DNA of 64,000 nt, taken from assembly GCF_017726655.1 (NCBI RefSeq), contig NZ_CP072309.1, positions 358,501 through 422,500 of the forward strand, written 5' to 3'. Within the stretch, counting starts at the first letter, position 1; every line of letters begins with the position of its first letter. This DNA is from Agrobacterium tumefaciens. GTDB lineage: Bacteria; Pseudomonadota; Alphaproteobacteria; Rhizobiales; Rhizobiaceae. Below, piece by piece: positions 1-64,000 of the stretch. The translations under genes and the position numbers were made by a program. Below the pieces are notes generated by a model that saw only the letters and a list, made by a program, of their open reading frames with translations, made no database searches and had not been told where the DNA came from.

Positions 1-484
1 GCAGGGCGGTCAGCTGCCCGCGGGAATAAGGCCGGCCGGAGCCAAAGGGCGTATGCTCCATCCGTGCCCAGACACCACGCCGGTTCGGCACCACGATGAC
101 AAGACGGCCACCGGGCGCCAGCACCCGCCATATCTCCTTCAGGCTCTCGCGAGGATTTTCGGCAAATTCAAGCGCATGAACCATTAACACCCGATCGATC
201 GACGAATCGGGCAACGGCAGTTCCTCATCGAACACCAGTGCCGTGGAGGAAAGCTCACTCGCTGGCCAGTTCACAGCACCCTGCCCCGCCGGCATGAATG
301 CAAAGGTGCGTTCCGTATCGTGTCGAAAACGGTCCAGAAAAGGCACGGCGTATCCAAGACCGACCAACCGTTCCTCCGGCAAAGGCGGCCACAGCGTCGA
401 AAGCGCCATGGTGATCGCCTGCTCGGCAGAGCGGCCAAGCGAAGAATGGTAGAATTCGCGCAGATCGACGATATCGGTATTCAT
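1..484 (-). CDS. Class I SAM-dependent methyltransferase (partial, C-terminus beyond window)
   Basis: Translated from an ATG whose complement is at 482-484, this gives about 161 residues starting [17 protein letters not shown] and running off the left edge. Visible features are the post-I segment with [23 protein letters not shown] and then LVIVVPN. These are typical of the acidic loop and motif II/III region of Rossmann-fold methyltransferases. The gene is divergent from gloB, about 100 bp away, an arrangement I recall as common in rhizobia. The substrate cannot be told from sequence. The start is the only ATG before the gloB promoter gap, but I see no strong ribosome site. Confidence 0.75.
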
Positions 485-586
485 GGCGAGAATGTAGCAT
501 CAGGCAGTTGGACTTCAAGGCGTCTGGCCCTACATAGAAGGACAGGCGGACGAATGCGCCGGTTCTTGCCGGCAAATGGAGAGGAT

Positions 587-1360
587 ATGATGAAAGCTTT
601 GGAAATAGACGTCTTTCTGTGCCGCAGCGATAATTTCGGCGTTCTGCTCCACGACCCGGTAAGCGGGGCGACCGCCGCAATCGACGCGCCGGAAGAAGGC
701 CCGATTCTGCAAGCGCTCGACGGCCACGGCTGGAAGCTCACCCATATTTTTACCACCCACCATCATCAGGATCACGTCGAGGCTAATCTTGCATTGAAGG
801 ACCGATTCCAGTGCGAAATTCACGGCCCTTATGATGAGGCGGTGGCCATACCCGGCCTCGACCGCTCTCAGGCCGATGGCGACGAATTCGAATTTGCCGG
901 ACGTCGGGTTCAGGTCATTTCGACACCCGGCCACACCGCCGGGCACATCTGTTATTACCTGCCGGACGACGGCCTGCTATTTGCGGCCGACACGCTTTTC
1001 GCCATGGGCTGCGGCCGCCTGTTTGAACGCCCGGCTGCGGATATGTGGCATTCCTTCCAGAAGCTCATGGTCCTTCCTGACGACACCAAGGTCTATTTTG
1101 GCCACGAATACACGCTGAGCAATGCCCGTTTTGCCCTGACGGTCGATCCTGACAATGCTGCGCTGCGCGACCGTGCGGAGCACGTGGAAAAGGCGCGGCA
1201 GGCAAACGAGTTCACGATCCCGACGACCATAGCGCTTGAGAAACAGACCAACCCTTATATGCGGGTCGCGGATGCTGGTATTCGCAAACATCTGGGGCTT
1301 GAGGGCGTCAGCGATGCCGACGTCTTTGCGGAAATCCGCACGCGCAAGGACAACTTCTGA
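587..1360 (+). CDS. gloB: Hydroxyacylglutathione hydrolase (glyoxalase II)
   Basis: The 257-residue product is a metallo-beta-lactamase-fold thiolesterase that hydrolyses S-lactoylglutathione to lactate and glutathione in the cytoplasmic glyoxalase pathway. The binuclear metal motif TTHHHQDH lies near residue 60. Further ligands sit in TPGHTAGH, in the Asp of LFAADTLF and in FGHEYT. The C-terminal part carries the conserved glyoxalase II segment around [16 protein letters not shown]. The start is chosen at ATG 587 (Met-Met) because GGAGAGGA lies just upstream at 578-585. An in-frame extension back to 320 lacks homology and overlaps the divergent gene. The stop overlaps the next gene by one base (TGATG), suggesting translational coupling. 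Confidence 0.93.
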
Positions 1361-1800
1361 TGACGAGCGATTTGTCAGCCCAGGCCATCATTCGTGAACT
1401 TGGGCTGGAGCCACATCCCGAGGGCGGCTTCTACCACCAGACTTTCCGCGACAAGGCCGGCAGTGAGCGCGGCCACTCCACCGCGATCTATTATCTCCTC
1501 GAAAAAGGCGACCGCTCTCACTGGCATCGGGTGACGGATGCGGTGGAGGTTTGGCACTATTATGCCGGGGCGCCAATCGCGCTTCATCTTTCGCAGGACG
1601 GCCGGGAAGTGCAGACCTTCACGCTCGGTGCGGACATCCTGGCCGGCGAGCGCCCGCAGGTCATCGTACCAGCCGATTGCTGGCAATCGGCTGAAAGTCT
1701 CGGCGACTTTACGCTCGTCGGCTGCACCGTCTCGCCGGGCTTTGTCTTCTCGAGCTTCGTCATGGCCGATCCCGACTGGTCGCCGGGAGATGCGCTGTGA
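1360..1800 (+). CDS. Cupin domain protein, DUF985 family
   Basis: The 146-residue protein matches the small cupin_5 (DUF985) family. Near the N-terminus is LEPHPEGGFYHQTFRD, then STAIYYLLEKGDRSHWHRV with paired histidines, EVWHYYAGAP, and a C-terminal GCTVSPGFVFSSFVMA. The beta-barrel fold and metal-binding histidines suggest binding or epimerising a small molecule, but no reaction is established for the family as far as I know. It shares the TGATG junction with gloB and is presumably in the same transcript. Confidence 0.85.
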   Translation: MTSDLSAQAIIRELGLEPHPEGGFYHQTFRDKAGSERGHSTAIYYLLEKGDRSHWHRVTDAVEVWHYYAGAPIALHLSQDGREVQTFTLGADILAGERPQVIVPADCWQSAESLGDFTLVGCTVSPGFVFSSFVMADPDWSPGDAL

Positions 1801-1907
1801 TTCTCAGCGCATTGCCCGTCAAATGAGCGGATGCCACTCGCTTCTTTTCCCAGCGGGGAGAAGAAATACACGGCAGCATCTGTTTTTTACGCCACCATCA
1901 GCTTTCG

Positions 1908-2681
1908 TCAGCCACCATACTTCGTAGCGGTGATGTACACCTGTCCCACCCGTGTCGGAATGACGGCGTAGACGGGCGCGTAGACATCCATATTGTTCGA
2001 CTTGGCGAACCAGATCTCCATGGAGATTGATTTCAGGTACTCGATGTCCTTGCGACCCTGCCGGTAACCCGACTTCGGCACGTATCTCGCCTTGCAGACG
2101 ATTGCGTCGCCGCTGAAGCCGTTCGTCTTGAATGGTTTCGTGCCGCTCGAGCTCAACACGAGATCGAGTCGCGACTCGCCGTCATAGATTGGCAGGCGAG
2201 TCGGGCAGATGCGGCCGCCGGCTGGAATGATCAGCCCGGAGATCGGATCGAGAACCGAGCGAAGGTCGCGATCCTTCACTTCGACCCAGTTGTCCGGCCG
2301 GGGCTTCGGCTCCGGTTTTACCGTCGTCGATGTGACATTACCGTTACGATAGACGACGTCATAGGTGCGCACCCGCTTGCCGTCCTTGTAGACCAGCGAA
2401 TATTCGTTGGCCTGCAGGCGATGGCCGCGCTTGGCGCCGGAAACGGTCGTTTTTCCGGAAATGTCCTTCAGAACGCTGGCAAGGCCCGCGGCGCTGAAGG
2501 AGCCTGAGATCGAGTAATTCGGTCCATCCATGCGAGTCGAAAAGCTCGCCCTTGCGATCGGCAAAATGCCGAGATTGATACTATATTCGCTCGTGTGGCG
2601 CGCTTCGGCGGCGAACAAAGGCGAAACGCCTGCGAGCGCCATGGTAGCGGCCATGAAAATGCTTTTTCCTCTGGCAATCAT
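1908..2681 (-). CDS. DUF3108 domain protein, secreted
   Basis: The 257-residue product has a clear Sec signal peptide (MIARGKSIFMAATMALAGVS, cleavage likely after LFAAEA), so it is probably periplasmic. The body (HTSEYSINLGILPIARASF onward, with PISGLIIPAGGRICPTRLPIYDGESRLDLVL in the middle) fits the DUF3108 family of outer-membrane or periplasmic beta-rich proteins. ATG 2681 is preceded by AAGGTGAT at suitable spacing. It is convergent with the cupin gene and divergent from rpmB. Function is unknown. Confidence 0.8.
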   Translation of the reverse strand: MIARGKSIFMAATMALAGVSPLFAAEARHTSEYSINLGILPIARASFSTRMDGPNYSISGSFSAAGLASVLKDISGKTTVSGAKRGHRLQANEYSLVYKDGKRVRTYDVVYRNGNVTSTTVKPEPKPRPDNWVEVKDRDLRSVLDPISGLIIPAGGRICPTRLPIYDGESRLDLVLSSSGTKPFKTNGFSGDAIVCKARYVPKSGYRQGRKDIEYLKSISMEIWFAKSNNMDVYAPVYAVIPTRVGQVYITATKYGG

Positions 2682-2809
2682 TTTGATATCACCTTACAAG
2701 AGGCGCGGAAGCGGCCTTATCGGGCGATCATATACGCTGACTTGTGGCAATAAAAAAGCGGACGACGGTTGAAAACGCCGGAATTTCCTTTGATTTGATC
2801 GCGAGCGGC

Positions 2810-2838
2810 TTGACTGTTTGGTCTCGTCTGACTATAGA
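2810..2838 (+). promoter_or_regulatory. Sigma-70-type promoter for rpmB
   Basis: TTGACT at 2810-2815 and TATAGA at 2833-2838 are separated by 17 bases, close to the vegetative consensus. They lie about 95 bases upstream of rpmB, which suits a highly expressed ribosomal gene. This is by eye only. Confidence 0.65.
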
Positions 2839-2933
2839 ACCGCAACTTTCCAATCATGGCCAGTTGGATCGCCAGCCCGGTTTTGCCGGTGGTGAGCCAG
2901 TGGTGAAACAGACGAAACGAAATAGGTGTACCC

Positions 2934-3224
2934 ATGTCCCGTGTATGCGAATTGACCGGCAAGGGCGTCCAGACGGGCAACAACGTCAGCCACGCCAACA
3001 ACAAGACCAAGCGCCGGTTCCTTCCGAACCTCTGCCAGGTCACGTTGATCTCCGATGCTCTCGGCCAGCGCTTCCGTCTGCGTGTTTCCGCAGCCGCTCT
3101 GCGCTCGGTTGAACACCGTGGCGGTCTCGATGCCTTCCTTCTGAAGTCCGGCGAAAACGAACTGAGCATGCGCGCTCGTCTCCTGCGCCGCCAGATCGCC
3201 AAGAAGACGGCTGAAGCTGCTTAA
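2934..3224 (+). CDS. rpmB: 50S ribosomal protein L28
   Basis: The 96-residue protein begins [20 protein letters not shown] and continues with the [13 protein letters not shown] and [16 protein letters not shown] segments characteristic of bacterial L28. It is a component of the large ribosomal subunit. Length and start agree with alphaproteobacterial L28. It is a single-gene unit: an upstream promoter at 2810-2838 and a terminator at 3256-3290 bound it. Confidence 0.97.
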
Positions 3225-3255
3225 TAGCGGCTTCGACATTATCTGATATTCAGAG

Positions 3256-3290
3256 GGCTTGAATGGCTTTTGCCGCTCAAGCCTTTTGTT
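3256..3290 (+). terminator. Rho-independent terminator after rpmB
   Basis: GGCTTGA (3256-3262) pairs with TCAAGCC (3277-3283), with further inner pairing (ATGGC with GCCGC, one mismatch). A T-rich tail (TTTTGTT) follows. It lies 32 bases after the rpmB stop. Confidence 0.8.
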
Positions 3291-3386
3291 TATTCAAGAT
3301 TTCACGTGCATCGCGTTTTGCGACAACCGCTTTGGATGTCGGCGCAATGTTTGGCTCCAACTGGTGGCATCACCCAGGATAAAAAA

Positions 3387-4025
3387 ATGCCCTATCTTCG
3401 CTACACGCTGATCTATGTGCTGCTGATGACGCTCGTCGTCGTGGCGTCCAATATTCTGGTGCAGTACCCGCTGTCGGGCTCGCTGTTTGGTATCAACCTC
3501 GGTGATCTTCTGACTTGGGGCGCCTTCACCTATCCGGTTGCCTTCCTTGTCACCGATCTCACGAATCGCCAGTTTGGACCATCCATCGCACGCCGCGTCG
3601 TATTTGCCGGCTTCATCGTCGGCGTCACGCTCTCCTTCTGGACCTCCATTCCGCGAATCGCTGTCGCTTCCGGAACCGCCTATCTGATCGGCCAATTGCT
3701 GGATATTTCCGTGTTCAATCGCCTGCGCCGTCAGCGCTGGTGGCATGCGCCACTTGCGGGCTCCATGCTGGGCTCGGTGCTGGACACGGCGCTGTTCTTC
3801 TCGATCGCCTTTGCGGCAAGCTTCTCCTTTGTCGGCCCGAATGACGCCTTCGCCATTGAAAACGCGCCCGTGCTCGGCGTCTTCGCCACGGAAGCCCCCC
3901 GCTGGATTTCCTGGGCAATGGGCGACCTTTCGGTTAAGGTTCTCGTCGGCCTCGTCATGCTCCTGCCTTACGGCGCGCTGATGAACACGCTGAAGCCGAT
4001 GCCTGGACCCGTTAAAGAAAGCTGA
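3387..4025 (+). CDS. Queuosine precursor transporter (VUT/YhhQ family)
   Basis: The 212-residue integral membrane protein starts MPYLRYTLIYVLLMTLVVVA and has about six hydrophobic segments. The signature FTYPVAFLVTDLTNRQFGP, then RVVFAGFIVGV, and a late ISWAMGDLSVKVLVGLVMLLPYG, match the ECF-like DUF165/YhhQ family. Family members import the queuosine precursors preQ0/preQ1. ATG 3387 is chosen because it starts at the first transmembrane helix and has AGGAT upstream. A longer reading from 3270 would run through the rpmB terminator. Length equals E. coli YhhQ within ten residues. Confidence 0.88.
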   Translation: MPYLRYTLIYVLLMTLVVVASNILVQYPLSGSLFGINLGDLLTWGAFTYPVAFLVTDLTNRQFGPSIARRVVFAGFIVGVTLSFWTSIPRIAVASGTAYLIGQLLDISVFNRLRRQRWWHAPLAGSMLGSVLDTALFFSIAFAASFSFVGPNDAFAIENAPVLGVFATEAPRWISWAMGDLSVKVLVGLVMLLPYGALMNTLKPMPGPVKES

Positions 4026-4135
4026 CATTTTCCGTCAGCGGATTTGCGACCAAGAACCCTGGACCAAATCACGCTTGCAAATCCACGGATGGCTGTGCAA
4101 TCTCCCATTCGTGGTGAAGTTTGGAGGCGTTCAGC

Positions 4136-4471
4136 ATGCAGATCAAGGACCGGATCGACGTTTTGAACGCAACCAGCGCCACCCTTTCCGGTTCCACCTT
4201 CGACGATGTCAATTTGTCGGGAACAGCATTCAATAACGTCAATTTGGCCGGTACACGCTTCAACAATATCAACCTTTCGGGTGCCTCGTTCACCGACAGC
4301 AACATGTCCGGCTGGTCGATTGATGACGTCAATTTGACGGGTCTTAAGCTCACCAATTCAAATCTATCCGGCGCCCACATATCGGCCTGCCGAATGACAG
4401 GCATGAAGATCGACGGCATTCCTGTCGAGGATCTCCTGGCTGCTTACAAAGCGGCTAAAGAGCAAGCTTGA
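4136..4471 (+). CDS. Pentapeptide-repeat protein
   Basis: The 111-residue protein is mostly tandem pentapeptides with a period of ten. It reads FDDVNLSGTAFNNVNL, then FNNINLSG, SNMSG, VNLTG and SNLSG, roughly residues 20-90. These should fold as a small right-handed beta-helix. A short helical tail (VEDLLAAYKAAKEQA) follows. GGAGG at 4123-4127 sits eight bases before ATG 4136, which decides the start over an upstream TTG. Only three bases separate its stop from the convergent phytase-like gene. Biochemical role is unknown. Confidence 0.85.
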   Translation: MQIKDRIDVLNATSATLSGSTFDDVNLSGTAFNNVNLAGTRFNNINLSGASFTDSNMSGWSIDDVNLTGLKLTNSNLSGAHISACRMTGMKIDGIPVEDLLAAYKAAKEQA

Positions 4472-4474
4472 TAC

Positions 4475-5497
4475 TCACTCAACCAGCTTGAACTCCAGCA
4501 TCAGGTTGCGCTGGAGGAATGAGTGGTTGTCGTCGGACACGATGATGAGGCGCGTAGAGCCGTCCGCATCCTTCACGATGTCCATGCCTTCCATGTTATC
4601 GATCTGGTAGGCCATGCCTGCCTCGAGCAGGATTTCGCCGTCCACGACCGCGCCGGGCCGGATATCAGCGCCACGCAGGCGGCGGATGCGCATGCCCACA
4701 CCTTCGGCAAAATTGAAGCGGCGTTCGAGCAGCAAGAGGTCGCCATTGGGCAGGAACGCGCCGTCTGTGACATCGAACGAGGGATGGTGGGTAACGGCGA
4801 AGGCGCCTTTCAGCGGTCCCTCCAGGATTGCCGCGAGAAGATTGCCATCCGCATCGATGCTTTTTTCCGCAACGACAACGAGAGCGCCACCGAGTGGCGA
4901 CGCGCTCGGCGATACCGCCAGCGTTTCCAAGCCGCCATTGTGGCGCAACTCGTCATTGGGGATGAGGTGAGGCAATCGCCCAACCGGTTTTGCAGAGAGA
5001 AATCCCGGATCGGCATAAATATCGATCCTGTGGCGTTGCTCGTAACTCACGAAAACCTTGCCGTCACGCAACGCGAGGCCCTCGGCATCCATGTCCATCT
5101 TGCGTGGCGGTTCGCGACCGCTCATGTCCAGCATCGGCGCGATACGGGTCTCGGCAACGCCAGACAGCGCACCCACCGCATCGCGGGTGACCCGGCCCGT
5201 CAACCAATGACCGGTGTCCAGCACCGCAACAAAGTCCTCACCGTTGGGGCGGAACCGAATGGAGGATATCGCACCGAACAATTTCTCCGGCGAGCTCATC
5301 ACCATGCCGCCGATGAATTCCAGTTTGCCGAAGCGTTTCGCGCTCGTGCCGACCTCGAAGCCGGAGAACTGGCGAACGCTGACCGGCACATCGATAGTAG
5401 AAGCGCCGATCGACACCGGAAACAGCGTGACCGCCATGACAGCGGCCATCGACAGAATCCCGCGAGGGGTGGAAGTCCGGCCTTGCTTATCCCGCAC
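4475..5497 (-). CDS. Secreted esterase-like phytase-domain protein
   Basis: The 340-residue product has an N-terminal signal peptide ([20 protein letters not shown]) followed by a beta-propeller-like body. That body contains [25 protein letters not shown], then [23 protein letters not shown], and LEGMDIV-type repeats ([13 protein letters not shown]). This matches the esterase-like activity of phytase family. It is probably periplasmic, with an unknown phosphoester or ester substrate. The GTG start at 5497 overlaps the end of cobT by 11 bases, suggesting coupling. A downstream ATG at 5449 is an alternative start that would still keep most of the signal peptide. Confidence 0.8.
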
Positions 5498-7391
5498 GGC
5501 GGAGCCTGCGCGACGAACCGGAAGCGCTGCTCGTATCCTCGAAGAGAGCTGCCAACTGCTCGGTCATCGCGCCAGCCAGTTCATCTGCGTCAACAATGGT
5601 GACGGCGCGGCGATAATAACGTGTCACGTCGTGGCCGATACCGATTGCCAGCAACTCAACCGGCGACCGTGTCTCGATCTGCTCGATCACAGCGCGCAGA
5701 TGCCGTTCCAGATAATTGCCCGGATTGACCGACAGGGTCGAATCATCGACCGGCGCACCGTCCGAGATCATCATCATGATCTTGCGCTGCTCGGGACGGC
5801 CGATCAGACGGTTATGCGCCCACATCAACGCTTCGCCATCGATGTTTTCCTTGAGCAGACCTTCGCGCATCATCAGGCCGAGATTGCGCCGTGCGCGCCG
5901 CCACGGCGCATCCGCCGACTTGTAGATGATGTGGCGCAGATCGTTAAGGCGGCCAGGGGAAGCTGGCTTGCCACTGGCAAGCCATTGCTCGCGCGATTGT
6001 CCACCCTTCCACGCCTTGGTGGTAAAGCCGAGGATTTCCACCTTCACACCCGAGCGCTCCAGCGTACGCGCCAGAATATCGGCGCAGGTGGCGGCAACCG
6101 TGATCGGACGGCCGCGCATCGAACCGGAATTGTCGATGACCAGCGAAACCACGGTGTCGCGGAATTTGGTGTCGCGTTCCTTCTTGAAGGAAAGCGGCTG
6201 CATCGGGTCGATGATAAGCCGCACGAGACGGGCCGGATCGAGGTACCCCTCTTCCAGATCGAAATCCCAGGAACGGTTCTGCTGCGCCATCAGGCGGCGC
6301 TGGAGACGGTTCGCCAATCGTCCGACGGCACCCTGGAGATGAGCAAGCTGCTTATCGAGGAAAGCGCGCAGGCGGTCCAACTCCGCGTCGTCGCACAGTT
6401 CCTCGGCATGGATTTCCTCGTCGAATTCCTGGCTGAAGATACGGTAGTCGACCTTCTCGTTGAAGTCGTCGAAGGGGCTGTTGGGACGGCGGGTCTCGCC
6501 GGGCGTTTCGGAATCCTCGTCGAGATCGTCGGACATTTCCTCATCCGACATCTCGGCGCCGTCCATCTCGCCTTCTTCCATTTCCTCCTGCGAGGCCTCG
6601 TTTTCATCGGCGGGCGTCGCGTCGGAGCCGGCCTCTTCCTCGACCTGCTCTTCCTCGGTCTCGTTGGTGCGCGGCTGGTCCTCGTTGGACTCCGCTTCCT
6701 GGCTTTCCGGCTCGTTATCCTCGTCGCCGAAATCCTCCGCCATCTGCATCGAGGTCAGCATCTTGCGCACCAGACGCGAAAACGCCTTCTGGTCGCCGAT
6801 CACCTTGGAAAGATCGTTAAGGTCGCCGGCAGCCTTGTCTTCGATGAAATCCCGCCAGAGGTCTAGGACCTTGCCGGCACTTTCCGGCGGCTTTTCGCCT
6901 GTCAGCTTCTCGCGCACCAGCAGTGAAACTGCTTCGGCAAGAGGGGCGTCATCCTGTTTCGTAATGCCGGCGAAATTCGCCTTGGCATATTTTTCCGTGT
7001 TCATGGCGTGAATGTTGGAAGCCATGCCCGGCATGCGCAGTGCGCCGATGGATTCGACGCGCGCCTGCTCGACAGCATCGAAAATCAGCCGCGCTTCAGC
7101 GCCCTGCGGCGACATCACCGCGTGCGTGTCGGCATCGTGGCAGGCCAAACGCAGCGCCATGGAATCACCGAGGCCACGGGTTATCGCGATTTCCTGCGCG
7201 GTCGGCTTCTTGGAGATTTCCGGCAGGCGCATGCGCTCGCCGGCAAGACCTGGCCGTTCATTGGCGAAAACGACCTCGACTTCAGCATCACCGGCGACTG
7301 ATCGCACGCATCCGGCAATTGCCTGACGCAACGGCTCGGTATCAACAGCCGTACCCGGTTTCGGTCTGGAATTGTCGCCACGCGCTGCCAT
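5487..7391 (-). CDS. cobT: Aerobic cobaltochelatase subunit CobT
   Basis: The 634-residue protein is one of the three CobNST subunits that insert Co2+ into hydrogenobyrinic acid a,c-diamide in the aerobic cobalamin pathway. The middle (roughly residues 215-310) is very acidic, with long Glu/Asp-rich runs. The C-terminal third is a VWA domain with a MIDAS motif, DNSGSMRG, after VVSLVI. ATG 7391 ([13 protein letters not shown]) has AGGAAA upstream and matches the usual family N-terminus. A GTG nine codons further up is less likely. It lies downstream of cobS on the same strand with a 106-base gap. Confidence 0.94.
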
Positions 7392-7497
7392 TGTCTTTCC
7401 TGTCAATTGTCGACGCACCGTGACCGCCCATCAATCGATACGCGGCCACGCGACGTCTTCAAGTCATCGAAATCATCTCCGGACAAGCCGGGGACGA

Positions 7498-8487
7498 TCA
7501 GGCGCTCAGAACGATGTTCGCGGCGCTTTCCTTAAGCTCGACGCCGAAAGCGCGCTGATACTGTTCGGCCACCAGCGTGCGCTCCAGCTCGTCACACTTG
7601 TTGAGGAAGGTCACGCGGAAGGCAAAGGCGAGATCGCCGAAGATTTCCGCATTCTCAGCCCAGGTGATGACGGTACGCGGGCTCATGACGGTGGAAAGGT
7701 CGCCATTGATGAAGGCAGAACGGGTTAGATCGGCGACGCGCACCATCTTGGATACGGTTTCGCGCCCCTTTGGATTGTCGAAGCTCTTCACCTTGGCGGC
7801 GATGATGTTCACTTCCTGCTCATGCGGCAGGTAGTTCAGCGTGGTGACGATGGACCAGCGGTCCATCTGCGCCTGGTTGATCTGCTGCGTGCCGTGGTAA
7901 AGGCCGGTCGTATCACCAAGGCCCACCGTGTTGGCGGTCGCGAAGATGCGGAAGGCGGGGTGAGGACGGATAACGCGGCTCTGGTCGAGCAGGGTCAGGC
8001 GGCCGGAAGATTCCAGCACGCGCTGGATAACGAACATCACGTCCGGGCGACCAGCGTCGTATTCATCGAAGACGAGCGCGACATTGTGCTGGTAGGCCCA
8101 GGGCAGGATGCCGTCCTTGAATTCGGTGACCTGCTTGCCGTCTTTAAGCACGATGGCGTCCTTGCCGACGAGATCGATACGGCTGACATGGCTGTCGAGG
8201 TTGACGCGAACGCAGGGCCAGTTGAGGCGCGCAGCCACCTGCTCGATATGGGTGGATTTACCCGTGCCGTGGAAGCCGGAGACCATGACACGTCGGTTGT
8301 GAGCAAAACCGGCAAGGATCGCGAGCGTCGTGTCGCGGTCGAAAAGATAGTCGGGATCGAGGTCCGGTACATAGGCGTCGCCCTGGGAATAGGCGGGAAC
8401 CCGCAGATCCGTATCAATGCCGAAAACCTCCCGCACGGACACTGTCGTGTCGGGCAGGTTGGAAATATCAAGGTCGATTTTGCTCAT
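7498..8487 (-). CDS. cobS: Aerobic cobaltochelatase subunit CobS
   Basis: The 329-residue MoxR-like AAA+ ATPase partners CobT and CobN in ATP-dependent cobalt chelation. Walker A is GFHGTGKST near residue 80, and Walker B is [11 protein letters not shown]. Sensor and arginine-finger regions follow (FATANTVG, then MDRWSIV). ATG 8487 ([13 protein letters not shown]) is preceded by GGAGA. The upstream in-frame Met nine codons earlier is not needed. CobN, the large subunit, is not in this window. Confidence 0.95.
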
Positions 8488-8555
8488 CACGTCTCCAAGG
8501 CGGGCGGCAGCCACCCGGCCACATCATCAATCAGGCGGTAAACACGTAAGTTGGC

Positions 8556-9191
8556 TTAGCAGAAACCTGACTGCTTTAACAATTGATATGCTTGAACAAC
8601 AGCCCGAAAACGCTCTTCCGAACCACGATCGCCACCATTAGCATCAGGATGGTGCTTTTTGACAAGCTCCTTATAGCGCCTTTTTATGTCTTCCTGCTTT
8701 GCGCTGGCCGCAAGGCCGAGGGTATCGAAGGCTTTTGCCTCCAGCGTCTTGAGCTTGCGGTCCTGCTGCATGCGGGTGCCGCCTGCCCGCCCGCCGCCGG
8801 CAAAACCGCCGGTAAAGCCGAAAGGATCGCGAATACGCGCATTGCCGCTGGCCGAACCGGAGCGCAGCGTGGAATGCAGCGGGCTGTCACGCGCAGTCTT
8901 GTTGACGCCCACCGTCCAGGTGGGGCGATGGCCTGTGATCGCTTCCTTCTGGTAACGAGCGATCTCGCTGTCGGAAAGGCCCGAAAAATAGTTATAGCCT
9001 TTATTATATTCCTTCACGTGTTCAAAACAGAACAGGAAGAATTGCCCCTCGGCATTGCGGCCGACGGGTGCCCGGTGAACGCCCGGCTTGTCGCATCCGT
9101 CCCACTGGCAGACAGGGGCCTGAACCTCAGGTTCCCGCTCCCTTTTCCGGCGCGTGCGGATGCGATCGAAATATTTCGAATCCAGTTTCAT
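8556..9191 (-). CDS. J-domain (DnaJ-like) protein
   Basis: The 211-residue protein has a C-terminal J domain from about residue 150 (AFDTLGLAASAKQEDIKRRYKELVKKHHPDANGG), including the HPD motif that stimulates Hsp70 ATPase. The N-terminal half has a cysteine-containing segment (CQWDGCDKPG) and FCFEHVKEYNKGYNYF, which could bind a metal. A Gly-rich linker joins the halves. ATG 9191 is chosen because it opens the conserved MKLDSKYFDRIR. It sits upstream of cobS on the same strand, and is a frequent rhizobial neighbour of cobST. The client is unknown. Confidence 0.87.
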   Translation of the reverse strand: MKLDSKYFDRIRTRRKREREPEVQAPVCQWDGCDKPGVHRAPVGRNAEGQFFLFCFEHVKEYNKGYNYFSGLSDSEIARYQKEAITGHRPTWTVGVNKTARDSPLHSTLRSGSASGNARIRDPFGFTGGFAGGGRAGGTRMQQDRKLKTLEAKAFDTLGLAASAKQEDIKRRYKELVKKHHPDANGGDRGSEERFRAVVQAYQLLKQSGFC

Positions 9192-9306
9192 GATGCCCTG
9201 ATTATGGGGTGCGAAAAGCCGCACAACAAGAATTGACAAAAAGGAATGTTACAGGCTTTTAGGGAGCCCCCTTCAAAGACCGGCAAACAGAATTGGAGCC
9301 CTTCGA

Positions 9307-9588
9307 ATGTCTCTGCGAGAGCGCATAGAAACCAAGCTTCGGGAAAGCTTTTCACCGGAGCGCCTGAGGGTCGTCGATGAAAGCCAGATGCATGCGGGCC
9401 ACCAGCCCGATATCACAGGTACCGGCGAAACGCATATGCGTGTCCAGATAGTGTCGGAGAGCTTTTCCGGCAAGTCCCGCATCGAACGGCACCGGGCAAT
9501 CAACGCGCTTTTGAAGCCGGAACTCGACGCTGGGCTGCATGCGCTCGCGATCGAGGCAGCTGCGCCCGGGGAAGCGGTGAGGTTCTAG
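9307..9588 (+). CDS. BolA family protein
   Basis: The 93-residue protein has the class II KH-like BolA fold: LRERIETKLRESFSPERLRVVDES, then a conserved HAGH, ETHMRVQIVSESFSGKSRIERHRAINALL and a terminal LHALAIEA. The conserved His is consistent with partnership with a monothiol glutaredoxin in iron-sulfur trafficking or iron sensing, as known for the family. It is transcribed divergently from the J-domain gene. Confidence 0.9.
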   Translation: MSLRERIETKLRESFSPERLRVVDESQMHAGHQPDITGTGETHMRVQIVSESFSGKSRIERHRAINALLKPELDAGLHALAIEAAAPGEAVRF

Positions 9589-9633
9589 GCTAAGGTTGTC
9601 ACCAGAGCCGGGAGCAAGCCCCTTCGTGTTAGT

Positions 9634-10767
9634 TCACCCCGGATGCTTCTCCGACAGGAATGACTGCACCTCGGACGCCGCCACATCATCCGCCACGAAG
9701 GACTGGCCAATGCCGTGGGTGAGGATGAAGGTGAGCTTGCCGCCCTTGACCTTTTTATCCTGCGCGATCGCCGCCATCAGCGTCTCGACCGGCGGCAATT
9801 CGCCGGGAATATCCTTCATTGTCGTTGGCAACCCGACAGCCTTCAGATGCGCCTCGACGCGCGCGGCATCGTCAGGGCTGGCGAGGTTGAGGCGAGCGGA
9901 GAACTGGTGGGCCAGCACCATGCCGATGGCGACGCCTTCGCCGTGCACCAGCCGCGTGCTATCGTAATTGGTTGCCGCTTCCAGCGCGTGACCGAAGGTA
10001 TGGCCGAGATTCAGAAGGGCGCGCACGCCATTTTCCTTCTCGTCGGCCACGACAACATCTGCCTTCGCCTGGCAACTCGTCGCAATCGCCTGAATGCGAG
10101 CGGGGCCGCCGGTGCGGATTTCGTCCCAGTTCTTTTCCAGCCAGAAGAAGAAATCCGGCTTGTCGATCAGACCGTACTTGACGACTTCGGCGTAGCCGGC
10201 GCGGAACTCGCGCGGACTGAGCGTATCGAGCACCGCCGTATCGGCCAGGACCAGATCAGGCTGGTGAAAAACACCGAGAAGGTTCTTGCCGTGGCGGCTG
10301 TTGATGCCGGTCTTGCCACCGACGGAGGAATCGACCTGCGACAGAAGCGAGGTCGGTATCTGCACGAAGCGGACGCCGCGGCGCACAATGCCTGCCGCAA
10401 AACCAGCGAGATCGCCGATCACGCCGCCGCCCAGCGCGATCACCGCATCGTTGCGCTCCACGCGTGCAGCGAGAACTGCATCGCAGACCGTCATGAGATG
10501 CTCGAAGCTCTTGGTCTTTTCACCTGCCGGCAGGGTCAGCGAGACGGCCTCGATGCCATCCGTCTGCAATCCGTCCATGAGACCTTCGAGATAAAGCGGC
10601 GCGACATGCTCGTCCGTGACGATCGCCGCGCGTTTACCCTTAAGCCGTGCCGAGATTTCACCGCCTGCCCTGCCGATCAATCCCGCCCCGATCAGAATGT
10701 CATACGCGCGCTCGCCAAGCGGCACGTGGACGAGACGTTCATCGGCATGGATTTCGGAAGGCGTCAT
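9634..10767 (-). CDS. aroB: 3-dehydroquinate synthase
   Basis: The 377-residue enzyme converts DAHP to 3-dehydroquinate, step two of the shikimate pathway, using NAD+ and a divalent metal. Signatures include [18 protein letters not shown] residues ([15 protein letters not shown]), [28 protein letters not shown] and the metal-ligand region [12 protein letters not shown] with HGEGVAIGM. It lies directly downstream of aroK (five-base gap), forming an aroKB operon. Confidence 0.96.
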
Positions 10768-10772
10768 GGTGG

Positions 10773-11354
10773 TCAGTCTTTCTGTTTAAAGCCGGCAATA
10801 GCCGTCAGCACTTCGGTAGCGATGATTTCCTTGCGAACATCACGAGATTCAATGGTGATGTCGGCCTCCGCATAGATCGGATAGCGCTTCTCCATCAGGG
10901 CAGCGAGCGTAGCCTTGGGGTTTTCCGTCTTCAGTAACGGGCGATGGTCACGCTTGTTGACCCTCTCCCACAGAACCTCAAGATCGGCTTTCAGCCACAG
11001 CGAAATGCCGCCCCGCCTGATATGAGCGCGGGTATTGTCGTTGATGAAGGCGCCGCCGCCCGTCGAGACGACCTTGGGACCGCCACGCAGCAGGCGCTTG
11101 ATGACCCGCGTTTCCAGCGCCCGGAATTCCTCTTCCCCATAGGTGGCAAAAAGCTCCGAAATCGTCATGCGCGACACGCGCTCGATCTCGACATCCGTAT
11201 CAATGAAAGGAACCCTGAGCTGCTGGGCGACCATGCGGCCCACTGCCGATTTTCCAGCCCCCATCAGCCCGACGAAGACGATGTTTCGCCGTCCGAGCCT
11301 TGCCCGCGCTTGCTCCCCGAGTGTGGCCGGGACGGATAAATTCGTTTCATTCAT
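10773..11354 (-). CDS. aroK: Shikimate kinase
   Basis: The 193-residue NMP-kinase-fold enzyme phosphorylates shikimate at O3. The P-loop is [12 protein letters not shown] near residue 30. Substrate-site residues appear in FIDTDVEIE and STGGGAF, and the lid region is near RDHRPLL. The N-terminal 20 residues precede the domain as in other rhizobial AroK. It is first gene of the aroK-aroB pair and divergent from a small membrane-protein gene. Confidence 0.95.
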
Positions 11355-11540
11355 AAATTTGAAAGCCCGTTTGGCATGGATATCTGCAAATGTTTACGAA
11401 GCGTCAAGCCAAATTGCTGCCTGAATGGCGGTGAATCACAATGATCGCCGCATGCGGCGTGGACGGAGCTTGCAATTTGATCTTGTCGCCGCTTTCGCCG
11501 CACCGCATATACGTTTGATCGCCACCTGCACGGAGCCGCC

Positions 11541-11714
11541 ATGCCCACCCTCTTCCGCTTCACGATGATACTGGCGACCATCGCGGGGCTGATCTATGGC
11601 GGCATGGTGCTGCTTGTCATGGTCGTTCAGCCCCGCGACCGCGAAGTGACCGTGCGTATTCCCTCCGAGCGGCTGAACCCGCCGGCGACAGAACCGGCGC
11701 GGCGCACCCCATGA
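11541..11714 (+). CDS. Small single-pass membrane protein upstream of xerD
   Basis: The ATG at 11541 opens a 57-residue frame starting [20 protein letters not shown]. One hydrophobic helix (about residues 8-29) is followed by a charged tail rich in Arg and Pro. Its stop overlaps the xerD start in ATGA, which argues it is translated. I recall similar small proteins before xerD in rhizobia, but no function. It lies just after the aroK divergent promoter region. Confidence 0.65.
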
Positions 11715-12697
11715 GCGAACGCCAGTTGGCAGGGCGCGACGGCGCGCGGCTTGAAAGCTTTCTGGAAATGATGAGCGCCGAGCGGGGTGCCGCCACCAAC
11801 ACGCTCGCATCCTACGAGCGTGACTTGACGGATCTTCGGGAATTTCTTGGTGGTCGCGGCCAATCTCTGACAGAGGCCCAGACGCCTGATCTCTCCGCTT
11901 ATCTGACCCACCTGTCCGCCCAAGGTTTTGCCGCGACCTCCCAGGCGCGCCGCTTGTCATCCATGCGGCAATTCTATCGCTTCCTCTATTCGGAAGGACT
12001 GCGCAGCGACGACCCGACCGGGATCATCGATGCGCCCAAGAGGGGCCTTGCCCTGCCGAAGACGATGAGCGTCGCAGACGTGAACAGGCTTCTGGGCCTT
12101 GCGGCGCAAGAGGCAGCAACGGAGGGTCCCGGCCAGCTCGCCCGCATCCGCATGCATCTGCTTCTCGAACTGCTTTATGCAACCGGCATGCGTGTCAGCG
12201 AACTGGTTTCTCTGCCGGTCAAGGTGCTGCGTCAGGAAGGGCGTTTCCTGATGATCCGCGGCAAGGGCAACAAGGACAGGATGGTTCTTCTTTCCCGAGC
12301 GGCGATCGAGGCGATGGAAAAATACGAGGCTGCCCGAAAGGCGCTGTTACGCGAAAACGGCAAGGCGCCGAAAAAGGCGGACGTTGCGGACAGCCCGTGG
12401 CTCTTCCCGTCCAACAGCAAAGAAGGCCACTTGCCCCGCCAAGTCTTCGCCCGTGACCTCAAGGAGATCGCCATGCGGGCCGGCCTTTCTCCTTCTGCAG
12501 TGTCGCCGCACGTGTTGCGTCATGCCTTTGCAAGCCACCTCTTGCAGAACGGTGCGGATCTGCGTGCGGTGCAGGAACTGCTCGGCCATTCCGACATTTC
12601 CACGACACAAATCTATACACATGTATTGGAAGAACGGCTGCAAGAGCTGGTACAAACACATCACCCCCTTGCCAAACAGGGCAAAAACCTTGATTAG
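11711..12697 (+). CDS. xerD: Tyrosine recombinase XerD
   Basis: The 328-residue protein resolves chromosome dimers at dif with XerC. The N-terminal SAM-like core-binding domain (about 10-95) is followed by the catalytic domain. Catalytic residues are visible: Arg in [10 protein letters not shown], Lys in [10 protein letters not shown], His-x-x-Arg in [11 protein letters not shown], the second His in LGHSDISTT, and the Tyr nucleophile in QIYTHV. Its ATGA overlap with the small upstream gene suggests coupling. Confidence 0.95.
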
Positions 12698-12759
12698 AGC
12701 GACCGGAACCGCCGGATAACCCGGTCAAACCTTGCGCAAAACGATCGGAAACGGATCTC

Positions 12760-13713
12760 ATGCACAATTATCTCGACTTCGAAAAACCTATCTCGGACCT
12801 TGAAGGCAAGATCATCGAGCTGAAGAAGCTTGCCGATGAAGACGAGAGCATAGACACCTCGGAGGAGATCAACCGCCTGGAATCGCGCGTCAACGACGCG
12901 ATGCAGGACATCTATTCCAAGCTGAACGCCTGGCAGAAAACGCAGGTCGCGCGCCATCCGCAGCGCCCGCATTTCGTCGATTACGCCAAGGCGCTGTTCA
13001 CGGATTTCACGCCACTTGCCGGCGACCGCAAATTTTCCGAAGACGCCGCCATTCAGGCCGGTCTTGCCCGTTTCAACGGACAGCCCGTCGCCATCATCGG
13101 CCAGGAAAAGGGCAATGACACCAAGAGCCGCCTGAAGCACAATTTCGGCAGCCCGCGCCCGGAAGGTTACCGCAAGGCGATCCGCGTTCTCGAACTGGCC
13201 GACCGCTTCTCGCTGCCGGTCGTCACGCTCATCGATACGGCCGGCGCTTATCCCGGCGTCGGCGCTGAAGAGCGCGGTCAGGCCGAAGCCATCGCCCGCT
13301 CGACGGAAATGTGCCTGAACGTGAAGGTGCCGATCGTCTCCGTCGTCATCGGTGAAGGCGGCTCGGGCGGCGCGATCGCGATCGCTACAGGCAACCGCGT
13401 CTACATGCTTGAACATGCGATCTATTCGGTGATCTCGCCGGAAGGCGCCGCTTCCATCCTCTGGCGCGATTCGACCCGCGCCAAGGAAGCCGCGACCAAC
13501 ATGAAGATCACCTCGGAAGATCTGAAATCGCTGGGCGTCATCGACGGGATCATTCCGGAACCGATCGGTGGCGCGCACCGGGCTCCCGAAACCGTCATCA
13601 ACGCGACGGGTGACGTTATCGCCAGGGCTCTGGCCGACCTTTCCCAGCGCTCGGGCACGCAGCTGCGGGCCGAACGCCGCCAGAAATTCCTGGATATCGG
13701 CCGTAACCTCTAG
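12760..13713 (+). CDS. accA: Acetyl-CoA carboxylase carboxyltransferase subunit alpha
   Basis: The 317-residue subunit transfers the carboxyl group from carboxybiotin to acetyl-CoA with AccD, making malonyl-CoA for fatty acid synthesis. Diagnostic segments include [15 protein letters not shown] at the N-terminus, [37 protein letters not shown], and [17 protein letters not shown], the crotonase-fold oxyanion region. Length fits the family. It is 62 bases downstream of xerD. Confidence 0.97.
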
Positions 13714-13775
13714 ACCATTTCCAGTAAAAGCGCACAGCGGTTTTACGTCCGGAAAAAGCGTCTAAAGAAAGAGTC
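13712..13775. repeat. Rhizobial-type short palindromic intergenic repeat
   Basis: Immediately after accA, GTAAAAGCGC (from 13724) and GCGGTTTTAC (to 13746) form an imperfect hairpin, followed by GTCCGGAAAAAGCGTC. This pattern (hairpin, then CGTCCGGAAA) resembles a dispersed palindromic repeat common in Rhizobiales intergenic DNA. That resemblance is from memory. Only one copy is obvious in this window. Confidence 0.45.
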
Positions 13776-14008
13776 AGATTGTTTTGGCGGCTCGAAGGAA
13801 AGCCAGAACAATTTGACTCCGGCCTTAATTTCCGCCGCTATCGCCCCAACTCGGCCATAGTCCGGTCACATCAAAAGATGGATCGGTCGCCGCGGGGGCG
13901 GATCCGATTTCAGTTAAGAAGATGTAAACGGTTAATACCGTATTTAAATTGCACACGGAACGGTATAGAACTGCCGTCAATTCGTGCCATCGTCTTTCGG
14001 ATCAGATC

Positions 14009-15307
14009 ATGCGTTTGACACATTTTGCACTTCTTGCCTGTACCGCGCTCGTTCTTGCCGGATGCAACGACACGCTCGAAACCGTCGAGCGGGATGTGTC
14101 GCACATCAAGAACAAGGTCGATTACCCACTGTCTCCGTCCATTCTGGCCGAGATCGACAAGAAGGGCATGGACCGCACATCGCCGATCATGATCCGCATC
14201 TTCAAGGAAGAAGGTGCGCTCGAAATCTGGAAGGCCAAGCGCGACAACCGTTTTGACAAGATTGCCGAATACCAAATCTGTGCATGGTCTGGAAAACTCG
14301 GCCCCAAGGTAAAAGAAGGCGACCGGCAGGCGCCCGAAGGTTTCTACAACCTCACCCCCGCGCATCTGAACCCGAATTCGAAATATTATCTCGCCATCAA
14401 TACCGGCTTCCCGAACCGCTACGACGCTGCCAATGGCCGCAACGGCACCAATTTGATGATCCACGGCGCCTGCTCATCGTCAGGCTGCTATTCGATGACG
14501 GATGCGCAGATTCTGGAAATCTACGGTTTTGCCCGCGATGCCTTCAAGGGCGGCCAGAAGACGGTTCAGCTGCAGGCATTTCCTTTCCGCATGACGGCGG
14601 AAAACATGGCCCGTCATCGCAAGAGCGAGCACCTCGAATTCTGGAAGATGCTGAAGGTCGGCTACGACAATTTCGAAGTCACCAAACGTCCGCCCGAAGT
14701 GAATGTCTGCGAGAAGAAATACGTCTTCAACCAGCAAACCGAAGGCGGCAGCTTCAACGCATCGGCCCAGTGCCCGCCAATGAGCACACCGCCCGCGCTC
14801 GTGAGCGCGCTTTCGAGCTATGAGAAGACCTACGATCTCGCCTATGAAAAGGCGATGAAGAAATATGAAGGCATGGCTTGGTACGACCCGAGCGAAGCCG
14901 AGCGCAAGGCGCTGGTGGCGGAAAAGCGCAAAGGCCGCGAACCCGCCTATGCCCCGACCGGCTCGGCGCTGAAGGCCGGCAAGTTGATGAAGGAAACGGA
15001 ATATGCCGCGCTGATGGAGAAGAAGGCGCAGCAGGTGACGTCGTCTTCGCCAGCGACCACCGCAACCGCCTCGGCGCTGCGTGGCCCTCGTCCTTCCGCT
15101 ACCCAACCGGCCACGGCGCCGCAATCGAATCCCGCCCCAGCTACCCCGACAATGGTTGCCTCGGCTACGCCTGCAGCAGCCGGCCAGACTGGCGCTTCTG
15201 CCCAGAGCGTTCCGGTGCCAGCCATGAACCCACTTGCCTATTCCGGTGCCCCGGCGCCGGAAGCACCCGAAAAGAAGCCGTTCTGGAAGTTCTGGGCCAA
15301 GGAATGA
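14009..15307 (+). CDS. L,D-transpeptidase (YafK-like) lipoprotein
   Basis: The 432-residue protein begins MRLTHFALLACTALVLAGC with a good lipobox, so it is probably a membrane-anchored periplasmic lipoprotein. Residues about 50-200 form a YkuD-like domain ending in the catalytic motif HGACSSSGCYSMT, His and Cys both present. Such enzymes cross-link peptidoglycan or attach proteins to it. The C-terminal 100 residues are a low-complexity Ala/Pro/Thr-rich tail ending FWKFWAKE. The start at the signal peptide is preferred over an upstream in-frame Met. ATGA overlap with the next gene. Confidence 0.87.
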   Translation: MRLTHFALLACTALVLAGCNDTLETVERDVSHIKNKVDYPLSPSILAEIDKKGMDRTSPIMIRIFKEEGALEIWKAKRDNRFDKIAEYQICAWSGKLGPKVKEGDRQAPEGFYNLTPAHLNPNSKYYLAINTGFPNRYDAANGRNGTNLMIHGACSSSGCYSMTDAQILEIYGFARDAFKGGQKTVQLQAFPFRMTAENMARHRKSEHLEFWKMLKVGYDNFEVTKRPPEVNVCEKKYVFNQQTEGGSFNASAQCPPMSTPPALVSALSSYEKTYDLAYEKAMKKYEGMAWYDPSEAERKALVAEKRKGREPAYAPTGSALKAGKLMKETEYAALMEKKAQQVTSSSPATTATASALRGPRPSATQPATAPQSNPAPATPTMVASATPAAAGQTGASAQSVPVPAMNPLAYSGAPAPEAPEKKPFWKFWAKE

Positions 15308-15552
15308 CCGCGACGAACGATATCGTCTATGATTTGAGGGGGCTTAAATGCCCCCTTCCGGTTTTGAGAAGCCGCAAGAAGCTCGCAACGCTGAAAACGG
15401 GGGATGTTCTCACCGTCGAGACGACCGATCCTTTGGCGGTGATCGATATTGCGCATATGTGCAATGAGGATGGGCATCGTCTGGTGGAGACGACGGCGCT
15501 GGATAAGGGCCATCGGTTTCGGATTGTGAAGGGCGGGCAGGACGCCTTTTGA
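15304..15552 (+). CDS. TusA-family sulfurtransferase-like protein
   Basis: The 82-residue protein has the TusA/SirA core YDLRGLKCPLPVLRSRKKLATLKTGD, with the conserved Cys-Pro at about residue 17. The pattern ends with the GHRLVETT and FRIVKGG strands. The family relays persulfide sulfur in tRNA thiolation, molybdenum cofactor synthesis or sulfur oxidation, and which applies here is unclear. It overlaps the transpeptidase stop by four bases. Confidence 0.88.
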   Translation: MTATNDIVYDLRGLKCPLPVLRSRKKLATLKTGDVLTVETTDPLAVIDIAHMCNEDGHRLVETTALDKGHRFRIVKGGQDAF

Positions 15553-15566
15553 CGCGGTCGCGCGAC

Positions 15567-16709
15567 CTAAAACCGGAAGCCCGATATCGCCAAAGGATTA
15601 TCCGTCAGCGCCTGCCCGTCGGGGCGATCGATACCCGGAGCGCTGGCAAAGGCAGCGAAGAGGTCCTTGACGAAAGCCTCCGGCAAATCCTTCGTAATCA
15701 GCACCATGCGCGTGCGCTGATCGGCGGGGTCCGGCCAGGCGGAAAGACGCTCCGGCGCGTGAAAAATCGTCTGCACGCCATGGAGCACCAATGGCCTGCC
15801 CGGATTGTCCGTGAGCTTCACAATCGCCTTCATGCGCAGAAGCTTTTCACCATGCGCCGAGCGCAGCAAATCCACGAACATGTCGATGGCCATTGGGCTT
15901 ATCGGCTCGTCGTGAATGATGGAAAAGGAACGAATGGATGCATCGTGGCGGTTCACGTCGTGGCCATGATGGTGATCATCGTGGTCATGATGATGATGAT
16001 GATGATCGTGGGCATGATCATGGTGGTGGTGATCGTGCAGCGCCTCTTCGCCTAGCCAACGGCTAACATCGGCGGTCTTGCTGCCGGCATCGTAAAGGCC
16101 ATTATCGAGCAGACCAGCTGCGCTCCAGTCGGTTTTGTCGCCGTCCTCGATTATCGCGCGCGGATTGAGCGCCTGTAGGCGGGTCGTCAATGCCGCAATC
16201 GCGGCGTCACCGGCCAGCGCTCGTTTGGTCACCACGAGACGGTCGGCCACAGCCACCTGTTTTACAGCTTCCTGATGATTGTCGAGCGTGGAGAGGCCAT
16301 TCACGGCATCCACCACAGTGACCATGCCGACAAGCACGAAATTTTGCGCAATGACCGGGTTACCCATGACCGACTGCATGACGGGAGCAGGATCGGCAAG
16401 GCCGGTCGTTTCGATGACCACACGCTTCACCGGTTTCAGCTTGCCGGTCTGGATACCGTCCATCAGTTCCGCCAGCGTGTCCACCAGCTCACCGCGCACG
16501 GTGCAGCAAAGGCATCCTTCCGCCAGTTCTATGATGCCCTCGCCCGCGCTCTCGACCAGCATGTGATCGATGCTGACATCGCCGAATTCATTGATGATGA
16601 TCGCCGCGTCGCTCATGTCAGGGTCCTTGAGGAGCCGATTGAGCAGAGTCGATTTTCCGGCGCCGAGAAATCCGGTGATAATGGAGACCGGGATACGATC
16701 GCGAGACAT
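15567..16709 (-). CDS. COG0523 (CobW/ZNG1-type) GTPase, probable zinc metallochaperone
   Basis: The 380-residue P-loop GTPase has Walker A GFLGAGKST near residue 14, the family metal motif GCLCC followed by TVRGELVDTL, and a switch region ETTGLADPAP. A very His/Asp-rich linker lies at about residues 220-255 before the C-terminal CobW_C domain (FVDLLRSAHGEKLLRMKAIV). The His-rich stretch and an upstream Zur-like palindrome point to zinc trafficking rather than cobalamin. ATG 16709 is chosen because the domain begins right after it. Confidence 0.87.
   Translation of the reverse strand: MSRDRIPVSIITGFLGAGKSTLLNRLLKDPDMSDAAIIINEFGDVSIDHMLVESAGEGIIELAEGCLCCTVRGELVDTLAELMDGIQTGKLKPVKRVVIETTGLADPAPVMQSVMGNPVIAQNFVLVGMVTVVDAVNGLSTLDNHQEAVKQVAVADRLVVTKRALAGDAAIAALTTRLQALNPRAIIEDGDKTDWSAAGLLDNGLYDAGSKTADVSRWLGEEALHDHHHHDHAHDHHHHHHDHDDHHHGHDVNRHDASIRSFSIIHDEPISPMAIDMFVDLLRSAHGEKLLRMKAIVKLTDNPGRPLVLHGVQTIFHAPERLSAWPDPADQRTRMVLITKDLPEAFVKDLFAAFASAPGIDRPDGQALTDNPLAISGFRF
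15958..16038 (-). repeat. Low-complexity His/Asp codon repeat inside the COG0523 gene
   Basis: A run of mostly CAC/CAT and GAT/GAC codons (read on the minus strand) encodes more than 15 histidines in about 27 residues. It is coding, not an independent element, but its slippage-prone composition may vary between strains. Confidence 0.7.
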
Positions 16710-16820
16710 GTCTGGCCTATATGTTGATTGCCGCTTTGGGGAAGTCAGTTCAGGAAGCAAAACCCGCAACGGCGTAAAGCTAAAACAAATCGCCCGAGGC
16801 TGGCAACCGCGAGCAACACT

Positions 16821-16835
16821 GTAATATCATAACAT
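16821..16835 (-). promoter_or_regulatory. Zur-like operator upstream of the COG0523 GTPase
   Basis: On the minus strand, ATGTTATGATATTAC is an imperfect AT-rich dyad (GTTAT facing ATTAC) resembling alphaproteobacterial Zur boxes. It lies about 112 bases upstream of the start at 16709, in the only spacer that could carry this gene's promoter. The motif comparison is from memory. Confidence 0.45.
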
Positions 16836-16902
16836 GATCGACCTGCGAATACCCAAACGGCATGGCAGCCGACAGACCTGTGCCGGCACCTTCGCCCGTC
16901 CG

Positions 16903-18072
16903 TCAGAATGTGGGCCGTGGGATCGGGATCGGGACGTTCGCCAACTGCCCCTTTGCGGCCGCGCCTTTGGGCGCATTAACCGCGACCGTCTCGCTGCCCG
17001 GTATAAGACCGGCGAAGGAATATTCCGGCGGGCGGGTCATTTCCTGCACATAGGGCGAATGGATGACCATGCGGCCTGCTTCGTCGCGTCCCTCACTGCG
17101 GATTTTGGCCGCCTTCGGGTTGCAGATTTCGGCGCTGATATCGTTGACCTCGGCGGTATCACCATAGGGGGCAAGCGAGGCAAGCGAAACACCCTGACCG
17201 GAAGGAGACGTCAGGCCCATCTGCAAAAGATCGGCCGACTGATCGGTTCGACCCGCCAGACTATCGGCCCCCAGCACCACGGTGATGATGGAGCGGCCGT
17301 TGCGCACGGCCGATGCCACCTGGTTGAACCCGGAAGCGCAGATAAAGCCGGTCTTCATGCCATCGGCACCATCGAAGCGACCGACGAGCATGTTGAAATT
17401 GGCGTAATTCTTCTTGCCCGTGGTAACGCCCTCAAGCGAGAAATAATGGGCATATTCGGGGAATTCGCGTTTGATGATCAGGGCCAGCAGCGCCAGGTCG
17501 CGGGCCGTCGTGTACTGGCCTTTGCCTGGCAGGCCGTTGGGGTTCACGTAATGCGTGGAATTCATGCCGAGGCGCTGCGCCTGCGCATTCATCTGCGCTA
17601 CGAAATTATCCGTGGTGCCGCCGATGGTCTCGGCAATCGCAACCGCAATGTCGTTGGCAGACTTGATCAGCAGCAGCTTGAGCGCGCTGTCCATCGTCAG
17701 CTTCTGGCCAGGCTTGAAATACATCTTGGAGGCGGGCTGGTCGGCGGCCTTCTTGCTCATCACCACTTCGGTCTGCGGGCTGATCTTGCCGGCCTTCATC
17801 TGCGAGAATGCGATATAGGCGGTCATCAACTTGGTCAGCGACGCAGGATACCATTTGCGGAAGGCTTCCTGATGCGAGATCACCTTACCGGTTTTGACAT
17901 CGATCACCATTTTCGGATTGGCATTGGCCACAGGGGCAGCAGCGACGACGCCTGCGGTGATGATGGCAATGGCTGCGGAAAGCCGGCGGGCGGCGGTTGG
18001 CGATTTGAAAGTCTGTGGCAAGGCTAGTCCTCGAATTCCCGTCTTCAGTCGGGGAATGGCAATATTCACCAT
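16903..18072 (-). CDS. D-alanyl-D-alanine carboxypeptidase (DacF/DacC type)
   Basis: The 389-residue penicillin-binding protein trims the terminal D-Ala of peptidoglycan stem peptides in the periplasm. A signal sequence (AAIAIITAGVVAAAPVANA) precedes the peptidase S11 domain. The three active-site motifs are seen: SLTK in WYPASLTKLMTAY, SAN in KSANDIAVAI, and KTG in DGMKTGFICASG. The C-terminal part is Pro-rich and unusual for its final residues (VPIPIPRPTF). Start 18072 is preferred because AGGA lies seven bases upstream. Nine more codons are possible. Confidence 0.92.
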   Translation of the reverse strand: MVNIAIPRLKTGIRGLALPQTFKSPTAARRLSAAIAIITAGVVAAAPVANANPKMVIDVKTGKVISHQEAFRKWYPASLTKLMTAYIAFSQMKAGKISPQTEVVMSKKAADQPASKMYFKPGQKLTMDSALKLLLIKSANDIAVAIAETIGGTTDNFVAQMNAQAQRLGMNSTHYVNPNGLPGKGQYTTARDLALLALIIKREFPEYAHYFSLEGVTTGKKNYANFNMLVGRFDGADGMKTGFICASGFNQVASAVRNGRSIITVVLGADSLAGRTDQSADLLQMGLTSPSGQGVSLASLAPYGDTAEVNDISAEICNPKAAKIRSEGRDEAGRMVIHSPYVQEMTRPPEYSFAGLIPGSETVAVNAPKGAAAKGQLANVPIPIPRPTF

Positions 18073-18185
18073 ATATGTCCTAGCAATGGCAAAGTACATT
18101 GATTACGTCAATTATGCGGCGCACTATCCACCACGGAGGATGGAGTTTTACGACACGCCGTACCGATGAACCCAGGAATGAACGA

Positions 18186-19349
18186 ATGCCGATTTTGAAC
18201 AGAGCCGCCGAACTCCAGCAGGAAGTCAGCGAATGGCGGCATCACCTGCATGAAAATCCCGAGATTTTGTATGACGTCGACAACACCGCGGCCTTTGTTG
18301 CGGAGAAGCTGAAGTCCTTTGGCGTTGACGAAATCGTGACCGGGATCGGGCGCACAGGTGTGGTCGGAATCATCAGGGGCAATCTTCCAGGCAACCGCAC
18401 GATCGGCTTTCGGGCAGATATGGACGCGCTGCCCATCGTCGAAGAAACCGGCAAAGCCTGGGCATCGAAAACGCCCGGCGCCATGCACGCCTGCGGCCAC
18501 GACGGCCACACCGCGATGCTTCTCGGCGCAGCGAAATACCTCACCGAGACCCGCAATTTTGCCGGCTCGATCGCTGTCATTTTTCAGCCGGCGGAAGAAG
18601 GCGGCGCCGGCGCGCTCGCCATGGTCGAAGATGGCCTGATGGACCGTTTCGGCATCAACGAAGTGTATGGCATGCACAATATGCCGGGCATTCCGCTGGG
18701 TGCCTTCGCCATCCGCAAGGGCGGCATCATGGCCGCACCTGATAAGTTTTCGATCACCGTCAAGGGCCGCGGCGGCCATGCTGCCCAGCCTCACCGGACC
18801 ATCGATCCAATCACCATCGGCGCACAGATCGTCGGCAACCTGCAAATGATTGCCTCACGCAACGCCGACCCCATCCGCTCGGTTGTCGTCTCCGTCACCC
18901 GGTTTCACGCGGGCTCCAGCCATAACATCATTCCCAACGAGGCGGTGATTGCCGGCACGGTCCGCAGTCTTGACGAAACGGTGCGCGATCTGGCGCAGGA
19001 GCGCATCAAGCAGATGGCGGAAGGCATTGCGCTTGCCAATGGCGCGGAAGCGGACGTCCTCTATGAGCGCTATTGCCCGGTGACCTTCAACCATTCCGAA
19101 GAGACAGATCACGCCATCGCCGTCGCGCGGGACGTAGCCGGTGAGCGCAACGTCGATCCCGATGTCGATCCGTCCATGGCAGGCGAAGATTTTTCCTTCA
19201 TGCTGAAAGAACGCCCCGGTTGCTTCATCTTCATCGGCAACGGCGACTCAGCAGGCCTCCACAATCCCGGCTATGATTTCAACGACGACGCGATCGCTTA
19301 CGGCATCTCCTATTGGGTCAAACTTGCCGAGCAACGGCTTGCGGCCTGA
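18186..19349 (+). CDS. M20-family amidohydrolase (hippurate hydrolase-like)
   Basis: The 387-residue enzyme matches the M20D amidohydrolase/carboxypeptidase group, which cleaves N-acyl amino acids. Metal and catalytic features include GFRADMDALPIVEE, MHACGHDGHTAMLLGAAKYL, the Glu pair in FQPAEEGGAGA, and late MAGEDFSFML. The dimerisation domain lies between about residues 185 and 295. ATG 18186 opens MPILNRAAELQQE, just before the conserved WRHHLHENPE. The upstream in-frame codons overlap the divergent dacF region. Actual substrate unknown. Confidence 0.88.
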   Translation: MPILNRAAELQQEVSEWRHHLHENPEILYDVDNTAAFVAEKLKSFGVDEIVTGIGRTGVVGIIRGNLPGNRTIGFRADMDALPIVEETGKAWASKTPGAMHACGHDGHTAMLLGAAKYLTETRNFAGSIAVIFQPAEEGGAGALAMVEDGLMDRFGINEVYGMHNMPGIPLGAFAIRKGGIMAAPDKFSITVKGRGGHAAQPHRTIDPITIGAQIVGNLQMIASRNADPIRSVVVSVTRFHAGSSHNIIPNEAVIAGTVRSLDETVRDLAQERIKQMAEGIALANGAEADVLYERYCPVTFNHSEETDHAIAVARDVAGERNVDPDVDPSMAGEDFSFMLKERPGCFIFIGNGDSAGLHNPGYDFNDDAIAYGISYWVKLAEQRLAA

Positions 19350-19822
19350 TTGGGCTGGAGGACGCCGAGCGCGGGAGAGTACGAACCTCAGCCGCAGTTT
19401 AAGTTGAGGTTCGATTGGCAGGCGAGCCAGATCGCGCCACCCAAGCGATGCTGGTGATGTCAGCGGGTTTGCTTGCATCGAGAAACAAAAAGCTGACGTC
19501 GATGGCAATGCTGAACCCGCGGTCAATCTGGTCTAGCGTGGGCCTGCCATGCCGGCTAATGGCGGCTGCACCCGGCAACGGCCCGAAAGCAGCGTGCAAA
19601 GGAGACCGAGCCTCTGCCTTTCAAATCGCTAGCATTTTTTTGGATTCGATAACCCATAAGGGCGTCATCCCGCATTCCGCTACCAAAAGGATAGGAAGGC
19701 GCCAACTTTGGAGTATGGGCCTCTCCGTATCGTGAGTTCACTAGTCCTTACGACCAGCTTGCCGCCCGTTTTCGCGTCGCCAAGAATGCTCCTTCAAACG
19801 GAATATTTGGGGAGAAAAAAGC
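19350..19822. other. 473-base spacer at the left border of the polysaccharide locus
   Basis: I see no convincing gene here. Short frames on both strands lack ribosome sites and recognisable domains. It holds a perfect nine-base inverted repeat (19382-19413) near the hipO-like stop. The last third presumably carries the promoter for the rightward glycosyltransferase operon. Confidence 0.5.
19382..19413. repeat. Perfect 9-bp inverted repeat
   Basis: CGAACCTCA at 19382-19390 and TGAGGTTCG at 19405-19413 are exact complements across a 14-base loop. No T-tract follows in either direction, so a classic terminator is unlikely. The half-site ACCTCA...TGAGGT recalls MerR/SoxR-type operators, but the spacing is longer than usual. 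Confidence 0.6.
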
Positions 19823-21082
19823 GTGAGGATGATCTTCCTGAACAGATACGGCTTTCCCGACCAGTCGGCAACGAGCCGCATGATATCATCGCTCGCCTTT
19901 TCAATGGCCCAGCGCGGACTGGATGTGATTGTCGTTGCAAGTCGCGAAATCCATGATCACCCGGGCAGCGTCCTGCCCGCAACAGACACAGTTCGAGGGA
20001 TTGCTATCGTACGGCTTGCGAGCGGCCGTTTCGGTCGGCACAGCCTCATGCGCCGCAGCATTGATTATCTTCTCTTTCAGGTGCTGGCATTCGTTTGGCT
20101 CCTGCGCAACGTTCGGGCGACGGATACGGTGGTTGTCTGCACCGATCCTCCGCTCCTTTCCGTCATGAGCAGCGTTGCGATCCGCCTCAAGGGGGCGCTC
20201 ATGGTGAACTGGATCATGGACCTTTTTCCGGAGACAGCAACGGAGCTTGGATTTTTCAGGAAACGCGCACGGTGGGTTGGGCCATGGCTGACGCAGGCGC
20301 GCAACTGGTCTCTGCGATCCCCCGGCATGGTCGTCTGCCCGACCGACAAGATGGCCGAATTCATTTTCACGCAAGGCATCTCAAAAGACCACGTCAGCGT
20401 CCTGCATCACTGGTCGGATGGGGAGGAAATCTATCCCGTCTCGCCCCAGGATAACAGCCTGCGGAAAGCGTGGGGACTGCAGGATGTGTTTGTCGTGGGT
20501 TATTCAGGAAACTTCGGGCGGGCGCATGAGTTCGGCACTATGCTGGCAGCGGCAAAACGTCTGGAGCACCGGGCAGATATTCGGTTCCTTCTCATTGGCG
20601 GCGGACACCAGCACGCGGCTGTGAAAACCGCCGTTCGGGATCTCGGTCTTCAGAACGTCATCTTCAAGCCGCTGCAGCCCGTTGAGAAACTGGCTGAAAG
20701 CCTCAGCGTTGCTGATGTACATCTCGTCTCACTGCTGCCGGAACTGGAACATTGCATCATTCCAAGCAAATTCTATGGCATCCTGGCGGCCGGGAGGCCG
20801 ACAATCTTCGTTGGCGATCATGATGGAGAGGTACCACGCGTTCTAAGAGCCAAAGGGTGCGGCAGCAACGTCGAGATCGGCGAGACCGATAAGCTCTGCA
20901 GCATCATCGAAAAGCTCTGCGACAACCCGAACACCGCGGCAGAAATGGGGGATGCGGCAAGGCGGCTGCTTTGTACCGACTACTCCCGAGAAAGGGCGGC
21001 AGACGCCTGGGAAGGACTGATCGCCAGGCTGCGGACTGTCGCGCCTTCCGGGGCCCCTCTCGCTCAAGGTATCTCGCCATGA
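19823..21082 (+). CDS. Glycosyltransferase family 4 (WcaI-like)
   Basis: The 419-residue GT-B enzyme begins RMIFLNRYGFPDQSATSRM, typical of the WcaI-like GT4 group. The middle has WIMDLFPETATELG. The C-terminal nucleotide-sugar half contains VVGYSGNFGRAHEF, then LIGGGHQH, NVIFKPLQP and HCIIPSKFYGILAAGRPTIFVGD, where E/K residues contact the donor. The GTG start at 19823 has GGGGAGA eight bases upstream, and an ATG two codons later is equally possible. It heads a rightward three-gene GT operon and is cytoplasmic or membrane-peripheral. Confidence 0.88.
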   Translation: MRMIFLNRYGFPDQSATSRMISSLAFSMAQRGLDVIVVASREIHDHPGSVLPATDTVRGIAIVRLASGRFGRHSLMRRSIDYLLFQVLAFVWLLRNVRATDTVVVCTDPPLLSVMSSVAIRLKGALMVNWIMDLFPETATELGFFRKRARWVGPWLTQARNWSLRSPGMVVCPTDKMAEFIFTQGISKDHVSVLHHWSDGEEIYPVSPQDNSLRKAWGLQDVFVVGYSGNFGRAHEFGTMLAAAKRLEHRADIRFLLIGGGHQHAAVKTAVRDLGLQNVIFKPLQPVEKLAESLSVADVHLVSLLPELEHCIIPSKFYGILAAGRPTIFVGDHDGEVPRVLRAKGCGSNVEIGETDKLCSIIEKLCDNPNTAAEMGDAARRLLCTDYSRERAADAWEGLIARLRTVAPSGAPLAQGISP

Positions 21083-22341
21083 AAGACAAAGTCGTCGTCA
21101 GTCAGCTCGGCGCCCGCATGCATTATGCCGTACCGAGAATATTTGCATCCGCTGGCAGGTTGGCACATTTTTATACCGACATATGCGCGACCAAAGGCTG
21201 GCCGAGAATCGTCAATTCGTTTCCGGCGACGTTTTACCCGCCACCGGTCAGACGTTTGGCGGGTCGGCTGCCCAAAGGCGTGCCGACGGCGCTGACGACC
21301 GTGTTTTCCGGCTTTGGCCTCCGTTCCGTGCTGCGCCACATGCGCGCCAGAGACGTTGTGGAAGAGACCTCTCACGCGATCTGGGCCGGATCAGTTTTTT
21401 CAGAGATGGTGGCCCGGCGCGGCTTCCATGGCGCGGCTGGGCTCTATGCCTTCAGCGGCGACGCACTTGAACAGATGAGGGCAGCAAAGCAACAGGGCCT
21501 CTGGACCGCAGTCGAGCAGATGATCGCGCCCCGTGACGTTGTCGAAATGCTTTTGGCACAGGAGATGGCGCGGTTTCCCGAATGGACCGGCCCGGCGCAG
21601 GATAATCCGCACGCGCGCCTATTCGCCGACCGGGAGAAAGCGGAGTGGCAGCTTGCGGATGTCATTGTCTGCCCGTCGGAATTTGTTCGCAAGCACGTTG
21701 TCGCGTGCGGTGGGCCGCAAGCCAGGTGTGTGGTCGTTCCCTATGGAGTCAATGCTGCCGCTGCGATCGACAGACAAGCACGCATGCCAGGACCGATCAG
21801 GGTTCTGACCGTGGGCGAAGTCGGATTGCGCAAGGGGTCGCCCTATGTCGTGGAAGCCGCCCGACTGATGGAGGATCGTGCCCGCTTCCGGATGGCGGGC
21901 CGCGTTCGCGCACACGATGACGTCAAGCAACAGATATCGCAGTGGGTTGAACTGAGAGGGATCGTGCCGCGCGCGCAGATCATCGAGGAGTTTCGGTGGG
22001 CGGATGTCTTCCTGCTGCCGTCGCTTTGCGAAGGGTCTGCGACCGCCGTCTATGAGGCGCTGGCAGCCGGCCTGCCAGTGATAACAACGGAGAACACCGG
22101 CACTGTCGTGCGCGATGGCATCGAAGGTTTCATCCTTCCTGTCTGCGATGCAGAAGCTATCGCAACTGCCGTGCGTGCGCTCGCCGACAATCCCGAGCTG
22201 AGGCGGACCATGTCCGCCAATGCCCTTCTGCGCGCGGCCGAACATACCGTGGAGTCTTATGGGGAACGGCTTCTCGCTGCGCTTTCCGGGCCACATCTGT
22301 CGAAGCCTGCGGGTCTTTGCCTGGCGGATGAAGCGCGATAG
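21079..22341 (+). CDS. Glycosyltransferase family 4
   Basis: The 420-residue protein has a diverged N-terminal acceptor domain (VVVSQLGARMHYAVPRIFAS) and a recognisable GT4 C-terminal half. That half contains IRVLTVGEVGLRKGSPYVVEAA, then RVRAHDDVK, FLLPSLCEGSATAVYEALAAGLPVITTENTG and VRDGIEGFILPV. The E-x7-E donor-binding motif is visible (EGSATAVYE). The ATG at 21079 overlaps the preceding stop in ATGA, deciding the start over an upstream in-frame Met. Confidence 0.86.
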   Translation: MKDKVVVSQLGARMHYAVPRIFASAGRLAHFYTDICATKGWPRIVNSFPATFYPPPVRRLAGRLPKGVPTALTTVFSGFGLRSVLRHMRARDVVEETSHAIWAGSVFSEMVARRGFHGAAGLYAFSGDALEQMRAAKQQGLWTAVEQMIAPRDVVEMLLAQEMARFPEWTGPAQDNPHARLFADREKAEWQLADVIVCPSEFVRKHVVACGGPQARCVVVPYGVNAAAAIDRQARMPGPIRVLTVGEVGLRKGSPYVVEAARLMEDRARFRMAGRVRAHDDVKQQISQWVELRGIVPRAQIIEEFRWADVFLLPSLCEGSATAVYEALAAGLPVITTENTGTVVRDGIEGFILPVCDAEAIATAVRALADNPELRRTMSANALLRAAEHTVESYGERLLAALSGPHLSKPAGLCLADEAR

Positions 22342-22358
22342 TTGGGGAGCAAAGACAT

Positions 22359-23534
22359 ATGAAGATCATCCACGTCATCGCTGCGATCGATCCCAAATAC
22401 GGCGGGTTACAAGCCGTTGCCATGCGCCTTGCCGCCGCACAGGCGGGCCTCGGCCTTGATGTACATATCGTCAGCCATGGCGACGCCGCGATTGAGGCAC
22501 AGGTCAAGGAAATCGGCCGCAGCATACCACATTTCGAGCATGTCCACTGGCACCTGCTGCCGCCGGCCGGGAGCATGGAGACGCTGTTCTGCTTCAGTGG
22601 CCGACGTGTACTGAAAGCCCTGCTGAAAGATGCCTCTTTCATGCATATTCACGGCGTCTGGGAGCCCTTTCTGCTCTATGCTTCCAAGCTCGCCCGCGCC
22701 GCTGGCGTACCCTACTGCATTTGCCCTGCCGGCATGCTGGATCACTGGAGCCTCGGGCAGAGATCGTGGAAGAAGAAGATTGCCTTGATGCTCTGCTATC
22801 GCAAGATGCTGAACGAGGCGGCGTTTCTGCATCTGCTGAACATCGATGAAATGGCAGCTGTTGCGCCGCTGAAATTCCACGCACGCAATCTGATCATACC
22901 GAACGGCGTTTTTGCCGAGGAGTTCGATCCTCTTCCCGCCCGGGGGCATTTCAAGCGGAAAATTGCCCTGGCGCATGGCAGGCGTTACATTCTGTTTCTG
23001 TCCCGCCTCCACGTCAAAAAGGGTATCGATATTCTTGCCTCGGCCTTTGCGGCTATCTGTGAAACCTATGTCGATGTCGATCTCGTCGTGGCAGGCCCAC
23101 CGGGTGGAGCCGAGGGCCAGTTCATGCATCTGGTCAACAAGCTGAATATTCGCAACCGCGTCTTTATGGTCGGGGCCATTTACGGTGAAGCAAAGCTCCA
23201 AGCCATGGTCGATGCAGACTGCTTCTGTCTGCCAAGCCGGCAGGAGGGTTTCAGCATGGCGATCACCGAAGCGCTTGCCTGTGCCACACCTGTGGTGATC
23301 ACCGACCAGTGCCACTTTCCCGAGGTGGGTTCTGCCGATGCCGGGGTCATCGTCGCGGTTGACGCAGCCGAAGTTGCCAAGGGCTTGGCAACCGTGCTCA
23401 GCAACCCCGCCAAGGCGAGAACGATGGGTGAAAACGGTCGCCGGCTTGTGCTGGAAAAATTCACCTGGCCGTCTATCGCCCAAGCGACGCTGGAGGGCTA
23501 TCGGCTGAGCGCGTTGGAGGCCGCCGCGTCTTGA
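22359..23534 (+). CDS. Glycosyltransferase family 4
   Basis: The 391-residue GT-B enzyme begins MKIIHVIAAIDPKYGGLQAVAMRLA and has FMHIHGVWEPFLLYASKLARAAGVPYCICPAGML in the acceptor half. The C-terminal half has ILFLSRLHVKKGIDILASAF, VVAGPPGG, VFMVGAIYG and CLPSRQEGFSMAITEALACATPVVITDQC, with the Glu-x7-Glu donor motif. It closes the three-gene rightward operon. Its last 37 bases overlap the convergent acetyltransferase gene. Confidence 0.88.
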   Translation: MKIIHVIAAIDPKYGGLQAVAMRLAAAQAGLGLDVHIVSHGDAAIEAQVKEIGRSIPHFEHVHWHLLPPAGSMETLFCFSGRRVLKALLKDASFMHIHGVWEPFLLYASKLARAAGVPYCICPAGMLDHWSLGQRSWKKKIALMLCYRKMLNEAAFLHLLNIDEMAAVAPLKFHARNLIIPNGVFAEEFDPLPARGHFKRKIALAHGRRYILFLSRLHVKKGIDILASAFAAICETYVDVDLVVAGPPGGAEGQFMHLVNKLNIRNRVFMVGAIYGEAKLQAMVDADCFCLPSRQEGFSMAITEALACATPVVITDQCHFPEVGSADAGVIVAVDAAEVAKGLATVLSNPAKARTMGENGRRLVLEKFTWPSIAQATLEGYRLSALEAAAS

Positions 23535-24106
23535 CGGCGGGAGCCGACGGGTCTTGCCGGGTTGCCGACATAGATCGTCCACGGCTCCAGAGACTTCGCC
23601 GTGACGGAGCGTGCGCCGAGCACTGCCCCCTTCCCGACGACGACACCGGGACCGACGAAGGCTTCCGCAGCCACCCAGGCGTCCTCCTCGATCACCACAG
23701 GCCGCTTCACAAGGGGAAACGCGCTATCCTGAACATCATGCGATCCGGTGCACAGATGGGCACGTTGTGAAACCGAGGCATAGGGGCCGATGGTGATCAT
23801 GTCGACGTTGTAACAGATCACGCCAGGCCCGAGAGATGCATGGCGTTCCATGACGAGATGCCCCGGCCACCACACAATCACGCTGGAATACACCATTGCC
23901 GTGGCGTCCAGGCGCGCGCCAAAACTGCGCAGGAGAAAATTGCGCCAGCGGCGCATAGGCGGCGGCGTCCAGGAGGCAAGAAGCCGCCAGACGATCATCC
24001 AGACCAGTCGTTTCAATCGGAAATGCAATGCAAAGGTCGGACCCCCGAAGCGCGGCAGGGGCGTCGTCGCATGCTGAAAACCGGGATCGTCGTATCGTGA
24101 ACGCAT
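23498..24106 (-). CDS. WcaF-like polysaccharide O-acetyltransferase
   Basis: The 202-residue protein has a left-handed beta-helix of hexapeptide repeats from about residue 75 (VIVWWPGHLVMERHASLGPGVICYNVDMITIGPYASVSQRAHLCTGSHD). It ends with the VIEEDAWVAAEAFVGPGVVVGKGAVLGARSVTAKSLEPWTIYVGNPARPV block of the WcaF/Maa group. The catalytic His is in CTGSHD. It should transfer acetyl from acetyl-CoA to a polysaccharide intermediate in the cytoplasm. It is the last gene of the leftward operon, three bases after the polymerase gene. Confidence 0.87.
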   Translation of the reverse strand: MRSRYDDPGFQHATTPLPRFGGPTFALHFRLKRLVWMIVWRLLASWTPPPMRRWRNFLLRSFGARLDATAMVYSSVIVWWPGHLVMERHASLGPGVICYNVDMITIGPYASVSQRAHLCTGSHDVQDSAFPLVKRPVVIEEDAWVAAEAFVGPGVVVGKGAVLGARSVTAKSLEPWTIYVGNPARPVGSRRQDAAASNALSR

Positions 24107-24109
24107 CGC

Positions 24110-25387
24110 CTATCCTCCGGCCTGAGACGTCAAAGATGGTATTTCGTACCGGCGCTGCTGTACGCGCGCGGGTATGACGGCAAATGCCAGCGCCGGCGCT
24201 GCGAACATCAGCATATGCACCCAGACCATGAGAACCCAGTCGGTCTGGTGCGATATGGCGTGCATGGAAGGTATGATAGACAGGAGATAGGTGAATTGCG
24301 CGGCAAACTCGCCCGTGTTGGCGGTCACCCAGATCCGGCGCACCAGATAGGCGAGCAGGAAAAACTTGAACGCTCCCAGATACCAGAACGATCCGAAGGC
24401 GTCCGCCATCCCGGTCTCCGTCGTGCCGAGGACCGGATTGTAGTCGCGCGATTGTACCGGTACCGGCAGCATGAAGGATTGCTTGACCTCAACGCCCACG
24501 AGTTGCGCGGGCACGAAGTTGAACACCAGCCTGTTCCAGTGGAACTTGCCGTAATCGAATTGCAGCGTGTTTGCGGTATTGTCGATCCGCATGATCGCAT
24601 TGCGCATCTCGTCCCCGCCATCCCGGAAGACTTTTTGAAGATTGCCGATGACATCTATTTTCTTGATGTCATCCCAGACGGGCGCGTCGTTGGCCTTGGT
24701 GATGGCGCGGTAATCGCCCATGCTGTTCATCGTGAGCGTGCCGAGAACAAGCGCAATGATGACGAAGATCCGCGGGATGGCCCATCCCTTGTAAAACCAC
24801 CATGCCAGCGCGAACATCATGATGAGTTCCACGGCCTCGGCGCGCTTTCCGGTGATGACGATGCGATCCAGATAAAAGACCAGATCAAACGCAAGGACGG
24901 CCACCGCCAGCCAGGAAAATCGTCGCGCAAGGCAAAGCACGGCAATGGCGAGACCATAGCTCAACAGCCGCGAAAAGAAGATGTACATGACAGGGACACC
25001 GGTCATCTGCACTGCGATGGTCAGCTCTCCCGGCAGTCGGCTAAGCATGAAATAGAAATAGGCACCGGCGACTGAAAGAACGGCTGCGACGAGGAGCAAA
25101 CGTGTCTCATCGAAATCGATCCGGAAGAATGCAAAGGGTCTTGCCTTTCTGCTCCATCCCCACCAGCACATGAAGAGGCACAGCATCATGAAGATGGCGG
25201 TTCTGGCAAACGCGCCTTCCGGCAGGAACCTTTCAGACGCAAGGCCGGGAACCTGGGGCAAGATGAAACTGAACGTGATGACGCCCGTCAGGAAAGGGAA
25301 CTCGTAAATTCGTTCCCGGCGCATCATTCCCCAACAGATGAGCAGGACAACACCACCGAAGAGGCAAAAAACCAGAAGCGTGTTCAT
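24110..25387 (-). CDS. Polytopic membrane protein, probable Wzy-type polysaccharide polymerase
   Basis: The 425-residue product has roughly ten hydrophobic helices (first: LLVFCLFGGVVLLICWGMM) and a long soluble loop at about residues 210-310. That loop contains NSMGDYRAITKANDAPVWDDIKKIDVIG, a position and size typical of Wzy polymerases. Later segments include ETGMADAFGSFWYLGAFKFFLLAYLVRRIW. Wzy sequences are poorly conserved, so the call rests on topology and on being the only polymerase candidate in the locus. ATG 25387 overlaps the YdcF-like stop in ATGA. Confidence 0.7.
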   Translation of the reverse strand: MNTLLVFCLFGGVVLLICWGMMRRERIYEFPFLTGVITFSFILPQVPGLASERFLPEGAFARTAIFMMLCLFMCWWGWSRKARPFAFFRIDFDETRLLLVAAVLSVAGAYFYFMLSRLPGELTIAVQMTGVPVMYIFFSRLLSYGLAIAVLCLARRFSWLAVAVLAFDLVFYLDRIVITGKRAEAVELIMMFALAWWFYKGWAIPRIFVIIALVLGTLTMNSMGDYRAITKANDAPVWDDIKKIDVIGNLQKVFRDGGDEMRNAIMRIDNTANTLQFDYGKFHWNRLVFNFVPAQLVGVEVKQSFMLPVPVQSRDYNPVLGTTETGMADAFGSFWYLGAFKFFLLAYLVRRIWVTANTGEFAAQFTYLLSIIPSMHAISHQTDWVLMVWVHMLMFAAPALAFAVIPARVQQRRYEIPSLTSQAGG

Positions 25388-26082
25388 GAGGCGAGTCCCG
25401 CTTGAACCGGCGGCAAATCCCGCACGAAACTGCTCCTGAGGTCGTAAAAGACTGTTTTGGCGTATTCTTTGAAAACCTGCACACCGTCGGCGCTGAAGGC
25501 AAGCCGCCACAGCGGCACGGCACTGTGCGCAGGAAGCGAAATCCACTCGATTTGAGGCATCACAAACCGAAAGCGCTTCACCGCGCGGCGTGAATGAAAC
25601 CAGCTCGTGACGAGGATCGCGCGCCTTGCTCGCATTTCAATCAGTATCGGCTCTGAGAAGGTCGCGTTTTCCCATGTGCTGAGCGAAAGACATTCTTTCG
25701 ATATGGCTTCGACATTGACCCCCAACCGCACCAGCATGTCACGGATGAAGTCGCAATCCCCATAGCCTGTCACCAGAACGAGGGGCGCTAGTCCGTCATG
25801 CCAGAGTTTCGCCGCCTGAGTAGCTCGAGGAGGCCCGTCACCGCCGAGAACCACGATGACATCGGCTTGGGCGGGCGGATCCTCCACGACGAGAAGAGAT
25901 CCTGCGGAAACCAGGGACAGCCCGTACAGGCCGACCGCACTGAAGATGATGATGCCGAGGCAGTACCAGTTGCGTTTAGGCAGCCAGTTTTTTTCGATGT
26001 TGCGCGACATGCGCCAATGCCAGGTCCGTTGTTTCGAAACGGGCTTTGAGGGACTTCGCGTTCCGGGCCACGGCGATTTCAT
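25384..26082 (-). CDS. YdcF/ElyC-like DUF218 membrane protein
   Basis: The 232-residue protein has one N-terminal transmembrane helix (YCLGIIIFSAVGLYGLSLV) and a DUF218 domain: ADVIVVLGGDGPPRATQAAKLW, LVLVTGYGDCD and ILVTSWFHSRRAVKRFRFVMP. DUF218 proteins act in envelope or polysaccharide metabolism, E. coli ElyC affecting undecaprenyl-phosphate use, but the reaction is unknown. The start is uncertain: ATG 26082 follows the upstream stop by eight bases, and ATG 26010 is an alternative closer to the helix. Confidence 0.75.
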   Translation of the reverse strand: MKSPWPGTRSPSKPVSKQRTWHWRMSRNIEKNWLPKRNWYCLGIIIFSAVGLYGLSLVSAGSLLVVEDPPAQADVIVVLGGDGPPRATQAAKLWHDGLAPLVLVTGYGDCDFIRDMLVRLGVNVEAISKECLSLSTWENATFSEPILIEMRARRAILVTSWFHSRRAVKRFRFVMPQIEWISLPAHSAVPLWRLAFSADGVQVFKEYAKTVFYDLRSSFVRDLPPVQAGLAS

Positions 26083-26089
26083 GATGCCA

Positions 26090-27238
26090 TTACTCTTCAC
26101 TCGGCGTTTGTATCGCCCTTGGCTCCGTCGCGGCGGTGGCAGCGACCGGGAGACGTGCTGCCTCGCGGTAGAGATCGAAGTTGCTGCCCCTGTGAAGCCA
26201 GGTTTTTGAGAAATAACCCGTCGCGGCAAGGACGAACGCGGTATGAAGAGCAATCGGTATCAGAAGGCCAGCTGCCATCATTTCCGCCGGAACACCGGCT
26301 TTTATTCCGGCAAAACCGATTCCGCCGCAGATGAAGGAAATAACGACCAGCGTGTTCGTTGCCGCTGCCGGCGTAAAACCGTAATCCAGGAGCAGATGAT
26401 GAAAGTGCCAGCGATCGGCTGACATTGGACTGCGCCCGTGCATGATACGACGGACAATCAGGCTGAGCGTATCGGTGATCGGCAGAATAACGATCCACAA
26501 CAAAGCCGGAAACGAGACGGCACTGCTCTTGGTCGCCAACAGGACGATCACATAGGCAATCGTCGCACCCAGCGCAGTACTGCCCGCATCACCGAGGAAG
26601 ATGCTCGCCCGTGCACGCCATGGACCGCGCATGTTGAAAACCAGAAAAGCACAGAGGCATACGCAGAGTGCCTGAAGCGGCGCGATGATGTCGCCGACAC
26701 CGGCGAATATCGCCACGATCATCAGCCAGATCAGCGAGACACCTGCCGTGCCGCCAGCAAGCCCGTCGACGCCGTCGAGCATGTTCCACGAATTCACCAG
26801 CCCGGTCACGAAGAGAACGCCAATGACGAAAAACAAAGGCAGGAACAGATCCGAATGCTGCGTGAAGAGAACGCCGACGGAGAGAGAGCCAATATTGGCG
26901 CCGCCTACGAGAGCAATTGCCATTGCCAGTTGCATGACAAGGCGTCCTGCTGCGGGCAACGGCCGGCGATCATCGACGACACCCATCAGCAGGATGACGG
27001 CCAGTCCGAGCCAGAAGTTCATGCCGAGAGCGGCGCTCCACCCGCCGACGAAGGCGGAAACAGCAAAAGCGGAAAAGATCGCTATGCCACCGCAAAGCGG
27101 AACGGCGCCGGTGTGGCGTTTACGAATTAGATCGGGGCGATCCACGAGCTGATAGGCGACGGTCAGGCGCCTGAGAACGACGATGAGGGACACGCACAGG
27201 ACGAAAGTAGCGATGGTGTTGAAGAATATCCCCGACAT
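26090..27238 (-). CDS. Undecaprenyl-phosphate sugar-1-phosphate transferase (WecA/MraY family)
   Basis: The 382-residue polytopic enzyme should initiate repeat-unit assembly by transferring a HexNAc-1-phosphate-type group to undecaprenyl phosphate at the inner membrane. Family motifs are RKRHTGAVPLCGGIAIF, NSWNMLDGVDGLAGGTAG with the catalytic Asp pair, IFLGDAGSTALG, and the HFHHLLLDYGF His-rich loop of the WecA subgroup. ATG 27238 has a strong GGGGGGA upstream, deciding it over an earlier Met. It is the only initiating transferase in the locus. Confidence 0.9.
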   Translation of the reverse strand: MSGIFFNTIATFVLCVSLIVVLRRLTVAYQLVDRPDLIRKRHTGAVPLCGGIAIFSAFAVSAFVGGWSAALGMNFWLGLAVILLMGVVDDRRPLPAAGRLVMQLAMAIALVGGANIGSLSVGVLFTQHSDLFLPLFFVIGVLFVTGLVNSWNMLDGVDGLAGGTAGVSLIWLMIVAIFAGVGDIIAPLQALCVCLCAFLVFNMRGPWRARASIFLGDAGSTALGATIAYVIVLLATKSSAVSFPALLWIVILPITDTLSLIVRRIMHGRSPMSADRWHFHHLLLDYGFTPAAATNTLVVISFICGGIGFAGIKAGVPAEMMAAGLLIPIALHTAFVLAATGYFSKTWLHRGSNFDLYREAARLPVAATAATEPRAIQTPSEE

Positions 27239-27490
27239 GTCTGATCCCCCCGATGAACCTCGGCGGAGCATCCGCAAGACCCGCCTCCTGCCGATCCTAA
27301 AAAACACCGGCCCTGAGGGGTATGCGGGCAAAAGGCGTGTGAAATCCATCAAAGGGAGGGGGTGTCGACATCAATGTCTACCCTCCCTACCCCCGAACCG
27401 GATCGACCATCGAAAGAGCTAGGTTTGAGACCTTGGCGACAAGAGGCCAGAAAGGGCCGACTCGGCGGCGAGTGGAGCTGTTGCGGGCGA

Positions 27491-28810
27491 TCATTCCTGA
27501 GCTGAGAGAACGGCGATCCAGTCCTGGAAGCCAAAAGCATTGGCCGATGCCGGCACCGTTATGTTGCGAAGACCGCTGCGGCCAAGGCGAACGATCGGTT
27601 CGATATAAATTCCGTTCGACGGATCGTACCATTGAAGCACCTTCTCGCCTGCCGCCAAACTGTCGAGATCAATCGCAACGGAAGGCGTGTCGAGATAGAT
27701 CACGGCGAAAGAGCCATCCCTGTCACGCGCCGCAAATGCGCCCGCATCGCCTTTCAGCAGGCTGCCCTGATCGGGCACGAGCTTCCACCATGCGAGTTGC
27801 CTGAAAAGCGTTGACAGATGCGTGATGCTTTGCGCACCACGGCTGCTTAACGAGCGTTGCCAGCTGTCCTTCGCTTCATAGAGCCCGGCGGCGGAGAAAT
27901 GCCATACCGGATTGTTACCGAAGACCTGGCCGCCCGCTCCCGAAAGCAGCGCACCATAGGCAATGAGACGAACCTGCCGTTCCTTGACATTGTTCTCGCC
28001 CTCATAGGCGCTTTCGATGAGGAAAAAAGGGCGTCTCGGTCCAGGTCGGTACCGATTGAGCACCGCCTCCGCGACATCGCCGTACGTATAAACCGAATCG
28101 ATATCGAGCCAGGAAGCGTCGCGCCAAAAATCATTCGTCACCGTATCGGGATTGCCATGCACGGTCTGTAATGCGGAGGGGTCAGTTTCTCTGATGCCCA
28201 TGGCGACAGCCGTCACCAGAGCACGATCGGGCGGATCATAATCGCCGCCCTGGACCCAGATGATGTTCGGGTACTTCGCAAAACGTTGTCCAACATATCG
28301 TCCATATTCCCGAAGCTTTTCAGGCCCGGCCGCGACCATTTCCTGATACCATCCTTCCGGGCCACCGCGTGCGCCGCTATAGGCCGGACAGAGAAGCACC
28401 AGCATGTTGCGACGAGCGGCTGCCTTTATGACTTCTTCCGCCCTGTCGAAATAGGCCTCGTTCGGTTGCCCGAAGGCATCGCCTTCGAAGGGTCTTTCGC
28501 CGTAGAAGTTTGCTGGCGCCTTGCGGGAGAACTGGTGCTCGATCAACGAAACAAGGACGGTGTTAAACCCCTGCCTCTTTCGGGTTTCCAGATAAAATTC
28601 CGTATCGGAGATAGACGTATCGCCGATGAGCGACCACGCACTGTCCCCGACGATCAGGAATGGCAAACCCTTGCTGTCTTCGAGATAACGCTCGTCCTGC
28701 GCCCTCCTCAGCGGAAAAACGCTGTCCTGTGCGATACAGGCCGAGGACATGCATAGCCAAAGAAGGAGGAAGGCGCGCAAATGTCCAAGTCGGCCATGAT
28801 AGCTGATCAT
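27491..28810 (-). CDS. Secreted DUF4038 glycoside-hydrolase-like protein
   Basis: The 439-residue product has an N-terminal export signal (LRAFLLLWLCMSSACIAQ). A DUF4038-like TIM-barrel follows: FLIVGDSAWSLIGDTS, TEFYLETRKRQGFNTVLVSLIEH, then IIWVQGGDYDPPD, SVYTYGD and FFLIESAYEGENN with candidate catalytic Glu. A C-terminal beta-domain ends GFQDWIAVL. Relatives include plant-polysaccharide hydrolases, and here it may cut or edit the polysaccharide. The ATG at 28810 is five bases downstream of the preceding glycosyltransferase stop. A GTG at 28837 is an alternative. Confidence 0.78.
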   Translation of the reverse strand: MISYHGRLGHLRAFLLLWLCMSSACIAQDSVFPLRRAQDERYLEDSKGLPFLIVGDSAWSLIGDTSISDTEFYLETRKRQGFNTVLVSLIEHQFSRKAPANFYGERPFEGDAFGQPNEAYFDRAEEVIKAAARRNMLVLLCPAYSGARGGPEGWYQEMVAAGPEKLREYGRYVGQRFAKYPNIIWVQGGDYDPPDRALVTAVAMGIRETDPSALQTVHGNPDTVTNDFWRDASWLDIDSVYTYGDVAEAVLNRYRPGPRRPFFLIESAYEGENNVKERQVRLIAYGALLSGAGGQVFGNNPVWHFSAAGLYEAKDSWQRSLSSRGAQSITHLSTLFRQLAWWKLVPDQGSLLKGDAGAFAARDRDGSFAVIYLDTPSVAIDLDSLAAGEKVLQWYDPSNGIYIEPIVRLGRSGLRNITVPASANAFGFQDWIAVLSAQE

Positions 28811-28814
28811 CGCT

Positions 28815-30014
28815 TCAGAGTCGTTCACGAACGACACGCAGCCAGTTTTTCAAAGGCAACGGCAGATAGGTTCTAAGGCCGGGTCGCAACCCCGCGGGAA
28901 TGGACCAGTCCTCCATTTTGAGCACTTTCGACAGGCCGGGACGATCGTTCAGCGTCATGGAAATGACGTCGTGATAGCGAGCAGCTATCCGCTCGATGCT
29001 GAAGCGGTTCAGGACCATTTCCTTTCCCGCGATCGACATCCGCTCGAGAAGGTCGCGATCGGCGTGCAAGCGCGCGATCGCATTGGCCGCTGCCGTATAA
29101 TTGCCGATCGGGAACAGGAAGCCGTTTTGGCCCGGCACGACAATCGTATCGGTCACGCCGCGAATATGAGACACGACCGGGACGCAGCCGCCGGCCATTG
29201 CCTCGATCATCGTCATGCCAAGCCCCTCGAAGCGGGACGGCATGATGAGAACATCATGGCTCGCCATGATGACTGGTATGTCTGAAAGCTGCACGGATCC
29301 TGCGTAACTGACGCGACCATCATGGCGGTCCAGCCTCCGTCTGAGCTTGCCCATATCCGGCCCATCTCCGACGATCGTCAGGCGCACCGCCTCTGGCGAC
29401 CCGTCCAATATTTCCCGCAACCACATCACGCCTTTCGATGCATCTTCAATACGGCCGACGAAAAGAGCCTTGAGTTCCGGCCCCCGGTTGACGCCCCGAA
29501 CCGCCTGGCGACGAAACGCATCGCTGTCCACTGCATTCGGGATTGCGTAAGTGCGATCCTTCGAAAATCCGTTGCGCGCGATGAGATCGGCGCAGCACCG
29601 CTCCGATACGCCGATCGTGACATGGGCGTAGTCCCGCACCGCGCGGGCGGCTGCATATGTTCCAGGCGAGATATTATGGACGACGAGGATACGCAGGATA
29701 CCCTCGGGCAGATAGCGCGCGATGTTTGTCTGCAACTGATCGCCGAGAACATTGACGATCACACCGTCGAACCCGCCTTCTTCGATGGCGGTCGCCATGC
29801 GCGATGCACATTCGCGTTCGCTGAGATTGACGGGCATGCGCAGCAGTTGCCCGAATGCCCTCTCACCCTGCAGGTCGAGTGGCAGCCCGTATGTTTCCTT
29901 GCATACGCCGAGCCATCGCACGTCCATGCCATAGTCGGCGAGGCCTTTGCGAAGATGTTTGAAGACGGAATAGGTGCCGCCGATATGGGGAAGGACAAAA
30001 TAGGCAAGCTTCAT
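28815..30014 (-). CDS. Glycosyltransferase family 4
   Basis: The 399-residue enzyme begins MKLAYFVLPHIGGTYSVFKHLRKGL. The C-terminal half carries KALFVGRIEDASKGVMWL, LTIVGDGPDMGKLRRRL, VSYAGSVQLSDIPVIM, and MPSRFEGLGMTMIEAMAGGCVPVVSHIRGVTDTIV with the Glu-x7-Glu donor motif. ATG 30014 has GAGGGT upstream, and upstream in-frame codons are ignored. It heads the leftward block that includes the DUF4038, WecA-like, YdcF-like, Wzy-like and acetyltransferase genes, although a 252-base gap sits before the WecA-like gene. Confidence 0.88.
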   Translation of the reverse strand: MKLAYFVLPHIGGTYSVFKHLRKGLADYGMDVRWLGVCKETYGLPLDLQGERAFGQLLRMPVNLSERECASRMATAIEEGGFDGVIVNVLGDQLQTNIARYLPEGILRILVVHNISPGTYAAARAVRDYAHVTIGVSERCCADLIARNGFSKDRTYAIPNAVDSDAFRRQAVRGVNRGPELKALFVGRIEDASKGVMWLREILDGSPEAVRLTIVGDGPDMGKLRRRLDRHDGRVSYAGSVQLSDIPVIMASHDVLIMPSRFEGLGMTMIEAMAGGCVPVVSHIRGVTDTIVVPGQNGFLFPIGNYTAAANAIARLHADRDLLERMSIAGKEMVLNRFSIERIAARYHDVISMTLNDRPGLSKVLKMEDWSIPAGLRPGLRTYLPLPLKNWLRVVRERL

Positions 30015-30283
30015 GGCGCACCCTCGCTCATTCATCCACAGCCATGCCGCTACGATCAAAGGCGGATGGTTCGAGTGGCGGCTAGTGCGACATACTAAGA
30101 AGCCACGGAATGACAGTCAGTTGCATCTTAGGCTTAGCTGTTTCTTCTTTTGGGAGGTTTGCTTGGCTGAAACTATACGTTTGGCGTAAGAGGCGACCCG
30201 AAGGACGGTGTGGGGTCGTGCTGATCCAAGGGATATCAATGCCATATCGAGCGTGTCGGCGCCGGGCTGCGATGGGAAAATAA

Positions 30284-31516
30284 ATGAGGATCACTCTCCT
30301 TGGACAATTTGGCTCGGGCAATTCGGGCAATGACGGGTCGCTGGAAGCCATGCTCCTTTATCTGCGCAGGATGAGGCCCGATGCCGATCTCCTATGCATC
30401 TGCGCAAGTCCGACCGTCGTAAGCGCGAAGTTCAACATTCGCGCGATGGGTGCGGGGGGGCCTCCTCTGACCAATGCCTGGATGAGGCAATTGGACAAAC
30501 TACTCGGCAAGGTGCCTCGACGGCTCATGCTCTTGGTCAGCGCCCTCTTGAGTTTCGACAAGGCTGACCTGATGATCATTCCGGGGACCGGCATCCTCGA
30601 TGATTTTCAGGAAAGGTGGTTCGGCTGGCCCTTTGTCGTATTTTGCTGGTGTCTCGTCGCCCGCCTTCGTAACACGCGCATCGCCTTCGTCAGCATCGGC
30701 GCCGGTCCAATGAAAAGCCGTCTCAGCCGCTGGTTCCTGCGCTCGGCCGCACAGATGGCCTCCTATCGATCCTATCGGGACGATTTCTCGCTCAACTACA
30801 TGAAAATGATCGGTGTCGATGTGTCGCGAGACCACCGTTACCCCGATATCGCCTTTGATCTTCCCGTTCCCGTGCCCCACCGGCAAAACCAGGCCAACGG
30901 CGCTATGAACATAGGCGTCGGGGTGATGGACTATCGCGGCTGGCGCCACAATGATCCCGACTCCGTCAGGATCTACACGACCTACATCCACAAGCTCTCA
31001 CGGCTCGTGAGCTGGTTGATCGGTGAAGGACACCGCATCACCCTTTTGATGGGGGACATTACTGACAGGGTCGCCTGCGCGGATCTAATGTTTCTGCTGA
31101 CGGATATGCTCTCCGAGGACGAGCTGGCCCAGATCGACATCAGCTCGGCCGCAACGCTGCGCGATATCATGCAACAGATGGCGGCAATCGACCTTGCCGT
31201 CGTGTCGAGATATCATGGAGCGGTCTGCTCCCTGAAACTCGGAAATCCGACAATATCCATAGGTTATGCCCGCAAGTTCGATGATTTGATGACTGATTTC
31301 GACCAGGAGAGATTCTCCCGGCATATCGACACGTTCGAAGTCGAAGAGGTCATCGAGCTGGTGAAGGAGATACTCGCTGGAGCAGGAGCTGTGCGGCAGC
31401 GGATTGCCCGCGCCAATGATCGCTTCAAGCGCCAGCTCTCCGAGCAAGAAGCGCTCCTCGGTCGGGAATTTCTCTCAATAGACGCCGTCGCAACACCGCA
31501 GCGCGTTACGACTTAG
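30284..31516 (+). CDS. Polysaccharide pyruvyl transferase family protein
   Basis: The 410-residue protein fits the PF04230 family (WcaK/CsaB/ExoV type), which transfers pyruvate from PEP as a ketal onto sugar repeats. Landmarks are LLGQFGSGNSGNDGSLEAML at the N-terminus, then DLMIIPGTGILDDFQ, AFVSIGAGPMKSRLSRWFL, YRSYRDDFSLNYM, and the late VVSRYHGAVCSLKLGNPTISIGYARKFDDLM with the family His. Pyruvylation adds negative charge to rhizobial polysaccharides. The gene is divergent from the GT at 28815. Confidence 0.87.
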   Translation: MRITLLGQFGSGNSGNDGSLEAMLLYLRRMRPDADLLCICASPTVVSAKFNIRAMGAGGPPLTNAWMRQLDKLLGKVPRRLMLLVSALLSFDKADLMIIPGTGILDDFQERWFGWPFVVFCWCLVARLRNTRIAFVSIGAGPMKSRLSRWFLRSAAQMASYRSYRDDFSLNYMKMIGVDVSRDHRYPDIAFDLPVPVPHRQNQANGAMNIGVGVMDYRGWRHNDPDSVRIYTTYIHKLSRLVSWLIGEGHRITLLMGDITDRVACADLMFLLTDMLSEDELAQIDISSAATLRDIMQQMAAIDLAVVSRYHGAVCSLKLGNPTISIGYARKFDDLMTDFDQERFSRHIDTFEVEEVIELVKEILAGAGAVRQRIARANDRFKRQLSEQEALLGREFLSIDAVATPQRVTT

Positions 31517-31737
31517 ACGCAGCGTCTCGCAACATGATGCTGTCGACGTCACAGCCGAGCTCTTCATTATCCGAAGGGAGTAGACCGCACTTTTTCGGAC
31601 GGCCCTCAGCATACAGTCTTCAAACTGTTTACCCCCAGGGATCCGGCAGCCATCCCAACGGTCAGATGTCCAAGGTCCAGGTTCCACTCTAATTTGACGC
31701 GACCGTCGATTATCGGCGACGCTGTCGGAGCCCATCG

Positions 31738-33249
31738 ATGCACAAAGTCCGCCGCGCCTTTTTCATGGCAATGCTGGAACAACACCTCGGAATCGCGATC
31801 AATTTCGCTTTGATAGCGATCGTATCGAGATTGCTCTCGCCGGCGGAAGTTGGCTTTGCCGTCATCGGTTACGGGGTGACCTCGGTGATCTTCGCCTTTC
31901 GCGAATTCGTTTCTTCCGATTTCCTCATCCAGCTCGATGTCGTTGAACGCGACGACATTAACACGTCGCTCACATTGCTACTCCTGGTCAGCGGCTTTCT
32001 CGGGATCATTCTTTATCTGTGCGGACCGTATCTGGCGAATTTTTACCACCAGCCCGGTCTCCAGCACTATCTTATCGTCGCAATTGCCGCCGTCATGGCC
32101 GAAAGCCTGGGCATGCCGGCGTTCTCGATGCTGCGTCGGCGGCTGGCCTTCGGCACCATCGCACGCGTCCGAACCATCGGCCTCGTCGTTATGGCGGTCG
32201 TAACAATCTTCACTGCCAGCAAGGGAGGGGGCTTCGTCAGTTTCGCTCTCGGCCTGCTCGTCGGCAACAGCGTTGCGAGCGCCCTTGCCGCCTATGCCGA
32301 TCCGGCCCAGCGCAAAGCGCGCCTTTCACTCAAATCGTGGCGCCGCATGGCCGAATTCGGCCGCTTCAGGGGCGCCTCCACCATCGTTGACAAGCTATAC
32401 GAATCCCTGCCGCAGCTCGTCCTCGGGTTTGCCATGACCCCGACAGCGGTCGCCATCTACAATCGCGCCAACACCGTCTGCTCCATTCCCGACCGCATCT
32501 TCCTCTCGGCAATCTTCTCCTTCGCGTTTCCGGCGCTCGCCGCCGAAGTTCGCGAAGGTGGAGATGTCCGCAGGTCCTATCTGCGCGCCCTCAGCTACAT
32601 CACCGTGCTGTATTGGCCATCGCTGATCATGGTCGCCATTCTCGCCGATCCCATCGTGCGCCTCGCACTTGGAGACCAGTGGCTCGCCGCCGTCGCGATC
32701 ACACGCATTCTCGCACTTGCGTCGATCTTCTGGTTTCCAATGGTTTTGACAACGCCGTTGCTGATCGCTCTCAACGCCAACCGGGAGGCTTTTCTCGGCA
32801 ATTTCGTCTGCCGCAGCGTCTCGGCAATCGTGCTCTGTTCTGCCAGCTTTTTCGGCCTGACCGCGGTAGCGCTGAGCCAGTTCGTCACCCTGCCCTTCCA
32901 GATGCTTGTCGCCTTCTATCTGGTAAGACGCCATGCGCACTTCAAATTGCCCGAACTCTTTGCGGCCATCGGGCCGAGTGCAGCCGTGACCCTTGCCGCG
33001 ATTGCGGGACCGCTCGCCATATCCGCTTCGATCAGATTCCGCTTCGATTATTCCCTCGGCCAGGCTGGCAGCGCCATCCTTCTTTCGGTGGCCGGTTGGG
33101 CGGCCTGCCTGCTTCTTCTGCGTCACCCACTCGTCAGCGAGATACGTTCGACGCTCCATGCCTTCGCCGGACGTCCACGCAGGAACAGCAGACCGCCTGC
33201 GCCAGCTTCCATTTCAGACACCGTCGTTTCCGCAGCGGCCGAACCATGA
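31738..33249 (+). CDS. Wzx-type oligosaccharide flippase
   Basis: The 503-residue polytopic protein has about 12-14 helices and matches the MATE/MVF polysaccharide transporter superfamily. Examples are LLSPAEVGFAVIGYGVTSVIFAFREFVSSDFLIQ near the start, then FRGASTIVDKLYESLPQLVLGFAMTPTAVAIYNRANTV and RIFLSAIFSFAFPALAAE. It should flip the undecaprenyl-linked repeat unit to the periplasm. GGAG lies eight bases before ATG 31738. Its stop overlaps the next GT by ATGA. Confidence 0.9.
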   Translation: MHKVRRAFFMAMLEQHLGIAINFALIAIVSRLLSPAEVGFAVIGYGVTSVIFAFREFVSSDFLIQLDVVERDDINTSLTLLLLVSGFLGIILYLCGPYLANFYHQPGLQHYLIVAIAAVMAESLGMPAFSMLRRRLAFGTIARVRTIGLVVMAVVTIFTASKGGGFVSFALGLLVGNSVASALAAYADPAQRKARLSLKSWRRMAEFGRFRGASTIVDKLYESLPQLVLGFAMTPTAVAIYNRANTVCSIPDRIFLSAIFSFAFPALAAEVREGGDVRRSYLRALSYITVLYWPSLIMVAILADPIVRLALGDQWLAAVAITRILALASIFWFPMVLTTPLLIALNANREAFLGNFVCRSVSAIVLCSASFFGLTAVALSQFVTLPFQMLVAFYLVRRHAHFKLPELFAAIGPSAAVTLAAIAGPLAISASIRFRFDYSLGQAGSAILLSVAGWAACLLLLRHPLVSEIRSTLHAFAGRPRRNSRPPAPASISDTVVSAAAEP

Positions 33250-34205
33250 GCAGCATCGATATCGTCATTCCCAATTACAATTACGGTCGCTTCCTCGAGG
33301 GATGCGTACAAAGTGTCCTTGGCCAGAACATATCGGAAATGCGTATCCTTATTATCGACAACGCCTCCACGGACGACAGTGTTGCGATCGCCCGGTCCCT
33401 CGCTACCGCGAATCCCCTCATCGAGACGAGCCTGCACCCCATCAACCTCGGCGGTCACGCGTCTTTCAACGAAGGAATCGATTGGGCTCGGGCGGACTAT
33501 TTCGCCATCGTCTGCGCTGACGATATGCTGTCGCCTGAAGCACTCGCGCGCGCAATAGAGGCGCTCGACGACAATCCCGGCGCGCATATGGCGTACGGCC
33601 GGACCGCCTTCTTCCGTGACGACGCCGAGATAACCTCAAGCATTTGCAGCGATGCCGATGGTATGCAGCTTCATTGCGGCATCGACTTCATCGCCAGAAT
33701 TTGCGCGACGGGACGCAGCCCGGTGCCGGGTCCACTCGCCGTCACCAGAACGCATATTCAGCACCAAGCCGGTCATTACCGGCCAGCACTGCGCCATACC
33801 GACGATGTTGAGATGTGGATGCGGCTCGCGGTGCTGGGTGATATCGTCGAGCTGGATGCCGTGCAGAATTTCACGCGCATCCACGGTGCCAACCAATCGG
33901 CCACTCTTGACAACGTGCTCGGCTGGAACACCGAAATGGAGGCGGCGCTCGAAAGCTTCTTTGGCAATGAAGGGGCTTTCCTTGAGAATGCAGAAACGCT
34001 GCTAAAACGCGGTCGCGCGAGCCTGAGCGACCGCGCCTATTGGTGTGCCCTTTCCAATCTGCTGCGGCGCCGGCCCGGCGCGCGTGCCCTTCTCGCACAG
34101 GCTGTTCGCCTCAGACCCGCTTCAGCATTTCTGCCACCGGTAGGCTATCTTATGCGTCGACCAGACGCGTTTCATCGCATTCGCGCGGCAATCGCCCGCC
34201 GATAG
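33246..34205 (+). CDS. Glycosyltransferase family 2
   Basis: The 319-residue GT-A enzyme begins IDIVIPNYNYGRFLEGCVQSVLGQ, followed by ILIIDNASTDDSVAIARSLA, NLGGHASFNEGIDWARADYFAIVCADDMLSPEAL with the metal-binding Asp-Asp pair, and GHYRPALRHTDDVEMWMRLAVLGDIVELD. The donor sugar is not predictable. The ATGA overlap with the flippase stop fixes the start. It is convergent with the hybrid kinase gene 29 bases away. Confidence 0.9.
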   Translation: MSSIDIVIPNYNYGRFLEGCVQSVLGQNISEMRILIIDNASTDDSVAIARSLATANPLIETSLHPINLGGHASFNEGIDWARADYFAIVCADDMLSPEALARAIEALDDNPGAHMAYGRTAFFRDDAEITSSICSDADGMQLHCGIDFIARICATGRSPVPGPLAVTRTHIQHQAGHYRPALRHTDDVEMWMRLAVLGDIVELDAVQNFTRIHGANQSATLDNVLGWNTEMEAALESFFGNEGAFLENAETLLKRGRASLSDRAYWCALSNLLRRRPGARALLAQAVRLRPASAFLPPVGYLMRRPDAFHRIRAAIARR

Positions 34206-34234
34206 CAATCGCCCGCCAGTTGGTGTTATTGAGC

Positions 34235-36565
34235 CTATTCTTCGGCATTCAGCACAAGGCGCAGCAGGGCCGGCAGCGAAGCGGATTTCGTTCGCCGCAT
34301 GATGGAGGCGCGATGATTTTCGACAGTGCGCTGACTGAGCTTCAAATCGGCAGCAATCACCTTGTTGGCCTGTCCCTGAACAATCCGGTCGAGGATCTGC
34401 CGTTGTTTGCGGGTAAGCATCGCCAGCGTGGCGCGCGCCGTTTCGCGCCGCTCTTCGCGCTCGTTCGCATCGCGCGATCGCTCGAAGGCCAAGAGTACGC
34501 TGCGATATATGTCCTGGTAAGAAAAAGGCTTCTCGATGAAATCGGCCGCACCATAACGCATCGCATTTATTGCCATACGGACATCGCTGCGACCCGTGAT
34601 AACAATCACCGGAAACCGATGGTGTCTTTCTTTCAGCAAACGCAGCAATTCCATGCCGACCATGCCGGGCAAATAGGCGTCGACAAGCAGACAACCTGAT
34701 CTGTCCGGCTTATAGTCGGCAAGATATTCTTCTGCCGAAACATACGTTGCGACCACCCAGCCCTCACCTTCGAAAAGAGCGCGCAAATTGTCCCTGATGT
34801 CTTGCTGGTCGTCGATGACTTCGATGAGCCTGCCCCTCATCGGCTCCATGAATTCAGCTTCGCTTACCTGCGCTGCTCTCTCGCCGGTTTGGCGAACGAC
34901 CAAAGTCTCAACCGCCTGCACCACGTCCTTGAGTTTCGCCGGCTTGTGCAGATAGGGAATTTCGTGCTGAGCAAAATCGCTCAGCGTCTTGCCTGAAATA
35001 TCGCCTGTGAGAATGAGCGCCGGAACATTGCGGAAGAGTACCTGCCGGATTTCTTCAATCACAGCGATGCCATTGCCACCGGAAGGAAGATTGTAGTCTG
35101 CTAGAATAGCGTCGGGGATGAACTTCAACCCCCGAACAATAGCGATTGCTTCGGCAGCCCCAGAGGTCGCAGCGACGACGTATCCAGCTTGCTCCAATCC
35201 CATCTTGAGCAGATCGCGCATCCCGTTATCGTCTTCGATGATCAAAACCGATGCGGACGAAAGGGTGCTGGCTTGACGCGACCGGCCATTAACGGTCGTG
35301 CGCATTTGCGCAAGCGGCTCCCCTGCCGGCGCCCGCTCCATCTCGATCATGAATGCGGAACCTTTATGCAATTGCGACCGCACCGCAATCTTTAGTCCAA
35401 GAAGGTCGCCAAGCCGCTTGACGATCGACAATCCCAGTCCCAACCCACCGTCTTCCGCAACATCAGGTACATTGAGTTGCAGATATTCCTGAAAGACGTC
35501 CTCGATGCGATCTTCGGGAATGCCTATTCCGGTGTCCCACACGTCGAACCGAACCTTTGCACCGCGGCGGCGACAGCCAACCAGGATCGTGCCACTCGGC
35601 GTGTACTTCAATGCGTTGGACAGAAGATTGCGAACGACCTGCTCGAACAGACGGGGATCGGTGCGAACGGCCACACTGGACGGGACGACACGGAGTTGCA
35701 GCCCCGCCGCCTGAGCGGGATAATAGAACTCCCTGAAAAGCTTTCCTAGGAGATCGCCTATCGGAAAGCTCACCATCTTCGGTTCCGCCATCCCTGCTTC
35801 GATCTGGTTGATATCAAGAACAGTGTTGAGTATTCCCAGCATCGAAGACAGCGTTTCGCCCATCCTCTGCACGAAAATGCGTGATTGTCCTTCGCCCACG
35901 CTTCTTTCCAAAAGCCCATGCAACAGCTTCAAGTTCTGCAGCGGCTGCCGAAGATCGTGGCTTGCTGCAGACAGGAATCGCGACTTTGCCTCGGTCGCCC
36001 GTTCAGCGGATTTCTTGGCAGCCTCCCTGCTCTCGGCAATCCGTTTCTGCGCGCTTATATCGATGAAGGTGATGACCACTCCATCAATCGTTTCACCCGC
36101 GCCCTGACAGGGTTTGACGCGGCGGACATACCAGCGCCCATCGGGTCCTTCCACCTCGCTCTCGATTGGGGTGCCTTCGAGGAGCGTCGCCGTCGCATCG
36201 GCGTGAAGCGTGACGTCGCCGTCAAACCCGCGAAGGTCCGACAGGGGGCGGCCGACATCGGACGAGAGGATGTCGAAAAGGGAAAGGATAGCCGGTGTGA
36301 AGAACCGTATACGAAGACGGGAATCCAAAAAAAGCGTTGGTACATCGGTGTTATGAAGGAGATTTAGCAGATCGTTGGAAATCGCCCGCTGACGCTCCAG
36401 GGCTTCTTGCAATTGATTATTGCGGACTGTCAGATGTTCATTGAGGGATTCCAGTCTCTTCCTCGAAGTAGAGAGTTCCGCCCACGTCTCTGATCCGGAC
36501 AAGGAAGCGGTCTCCACCGCGACAGTAGAATGAGCCTTGTCACCATCCTTGCTGCGTCCCGCCAT
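34235..36565 (-). CDS. Hybrid histidine kinase: PAS-HisKA-HATPase-REC-REC-LuxR HTH
   Basis: The 776-residue protein, no transmembrane helix seen, is a one-protein phosphorelay. In order: a short coiled coil (about 30-65), PAS-like (70-170), HisKA with SAASHDLRQPLQNLKLL (His near 203), HATPase_c with NLLSNALKYT, DTGIGIP and GLGLGLSIVKRL. Then come REC1 (LIIEDDNGMRD, Asp in ILADYNLP, KPAK), REC2 (VIDDQQDIRD, Asp in LLVDAYLP, ADFIEKPFS), and a FixJ/LuxR-type HTH (LTRKQRQILDRIVQGQANKVIAADLKLSQRTVENHR). The N-terminal region resembles the PAS linker of CheB-CheR-PAS kinases without the Che domains. ATG 36565 is chosen over one 17 codons upstream. Its output DNA target is probably in this locus. 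Confidence 0.88.
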   Translation of the reverse strand: MAGRSKDGDKAHSTVAVETASLSGSETWAELSTSRKRLESLNEHLTVRNNQLQEALERQRAISNDLLNLLHNTDVPTLFLDSRLRIRFFTPAILSLFDILSSDVGRPLSDLRGFDGDVTLHADATATLLEGTPIESEVEGPDGRWYVRRVKPCQGAGETIDGVVITFIDISAQKRIAESREAAKKSAERATEAKSRFLSAASHDLRQPLQNLKLLHGLLERSVGEGQSRIFVQRMGETLSSMLGILNTVLDINQIEAGMAEPKMVSFPIGDLLGKLFREFYYPAQAAGLQLRVVPSSVAVRTDPRLFEQVVRNLLSNALKYTPSGTILVGCRRRGAKVRFDVWDTGIGIPEDRIEDVFQEYLQLNVPDVAEDGGLGLGLSIVKRLGDLLGLKIAVRSQLHKGSAFMIEMERAPAGEPLAQMRTTVNGRSRQASTLSSASVLIIEDDNGMRDLLKMGLEQAGYVVAATSGAAEAIAIVRGLKFIPDAILADYNLPSGGNGIAVIEEIRQVLFRNVPALILTGDISGKTLSDFAQHEIPYLHKPAKLKDVVQAVETLVVRQTGERAAQVSEAEFMEPMRGRLIEVIDDQQDIRDNLRALFEGEGWVVATYVSAEEYLADYKPDRSGCLLVDAYLPGMVGMELLRLLKERHHRFPVIVITGRSDVRMAINAMRYGAADFIEKPFSYQDIYRSVLLAFERSRDANEREERRETARATLAMLTRKQRQILDRIVQGQANKVIAADLKLSQRTVENHRASIMRRTKSASLPALLRLVLNAEE

Positions 36566-37255
36566 AGTCGTTCTCGTTAAAACTGATGCCCATCCAATAG
36601 AGATCGACTTTTTCAAGCGTCAGGTTCGGGGCATCAACGATGCCTTGAAAGCAGTCATCGAGGCCTTGGAACGCCTCGTCCTGGCTACAGCCACCAAATC
36701 CCATCATCGGCAGGGACGCAGTGAGTCCGATGGTCAAAAAGGTGCATTCTCCCAATTCGATCAGCACGCACAGGTTGTCCCATCCCCAACCAGTGCCTGA
36801 ACGAAGGATGATAGATCAATCCCTCAGCAATTATAATTCATCCATTATAGTTAGTAGCGCCACGCGAAACATGATGATGGCCTGAAAGAATTATATTTCC
36901 ACAGTTCTCGCGTGTCTGATTGCCTGCGAACATCATGACAGATTGAACGTCACTTCGAGCTCTCAATCAAAAGTGAGTAATTTCCGAATCTTTTCGAGTT
37001 GCGATACTCCAATGTAGGATGCCTGGAGTAGAAATTTGGATAGTGCCGCGTCTGTTGATTTCTGGCGGGTTTTGAATTCCAAGAAAAATCGAGACCGCAA
37101 TAAAGGCTCTTCCGAAGTTCTGGTTGATGAAGACGTTTCCGGGTTGAATTCCCTGCGACGTCCGTTGTGCAAAGTTCTGGAAATAAACCCTCGGTTGCGC
37201 CGCTGTCGAGCCTGACAGACCCGCAAAGTTCTTTTTAGAGCGGATAGGACTTAAC
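36566..37255. other. 690-base divergent regulatory region between kinase and LuxR-type gene
   Basis: This is clearly more AT-rich than its surroundings (for example 36830-36900). I find no convincing gene. A 95-codon minus-strand frame (36967 to about 37258) has no recognisable domain and its start abuts the regulator start. It probably holds promoters and operators for the flanking regulators, or a decayed gene. Confidence 0.45.
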
Positions 37256-37984
37256 ATGCTGACCTCAGTTCCCAACAACGGGCGCAGCCAATTCTCATCA
37301 AATTTCCATATGGTTGCGCATTCGAAACCCGTGGAAACCACGGTCAAAAAGCTGGCGATCATCGACGACCGCGCGCTCGACCGTGAGTGTCTGGCCCAGA
37401 GCCTGATCGCCTATGGGCTTGATATGGAAGTCGAGCTGTTTTCATCACTCGATGAGTGGCGACATGCTCCGAACGGCCATCATAACGGCATCCTGGTCAA
37501 CGTCGGTCGCAGCGATCTTTGCGATGAGGTATCCCTTCATGAGTTGAGGGAATTCATCGCGGATTTCCCTTACCTTCCGGTCGTCATTCTCGCGGAAAAC
37601 CGTGATCTGCGCCAGGTCATGAGGGCGTTTGATGTCGGAGTGCGGGGATACATTTCCTCCGCGATAGGATTGGCAGTGTGCGTGGGCGCCATCTCGCTGG
37701 CACTGGCGGGCGGCGCTTTCGTATCGGCTGAAAATCTCAGCGATCTCAGGCAGTTGCTTGTCGTTGCGGAAGGCAAGGAACGTCAACGCACGGCCATGTT
37801 CACCCAGCGCGAGGTCGATGTTATCAACGCTTTGACGCAAGGCAAGCCGAACAAGATCATCGCCTACGAGCTCAATCTTCGCGAAAGCACCGTCAAGGTG
37901 CATATCCGCAATATCATGAAGAAAGTGGGCGCTAAAAACCGCACCGAAGTGATCTTTAAAGTTTCTGATCTTTTCAAAAATTAA
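37256..37984 (+). CDS. LuxR-family regulator with degenerate receiver domain (paralogue 1)
   Basis: The 242-residue protein has a receiver-like fold (about 31-165: KLAIIDDRALDRECLAQSL, then VVILAENRDLRQVMRAFDVGVRGYISS) and a C-terminal LuxR HTH (FTQREVDVINALTQGKPNKIIAYELNLRESTVKVHIRNIMKK). The phospho-acceptor position is occupied by Asn (ILVNVG, about residue 82), and the conserved Lys after GVRGY is replaced by Ser. Phosphorylation control is therefore unlikely. The ATG has AGGA seven bases upstream. It is closely related to the protein at 45825 (shared DR-L-RECLA-SL, GVRGYIS, STxKVHIRNIMKK, NRTEV). It probably regulates the polysaccharide genes. Confidence 0.88.
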   Translation: MLTSVPNNGRSQFSSNFHMVAHSKPVETTVKKLAIIDDRALDRECLAQSLIAYGLDMEVELFSSLDEWRHAPNGHHNGILVNVGRSDLCDEVSLHELREFIADFPYLPVVILAENRDLRQVMRAFDVGVRGYISSAIGLAVCVGAISLALAGGAFVSAENLSDLRQLLVVAEGKERQRTAMFTQREVDVINALTQGKPNKIIAYELNLRESTVKVHIRNIMKKVGAKNRTEVIFKVSDLFKN

Positions 37985-38199
37985 TGTCCGGTGTCGTGTA
38001 ACTCAATGTTGTCGCTCCGTCACTGCCTGCGGGTATCGCAACCTGCACGAAGCAGACGCATCGGATGGGTTGCGACGAGAAGTTTGCCCGTCTCTTCTAA
38101 GCCTTTCGGCTAGCGTTCCCAACTAAAAGACGGCGTAACGGCCACCGAGCCAGATGCGGTAATCTCCAGTCATCGGATATCTGGACCCGGGACTGCGCC

Positions 38200-39603
38200 A
38201 TGCACTCTTTCGTCGACAATTTCGAAAACTCGGATCGACTGCGCCAGCGCTCCCGCAACCTCATACCGGGCGGTGCACATACCTACGCCAAGGGTGACGA
38301 CCAGTACCCTGTCCTGTCTCCCGGCTTCATTGAAAGGGGCTATGGCTGTCATGTCTGGGATGTCGATGGAAATGAATATATCGAATACGGCATGGGCAAC
38401 CGGGCCGTCGGCCTAGGCCATGCTTATGGCGACGTCGTTGAGGCGGCGCGCGCGGAACTATACCGCGGTTGCAACTTTACGCGCCCGTCAAAGATCGAGG
38501 TGGACTGCGCTTCAACCTTTCTCGACACGATCCAGACAGCCGAAATGGTTAAATTCTGCAAGAACGGTTCTGATGCGACATCCGCCGCGATACGACTTGC
38601 ACGGGCTGTTACAGGCCGCGACCTGATCGCGCGTTGCAGCGACCACCCGTTTTTCTCCACCGACGACTGGTTTATCGGAACAACGGAGATGAATGCAGGC
38701 ATTCCTCAGGCGATCCAGAATCTGGTCCTTGGCTTCACTTACAATGATCTTACGAGTGCGCGCAGTCTGCTTGACCGCTTTCCAGGCCGAATAGCCGCCT
38801 TCATTCTGGAGCCGTCGCGCGGTGAACCGCCTCGGGACCGGTTTCTTCACCAACTCCAGGAGCTATGTCACGAAAACGGCGCGCTTTTCATTCTCGACGA
38901 AATGATCACGGGGTTCCGCTGGGACGCGGGGGGAGCGCAAAAGACATACGATATCGTCCCAGACCTGTCCTGTTTCGGCAAAGCGCTGGGGAATGGCTTT
39001 TCGATTTCAGCGCTTGCTGGCAAGCGTGAGTTCATGGAACGAGGCGGTATCGATCAAACCGATGCCCCCCGTGTCTTCTTGCTTTCCACGACGCATGGCG
39101 CGGAAACGCACGCGATGGCGGCGGCCATCGCAACCATGCAGGTTTACACCCGGGAACCCGTGGTCCCACATCTGGTCCGACAGGGAAACGCGTTGCGTGC
39201 CGCCATCAGCCAGATCGCAATCGCGCACGGGCTCGATTCCTACTTCGGTATTCAGGGCCACTCCGCCTGTCTCAGCTACTTCACGCTCGATCAGACTGGC
39301 AAGCCGTCTCAGGCGTTCCGCTCGCTCTTTCTGCAGGAAACCATCCGACGCGGCATTCTCGCACCGTCTCTCGTTGTAAGCTATACGCATGGGGACGAGG
39401 ATATAGCCAGAACACTTGACGCCATAGACGGGGCGCTAGGGGTCTACCGAAAAGCGCTGGAATATGGCGTTGACAAATTCCTGACGGGACGCCCGTCGGA
39501 TGTTGTATTTCGACGTTTCAACGGCGGATCGCAGCATCAGGCCAGCCATGGGCTGAAGATGGCCGACATGGCCGAGTTATCGGAAAGCATCCGAAAGCCT
39601 TAA
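38200..39603 (+). CDS. GSAM-like class III PLP aminotransferase/aminomutase
   Basis: The 467-residue protein resembles glutamate-1-semialdehyde 2,1-aminomutase: LIPGGAHTYAKGDDQYP, HVWDVDGNEYIEYGMGNRAVGLGHAY, MVKFCKNGSDATSAAIRLARA, ILDEMITGFRW and the PLP-lysine motif CFGKALGNGF (Lys 261). It is not the heme-pathway enzyme by context. It opens a sugar-nucleotide cassette, and similar enzymes occur in surface-polysaccharide loci. It probably installs or moves an amino group on a sugar-derived or acyl intermediate. It has an extra C-terminal tail (VFRRFNGGSQHQASHGLKMADM) not typical of HemL. Confidence 0.85.
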   Translation: MHSFVDNFENSDRLRQRSRNLIPGGAHTYAKGDDQYPVLSPGFIERGYGCHVWDVDGNEYIEYGMGNRAVGLGHAYGDVVEAARAELYRGCNFTRPSKIEVDCASTFLDTIQTAEMVKFCKNGSDATSAAIRLARAVTGRDLIARCSDHPFFSTDDWFIGTTEMNAGIPQAIQNLVLGFTYNDLTSARSLLDRFPGRIAAFILEPSRGEPPRDRFLHQLQELCHENGALFILDEMITGFRWDAGGAQKTYDIVPDLSCFGKALGNGFSISALAGKREFMERGGIDQTDAPRVFLLSTTHGAETHAMAAAIATMQVYTREPVVPHLVRQGNALRAAISQIAIAHGLDSYFGIQGHSACLSYFTLDQTGKPSQAFRSLFLQETIRRGILAPSLVVSYTHGDEDIARTLDAIDGALGVYRKALEYGVDKFLTGRPSDVVFRRFNGGSQHQASHGLKMADMAELSESIRKP

Positions 39604-39720
39604 CCGGTCGGGGCACCTAAGCGGTTCGCATTATCGCTACAGCCGCTTTGCGCGGTGCATCGATCTCGCCTGACCAGATACGCTCGTTGTAATCGACAAT
39701 GGATCTTGAGGGGAAGTTTC

Positions 39721-40791
39721 ATGCACGTTCTCGTCACCGGGCATCGCGGATATATCGGCTCCGTCATGGTACCCATCCTGCGCAAGGCGGGCCACAAAGT
39801 TTACGGCTATGACACCGAGTTCTACCACCGCTGCGCTTATGCCCCAGGCGGACCTTTGCCGCAGGTGCCCGGCGTGTGCAAGGATATCCGCGATATTACG
39901 CCTGCGGATATGGAAGGTTTCGACGCTGTCATTCATCTTGCTGCCCTGTCAAACGACCCGCTGAGCAATCTCAATCCGGAAATCACCTATGAGATCAATT
40001 ATCGCGGTAGCGTTCGGGCAGCGAGAGCCGCAAAGCAGGCAGGCGTCAAGCGTTTCATCTTCGCCTCGTCGTGCAGCAACTACGGTGCCGCTGGCGAAGG
40101 GCTGGTCAATGAATCGGCAGAGCTCAAACCTGTAACGGCTTATGGCACCTCCAAGGTCTTGGCGGAGCGGGAAATTGCCAGCCTCGCGAGCCCCGGCTTC
40201 TCGCCCGTCTATATGCGCCCGGCAACGGCATATGGCCTTTCGCCCATGCTCCGTTTCGATATCGTACTCAACAACCTGACGGCCTGGGCGGTGACGGAAG
40301 GACTGATCTTCCTGAAATCCGACGGATCGCCATGGCGTCCAATCGTTCACATCGAGGATATTTCCTTAGCCTTTCTGGCAGCGCTTGAAGCCCCAACGGA
40401 TGTCATCCACAATCAGGCGTTCAACGTCGGACAGGATGCGCACAACTATCAGATCAGAGAGATCGCCGAAATCGTCGCCCTCACGGTCCCTGGATGCCGG
40501 CTGCAATATGCCAGCGACGCGAGCCCTGATACCCGCTCCTACCGTGTCGATTTCGGCAAGATCGCCCGTGCGCTTCCGGCGTTCAAACCGACGTGGACGG
40601 CCGCTGCAGGTGCCGAGCAACTCTACCGGGCCTACAAGAGCTCCGGCCTGACAATGGTCGAATTCGAGGGCCCGCACTATCAGCGGATCGGCCAACTCCA
40701 GAAGCTGATCGGCGATAAGGATATCGACAGCAACCTGCGCCGCCCCATGGCCGCGCCGCGCCAAAGCGTGGGTATCGCAGCATCGGTGTGA
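39721..40791 (+). CDS. NAD(P)-dependent sugar epimerase/dehydratase (extended SDR)
   Basis: The 356-residue protein has the SDR nucleotide motif [27 protein letters not shown], and the catalytic triad [10 protein letters not shown] ... [10 protein letters not shown] (Ser, Tyr-x3-Lys). The pattern resembles sugar-nucleotide epimerases/reductases that act on NDP-4-keto sugars. It has an unusually Asp/Asn-poor C-terminal substrate domain ending [17 protein letters not shown] 39721 starts exactly at the Rossmann strand; the upstream in-frame codons are discarded. It lies 13 bases before the DUF4910 gene. Confidence 0.88.
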
Positions 40792-40804
40792 AGGGGAGGA
40801 GGCG

Positions 40805-42148
40805 ATGGGCAGGATGGAGCCTGGTGCCGAACTGACAGCCGATGCAATCCGGGAAACAAGTATTGGCCAGACTATTCACGATCTCGCCTCCCGCCTCTTT
40901 CCGATCTGTCGCAGCATCACGGGCAAAGGTGTTTGCGAGACGATCGATATCCTTAAAGACTATATCGATATCGAGCAGCACGCTGTTCCGAGCGGGACGC
41001 GGGTTTTCGACTGGACGGTGCCGCCGGAGTGGGTCGTCCGGGACGCCTATGTGAAAAACGCGACGGGACGCAAGGTGATCGATTTCCAAATGTCGAACCT
41101 GCATCTCATGAACTACAGTATCCCTCAACGCCGCGTGATGCCGCTCGCCGAACTGCGAGCACATATTTATACCCTTCCGGAAAAGCCCGACCTCATTCCC
41201 TACAAAACAGCATATTACACGGATGCCTGGGGCTTTTGCATGTCGCATAATGACTTCCTCAAGCTCGAGGTAGGCGACTATGAAGTCGTCATCGACACCG
41301 AAAAGACGTCAGGCAATCTGTATTACGGCGAATATCGGCATGTCGGACAAAGCACCAAGGAAGTGCTTCTCTTCGCGCATATCTGTCATCCATCGCTCGC
41401 AAACGACAATTGTTCCGGCCTCGCACTGCTCACATGTCTTGCTGCCGGCCTAAAAGGCAGAAACACATATTACAGCTACAGGTTCGTCTTTGCGCCCGGA
41501 ACCATCGGCTCCCTGTCATGGCTTGCACGGAACGAAGACGGGATATCGAACATTGCGCATGGTCTTGTGGTTTCCTGCATTGGCGACGGCGGCGGGCCGA
41601 ACTACAAGCGTAGCCGCCGGGGAGACGCAGTGATCGACCGGATCGCCGCCTGCACCCGCTGCGGCGAGGATCGCAAACCTCTGGCAATCGCCGACTTCAT
41701 TCCCTATGGCTATGACGAGCGTCAATTCTGTTCGCCGGGCTTCAATCTGCCGGTCGGACTGCTGCAGAGAAGCTCTTTCGGGACCTTTTCCGAATATCAC
41801 ACCTCGGCCGACAATCTCGACTTCATCAGGCCCGAACACCTTAACTCATCCTTTTGGATGACCATGGACATGATCGAGGCTCTCGAAGGCAATTGGACGC
41901 CGTTGAACCTACGGCCGAAAGGTGAGCCACAGCTCGGAAAATACGGGCTTTTCCCTGCGATTGGCGGCCACAAGACGAACGACGACCGCACCATGGCCTA
42001 TCTCTGGATACTAAACTACGCCGATGGAGATAACTCGCTGCTCGATATCGCGGAAAGGTCCAAAATCCCCTTCGTCGATATTGCGAGTGCGGCCGGCAGG
42101 CTGCTTGAGGCGGGCCTTGTATCGAATCTGGGTTTCCTGTCGCGGTAG
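40805..42148 (+). CDS. DUF4910 aminopeptidase-like protein with winged-helix tail
   Basis: The 447-residue protein has an N-terminal DUF2172/DUF4910-type region (IGQTIHDLASRLFPICRSITGKGV, then PSGTRVFDWTVPPEW). A zinc-peptidase-like core follows: FAHICHPSLANDNCSGLALL (His 192, His 195, Asp 201) and SEYHTSADNLDFI (His 332), resembling M28 ligand motifs. The last 90 residues (WILNYADGDNSLLDIAERSKIPFVDIASAAGRLLEAGLV) look like a winged helix. Ligands appear intact, so it may hydrolyse an amide in the cassette's product or an acyl-protected intermediate. GGGGAGGAGG precedes the ATG. Confidence 0.8.
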   Translation: MGRMEPGAELTADAIRETSIGQTIHDLASRLFPICRSITGKGVCETIDILKDYIDIEQHAVPSGTRVFDWTVPPEWVVRDAYVKNATGRKVIDFQMSNLHLMNYSIPQRRVMPLAELRAHIYTLPEKPDLIPYKTAYYTDAWGFCMSHNDFLKLEVGDYEVVIDTEKTSGNLYYGEYRHVGQSTKEVLLFAHICHPSLANDNCSGLALLTCLAAGLKGRNTYYSYRFVFAPGTIGSLSWLARNEDGISNIAHGLVVSCIGDGGGPNYKRSRRGDAVIDRIAACTRCGEDRKPLAIADFIPYGYDERQFCSPGFNLPVGLLQRSSFGTFSEYHTSADNLDFIRPEHLNSSFWMTMDMIEALEGNWTPLNLRPKGEPQLGKYGLFPAIGGHKTNDDRTMAYLWILNYADGDNSLLDIAERSKIPFVDIASAAGRLLEAGLVSNLGFLSR

Positions 42149-42152
42149 ACCT

Positions 42153-42680
42153 TCATTGCCAGGCCGCCCAACCGAGGTCCTTTTCCGAGATGACAGAGGG
42201 AGGCGCAGGCCATTCAACACCGATCGCGGGTTCGTCATGGCGTATCCCCGCTGCACTTGCTTGGGCATAGGGCACCGAAATCAGATAAGACACGGCAACA
42301 TCGTCGCTGAGCGACTGGAAACCATGGGCAAAACCCTCGGGAATGTAGAACTGCACGCCGTTTTCGGCCGACAGGACCGTGCCAACCCATTGCAGATAGG
42401 TGGGTGAGCCGCGACGCAGATCGACAGCAACATCCCATATCGCACCTTTGACGCAGGAAACCAGCTTAGTCTCCTGATGCGGCGGTCGCTGGAAATGCAA
42501 CCCTCGAATGGTGTGTTTGAGCTTTGATATGGAAAGGCTGTGCTGACTGAAGTCCGATACCAGCGCGTTACTCTCAAATTCGCGTTTGCAGAACGTCCTC
42601 GCAAAAGAGCCTCGGCTGTCATGCACAGGCACCGTTTTGACGACCCAAAGCCCCTCGATTTTCGTCTTCTCAAACAGCAT
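42153..42680 (-). CDS. RmlC/RfbC-like NDP-sugar 3,5-epimerase
   Basis: The 175-residue cupin-fold protein has the dTDP-4-dehydrorhamnose 3,5-epimerase signature: RGSFARTFC near residue 24, KHTIRGLHFQRPPHQETKLVSCVKGAIWDVAVDLRRGSPTY with catalytic His, and FYIPEGFAHGFQSLSDDVAVSYLIS. It should epimerise a 4-keto-6-deoxy sugar nucleotide at C3 and/or C5. ATG 42680 follows AGGAGCGCCGA. It is convergent with the DUF4910 gene (four-base gap) and divergent from the C-methyltransferase. RmlABD are not in the window. Confidence 0.9.
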   Translation of the reverse strand: MLFEKTKIEGLWVVKTVPVHDSRGSFARTFCKREFESNALVSDFSQHSLSISKLKHTIRGLHFQRPPHQETKLVSCVKGAIWDVAVDLRRGSPTYLQWVGTVLSAENGVQFYIPEGFAHGFQSLSDDVAVSYLISVPYAQASAAGIRHDEPAIGVEWPAPPSVISEKDLGWAAWQ

Positions 42681-42987
42681 TCGGCGCTCCTGATGCGACC
42701 CCGTATTCAAGAAGAGTTTGCCGCCATTTCAGCGGGCTACGGAATACATCCACAGGTATCACCATACCCTGAAGGCCGGCGGGCAATTAAGTCACCCTTT
42801 CGGTTGCGGAAACCCGGCGCCGGAGGCACATTCCAGAGGATTACAACGTAAATCTACGGCTTATGGATGACGTTTTCGAGCCGAATGCAGTATCGTCACC
42901 CACCCTGATCCATAGTATTTTTTCCAGCTAATAAAAGAATTTCTGAAATTCGCTCGAAAACACTGCGATGGAATCAGGGGACGTCAG
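42681..42987. other. 307-base divergent promoter region in the sugar cassette
   Basis: No gene is seen. It separates the leftward RfbC-like gene from the rightward C-methyltransferase gene, so it must hold both promoters. The half nearest the methyltransferase is AT-rich (42900-42960). Confidence 0.5.
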
Positions 42988-44280
42988 ATGAATAATGAGG
43001 CAGTTTTTTCCGCAAGACTGAGCTCGACGCATCACGTCGGGCTTTGCCGCCTTTGTAGCGCGCCATTGGTGCATACCTTCGTCGATCTTGGAATGTCTCC
43101 GCCCTGCGAAAGCTTCGTCGCAGCTGATGCCGCCAATGACGTCGAGCCGTTTTATCCGCTCCATGCATTCGTGTGCGACGAATGCTTCCTCGTCCAGCTT
43201 CAGGAATATGTAGCGCCGGAGAGTATTTTCACGGAGTACGCGTATTTCTCTTCGTTCTCGGACAGTTGGGTCGCTCACGCGAAGCGGTACTGCGATATGG
43301 TCATCGAGCGCTTCGCGCTGGACCAATCAAGTTTCGTTGTCGAGCTTGCCAGCAACGATGGTTACCTGCTGCAACATTTCCTGACCAGCAACATCCCGAT
43401 GCTCGGAATTGAACCGGCCGTGAACGTCGCGAAGGTGGCAATCGGGAAAGGCATTCCGACACTGACGGAATTTTTCAACGAGGCACTGGCAACCGATATG
43501 GCGGCCAGGGGACAAAAAGCGGATCTCATCATCGGCAACAATGTTCTTGCCCAGGTGCCTGACATCAACGATTTCGTTGCCGGCATGAAAGTCCTGCTCA
43601 AGCCTGAAGGCGTGATCACCCTCGAATTCCCCCATATCGAAAAGCTTATCGCGGAAAACCAGTTCGACACCATCTATCACGAGCACTTTTCCTACTTTTC
43701 ACTGCTGACGATAGAAAAAATGGCCCGCCGTCATGGACTGAAGGTCTTCGATGTCGAAGAAATCCCAACACATGGCGGTTCGCTGCGGGTCTTTTTCTCG
43801 CACGAGGACAGCAGGTTTCACCGTGAAGCCCGCGTCGATAGGCTCCTGGAGCGGGAATTGAATGCCGGGCTCGACAGAATAGAGACCTATACGGCCTTCG
43901 CCGAAGCCGTGCGTCAGACCAAGCGAAACCTCCTGTCTTTCCTCATCCGTCTCAAGGAGATGCGCAAATCCATCTGCGCCTATGGCGCGCCGGGAAAGGG
44001 CAATACGCTGCTGAATTATTGCGGCATCGGCACCGATTTCATCGATTTTGCGGTTGATCGCAATCCCTACAAACATGGACGCCTCACGCCGGGAATGCAT
44101 ATCCCAATCCGGCCTGTCAGCGAAATCGAGCGCATGAAGCCGGATTACGTCCTCATTCTTCCCTGGAACCTGAAGAATGAGATCGTTGCACAAATGCACG
44201 ACATCAAAGACTGGGGCGGGAAATTCATCGTTCCAATTCCAGACATATCCATCATTGATCCGAAGGAGTTGGCACAATGA
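42988..44280 (+). CDS. NDP-hexose C-methyltransferase (TylC-III/Methyltransf_13-14 type)
   Basis: The 430-residue protein has the full three-part architecture. First is a zinc-binding N-terminal domain (CRLCSAPLVHTFVDLG, then FVCDECFLVQL). Next is a SAM Rossmann core (VVELASNDGYLLQHFL, LGIEPAVNVAKVA, LIIGNNVLAQVPDI). A Methyltransf_14-like C-terminal domain (FDTIYHEHFSYFSLLTI, AYGAPGKGNTLLNYCGIG) completes it. Known relatives add a methyl at C3 of NDP-4-keto sugars, giving branched sugars. The stop overlaps the next gene in ATGA, so the two are coupled. Confidence 0.9.
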   Translation: MNNEAVFSARLSSTHHVGLCRLCSAPLVHTFVDLGMSPPCESFVAADAANDVEPFYPLHAFVCDECFLVQLQEYVAPESIFTEYAYFSSFSDSWVAHAKRYCDMVIERFALDQSSFVVELASNDGYLLQHFLTSNIPMLGIEPAVNVAKVAIGKGIPTLTEFFNEALATDMAARGQKADLIIGNNVLAQVPDINDFVAGMKVLLKPEGVITLEFPHIEKLIAENQFDTIYHEHFSYFSLLTIEKMARRHGLKVFDVEEIPTHGGSLRVFFSHEDSRFHREARVDRLLERELNAGLDRIETYTAFAEAVRQTKRNLLSFLIRLKEMRKSICAYGAPGKGNTLLNYCGIGTDFIDFAVDRNPYKHGRLTPGMHIPIRPVSEIERMKPDYVLILPWNLKNEIVAQMHDIKDWGGKFIVPIPDISIIDPKELAQ

Positions 44281-45089
44281 AGGTCGTCTTGTTCTGCGGT
44301 GGCAGGGGTACCCGCATCAGGGAATATTCTGAAAGCGTCCCTAAACCACTGATCCCGCTCGGCTCTCAGCCGATCATGCGACACGTCATGCAATATTACG
44401 CCCGTTTCGGGCACGAAGACTTCATCCTCTGCCTCGGCTACAAGGCGCATGTCATAAAAGAATTCTTCCTGAACAGCCGGCCGGAAAGTTATGCCGATTG
44501 CGTCATATCAAGTCCCGGACGCGTGGAATTGCTCGAAGAGCTGCCGAGAGATTGGCGCGTATCGCTGATCGATACGGGCATATGGCGCAATATTGGCGAA
44601 CGTCTCTGGGCCGTACGTCGTCATCTCAAAGGCGAGAAGATGTTTCTCGCCAATTACAGCGACGGCCTGACCGACGTCGATCTCGACGACATGATTGCCC
44701 AATTCGAAAAGAGCGACAAGCTCGCCTGCTTCTTGGCTGTTAGGCCGCCTCTCACCTACCATCTGGCGGAGATCGACGAGAGCGGAAGGGTGCGGGAATT
44801 TCGGTCGTCGGAAACATCCGAGATGTGGATCAACGGCGGCTACTTCCTGATGCGTCCGGAAATTTTCGACTACATGCGCGAGGGCGAAGAACTCGTGCTG
44901 GAACCGTTTTCCAGGCTGATTTCTGAAGACAAATTGATGGCCTACAAACATGAGGGCTTCTGGCGATCTATGGATACGCTGCGCGACTGGCAGACGTTGG
45001 AGGCGATGGTGGAACGCGGCGACATGCCATGGATCGGCGACGGTGCGTCAATGGCACGCAAATCGCCAAACACGAAGCAACTGCCATGA
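44277..45089 (+). CDS. RfbF-like glucose-1-phosphate cytidylyltransferase family protein
   Basis: The 270-residue nucleotidyltransferase begins VVLFCGGRGTRIREYSESVPKPLIPLGSQPIMRHVMQYYARFGHEDFILCLGYKA, with the GGxGTR/KP activation motif. The body resembles RfbF (SLIDTGIWRNIGERLWAVRRHL, FLANYSDGLTDVDL, WINGGYFLMRPEIFDYM, FWRSMDTLRDWQTLE). Its product is likely CDP-hexose, but the exact nucleotide cannot be read from sequence. It is translationally coupled to genes on both sides (ATGA at each junction). Confidence 0.87.
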   Translation: MKVVLFCGGRGTRIREYSESVPKPLIPLGSQPIMRHVMQYYARFGHEDFILCLGYKAHVIKEFFLNSRPESYADCVISSPGRVELLEELPRDWRVSLIDTGIWRNIGERLWAVRRHLKGEKMFLANYSDGLTDVDLDDMIAQFEKSDKLACFLAVRPPLTYHLAEIDESGRVREFRSSETSEMWINGGYFLMRPEIFDYMREGEELVLEPFSRLISEDKLMAYKHEGFWRSMDTLRDWQTLEAMVERGDMPWIGDGASMARKSPNTKQLP

Positions 45090-45739
45090 AAAACATATCC
45101 CTCGCCTCCGCCGGTGATCGCCTGTCGATTCTATGTCTTGGAGCTCACTCCGACGACATTGAGATCGGCGTCGGAGGCACGGTCCTAAGTCTGCTTTCGA
45201 AGGGTGTGTTGCTTGATGTCCATTGGTGCGTGCTCAGCGCCGGCTACGAGCGCGCCCTGGAGGCACGCAGTTCTGCGGAAGCTTTTCTGGCAAAAGCAGC
45301 ATCCTATTCAATTGAACTTGCATCGTTTCAGGACAGCTACTTCCCCTCGCAGAGCCGTGAGATCAAGTCATGGCTTCTGACATTGCGCGACAAAGTCAGT
45401 CCCGACGTCATATTCACGCATAGCCGCGAGGACGCGCACCAGGATCACCGCGAGATCAACAGGATCACATCCAACATCTTCAGAAATCACCTGATCATGG
45501 AATACGAAATCCCGAAATGGGACGGCGATTTCGGCAGACGAAACGCTTACGTGCCATTGAGCGAAGACGCGATGAATATGAAGGTCGAGCTTCTCCTGGA
45601 GCACTTTGGAACACAGAGATCCAAGGACTGGTTCGATGCGGATACATTTCGCGGCCTGGCGCGGCTGCGGGGAATGGAATGCCGTGCGCCAACACGTTTT
45701 GCGGAGGCCTTTACCGTCAGGAAACTGACGCTCGCCTGA
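45086..45739 (+). CDS. PIG-L family deacetylase
   Basis: The 217-residue protein has the LmbE/PIG-L zinc-hydrolase signatures: ILCLGAHSDDIEIGVGGTV with the H-x-D-D metal site, and VIFTHSREDAHQDHREINRIT supplying a further His. Members remove N-acyl groups from amino sugars or cysteine conjugates. The ATG overlaps the previous stop, fixing the start against a longer in-frame option. It closes the coupled methyltransferase-RfbF-PIG-L unit. Confidence 0.9.
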   Translation: MKNISLASAGDRLSILCLGAHSDDIEIGVGGTVLSLLSKGVLLDVHWCVLSAGYERALEARSSAEAFLAKAASYSIELASFQDSYFPSQSREIKSWLLTLRDKVSPDVIFTHSREDAHQDHREINRITSNIFRNHLIMEYEIPKWDGDFGRRNAYVPLSEDAMNMKVELLLEHFGTQRSKDWFDADTFRGLARLRGMECRAPTRFAEAFTVRKLTLA

Positions 45740-45824
45740 AACAGGCGAAAGCCTGCGCACGGTACGACATCAATGTTTACGAAAATCAAAAGAAACCAAG
45801 AACAATACAGGGGGCATTTTCGTC

Positions 45825-46535
45825 ATGATCCATAACCGTATTTCCGACTACCCGCCGCAAGAGGCACCGCATCCGCAGGCCGCCGCACATGCGGCTGCCT
45901 ATATCGGGATCTTTGATCGTCGCATGCTGGAGCGGGAATGCCTCGCCCATAGTCTCAACTATCAATATGCAGACAGGCGCATCCTGACCTTCTCAGATCT
46001 GGAAGAGTGGGAACAGGCACGCACGGAAATCGGCATGCCTGCGGCAGTTCTGGTGAGTGTTTTGCCCCGTCCGCCGGCAGAGACAAATCGCGAGCTTGCG
46101 GAGATCGTTGCTGCCGTGTCGCCGGCCGCCGTCGTCGTGCTCTCCGACGATCAGGACATCAATACCATTCTGGATACGATCGCTCTTGGCGTGCGCGGTT
46201 ACATATCAAATTCCGTCAGTATCGAGGTTTGCGTCCAGGCGATCAGTCTTGCAATCGCGGGAGGCCGCTTCATACCGGCAAGCAGCGTCATGAACATGAA
46301 AAGCCTGTTCGGCCTGAGGGCGCACGCATCCCTGCCACCGGCGAAATTTACGAGCCGTCAATCCGCGATTGCGGAGGCCCTGCGGTGCGGAAAGGCGAAC
46401 AAGGATATCGCTCTGGAGCTGAACCTTTGTGAAAGCACCATCAAGGTGCATATCCGCAATATCATGAAGAAGCTTGGAGCAACAAACCGCACGGAAGTCG
46501 CGTGCAAGATCGGCGACATGGCGTACGACCGTTAA
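45825..46535 (+). CDS. LuxR-family regulator with degenerate receiver domain (paralogue 2)
   Basis: The 236-residue protein is a paralogue of the one at 37256. Receiver-like residues run from about 26 (YIGIFDRRMLERECLAHSL) through VVVLSDDQDINTILDTIALGVRGYISNS. The phosphosite is Ser (VLVSVLP, about 78), the acidic pair is FDRR, and the conserved Lys is absent. The LuxR HTH reads FTSRQSAIAEALRCGKANKDIALELNLCESTIKVHIRNIMKK. GGGGG precedes the ATG. It lies immediately upstream of the Wzc-like gene on the same strand (54 bases). Confidence 0.88.
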   Translation: MIHNRISDYPPQEAPHPQAAAHAAAYIGIFDRRMLERECLAHSLNYQYADRRILTFSDLEEWEQARTEIGMPAAVLVSVLPRPPAETNRELAEIVAAVSPAAVVVLSDDQDINTILDTIALGVRGYISNSVSIEVCVQAISLAIAGGRFIPASSVMNMKSLFGLRAHASLPPAKFTSRQSAIAEALRCGKANKDIALELNLCESTIKVHIRNIMKKLGATNRTEVACKIGDMAYDR

Positions 46536-46589
46536 TCGGACGCCATCTGCCGACCGCTACCGAACGCTGCACTTACAGCAGGAACCGTT

Positions 46590-48752
46590 ATGATCCAGTC
46601 GTCATCATCTCCGGGGGAGCAGGAAGGTATTTCCCGCTTCCTATCCATCCTGCGGGAGCGGCGCAGGGCCGTCTTCATCTGCTTTCTCGCCAGTTTCGCA
46701 ATCGCGGCAATCGGCTATGCGCGAACCCCGATCCGTTACAAGGCCGAGGCGACCCTTGCCCTTGACGTCCGCAAGCTTCAGGCGCTTCCCACCGAATCCG
46801 TCGTCTCTCCGCTGCCTCAGGAAAGCCCGGTGCTTCGAACCGAACTTGATATCATCGGGTCGAGGTCCATGGCCGAACGGGTTCTTGTCATCCTGCAAAA
46901 AGATAGGCTGCTGGAAGGGCGTCAGCCCAACCAAGCCCGGACGGACACGGACGCGATCATGCTTGGCAACGACGCCGAGACATCGAAAATGATCGATACC
47001 CTCATGACCAACGTTCGCGTGATGAATGATGGCCGGTCTTATACGATTTACATATCCTATTATGCCAACGATCCGGCGCTTGCCGCGAAAGTCGCCAATG
47101 CTTTCGGGGCAGCCTATATCGACTATCAGATCGACCTCCAGACGACGGCAACACGGCGCGTCAGCGCGTGGCTTGGGGAGCGGCTGGTGAGTCTGCGAAC
47201 AGAACTGGAAGAGTCCGAACGGCAGGCGTCGCAATTTCGCGAAAAATCCGGATTGATAGACACAGGCGGTCTTCCCCTGCAGGCACAGCGTCTTTCAAGC
47301 CTGAACGTCGAGTTGACGACGCTACAGGCCAAGCTGGCGGGGTCAAGGGCACGCCTGGCCACAGCGCTCGAACTTCAGAAAAGCGGCAATGGCCTTGGGA
47401 TAACCGAAGTTCTTTCGTCGCCATCGATCCAGCAGCTAAGGGGCGAGCAGGCAAAGGTCATCAGAGCCATTGCGCAGATCGATGAAAGCGGTGCAACCAT
47501 GAGCCCGGAGCGACCGCAATTATCCTCCCAGCTCAGTTCACTCAACAAGCAGATCGATTCGGAGATCGCGCAGATCATTGCTGCCTTGCGCAACGAGATC
47601 GAGGTCAGTGAAAAACAGCGGCAGGAGGTCGAGGCGAGCCTCATCGATGTGCAACGCGCGATTTCCACGACAGATATGGCAATGGTTCAATCCGGACAAC
47701 TCGATCGGGAGGCAGCAGCGAACCGCTCGATCTACGAGACATATCTGGCGCGCTACAAGCAGACCATCGAACAGGACGGCATCGCAACCGCCGAGGCGCG
47801 GATCATATCGAGCGCCATGCCGTCCCGAAAACCGACCAGTCCTGACAAGCGCCTGTGGGGTTTGGTTGCACTCCTTCTCGGCTGCGGCAGCGGGTTGGCA
47901 GCAGCTTTTACCTTGAACTTCACAGACCGGTCTTTCGGCTCCGTCGCGTCGCTTCAACAAAAAACCGGACTGAACGTTATCGGGCGCATCCCACGCTTTT
48001 CCTTCGGAGAGTTCCAGAACAAGTCTGGGACATTCAGTAACGCCGCGGCGGACTTCTACAGCGCTTTCGCGGATCTTCAGACCCACCTGCAATTGGCAGA
48101 GAGCAAGGCAAAAGTGATCGCCTTCACGTCTTCGGCCGATGGGGAAGGCAAGACCTTCGTGATCGCCAACCTTGCCCGATCTCTTGCGATGAGCGGCGTG
48201 AAGCTTTTGCTGATCGATGCCAATCTGCGAAACCCCGCTCTTGGAAGCGAGTTCGACGTGGGATCGGCCTCGCATGTCGCCCATGCGGTAAGCCGTGAGG
48301 TGTCCCTCGATAGCATCGTACAACGCGATCAGGCCTCGGGGGTCGACATCATCGTCGCCGAGAAAAACGATCTGCCGCCAAATCTTGTTCTTGGAAGCAA
48401 GCGCTTCGCCAGCCTGATTGCGGAGGCGCGGCAGAGATACGAACTGATCTTAATCGAGGCCCCATCCGCGGCCCATGACCTCGACCTGTTGCGGATCGCC
48501 ACTCTGTCCGACACGGTTTCCTTTGTGGTCCGGCAGGACGTCACCGATGGCACGGGAATGAAAAACGCGGTCATCAGGCTACGGGTCGCGGGCCGACCGG
48601 TCGCGGGTGTCATCCTCAACGCAATACGACGCCCGCGACAGCGCCACGCCGCGGTCTGGCCAAGGTTTTTCCGAGACTGGAATAGTCATTTCAAGCTGCG
48701 GAAACGGCCGACCAGCCTGCGGCCGCCAGCTGTCGTTCATAACGAGAGGTGA
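46590..48752 (+). CDS. Wzz/Wzc-like polysaccharide copolymerase with degenerate BY-kinase domain
   Basis: The 720-residue protein has a Wzz domain anchored by helices near residues 24-46 and 420-443, with a coiled-coil-rich periplasmic part between them. The C-terminal cytoplasmic domain has Walker A SSADGEGKT (about 514-522). Walker A' is LLLIDANLRNP, with Asn replacing the second Asp, and Walker B is LILIEAPS, with Glu for Asp. The final 60 residues contain no Tyr cluster. It probably controls chain length and export like ExoP of Sinorhizobium, but kinase activity is doubtful. It starts the export operon with the ExoF-like gene. Confidence 0.88.
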   Translation: MIQSSSSPGEQEGISRFLSILRERRRAVFICFLASFAIAAIGYARTPIRYKAEATLALDVRKLQALPTESVVSPLPQESPVLRTELDIIGSRSMAERVLVILQKDRLLEGRQPNQARTDTDAIMLGNDAETSKMIDTLMTNVRVMNDGRSYTIYISYYANDPALAAKVANAFGAAYIDYQIDLQTTATRRVSAWLGERLVSLRTELEESERQASQFREKSGLIDTGGLPLQAQRLSSLNVELTTLQAKLAGSRARLATALELQKSGNGLGITEVLSSPSIQQLRGEQAKVIRAIAQIDESGATMSPERPQLSSQLSSLNKQIDSEIAQIIAALRNEIEVSEKQRQEVEASLIDVQRAISTTDMAMVQSGQLDREAAANRSIYETYLARYKQTIEQDGIATAEARIISSAMPSRKPTSPDKRLWGLVALLLGCGSGLAAAFTLNFTDRSFGSVASLQQKTGLNVIGRIPRFSFGEFQNKSGTFSNAAADFYSAFADLQTHLQLAESKAKVIAFTSSADGEGKTFVIANLARSLAMSGVKLLLIDANLRNPALGSEFDVGSASHVAHAVSREVSLDSIVQRDQASGVDIIVAEKNDLPPNLVLGSKRFASLIAEARQRYELILIEAPSAAHDLDLLRIATLSDTVSFVVRQDVTDGTGMKNAVIRLRVAGRPVAGVILNAIRRPRQRHAAVWPRFFRDWNSHFKLRKRPTSLRPPAVVHNER

Positions 48753-48755
48753 AAC

Positions 48756-50015
48756 ATGCGCGCCGCGAAAAAGTCCAAAGCCTTTTCACTGCTGATCGCC
48801 TGCACCACTTTTCTGTCTCTCGCCGTTTGCAAGTTGCCGGCCGCTGCAGAGGGAACGGACTACAAGGTCGCTGCCGGCGACGTCTTGACGATCTCAGTCT
48901 ATGGTGACGACGGTCTGACCGGCCTCTTCCCTGTCAGTGCGGATGGAACGATCGGTTACCCGCTTCTTGGCAACGTCAACGTTGTCGACCAGACGGTGAA
49001 CGAGATCGGGGTGCGGATCAGCCGCGAGCTGGCAAGCCATGTGGCAAACCGCTCCGTTGCCGTTGCGGTCAAGGAATATGCTCCGATCTTCGTTGTTGGC
49101 GACGTCCAGAAACCGGGAAAATATGAATACCGTCCCGGCATGATCGTGCTTGAACTCTTCGCGTTGGGCGGGGGATTGCGCGAGTCGAACGCACAGAGGG
49201 ATACTTCGGGCATACAGTTGATTGCCGCCCAGCAGGAATATGAAGACATGTCGATGCAATTACTGTCGCAGGATATCCGGCGCGTTCGGCTGGAAGCGGA
49301 GCTTAACGACACGGAATTCGAATATAAGGGCGATGAAATCGGGCTTGTTCGGGATCGCGCCGCATTGGAGAAGATCGTGGACTCTGAAAAAAGCCTCTTC
49401 CGCCTTCGCCTCTCGGCGCAGCAGGACGAAAGGACCAACCTCGAGGTCCAGCGACAGAACTTCATTCAGGAAATCGACACGCTTCAGAAAAGCAACGTCA
49501 TGCGCAGCCAGCAACTTGAACTGCTTGACATGGACGTCAACGCCTCGAAGGAACTTGTCACGCGCGGCGCAGCCTCCGAAGCCGCCCTGAGAGAGCGCAA
49601 ACGCGAACTGCTGTCCATGAACCAGCAGGTGCTGGAATCCACGTCGTTCCTGGCGCGTGCGCAACAAAACAAGGGCGAGGTAGAGCGGCGTATCCTGGAG
49701 TTGAAGAGCAAAAGGCACAATGACGCCGCGACCGAATTGCGGGAGACTTCCCTGGACATCATGCGCCTGAAAAAGAAACTGGCCTTCAGCCTTCAATCCA
49801 TGGCGGAGATCAGCTCGACTGCGCGGCGGGTTTCCAGCCTCGAGGACATGATCCAGACCAATTTCTTCATCGTGCGTCAGATTGCCGGCACTTATCGCGA
49901 AATAGCTGCGGACGAGCATACTCAGGTCCGGGCGGGAGACGTCGTTCGCGTCCGCCTGTCGGTATCACGCGGAGACCCGGTTTCGGAGCCCATCGTCACA
50001 GGAAGCGTCAACTAG
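48756..50015 (+). CDS. ExoF-like polysaccharide export protein
   Basis: The 419-residue product has a signal peptide (FSLLIACTTFLSLAVCKLPAAAEG). A poly_export (Wza-like) domain follows: YKVAAGDVLTISVYGDDGLTGLFPVSADGTIGYPLLGNV. Then come an SLBB-like segment (FVVGDVQKPGKYEYRPGMIVLELFALGGGL) and a long coiled coil (about 150-370), followed by VRAGDVVRVRLSVS. The length and the coiled coil match ExoF of rhizobia rather than enteric Wza, which is shorter and lacks the coil. It lies three bases after the copolymerase gene. It is periplasmic or outer-membrane associated. Confidence 0.88.
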   Translation: MRAAKKSKAFSLLIACTTFLSLAVCKLPAAAEGTDYKVAAGDVLTISVYGDDGLTGLFPVSADGTIGYPLLGNVNVVDQTVNEIGVRISRELASHVANRSVAVAVKEYAPIFVVGDVQKPGKYEYRPGMIVLELFALGGGLRESNAQRDTSGIQLIAAQQEYEDMSMQLLSQDIRRVRLEAELNDTEFEYKGDEIGLVRDRAALEKIVDSEKSLFRLRLSAQQDERTNLEVQRQNFIQEIDTLQKSNVMRSQQLELLDMDVNASKELVTRGAASEAALRERKRELLSMNQQVLESTSFLARAQQNKGEVERRILELKSKRHNDAATELRETSLDIMRLKKKLAFSLQSMAEISSTARRVSSLEDMIQTNFFIVRQIAGTYREIAADEHTQVRAGDVVRVRLSVSRGDPVSEPIVTGSVN

Positions 50016-50094
50016 AGACACGCGTGTCGCCGGGCAGCCTCGCGACGTCCTTCGGAGCGGGGAACCGATTGGCCAAAGTAGCAGGGAGACGGAG

Positions 50095-50409
50095 ATGGAA
50101 TCCGCGCTCGTTCCGGTTGGTTATCATATGGTCAGGCGGCGTGCCGTTATCATTGTAAACGGCGCAAGAGGGCTGCGGCCCATCCATGTGACGCAAGATG
50201 CCCTTAATGATATCCAGTCTCCCCCGCAGTGCGATGTGCAACGTCTGGCGCAATTCGTCGACGTTTTTGCAACAATAGCGGCATGCAAGATCGAGAAGGG
50301 AATGTTCGCTTTCGATGGACAGATCTGGATCACAGCGACCGACGTCCGAGACTGGCTCAATTTAAACGACGGAGAACCAATCGGCCGGGTGACGTCTCCC
50401 AAAGTCTGA
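50095..50409 (+). CDS. Small hypothetical protein, DUF1488-like
   Basis: The 104-residue frame begins MESALVPVGYHMVRRRAVIIVNG and contains VTQDALNDIQ, then VQRLAQFVDVFATIAACKIEKGMF and ITATDVRDW. That periodicity recalls DUF1488 proteins, which are short and widespread in rhizobia, but the match is weak. AGGGAG seven bases before the ATG supports translation. It is 79 bases downstream of the ExoF-like gene and may be the last gene of that transcript. Confidence 0.5.
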   Translation: MESALVPVGYHMVRRRAVIIVNGARGLRPIHVTQDALNDIQSPPQCDVQRLAQFVDVFATIAACKIEKGMFAFDGQIWITATDVRDWLNLNDGEPIGRVTSPKV

Positions 50410-50560
50410 AGCTTTGTCCTGCCGCCGGCAACCAGAAGGCGAAAAGTTACTAAAAATCAGATGGATAGGGTTCATCCTACCGCTTATAGCCAGATTGATC
50501 CGAAACGATAAAAGCGGTTTGTAGGAGTAACCCGTCGCCCCCTGATACTTTGGCGGGTCC

Positions 50561-50590
50561 CTGGTAACTGGGAAAAACTGGTCACTGGGA
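50561..50590 (+). repeat. Tandem 13-base direct repeat
   Basis: CTGGTAACTGGGA (50561-50573) and CTGGTCACTGGGA (50578-50590) differ at one base and are separated by AAAA. They abut the terminator hairpin. Confidence 0.8.
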
Positions 50591-50592
50591 GG

Positions 50593-50625
50593 GGCTCGCT
50601 CGTTCGGTCGGGCGAGCCTATTTTA
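50593..50625 (+). terminator. Rho-independent terminator
   Basis: GGCTCGCTCG (50593-50602) pairs with CGGGCGAGCC (50609-50618), ten pairs with one wobble, around a six-base loop. It is followed by TATTTTA. It reads on the plus strand, consistent with ending the export operon or a small RNA. Confidence 0.75.
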
Positions 50626-50778
50626 CGTTTTGCACACCGTCGCCAGCGACGCACAAATCTTGTGATGTCGACGTCTTCAAATTGAAATTTGCAGGAATAC
50701 CAGCCCTGTCACAATGGAACCGGAGATCGGTCACCGCTTATGGAGCACGGAACGATCGTCGTCCGGCTTTTGGGCACG

Positions 50779-51771
50779 TTAAATGGCTTGTCGCAACACG
50801 TCCGGTTGCAGCGACTTCGGTTGTCGCCACCACTCATACAAATCCCGGATGCCATCTCTAAGCTCGACCGTCGAGTGCCAGCCAAGTGCGTTGAGCAGCG
50901 AGCAGTCGAGCAGCTTTCTGGGGGCTCCATCCGGTTTGCTGGTGTCAAACACGATCTGCCCGTCGTAGCCGACAATATCTGCGATCAGATGCGCGAGATC
51001 GCGGATGGATATCTCCCGCCCCGAGCCGATATTGATCAGCGGAAAACGGGCCGGTGATTTCATGAGAAAACAGCAAGCATCCGCCAGATCGTCCACATGA
51101 AGAAATTCACGCAGAGGACTACCCGTGCCCCAGAGAACGATCCTGTTCTGACCGCTGATTTTCGCTTCGTGCATTCTCCTGATCATCGCGGGAATGACGT
51201 GTGAGCTTTGCGGATCGAAATTGTCGTTCTGCCCATAAATATTGGTCGGCATGACGGAGACGCAATTCAGGCCGTACTGGCTGGCATAGAACTGGGAAAG
51301 CTTGAGCGCCGCGATCTTCGCAATCGCGTAAGCCTCGTTGGTCGGCTCCAGCGGACCTGTCAGAAGGGCATTTTCCTTGATCGGCTGCACCGCGAATTTT
51401 GGATAGATGCAGCTTGAGCCCATCCAGAGAAGCTTTTCGACACCAAGATCGGCAGCCGTTTTCATGATATTCATCGATATGAGGGTGTTGGTGTAAAGAA
51501 AGTCTGCCGGATGGGCGGCATTGGCTGCGATACCTCCGACCTTGGCGGCAGCGACAAAAATGACCTTAGGTCTTGCGTCGGCCATCCACTGCTCCGTCTC
51601 GTACTGTCGGGTCAGATCAAGTTCTTTGCGAGAGACTTTGAGGATTTCGCAATTCTCGCGCTGCAGCCGTCGCACAAGTGCCGAGCCGACCATTCCCGTA
51701 TGGCCGGCAACCCAAACGCGCTTGCCATTCAAGCTGAAGGGCATTCCTTGCGATTCATGCGACGAATTCAT
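50779..51771 (-). CDS. fcl: GDP-L-fucose synthase
   Basis: The 330-residue SDR converts GDP-4-keto-6-deoxymannose to GDP-L-fucose. Motifs: [14 protein letters not shown], the Ser/Cys loop [11 protein letters not shown], the catalytic YAIAK in [12 protein letters not shown], and [17 protein letters not shown]. The C-terminal end is [12 protein letters not shown]. Its start overlaps the end of gmd by 17 bases, so the two are a coupled gmd-fcl pair on the minus strand. It supplies a donor for the polysaccharide glycosyltransferases. Confidence 0.94.
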
Positions 51772-52825
51772 TTCTTCCCTCTTCCAACATCACGAGGCGC
51801 AGATCCGCTTCGACCATTTCCTGAACGAGGTCGCAAAAGGAGGTCGTGTGGCTCCAGTCGAGTTTCCTGCGCGCCTTGCTGGGGTCGCCGAGAAGAAAAT
51901 CCACTTCCGCCGGGCGAAAATATCTGGGATCGATTTCGATGATCGTATCGCCGGTTTTGGCATCGTACCCCACTTCATCGCTGCCATCACCGTGCCACTC
52001 GATGGTTTTACCAACTACGCCGAAAGCAAGCTCAACGAACTCCCGCACCGTATGCGCCTCGCCGGTCGCAAGCACATAATCCTCCGGCATTTCCTGCTGC
52101 AAGATGCGCCACATGCCTTCGACATAATCCCGCGCATGCCCCCAGTCCCTCTTGGCGTCCAGATTGCCAAGGCGCAGCTTGCTCATGAGGCCGCGTTCGA
52201 TAGCCGCGACACCGCGGGTAATTTTCCGCGTGACGAAAGTCTCCCCGCGAATGGGGCTCTCATGGTTGAAGAGGATTCCGTTGGATGCGTGAAAGCCGTA
52301 ACTTTCCCGGTAGTTGACGGTCATCCAGTAGGCGTAGAGTTTTGCCGCAGCATAAGGGCTTCTTGGATAGAACGGCGTTCCCTCGTGCTGGGCAACGGTG
52401 CCCATCCCTCCGAACAGTTCCGATGTGGACGCCTGATAAAACCGGCAGCGGTCGCCAAGGTTCAAGATGCGCATGGCTTCCAGCAGCCTGAGCGTACCAA
52501 GGGCGTCTGCGTTTGCCGTGTATTCCGGCGTCTCGAAGCTGACCTGGACGTGGCTCTGGGCGCCAAGATTGTAGATCTCGTCGGGCTGGACCTCCTGAAT
52601 GACGCGGCACAGGTTTGTGGCATCCGTCAGGTCACCGAAGTGCAGCCGAAAGCGAAGGTTTTCCTCGAAGGGATCTTGATAAAGATGATCGATCCGGCCT
52701 GTATTGAATGAGGATGACCGCCTTTTCAGGCCGTGCACGATATATCCCTTGGCGAGCAACAATTCACTGAGATAAGCGCCGTCCTGCCCCGTCACGCCAA
52801 TAATCAAGGCTCTCTTGTCAACCAT
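51755..52825 (-). CDS. gmd: GDP-mannose 4,6-dehydratase
   Basis: The 356-residue SDR dehydrates GDP-mannose to GDP-4-keto-6-deoxymannose. Signatures: [72 protein letters not shown] and the YxxxK pair in [13 protein letters not shown], then [20 protein letters not shown] 52825 is chosen because GGGAGA lies eight bases upstream and the family starts near this Met; earlier in-frame Mets are possible. It is divergent from a methyltransferase gene. Confidence 0.95.
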
Positions 52826-53139
52826 CCACCACATCTCCCAGCGGTTCCGGCCCCGGATGGCGCCCCCATAAAAAATATAACGAGGCACTGTTTGTCGGCA
52901 GCATACCAAAAGGGAGAGGACGGCCGGTCAGAACTGCCCGATTCACGATCCACCATGTCCACATCTGCCTTTAAGAGGAGGCAGGGTGGCTATCCTCTCT
53001 TCCGACCTAAGCCTTTTGGCCGAGTTGCAGGTCGCGCAGGCCGTGCCAGACTTCGAAATACAACGCCGGGTCGCGCACGATCGCTACAATAGCAGCGATC
53101 GCGAGACGACATCATCTACGGTTCATGGAGACGGATTGG
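52826..53139. other. 314-base divergent region between gmd and a methyltransferase
   Basis: It should hold promoters for both genes. A plus-strand GTG at 52986 follows AAGAGGAGG and opens an 81-codon frame, running into the methyltransferase gene, without a recognisable domain. I do not call it a gene. Confidence 0.45.
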
Positions 53140-54045
53140 ATGGGTACGTTTGCGACCACTTACGAGAAAGTGCAGAACTTCAACTGGGTGACGCGCTTTC
53201 TGCATGCGGGCCGCTATCGAAAGCTGCTTGAGGTTCTGCAATCCGTGCAGAAGGACGTCGGCAACCGCAAGGTCAAAATACTGGATATTGGCTGTGGTCC
53301 TGGAACTGCGGTCGGGCATATTCTGGAAAAATTTAACATCGATTATGTCGGTATCGACTACGATCCAATCTTTATCCAGGCCGCGCGCAATCGCTACAGC
53401 AAATACGAAAACTGCCGCTTCATCGTCGGCGACGCTACCGACGAGAGCCTTTACGAAACGATCGAGGCCGACATTGTCATCGCTCTCGAAACGCTTGAGC
53501 ACATCCACCTCAACCGCACGGTCCGCGTCATCGAGCATGTCTGCACAATCGTTCGTCCCCGCATTTTCCTCGTCACGGTGCCGGTCGAAGTCGGGCCGGC
53601 CGTATGGATCAAAAACTGGGGCTCGGCCCTCATGGGCTACGATCGCCAATCGGGCAACCTCAAAGAAACGTTTTGGGCAGGCCTATATCGACTTGATCGA
53701 GTGCCCCCGCACCATTCGTCACACCAGGGCTTCGACTGGCGGTGTCTGGCGCAGCTAATCCGCGTCAACGCGCCCTTGCGAGAGATCCACAGCCTGCCCT
53801 TCTCCTTCGTTCCACGCGCGCTCAGCCCCAACGTCGCACTGATCGCCGAGCCCGCAAAATCAACGATCGATCTGGCAAACGATGACCCCGAGGCATGGAA
53901 GATCAACCATGGCCACACAACCTCGAACCGCCAGCGCAGTGTTCGCGATGCGGATGCCGCCCGTCACGCCAGGCTCCCTGTATCATGGCCAATGCGCCTT
54001 AAAGGTCTAGCGGACCTTTCCAATGCGCGACGGCAGCAAGAGTAA
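53140..54045 (+). CDS. Class I SAM-dependent methyltransferase
   Basis: The 301-residue protein has a typical SAM core: KILDIGCGPGTAVGHILEKF (motif I), YVGIDYDPIFIQAARNRY, FIVGDATDES, and ADIVIALETLEHIHLNRTVRVIEH. The last 50 residues (after IAEPAKSTIDLANDDPEAW) are Arg/His-rich and not part of the fold. ATG 53140 is preferred because GGAG sits nine bases upstream; another ATG is five codons earlier. It may modify a sugar of the polysaccharide, being next to gmd-fcl, but this is inference. Confidence 0.83.
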   Translation: MGTFATTYEKVQNFNWVTRFLHAGRYRKLLEVLQSVQKDVGNRKVKILDIGCGPGTAVGHILEKFNIDYVGIDYDPIFIQAARNRYSKYENCRFIVGDATDESLYETIEADIVIALETLEHIHLNRTVRVIEHVCTIVRPRIFLVTVPVEVGPAVWIKNWGSALMGYDRQSGNLKETFWAGLYRLDRVPPHHSSHQGFDWRCLAQLIRVNAPLREIHSLPFSFVPRALSPNVALIAEPAKSTIDLANDDPEAWKINHGHTTSNRQRSVRDADAARHARLPVSWPMRLKGLADLSNARRQQE

Positions 54046-54532
54046 GGGCTATCAAAAAGCAAGCTGGGGTCAAGGACGCGATTCATGACCGATCCGGCGG
54101 TGCCACTACGCGCAATGGAGGATATCGAGGATTGCCCAGCTCGCCTCGATAGACATCCTGAGCTAAAAGCTGATTTTGCCGAACGGGCAAGAGGCACTAT
54201 TGCACGCCTTCTCAGACCATAGAGCTGACGCGAGCGCCGTGAGCCATTGCATACGCTCAGACTGGCGCCTACCGAGAAACAAATAGTTCTGCGATAGCGT
54301 CATTCCACGTCTGACCACGGATCCCACCTCCTGCAAAACGGCGAGACAGAGCTGTGGCTTTGGGTTCGATGGAGCTGCGACGTGGCAATTCGACGCGCGA
54401 CATCGGGAAGGCTTGGCCACAAATCAAGCTCGCTTAGCATGGCGGATCATGTCGTTTGCAGAAGCAATCGACACCTCAGCTGGAACCTCGATGCCGGAAT
54501 GAAGTTCGAGGGTCTTCAACAATGGAGTCGTC
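54046..54532. other. 487-base spacer before the cytochrome bd operon
   Basis: It contains a possible 45-codon gene (54085-54222) and otherwise short unconvincing frames. It should contain the cyd promoter. I looked for an FNR-type site (TTGAT-N4-ATCAA) and did not see one. Confidence 0.45.
54085..54222 (+). CDS. Possible very small protein
   Basis: A 45-codon frame begins MTDPAVPLRAMEDIEDCP and ends with IARLLRP. AAGGA lies eight bases before the ATG. It has no recognisable domain and its codons alone cannot prove it is real. It could equally be a gene remnant. Confidence 0.3.
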   Translation: MTDPAVPLRAMEDIEDCPARLDRHPELKADFAERARGTIARLLRP

Positions 54533-55957
54533 ATGACCTTCCTTGGTCTCGAGGCCGAAATGCTAGCGCGGCTACAGTTCGCGTTTACCGTCTCGTTTCA
54601 CTTTCTTTTCCCCGCTTTTTCGATCGGGACGGCCAGCTACCTCGCCGTCCTGAACGCGCTCTGGCTATGGAAGCGTGATGAGGCCTATCTCAACCTCTTT
54701 GAATATTGGAAGACCATTTTTGCGGTGACTTTCGCGATGGGCGTCGTGTCCGGGATCGTCATGAGCTATCAGTTCGGCACCAACTGGTCGGCCTTCTCGG
54801 ACAAGGCTGGGCCAGTCATCGGCCCGCTCATGGGATACGAGGTCCTGACGGCATTCTTCCTGGAAGCAGGCTTCCTTGGCATCGCACTCTTCGGCCGAAA
54901 GAGGGTCGGTGAAAGAGCCCACATGGTGGCGGTTGCCATGGTGGCGATCGGCACACTGATTTCTGCGACCTGGATCACGGCAGCTAATAGCTGGATGCAC
55001 ACGCCGGCCGGCTTCAGCATCGACGCCAACGGCGTCTTCGTGCCGGAAGATTGGTGGCAGATCATCTTCAACCCTTCGTTCCCTTACAGGATGACCCATA
55101 CCGTCATGGCGGCATTCCTGACGACCGCCTTTGCCGTTGGCGCCGTCGGCGCCTGGCACCTGCTGAAGGACCGGACGAACCGTCAGGCGCGGATAATGTT
55201 CTCAATGGCCATGTGGATGGCGGCGATCGTCACACCGATCCAGATCGTCGCCGGGGACTTGCATGGCTTGAACACGCTCGAACACCAGCCTGCGAAGATC
55301 GCTGCGATAGAAGGACATTACGAGACGCACAAAAACGGCGCCCCACTCGTTCTGTTTGGTATTCCCGATGACGCGGCGGAAAGAACCCGCTATGCCGTCG
55401 AGGTTCCAAAGCTTGGCTCGCTGATCTTGACCCATGAGCTGAACGGCGAGATCAAGGGACTGAAGGAGTGGCCCCGCGACCAGCGTCCGCCGGCGCTTAT
55501 GCCCTTCATCACCTTTCGGATCATGGTCGGCCTCGGCTTCCTGATGCTCGGCGTCGGGCTCTGGTCCCTTTGGGCGCGCTGGAAGGGGAAGCTGTACGAC
55601 ACGCCCCTGCTGCACCGCGTCGCGGTGGCCATGGGAGGATCCGGCTTCGTGGCTGTGCTTGCAGGATGGTACACGACCGAGGTCGGCCGTCAGCCCTGGA
55701 CGGTCTATGGCCAGCTGCGCACCGCGCAAAGCCTGTCGCCGATTTCAGCTCCCGCAGTTGGGACCTCCTTGCTCATTTTCATCGCTGTCTACTTCGTGGT
55801 CTTCGGTGTCGGCGTCTATTATCTGCTGAAGCTCATGCGACGGCCGCCAACGCCGCTGGACACAGATCAGGAGCTGGATGCCGGTCCGATCCGAACGGCG
55901 GGCATTACGCCGGGTGTTGCACAGGGTCATCGGATTGGAGACCGACATGCACATTGA
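54533..55957 (+). CDS. cydA: Cytochrome bd ubiquinol oxidase subunit I (CIO type)
   Basis: The 474-residue polytopic subunit carries hemes and the quinol site. The N-terminal LARLQFAFTVSFHFLFPAFSIGTA contains the His ligand. Further hallmarks are EVLTAFFLEAGFLGIALFG, NSWMHTPAG, PYRMTHTVMAAF with the heme b558 His, and the GRQPW motif in TTEVGRQPWTVYG. The short Q-loop and length (474, versus about 520 in E. coli) are typical of cyanide-insensitive oxidases (CioA). It reduces O2 to water with high affinity. Stop overlaps cydB by 11 bases. Confidence 0.94.
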   Translation: MTFLGLEAEMLARLQFAFTVSFHFLFPAFSIGTASYLAVLNALWLWKRDEAYLNLFEYWKTIFAVTFAMGVVSGIVMSYQFGTNWSAFSDKAGPVIGPLMGYEVLTAFFLEAGFLGIALFGRKRVGERAHMVAVAMVAIGTLISATWITAANSWMHTPAGFSIDANGVFVPEDWWQIIFNPSFPYRMTHTVMAAFLTTAFAVGAVGAWHLLKDRTNRQARIMFSMAMWMAAIVTPIQIVAGDLHGLNTLEHQPAKIAAIEGHYETHKNGAPLVLFGIPDDAAERTRYAVEVPKLGSLILTHELNGEIKGLKEWPRDQRPPALMPFITFRIMVGLGFLMLGVGLWSLWARWKGKLYDTPLLHRVAVAMGGSGFVAVLAGWYTTEVGRQPWTVYGQLRTAQSLSPISAPAVGTSLLIFIAVYFVVFGVGVYYLLKLMRRPPTPLDTDQELDAGPIRTAGITPGVAQGHRIGDRHAH

Positions 55958-56951
55958 GCTTTCCTTCATTTGGGCAGGTATCATCGCATTTGCGGTGCTT
56001 GCCTATGTGGTTCTCGACGGCTTCGATCTCGGGATCGGCATTGTCTTCCCATTCTTCCGAAATCGACGCGACCGCGACGTCATGACCAATTCGATCGCGC
56101 CCGTCTGGGATGGCAACGAGACATGGCTCGTGCTCGGAGGCGGCGGGCTCATGGCCGTCTTCCCGCTTGCTTATGCGATTATCATGCCGGCGCTATACAT
56201 GCCGATTATCCTCATGCTGGTGAGCCTGATCTTTCGCGGCGTTGCCTTCGAATTCCGCTGGCGCACGCACCATGAGTCCCACCTTTGGGACTTCGGATTC
56301 TGGATCGGCTCCTCGCTCGCTGCCATCATGCAGGGAATTTCGCTTGGCGCGCTTGTGCAAGGTATTGCTGTCGAAGGGAGGCAGTATGCCGGGGGCTGGT
56401 GGGACTGGCTTACGCCCTTCTCGATCCTGACAGGCATCGCCGTTCTCGTGGGCTACGCGTTGCTCGGGGTAACATGGCTCAACCTCAAGACTACCGGCGA
56501 CATCCAAATTCGCTCGGCTAAGCTCGCCCGCCCCCTGAGCCTCGTGCTTCTGGCGCTGATTGGCGCCGTGTCGCTTTGGACGCCGTTTATCAACGAGATC
56601 TACTTCGAGCGCTGGTTCGGCTGGCCGACCGCCTTCTTCTCGTCTTTCGTACCGCTGCTCCTAGCTGCCTGTGCCCTTGCGCTCTGGCACGGCCTCAATC
56701 ACGGCAGGCATCTGCAGCCATTTCTCTCGGCGCTTGGCATATTCGTCCTGACCTTCGCGGGGCTTGGTGTCAGCTTCTACCCCTACATGGTACCCGGCGT
56801 CCTCACGATCAGGGAGGCCGCAGCGCCTGAAAGCTCGCTCAAATTCCTGCTTGTCGGAACAGTTGTTCTCGTGCCGATGATCCTCGCATACACGGCCTAT
56901 GCTTACTGGGTATTCCGCGGAAAGGTCGATCCTGAGGAGGGCTACCACTGA
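55947..56951 (+). CDS. cydB: Cytochrome bd ubiquinol oxidase subunit II
   Basis: The 334-residue membrane subunit begins MHIELSFIWAGIIAFAVLAYVVLDGFDLGIGIVFPFF and includes MTNSIAPVWDGNETWLVLGGGGLMAVFPLAYA and FEFRWRTHH, the standard CydB core. About eight to nine transmembrane helices. ATG 55947 is chosen because the conserved N-terminus begins there, with GGAG upstream; it lies inside the end of cydA. The stop TGA shares its last base with the ATG of the small DUF2474 gene. Confidence 0.95.
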   Translation: MHIELSFIWAGIIAFAVLAYVVLDGFDLGIGIVFPFFRNRRDRDVMTNSIAPVWDGNETWLVLGGGGLMAVFPLAYAIIMPALYMPIILMLVSLIFRGVAFEFRWRTHHESHLWDFGFWIGSSLAAIMQGISLGALVQGIAVEGRQYAGGWWDWLTPFSILTGIAVLVGYALLGVTWLNLKTTGDIQIRSAKLARPLSLVLLALIGAVSLWTPFINEIYFERWFGWPTAFFSSFVPLLLAACALALWHGLNHGRHLQPFLSALGIFVLTFAGLGVSFYPYMVPGVLTIREAAAPESSLKFLLVGTVVLVPMILAYTAYAYWVFRGKVDPEEGYH

Positions 56952-57055
56952 TGAGGGACGGCTTCAGAATGGTGCTTTGGTTCGTAGGGCTCTGGACGGC
57001 GGGCGTCGCAACCGTTGCGGCCGTGGGTTTGGTGATCCGCGGCGCGCTGCTTTAG
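56951..57055 (+). CDS. Small DUF2474-family protein of the bd oxidase
   Basis: A 34-residue single-pass protein (MRDGFRMVLWFVGLWTAGVA, then VGLVIRGALL) begins at the TGATG junction with cydB. Its size, position and one helix match DUF2474/CydZ-like peptides encoded after CIO-type oxidases, thought to assist assembly or stability. It plays the role that CydX plays in E. coli, by analogy. Confidence 0.75.
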   Translation: MRDGFRMVLWFVGLWTAGVATVAAVGLVIRGALL

Positions 57056-57352
57056 GACGCCCTAAGGGTTCACTGCGGCCGAAGCGTGCGGCCTGACGCT
57101 TGTAAAATTTCAAGCCGTGGAGTTGGGGGTGCTGGACTCTGGTCTTAAGGCTACCCTTGCCGCATCGAATTTCGCTCCGTCCGCCGCCGTCGCAAGTGGA
57201 GCGGGCGGCGCCAAACTTCCGGCGCGCAAATTGACGGGCTGGGAAGCTATTTATAAGCTGGAAACCATGGTTCTGCGAACCTTCGCCGCGATGCCCGGAC
57301 GGCTGCTTTTGGCGCTACACCGTTCACTGTGACTCTAGATGCTACAAGGCTC

Positions 57353-58129
57353 TTAATCTGAGCCCGATATCTCGGTGCCCATCAGCTTTGCAAGCGCACC
57401 AGTCTCGACGTATCCCGTTTTGAGAGGATCACAATAGATACCAAATTTACGGCCAGTTTTTCTCACGATGGTTCTAAGAACCTCCGGCTGCTCCGGGAGC
57501 CCAGGTTGTGCAGCCAAAATCATGCCGCAACGTTTTGTCGCCTCGGTGACTTTCAGGTTAAGGCCGCCGATGCTGATGATGTGACCTATCCAGCTATGCT
57601 CTGGAAATTCCGCCATATCTTCCGTCTCGAGCAGGACATTAGCCCGAAAACGCAGACGATCCACCGTGGTGTCTGGTGCCATCTGCTGAAGGTCCTCCAG
57701 CGAAGACGACGTAACCAAGTGAAGCGGCGACACGGAATATCGGTTCTTGATGGTCGGAAGTGAGGGTGCGAGTGGATCGTCGTCCATGTAACATCCGATT
57801 CCCACGTCAAATCCGAAATATTCTTCAAGCTCAGGCCGCAACTTTGGATCTTCTAGGTACAGGCGCTCTCCACTAGGAAACTCGACCCAGACACCGTGTC
57901 CATCGACTGAACTGCGCAGAAATAGCGCAGGCCTCCACCTGGCCTCTTGTTCCGGCGCAGCAACCTCGCCGCTCATCGCGTCGAACAGGCCAAAACGACG
58001 GTCTCCATAGATTCCATGCAGTCCGATCTCCACGTGCTCGCAGCGCTCTCCCTGCAGCGAACTTACGGGGAAACGCCAGATTTCAGCGACTTTCCCTATC
58101 GACTGTCTTGATGGAACATTTGGGTTCAT
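57353..58129 (-). CDS. MOSC domain protein
   Basis: The 258-residue protein has an N-terminal beta-barrel-like segment (VAEIWRFPVSSLQGERCEHVEIGLHGIYGDRRFGLFD) and a C-terminal MOSC part. The MOSC part has DRLRFRANVLLET, then HSWIGHIISIGGLNLKVTEATKRCGMILAAQPGLPEQ with the conserved Cys. MOSC proteins handle sulfur or molybdenum cofactor-type chemistry. It is 20 bases downstream of a flavoprotein gene on the same strand, so likely in an operon with it. Substrate unknown. Confidence 0.83.
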   Translation of the reverse strand: MNPNVPSRQSIGKVAEIWRFPVSSLQGERCEHVEIGLHGIYGDRRFGLFDAMSGEVAAPEQEARWRPALFLRSSVDGHGVWVEFPSGERLYLEDPKLRPELEEYFGFDVGIGCYMDDDPLAPSLPTIKNRYSVSPLHLVTSSSLEDLQQMAPDTTVDRLRFRANVLLETEDMAEFPEHSWIGHIISIGGLNLKVTEATKRCGMILAAQPGLPEQPEVLRTIVRKTGRKFGIYCDPLKTGYVETGALAKLMGTEISGSD

Positions 58130-58149
58130 GCTCTGTCTTGTCCGCGATT

Positions 58150-59835
58150 TCAGGCCGTTAACAGCATGTCGGCCGTTCCGCTGTTTATGTCATCCAAAAT
58201 AGCCTCTGCTGCCGTTCTGCCTAAGTCAGCAGCGCTGGTAATGCCTTGAACAAAGGGGTGCTTATGCAGAAGGAAGGGAATGGCGACGCAGTAAAGGCGG
58301 TTCGAATAAACGCCGACGTCTTTCGGGCGATAACATTCATCCACTTCTATTCCCCCGGTCCTTTTGGAGTTGAGACTTAACGTATCGCTGAAGAGTCCAG
58401 TGTTCGTTTCAGGTGTTTTTGCCGGTTTGATCGCAGCATTTCCCACCAATGAAGGGAAAGGGAGATCGTGAGCCGACAACGCCGTCTGGCCGGTTGCATC
58501 TATGAAACTGTCAAATGTCTCTTCCAAGTCTTTTCCCCTCACTCTTGCGCCCCGAGCAAGGCCGTCGGAGTCGATCTCGTAATCGTCTCCAAGCCGAATG
58601 ATGTTCAGCCTGCCGGCGTTGCGAAGTGCAAGCAGACGCTTGATCGACAGATGCGGGACGGTGGCATATTCATCGATGAAAATGCTCTTGAACGACTTGT
58701 TGAACCGGGCGAGATCGACCGTGTCGAGGTGAGGAACTGCCCGAGCCACGATTTCATGCGTGATCAGTATCGCATAACGCCACGGCACCGTGTGTCGTCT
58801 CTGCTCATTTTGCTCGACTTCTGCGAGGTTCGCTGCGGCCCAGACAAAGGGGTCCACGCCTGATCGCCGTGAATAGTACGCGTCGGCAAAGGTGTCGGCC
58901 GTCAAGCCGCTGAGGCCAATTTCTGACGCGTATTGAGGATCGGCGGTCGCGATCTCTTGCCGGAACAGGTCGAATACGCGGTCGAGAAGTCCGACCGTTC
59001 CAATTTGAATCTCTGCGTCAACGGCCTCCTGCGTGCAAACCTTCGGCGTTTCGTAAGGTAACGGGCAGTAGAAATCTGCCTCCGGCAGAAGGCCCTTGCG
59101 CGACATCATCACAGCTGAAAAGTTTTCATTGCCGGTGGATGCCTGAAACTGCATGATGCCAGCTTCGTCGTAGAAAAATGAGCCACACGATACCGCAACT
59201 GTTAAAAGTGCGTCGATACCGCTGAGCGACGTGCCAAGCACGCCAAGCCTGCCATGGCAAGAACTCTTGAGGGCGGCCGCCGGCCATGGCGACGAAAAGT
59301 AGCCAGGCTGCACCTCTGTTTTCTCGGGCCAGTTATGGCCTGTGGCCATGACGACATGGTCAAAGTAGGCGTCAAACTTGGCCTCCGACCCCGCAACGCT
59401 TACTCGGATATCCTCGACGCCGAGGGATATATCGATGACCCGATGATTGGGGCGAATGTCGATCTGGTGACCATTCCTAACCCCATCTTCGACGATGGCG
59501 TTGAACTGGTCGTGAAAATAATCCCCCAGAACGAGCCTCGGATAAAATTCACGCGCGTTGATGGCATCCCGCACGATCGCGAAGCGATCCAGGTATTTGT
59601 CGTCTTGGCTAGAGAGCCAGTCCACCAGAGACGTGCTGAGCGGAGGTATTTCGATGCTCGGAATATTTGAGAGCATCACCGGGTCGTTGGCGCCAGGTAG
59701 ATAAGGCGTTCCCTTCCCAGCCAACATTTCGGCCTCGTAAATTGTGATCGCCAGTGAAATAGGAGAACGGATTAAATGCTGAAGGGTAAATATCCCCGTC
59801 GGGCCGGACCCGATAATACAAATTCGACTTCCCAT
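58150..59835 (-). CDS. FAD/NAD(P)-binding protein (NAD_binding_9-like)
   Basis: The 561-residue protein opens with a Rossmann motif, CIIGSGPTGIFTLQHLIRS, typical of FAD-binding. It includes IYEAEMLAGKGTPYLPGAN, VVMATGHNWP and a second dinucleotide motif GRLGVLGTSLSGIDALLTV. The C-terminal half has FIDATGQTALSAHDL. The overall pattern fits the PF13454 group of flavin oxidoreductase-like proteins, biochemistry unknown. ATG 59835 is preferred (GGAG upstream), and an upstream start at 59946 lacks a good ribosome site. Confidence 0.8.
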   Translation of the reverse strand: MGSRICIIGSGPTGIFTLQHLIRSPISLAITIYEAEMLAGKGTPYLPGANDPVMLSNIPSIEIPPLSTSLVDWLSSQDDKYLDRFAIVRDAINAREFYPRLVLGDYFHDQFNAIVEDGVRNGHQIDIRPNHRVIDISLGVEDIRVSVAGSEAKFDAYFDHVVMATGHNWPEKTEVQPGYFSSPWPAAALKSSCHGRLGVLGTSLSGIDALLTVAVSCGSFFYDEAGIMQFQASTGNENFSAVMMSRKGLLPEADFYCPLPYETPKVCTQEAVDAEIQIGTVGLLDRVFDLFRQEIATADPQYASEIGLSGLTADTFADAYYSRRSGVDPFVWAAANLAEVEQNEQRRHTVPWRYAILITHEIVARAVPHLDTVDLARFNKSFKSIFIDEYATVPHLSIKRLLALRNAGRLNIIRLGDDYEIDSDGLARGARVRGKDLEETFDSFIDATGQTALSAHDLPFPSLVGNAAIKPAKTPETNTGLFSDTLSLNSKRTGGIEVDECYRPKDVGVYSNRLYCVAIPFLLHKHPFVQGITSAADLGRTAAEAILDDINSGTADMLLTA

Positions 59836-60440
59836 ATGCGGCTTACTCCAATGCCACCCTTCGCGGCACGCGAGTATAACGGCGCGCCGCCGAGACTGTT
59901 CCAGCACAGGCGAAGTTTCAATTGGAGGGATATCTGAGACTTGCATCGAGGGTCGAGTGCAGGCAGGTTGTTAGCGCTCCCTCTGATCTCAAGGGATCGT
60001 GTCCCATGAAGTGGTGTCGCTGCATTTCATCGCCGGCCCAGCCTAGGACCATTCTTCGAATCCCACACAATTTCGATGTCATCAGGGTGCTACGACGACA
60101 TATGCTTTGAGCAAGGCGAATTTCCGCGACGCAAATGTGGCGATCGATGAGTTTGAACCGCGCCGGCTTTGCCGCAGCGGTTCATGTGTGGATGCCGGTT
60201 CACGCAAACGCGAAGCGGCCGAGAAGATGATGGCTCTGTAGCGGGATAACCGCAAGGTTCTGCAGGCCAATGAGATTTGGGCAAAGCGTCTGCTTATCTC
60301 GTGATGGTCCCGACAGGCGAATGCAAGCATGCGCCTGTCGGGTAAGAGGAGGCGCGACCGCCCATTGAAGCGATGATCTCCTTCCGATATCTGTCCTTCC
60401 GGTACTCCGAGCAGCTGGCAGAAGCTAGCCCCTTCTGTCG
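59836..60440. other. Gene-poor region with a long palindrome
   Basis: No intact gene is seen over about 600 bases. It holds a very strong inverted repeat at 60309-60342, and from about 60360 the first traces of a decayed IS3 transposase. Confidence 0.5.
60309..60342. repeat. Long inverted repeat
   Basis: CCCGACAGGCG (60309-60319) and CGCCTGTCGGG (60332-60342) pair perfectly. The inner ATGC and GCAT also pair, giving about 15 pairs around a two-base loop with one mismatch. No T-run follows in either direction. It may be a transposon end or transcript-stabilising hairpin. Confidence 0.75.
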
Positions 60441-60774
60441 AAAGTATCGGCAACAGTTATGACAATGCCCCCGCCGAAACGATCAACGGCCTCCACAAGG
60501 CTGAAGTGATCCATGGGCGTGGACCATGGGCAGCTTCGAAGCGGTTGAGTTCGCCGTCCTGGAATGGGTCGTCTGGCTCAACCACCGACAACTTCTGGAG
60601 CCCCCCGGAAACATACCACCAGCTGAGGCTGAAGAACGCGACTACGCCATGCTGGACGAAACAGCCGGCCGCATACCCAAAACCCAACAGCCTCCGGCAA
60701 ACCAAGTGCGGTTCAACCCCTACCCCAAAGAAGCCCTTTTGATGATGCCGGAGACCTCGAACCCATCTAGATAG
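60360..60774 (+). pseudogene. Decayed IS3-family transposase (OrfB C-terminus)
   Basis: Fragments of an IS3/IS407-type DDE transposase are readable in successive frames: YLSFRYSEQLAEA (from about 60390), then NSYDNAPAETINGLHKAEVIH (60440s). A one-base loss near 60528 shifts frame to GSFEAVEFAVLEWVVWLNHRQLLEPPGNIPPAEAEERDYAMLDE. Family members read GPWRSFEAVEF at that point, so the shift is a real decay event. No terminal repeats or the OrfA part were found. The tail beyond about 60660 is not homologous by eye. Confidence 0.8.
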
Positions 60775-61013
60775 CGTAATGACGACGCGGCGTGACGCAG
60801 GCAGCGCATCGCGAGCGCATGGGTCGTTACCGATTTCTACAGGGTTTCATACGGCCCGGTCACGGGTGGTATGGCCGAGTCGCGCGCCAAGTAAATGGCC
60901 ACATTATACTCCCGATGGTCGATCGAAACGTGGTCCTAGTACCCCGTTTCGCGCCCCAACACAGAAACGCCCCAATGAAGGGCGGCATATCTTGTTTAGA
61001 TATTTGGAATCGT

Positions 61014-61090
<77 letters not shown>

Positions 61091-61099
61091 TTACCGGCG

Positions 61100-61249
61100 C
61101 ATTCGGCAGAGCCGAATGTCGCGTCTACGTCGTTGCTTTAGCGACGACGGATTTCTTTCCGAGTAAATTGCGGAGCAATTTATCTCCTGTAAGGGACGCA
61201 TTATCATTTGTGCCTGTTATAGCACAAAGGCCGCTTGAGCGGCCTTTTT
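61100..61249. other. Cluster of stem-loops in the 5S-tRNA-fMet spacer
   Basis: In about 150 bases there are five hairpins: CATTCGGC/GCCGAATG (61100-61118); CGTCGTTGC/GCGACGACG, one wobble (61128-61149); TAAATTGC/GCAATTTA (61164-61182); TTTGTGC/GCACAAA (61207-61228); AAAGGCCGC/GCGGCCTTT (61226-61247). The last ends TTTTT on the plus strand and overlaps the fourth by three bases. They may direct precursor rRNA processing. Confidence 0.7.
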
Positions 61250-61305
61250 GATTTGGGCATTGGCCGATTTTGGTGATTTGAGAAGATAGATTGTTGCGTT
61301 TTGCA

Positions 61306-61423
61306 GACCTGGCAGCGACCTACTCTCCCGCGTCTTGAGACGAAGTACCATTGGCGCTGGGGCGTTTCACGGCCGTGTTCGGAATGGGAACGGGTGCAGC
61401 CGCCCCGCGATAACCACCAGGTC
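61306..61423 (-). rRNA. rrf: 5S ribosomal RNA
   Basis: About 118 bases beginning GACCTGGTGGTTATCGCGGG and including CCCGTTCCCATTCCGAACACGG, the universal 5S core, and ending GGTCGCTGCCAGGTC, whose ends pair. It is read on the minus strand, after the 23S gene. Confidence 0.95.
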
Positions 61424-61705
61424 GGCAAAACGCAACATTGTTCATGTTTTCACATGACTGTTGTTTTCGAGAAGCTGGGAAGCTTGCGCTTCATTTTAAT
61501 TTACACGTCTTTCTGTGACCGATCCGTATTCCACCGTTGCTCGAGATCGAGCGTGGCACCCATACAGGACGCTAGTCCGTCGCCTCGGGTTTTTGCCTTG
61601 GCAAAATACCCTGACGGCGCGCCGTCTGCAGCGTAGTGGCCGAAGGCCACGTCAGCGTGAAGACAGATCAGATGATGCTCATCTTCGATGAGCATGAACA
61701 ATGGG
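61424..61705. other. 23S-5S rRNA internal spacer
   Basis: About 280 bases between the 3' end of 23S and 5S. No tRNA is seen in it. It probably contains RNase processing stems but I did not fold it. Confidence 0.7.

Positions 61706-64000
<2,295 letters not shown>

What the first reader, a model, noticed from the sequence alone, without database searches (positions are those of the whole stretch)
38200..45739. Self-contained sugar cassette with GSAM-type enzyme, DUF4910 peptidase-like protein and PIG-L deacetylase
Seven genes (GSAM-like PLP enzyme, SDR, DUF4910 zinc-peptidase-like, RfbC-like epimerase, C-methyltransferase, RfbF-like nucleotidyltransferase, PIG-L deacetylase) sit together without any glycosyltransferase. 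The last three on the right are coupled by ATGA overlaps. Family knowledge supports an activated, C-methylated, amino-bearing sugar. I infer a pathway in which two amide hydrolases act on acylated intermediates. I recall no described pathway with this exact set.
Basis: partly seen in the sequence, partly recalled or inferred. Interest (0 to 1): 0.75.

Follow-up and report, generated by a model that had tools for sequence, protein, structure and literature searches.

The report
Conserved rare-sugar cassette in polysaccharide locus
Seven neighbouring genes in a soil bacterium form a set that recurs in distant bacteria and probably makes an unusual activated sugar for a surface polysaccharide, using an enzyme combination whose chemistry has not been worked out.

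Summary
The seven genes are real, at the stated coordinates, with both ATGA overlaps. Corrections: RmlC lies on the opposite strand; the block sits inside a Wzx/Wzc-type polysaccharide locus that has glycosyltransferases; the 'GSAM' lacks hallmarks of true glutamate-semialdehyde aminomutase; the DUF4910 protein keeps a zinc triad but not the M28 peptidase catalytic residues.

In 199 genomes of the order, close relatives of five of the genes (aminotransferase, DUF4910, C-methyltransferase, nucleotidyltransferase, PIG-L) occur together in the same 12 genomes (7 genera). Of 80 aminotransferase-anchored loci, 56 carry these five and 50 all seven, including loci in Cyanobacteria and Chloroflexota.

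It was seen in part before: a 2014 paper tied DUF4910 to modified-sugar loci, and a 2006 Brucella table lists a matching gene row. My searches found no worked-out pathway.

Best reading: a CDP-activated 3-C-methyl amino sugar, made by cytidylyl transfer, C4 oxidation, epimerisation, C-methylation and class III transamination, with PIG-L and DUF4910 doing amide chemistry. Every reaction is inferred from families. New variant of a known kind.

The parts
38200..39603 (+). Class III (GSAM-fold) aminotransferase, annotated as glutamate-1-semialdehyde 2,1-aminomutase but lacking HemL hallmarks
   Evidence: PF00202; NF004856 777 bits over cut-off 486, HemL TIGR00713 215 under 527; alignment with E. 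coli HemL; Lys261 kept in 69 of 69 relatives
39721..40791 (+). SDR, proposed C4 oxidase of the nucleotide sugar
   Evidence: PF01370; best solved match 6vo6, E 1.3e-30; SSCS-x-YG motif in 42 of 43 relatives, one gap; YxxxK in 43 of 43
40805..42148 (+). DUF4910 protein (DUF4910 + DUF2172 + HTH_47), M28-fold with one-zinc triad
   Evidence: 3k9t, E 2.4e-135; residue counts in 64 relatives
42153..42710 (-). RmlC-type 3,5-epimerase, opposite strand
   Evidence: PF00908; TIGR01221 168 bits over cut-off 156; His72 and Tyr142 in 50 of 50 relatives
42988..44280 (+). Sugar C-methyltransferase, proposed C3
   Evidence: D-mycarose 3-C-methyltransferase 4rv9, E 1.2e-86; zinc Cys x4 in 63 of 63 relatives, Tyr230/Glu232/His233 in 62 of 63, one gap
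44277..45089 (+). RfbF-like sugar-1-phosphate nucleotidyltransferase, proposed CTP user; ATGA overlap with the gene before
   Evidence: 1tzf, E 6.4e-49; TIGR02623 210 bits, under its cut-off of 300
45086..45739 (+). PIG-L/LmbE-type deacetylase; ATGA overlap with the gene before
   Evidence: PF02585; His21, Asp24 and His121 in 54 of 54 relatives; overlap
27491..34205 (.). Context, not part of the cassette: apiosidase-like hydrolase, glycosyltransferase, pyruvyltransferase, Wzx-like flippase, GT2
46590..50015 (+). Context, not part of the cassette: Wzc-like chain-length/kinase protein and Wza-like export protein

Best explanation
The seven genes are one biosynthetic module that makes a CDP-activated, 3-C-methylated amino sugar, which the surrounding Wzx/Wzc-type machinery builds into a surface polysaccharide. 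Proposed order: (1) the RfbF-like enzyme joins CTP to a hexose-1-phosphate; (2) the SDR oxidises C4 to a ketone (four planctomycete loci have a CDP-glucose 4,6-dehydratase instead); (3) RmlC epimerises next to the ketone; (4) the methyltransferase adds a methyl group at C3; (5) the GSAM-like enzyme transaminates a carbonyl, probably C4; (6) PIG-L removes an acetyl group and/or the one-zinc DUF4910 protein forms or transfers an amide on the amino sugar. Shown here: families, conserved active-site residues, co-occurrence, locus context. Inferred: the nucleotide, the sugar, the order and every reaction. Step 6 is the weakest.
For: Families and residues. Co-occurrence: the same 12 of 199 genomes carry cassette-type relatives of five genes. 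Conservation: core five in 56 of 80 loci and all seven in 50 of 80; core five in 8 of 10 loci outside Alphaproteobacteria. Divergence of the five core proteins runs in parallel over 37 loci (r 0.83-0.92, 0 of 999 permutations as high for each of ten pairs). CDP link: CDP-glucose 4,6-dehydratase next to the aminotransferase in four planctomycete loci without the SDR. Polysaccharide setting.
Against: The window genome has no CDP-glucose 4,6-dehydratase over cut-off, so CDP use rests on an RfbF-like enzyme that itself misses the RfbF cut-off. Known nucleotide-ketosugar aminotransferases are of the DegT family (recalled), not class III. No N-acyltransferase is in the cassette, so what PIG-L and DUF4910 act on is unclear. 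The parts are not inseparable: L035 and L044 lack NT and PIG-L nearby, and six fetched genomes with aminotransferase relatives at 43-60% identity lack some or all of the partners. The four dehydratase loci are of one phylum. Parallel divergence may reflect shared descent only.
Confidence: 0.5

Rival explanations
1. The GSAM-like enzyme makes a small amino or amino-acid-like acyl part, which DUF4910 transfers onto the C-methylated sugar after PIG-L exposes the acceptor amine. The aminotransferase then does not act on the sugar nucleotide.
For: Class III aminotransferases usually act on small aldehydes, amino acids and primary amines (recalled; the solved relatives fit). The DUF4910 authors suggested transacylation to an amino sugar. 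DUF4910 also sits near NeuB, formyltransferase and N-acetyltransferase genes in other loci.
Against: The HemL stretch NSPVR, whose Arg binds the substrate carboxylate (recalled), reads HTYAK here, and HemL loop residues are missing. L069 shows dehydratase, aminotransferase and CMT side by side, as for one sugar route, though that contig is cut just before them.
Confidence: 0.25
2. Two separate sugars: NT, SDR, RmlC and CMT make a C-methyl sugar, while the aminotransferase, DUF4910 and PIG-L modify a second amino sugar of the same polymer.
For: The aminotransferase is found without NT and PIG-L (L035, L044), and DUF4910 without the aminotransferase in 6 of 19 genomes.
Against: The split does not follow these lines: CMT stays with the aminotransferase in L035, L044 and L069, and NT, CMT and PIG-L lie within 4 kb in all 12 core genomes.
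Confidence: 0.17
3. A chance grouping of common sugar genes.
For: Some NT relative occurs in 60 and some CMT relative in 54 of 199 genomes at E 1e-30, so the families as such are common.
Against: The cassette-type versions separate cleanly (NT 64% identity or more in 12 genomes, next 44%; CMT 64% or more, next 56%; PIG-L 56% or more, next 29%) and lie in the same 12 genomes (about 2e-18 by genome and 5e-10 by genus for one pair of sets).
Confidence: 0.03

Closest known systems
CA_C2195 / DUF4910 polysaccharide neighbourhoods (Das et al. 2014, PMC4000134; sections 6 and 10 read; other passages)
   Same: Same protein family end to end, same zinc triad and same Ser/Pro replacements; sugar epimerase, nucleotidyltransferase and methylase nearby; role in modified surface carbohydrate proposed.
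   Different: Its worked example (C. acetobutylicum) lies beside a NeuB gene; the passages read name no GSAM-like enzyme and no PIG-L (0 hits for 'aminomutase' and 'PIG-L' in the main text). Its supplementary tables were not seen.
Brucella suis/melitensis gene row BRA0433-BRA0439 / BMEII0827-0834 (PMC1413539, passages only)
   Same: GSAM, 'UDP-glucose 4-epimerase', a conserved hypothetical at the DUF4910 position, RmlC on the other strand, methyltransferase, glucose-1-phosphate cytidylyltransferase, in this order.
   Different: One more hypothetical gene between GSAM and the epimerase (in the place of the apiosidase-like gene of other loci; my inference); PIG-L is not in the rows I saw; given as typing markers, without a pathway.
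Cj1427 C4-dehydrogenase with RmlC-type epimerases, C. jejuni heptose modification (PMC10680097, passages)
   Same: The SDR's best solved relative is 6vo6 (that 6vo6 is Cj1427 is recalled), an enzyme that oxidises C4 without dehydration, followed by epimerases.
   Different: GDP-heptose there; nucleotide and sugar unknown here; motif SSCSNYG here against TNSGYG in 6vo6.
3-C-methyl (amino) sugar pathways of antibiotics: MtmC, TcaB9, vancosamine type (solved relatives; pathways recalled)
   Same: C-methyltransferase of the same family plus RmlC-type epimerase and an amination step.
   Different: dTDP sugars and DegT-type aminotransferases there (recalled).
PIG-L plus HemL-like pair in a putative aminoglycoside cluster (PMC8770908, passages)
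   Same: PIG-L deacetylase and class III aminotransferases in one amino-sugar cluster.
   Different: Cyclitol antibiotic genes there; no DUF4910 or C-methyltransferase of this kind in the rows seen.

Membership tests
Glutamate-1-semialdehyde aminomutase (HemL) | Score over the HemL model cut-off (TIGR00713, 527 bits) | tested here: not met
   215 bits; it does pass NF004856, a different NCBIfam model also named GSAM
Glutamate-1-semialdehyde aminomutase (HemL) | NSPVR motif, gating loop and late Glu (roles recalled) | tested here: not met
   HTYAK in place of NSPVR, nine loop residues and a four-residue stretch with the Glu missing against E. coli HemL
Class III aminotransferase | Aminotran_3 domain and PLP lysine | tested here: met
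   PF00202; Lys261 in 69 of 69 relatives
M28 metallopeptidase | Catalytic Asp and Glu, two zinc ions | tested here: not met
   Ser197 (63 of 64, one Gly) and Pro231 (64 of 64) at those positions; zinc count itself not testable
CA_C2195 / DUF4910 family | DUF4910+DUF2172+HTH_47 with zinc residues His, Asp, His | tested here: met
   H195 and D201 in 64 of 64, H332 in 63 of 64 with one gap
RfbF glucose-1-phosphate cytidylyltransferase | Score over TIGR02623 cut-off (300 bits) | tested here: not met
   210 bits; best solved match is RfbF 1tzf
RfbF glucose-1-phosphate cytidylyltransferase | Use of CTP and glucose-1-phosphate | not testable with these tools
   Needs enzyme assay
CDP-glucose 4,6-dehydratase (RfbG) pathway | RfbG gene in the genome | tested here: not met
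   No match over cut-off in the own genome, best 104 against 278 bits; present in planctomycete loci (L085 455 bits)
NDP-sugar 4,6-dehydratase (SDR) | Acidic pair after the active-site Thr/Ser (recalled) | tested here: not met
   SSCS in 42 of 43 relatives, one gap
Sugar 3-C-methyltransferase (MtmC/TcaB9) | Zinc-binding, methyltransferase and C-terminal domains with the conserved Cys and Tyr/Glu/His | tested here: met
PIG-L/LmbE deacetylase | Family domain and zinc His/Asp/His | tested here: met
   PF02585 58 bits over 28; residues in 54 of 54; BshB1 model not reached (47 against 183)
RmlC 3,5-epimerase | Score over TIGR01221 cut-off; His and Tyr | tested here: met
   168 over 156; His72 and Tyr142 in 50 of 50; substrate untested

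The most novel reading that the evidence does not exclude
A phylum-crossing, unworked route to a CDP-activated C-methyl amino sugar in which a class III (GSAM-fold) aminotransferase acts directly on a nucleotide ketosugar, and a one-zinc M28-fold protein (DUF4910) makes or transfers an amide on the sugar instead of cutting one. It would give DUF4910, a family with a solved structure and no known activity, its first reaction.
Probability: 0.3. Interest if true: 0.72.

Novelty: new variant of a known kind. Interest (0 to 1): 0.52.

Why it matters
It turns an orphan family (DUF4910, solved structure 3k9t, no activity in the papers my searches found) and a commonly mislabelled 'aminomutase' into parts of one testable pathway. 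The set is kept in many rhizobia and relatives and in loci of Cyanobacteria, Chloroflexota and, with a different first step, Planctomycetota, so its product is probably a widespread but unidentified surface sugar. The label 'glutamate-1-semialdehyde 2,1-aminomutase' on this gene is likely wrong and should not be read as a haem gene.

Tried and rejected
Chance grouping: rejected by co-occurrence. Haem role of the GSAM gene: rejected by the HemL cut-off and missing hallmarks; alphaproteobacteria normally use ALA synthase (recalled). DUF4910 as an ordinary peptidase or amide hydrolase: not supported. CDP-glucose 4,6-dehydratase elsewhere in this genome: none over cut-off. Apiosidase-like gene as an obligate partner: relatives in 39 of 80 loci, but the family is in 10 of 199 genomes, 2 of them among the 12 core genomes (hypergeometric 0.11), so it is a local companion. 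The 2OG oxygenase of other phyla is not found in this genome (a search without positive control). Fusions of the aminotransferase: the best 120 of 7999 scored relatives show one Pfam domain each. Literature: ten searches in an open-licence library, nine of them aimed at this set, gave the 2014 DUF4910 paper and the 2006 Brucella table but no worked-out pathway; papers outside that library were not searched.
Full report
Observation. The seven ORFs are present at 38200-45739 with the stated families. Six are on the plus strand. RmlC (42153-42710) is on the minus strand, convergent with DUF4910 (4 bp apart) and divergent from the methyltransferase (277 bp apart). ATGA overlaps join methyltransferase to nucleotidyltransferase (44277) and nucleotidyltransferase to PIG-L (45086). 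The genome has 5.08 Mb in two contigs; the nearest named relative of the aminotransferase is 94% identical, from Agrobacterium tumefaciens.

Setting. The cassette lies inside polymer machinery. To the left are three glycosyltransferases (19823-23534), a possible polymerase (24110-25546, no Pfam or NCBIfam hit, my guess), a DUF218 protein, a WecA-like transferase (26090-27352, under the WecA cut-off), an apiosidase-like hydrolase (27491-28837), another glycosyltransferase, a pyruvyltransferase, a Wzx-like flippase and a GT2. To the right are a Wzc-like protein, a Wza-like export protein, a GDP-mannose 4,6-dehydratase over its cut-off and a GDP-fucose-synthase-like protein just under its cut-off.

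Co-occurrence in the order. Five searches ran on the same sample of 199 genomes. DUF4910 (PF16254) is in 19. The aminotransferase at E 1e-100 is in 13, all among the 19. PIG-L relatives at 56% identity or more are in 12, the next at 29%. NT relatives at 64% or more are in 12, the next at 44%. CMT relatives at 64% or more are in 12, the next at 56%. These three sets of 12 are the same genomes and all lie in the 13; they fall in 7 genera and 4 families. For one pair of sets the chance is about 2e-18 by genome and 5e-10 by genus; this ignores kinship, and I set the identity cuts after seeing the gaps. In 10 of 12 genomes the five lie on one contig within 22 kb. In G031 the aminotransferase ends 262 bases before a contig end, so the split may be assembly. 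In G167 they lie on three contigs, at least 22 kb from the ends. In G053 the aminotransferase has one internal stop. The 13th genome, G155, has aminotransferase and DUF4910 on different contigs and no cassette-type NT, CMT or PIG-L.

Loci. With my bit-score cuts, of 80: DUF4910 73, CMT 67, SDR 66, NT 65, RmlC 64, PIG-L 61; core five 56; all seven 50. Of the 62 with at least 18 kb: core five 49, all seven 47. Where all of the core five are present they span 6.0-13.2 kb, median 8.8. By ORF clusters, which miss members, 21 of 80 loci show exactly the window's order and strands, reversed RmlC included. Ten loci lie outside Alphaproteobacteria by record title (five planctomycete, two Chloroflexota, two cyanobacterial, one deltaproteobacterial): 8 of 10 have the core five and 4 of 10 all seven. 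The 80 are chosen for likeness to one gene and are mostly rhizobia, so they show conservation, not frequency. In 37 loci with all five as ORFs, pairwise distances of the five proteins run in parallel (r 0.83-0.92; 0 of 999 permutations as high for each of ten pairs); shared descent alone could give this.

Results against one indivisible unit. Seven further genomes had aminotransferase hits in the samples of 398 (phylum) and 385 (class) genomes; six were fetched, G728 was not. G547, G911 and G858 show none of the cassette genes in 19.9 kb; G816 shows DUF4910, G702 DUF4910 and RmlC, G464 all but PIG-L with an NT of only 36% identity and an SDR of 46%. L035 and L044 have aminotransferase, CMT and DUF4910 but no NT, PIG-L or SDR. 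Six of 19 genomes have DUF4910 without the aminotransferase at my cut. Around DUF4910 in eight loci (those six genomes plus G155 and G816), 50 chosen ORFs include NeuB (4), epimerase (4), formyltransferase (2) and aminoglycoside N-acetyltransferase (2) families (25 of 67 families shown), so DUF4910 also serves other amino-sugar routes.

The aminotransferase. It passes NCBIfam NF004856, a model named GSAM, but scores 215 against 527 for HemL. Against E. coli HemL (33% identity) the motif NSPVR reads HTYAK, nine loop residues are missing and a four-residue stretch with a Glu is missing; the roles of these in HemL are recalled. The PLP lysine is kept in 69 of 69. It is a class III aminotransferase of unknown substrate; the aminomutase name is not earned.

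DUF4910. The match to CA_C2195 (3k9t) covers residues 18-436, E 2.4e-135. Zinc residues H195 and D201 are in 64 of 64 relatives, H332 in 63 of 64 with one gap; the positions of the M28 catalytic Asp and Glu are Ser (63 of 64) and Pro (64 of 64), as the 2014 paper describes for its protein (section 6). That paper proposed a role in modified carbohydrate biosynthesis, with transacylation to an amino sugar as one option and an amidase reaction with unusual residues as another (section 10).

The other enzymes. CMT matches D-mycarose 3-C-methyltransferase over nearly its whole length. NT matches glucose-1-phosphate cytidylyltransferase 1tzf but misses the equivalog cut-off. RmlC passes its cut-off. 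PIG-L keeps its zinc residues in 54 of 54. The SDR's best solved match is 6vo6, which I recall to be Cj1427, called a C4-dehydrogenase of GDP-heptose in PMC10680097 (passages). Its SSCS motif lacks the acidic pair of dehydratases (the pair is recalled). In four planctomycete loci the SDR is absent and a CDP-glucose-4,6-dehydratase-type gene sits beside the aminotransferase (the L085 copy passes TIGR02622). No locus of 80 has both; the overlap statistic is 6e-4, but all four are of one phylum. This suggests that either enzyme can supply a 4-keto sugar and that the nucleotide is CDP.

What it most likely does. I infer a CDP-activated 3-C-methyl amino sugar (confidence 0.5); the amide steps are the least certain. 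PIG-L with HemL-like class III enzymes also occurs in a putative aminoglycoside cluster (PMC8770908, passages), and a GSAM-named gene in a Legionella O-antigen region (PMC3694923, passages), so such enzymes in sugar loci are not new.

What is known. The closest printed record is a Brucella typing table (PMC1413539, passages): BRA0433-BRA0439 give GSAM, a hypothetical, an epimerase, a hypothetical at the DUF4910 position, RmlC on the other strand, a methyltransferase and the cytidylyltransferase; PIG-L is not in the rows I saw. Seven of seven Brucella-named loci in my set carry all seven genes. I found no study of the pathway in the searches listed under Tried and rejected. It is a widespread, uncharacterised sugar pathway: a new variant of a known kind, not a new kind.

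Noticed in passing
window 37256-37984 and 45825-46535: Two LuxR-type regulators of one BLAST cluster flank the cassette on both sides; relatives of that cluster are in 25 of 80 loci.
   Followed up: no
window 34235-36616 (-): Hybrid histidine kinase with two receiver domains and a C-terminal LuxR-type domain next to the locus.
   Followed up: no
window 27491-28837 (-); L057 11329-12684: Apiosidase-like (PF13204) hydrolase in the polysaccharide locus; in many relatives it sits between aminotransferase and SDR (39 of 80 loci hold a relative). Apiosidases act on a branched sugar (recalled), so it may trim the C-methyl sugar polymer; not obligate.
   Followed up: partly
L098 9005-9949, L081 8759-9685, L085 12701-13657; relatives in 11 of 80 loci: A protein without Pfam hit in cassettes of other phyla, with HxD...H pattern; its model (pLDDT 72) matches Fe(II)/2-oxoglutarate oxygenases, top E 4e-7 but TM-scores of 0.31-0.52. 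Not found in this genome.
   Followed up: partly
G167 contigs C5, C14, C25 (L116-L118): One genome keeps the core five dispersed over three contigs, at least 22 kb from contig ends.
   Followed up: partly
L035 and L044: Variant locus with aminotransferase, CMT and DUF4910 followed by a classical short-chain dehydrogenase-like gene, a glycosidase-like gene and glycosyltransferase-like genes (labels by eye).
   Followed up: no
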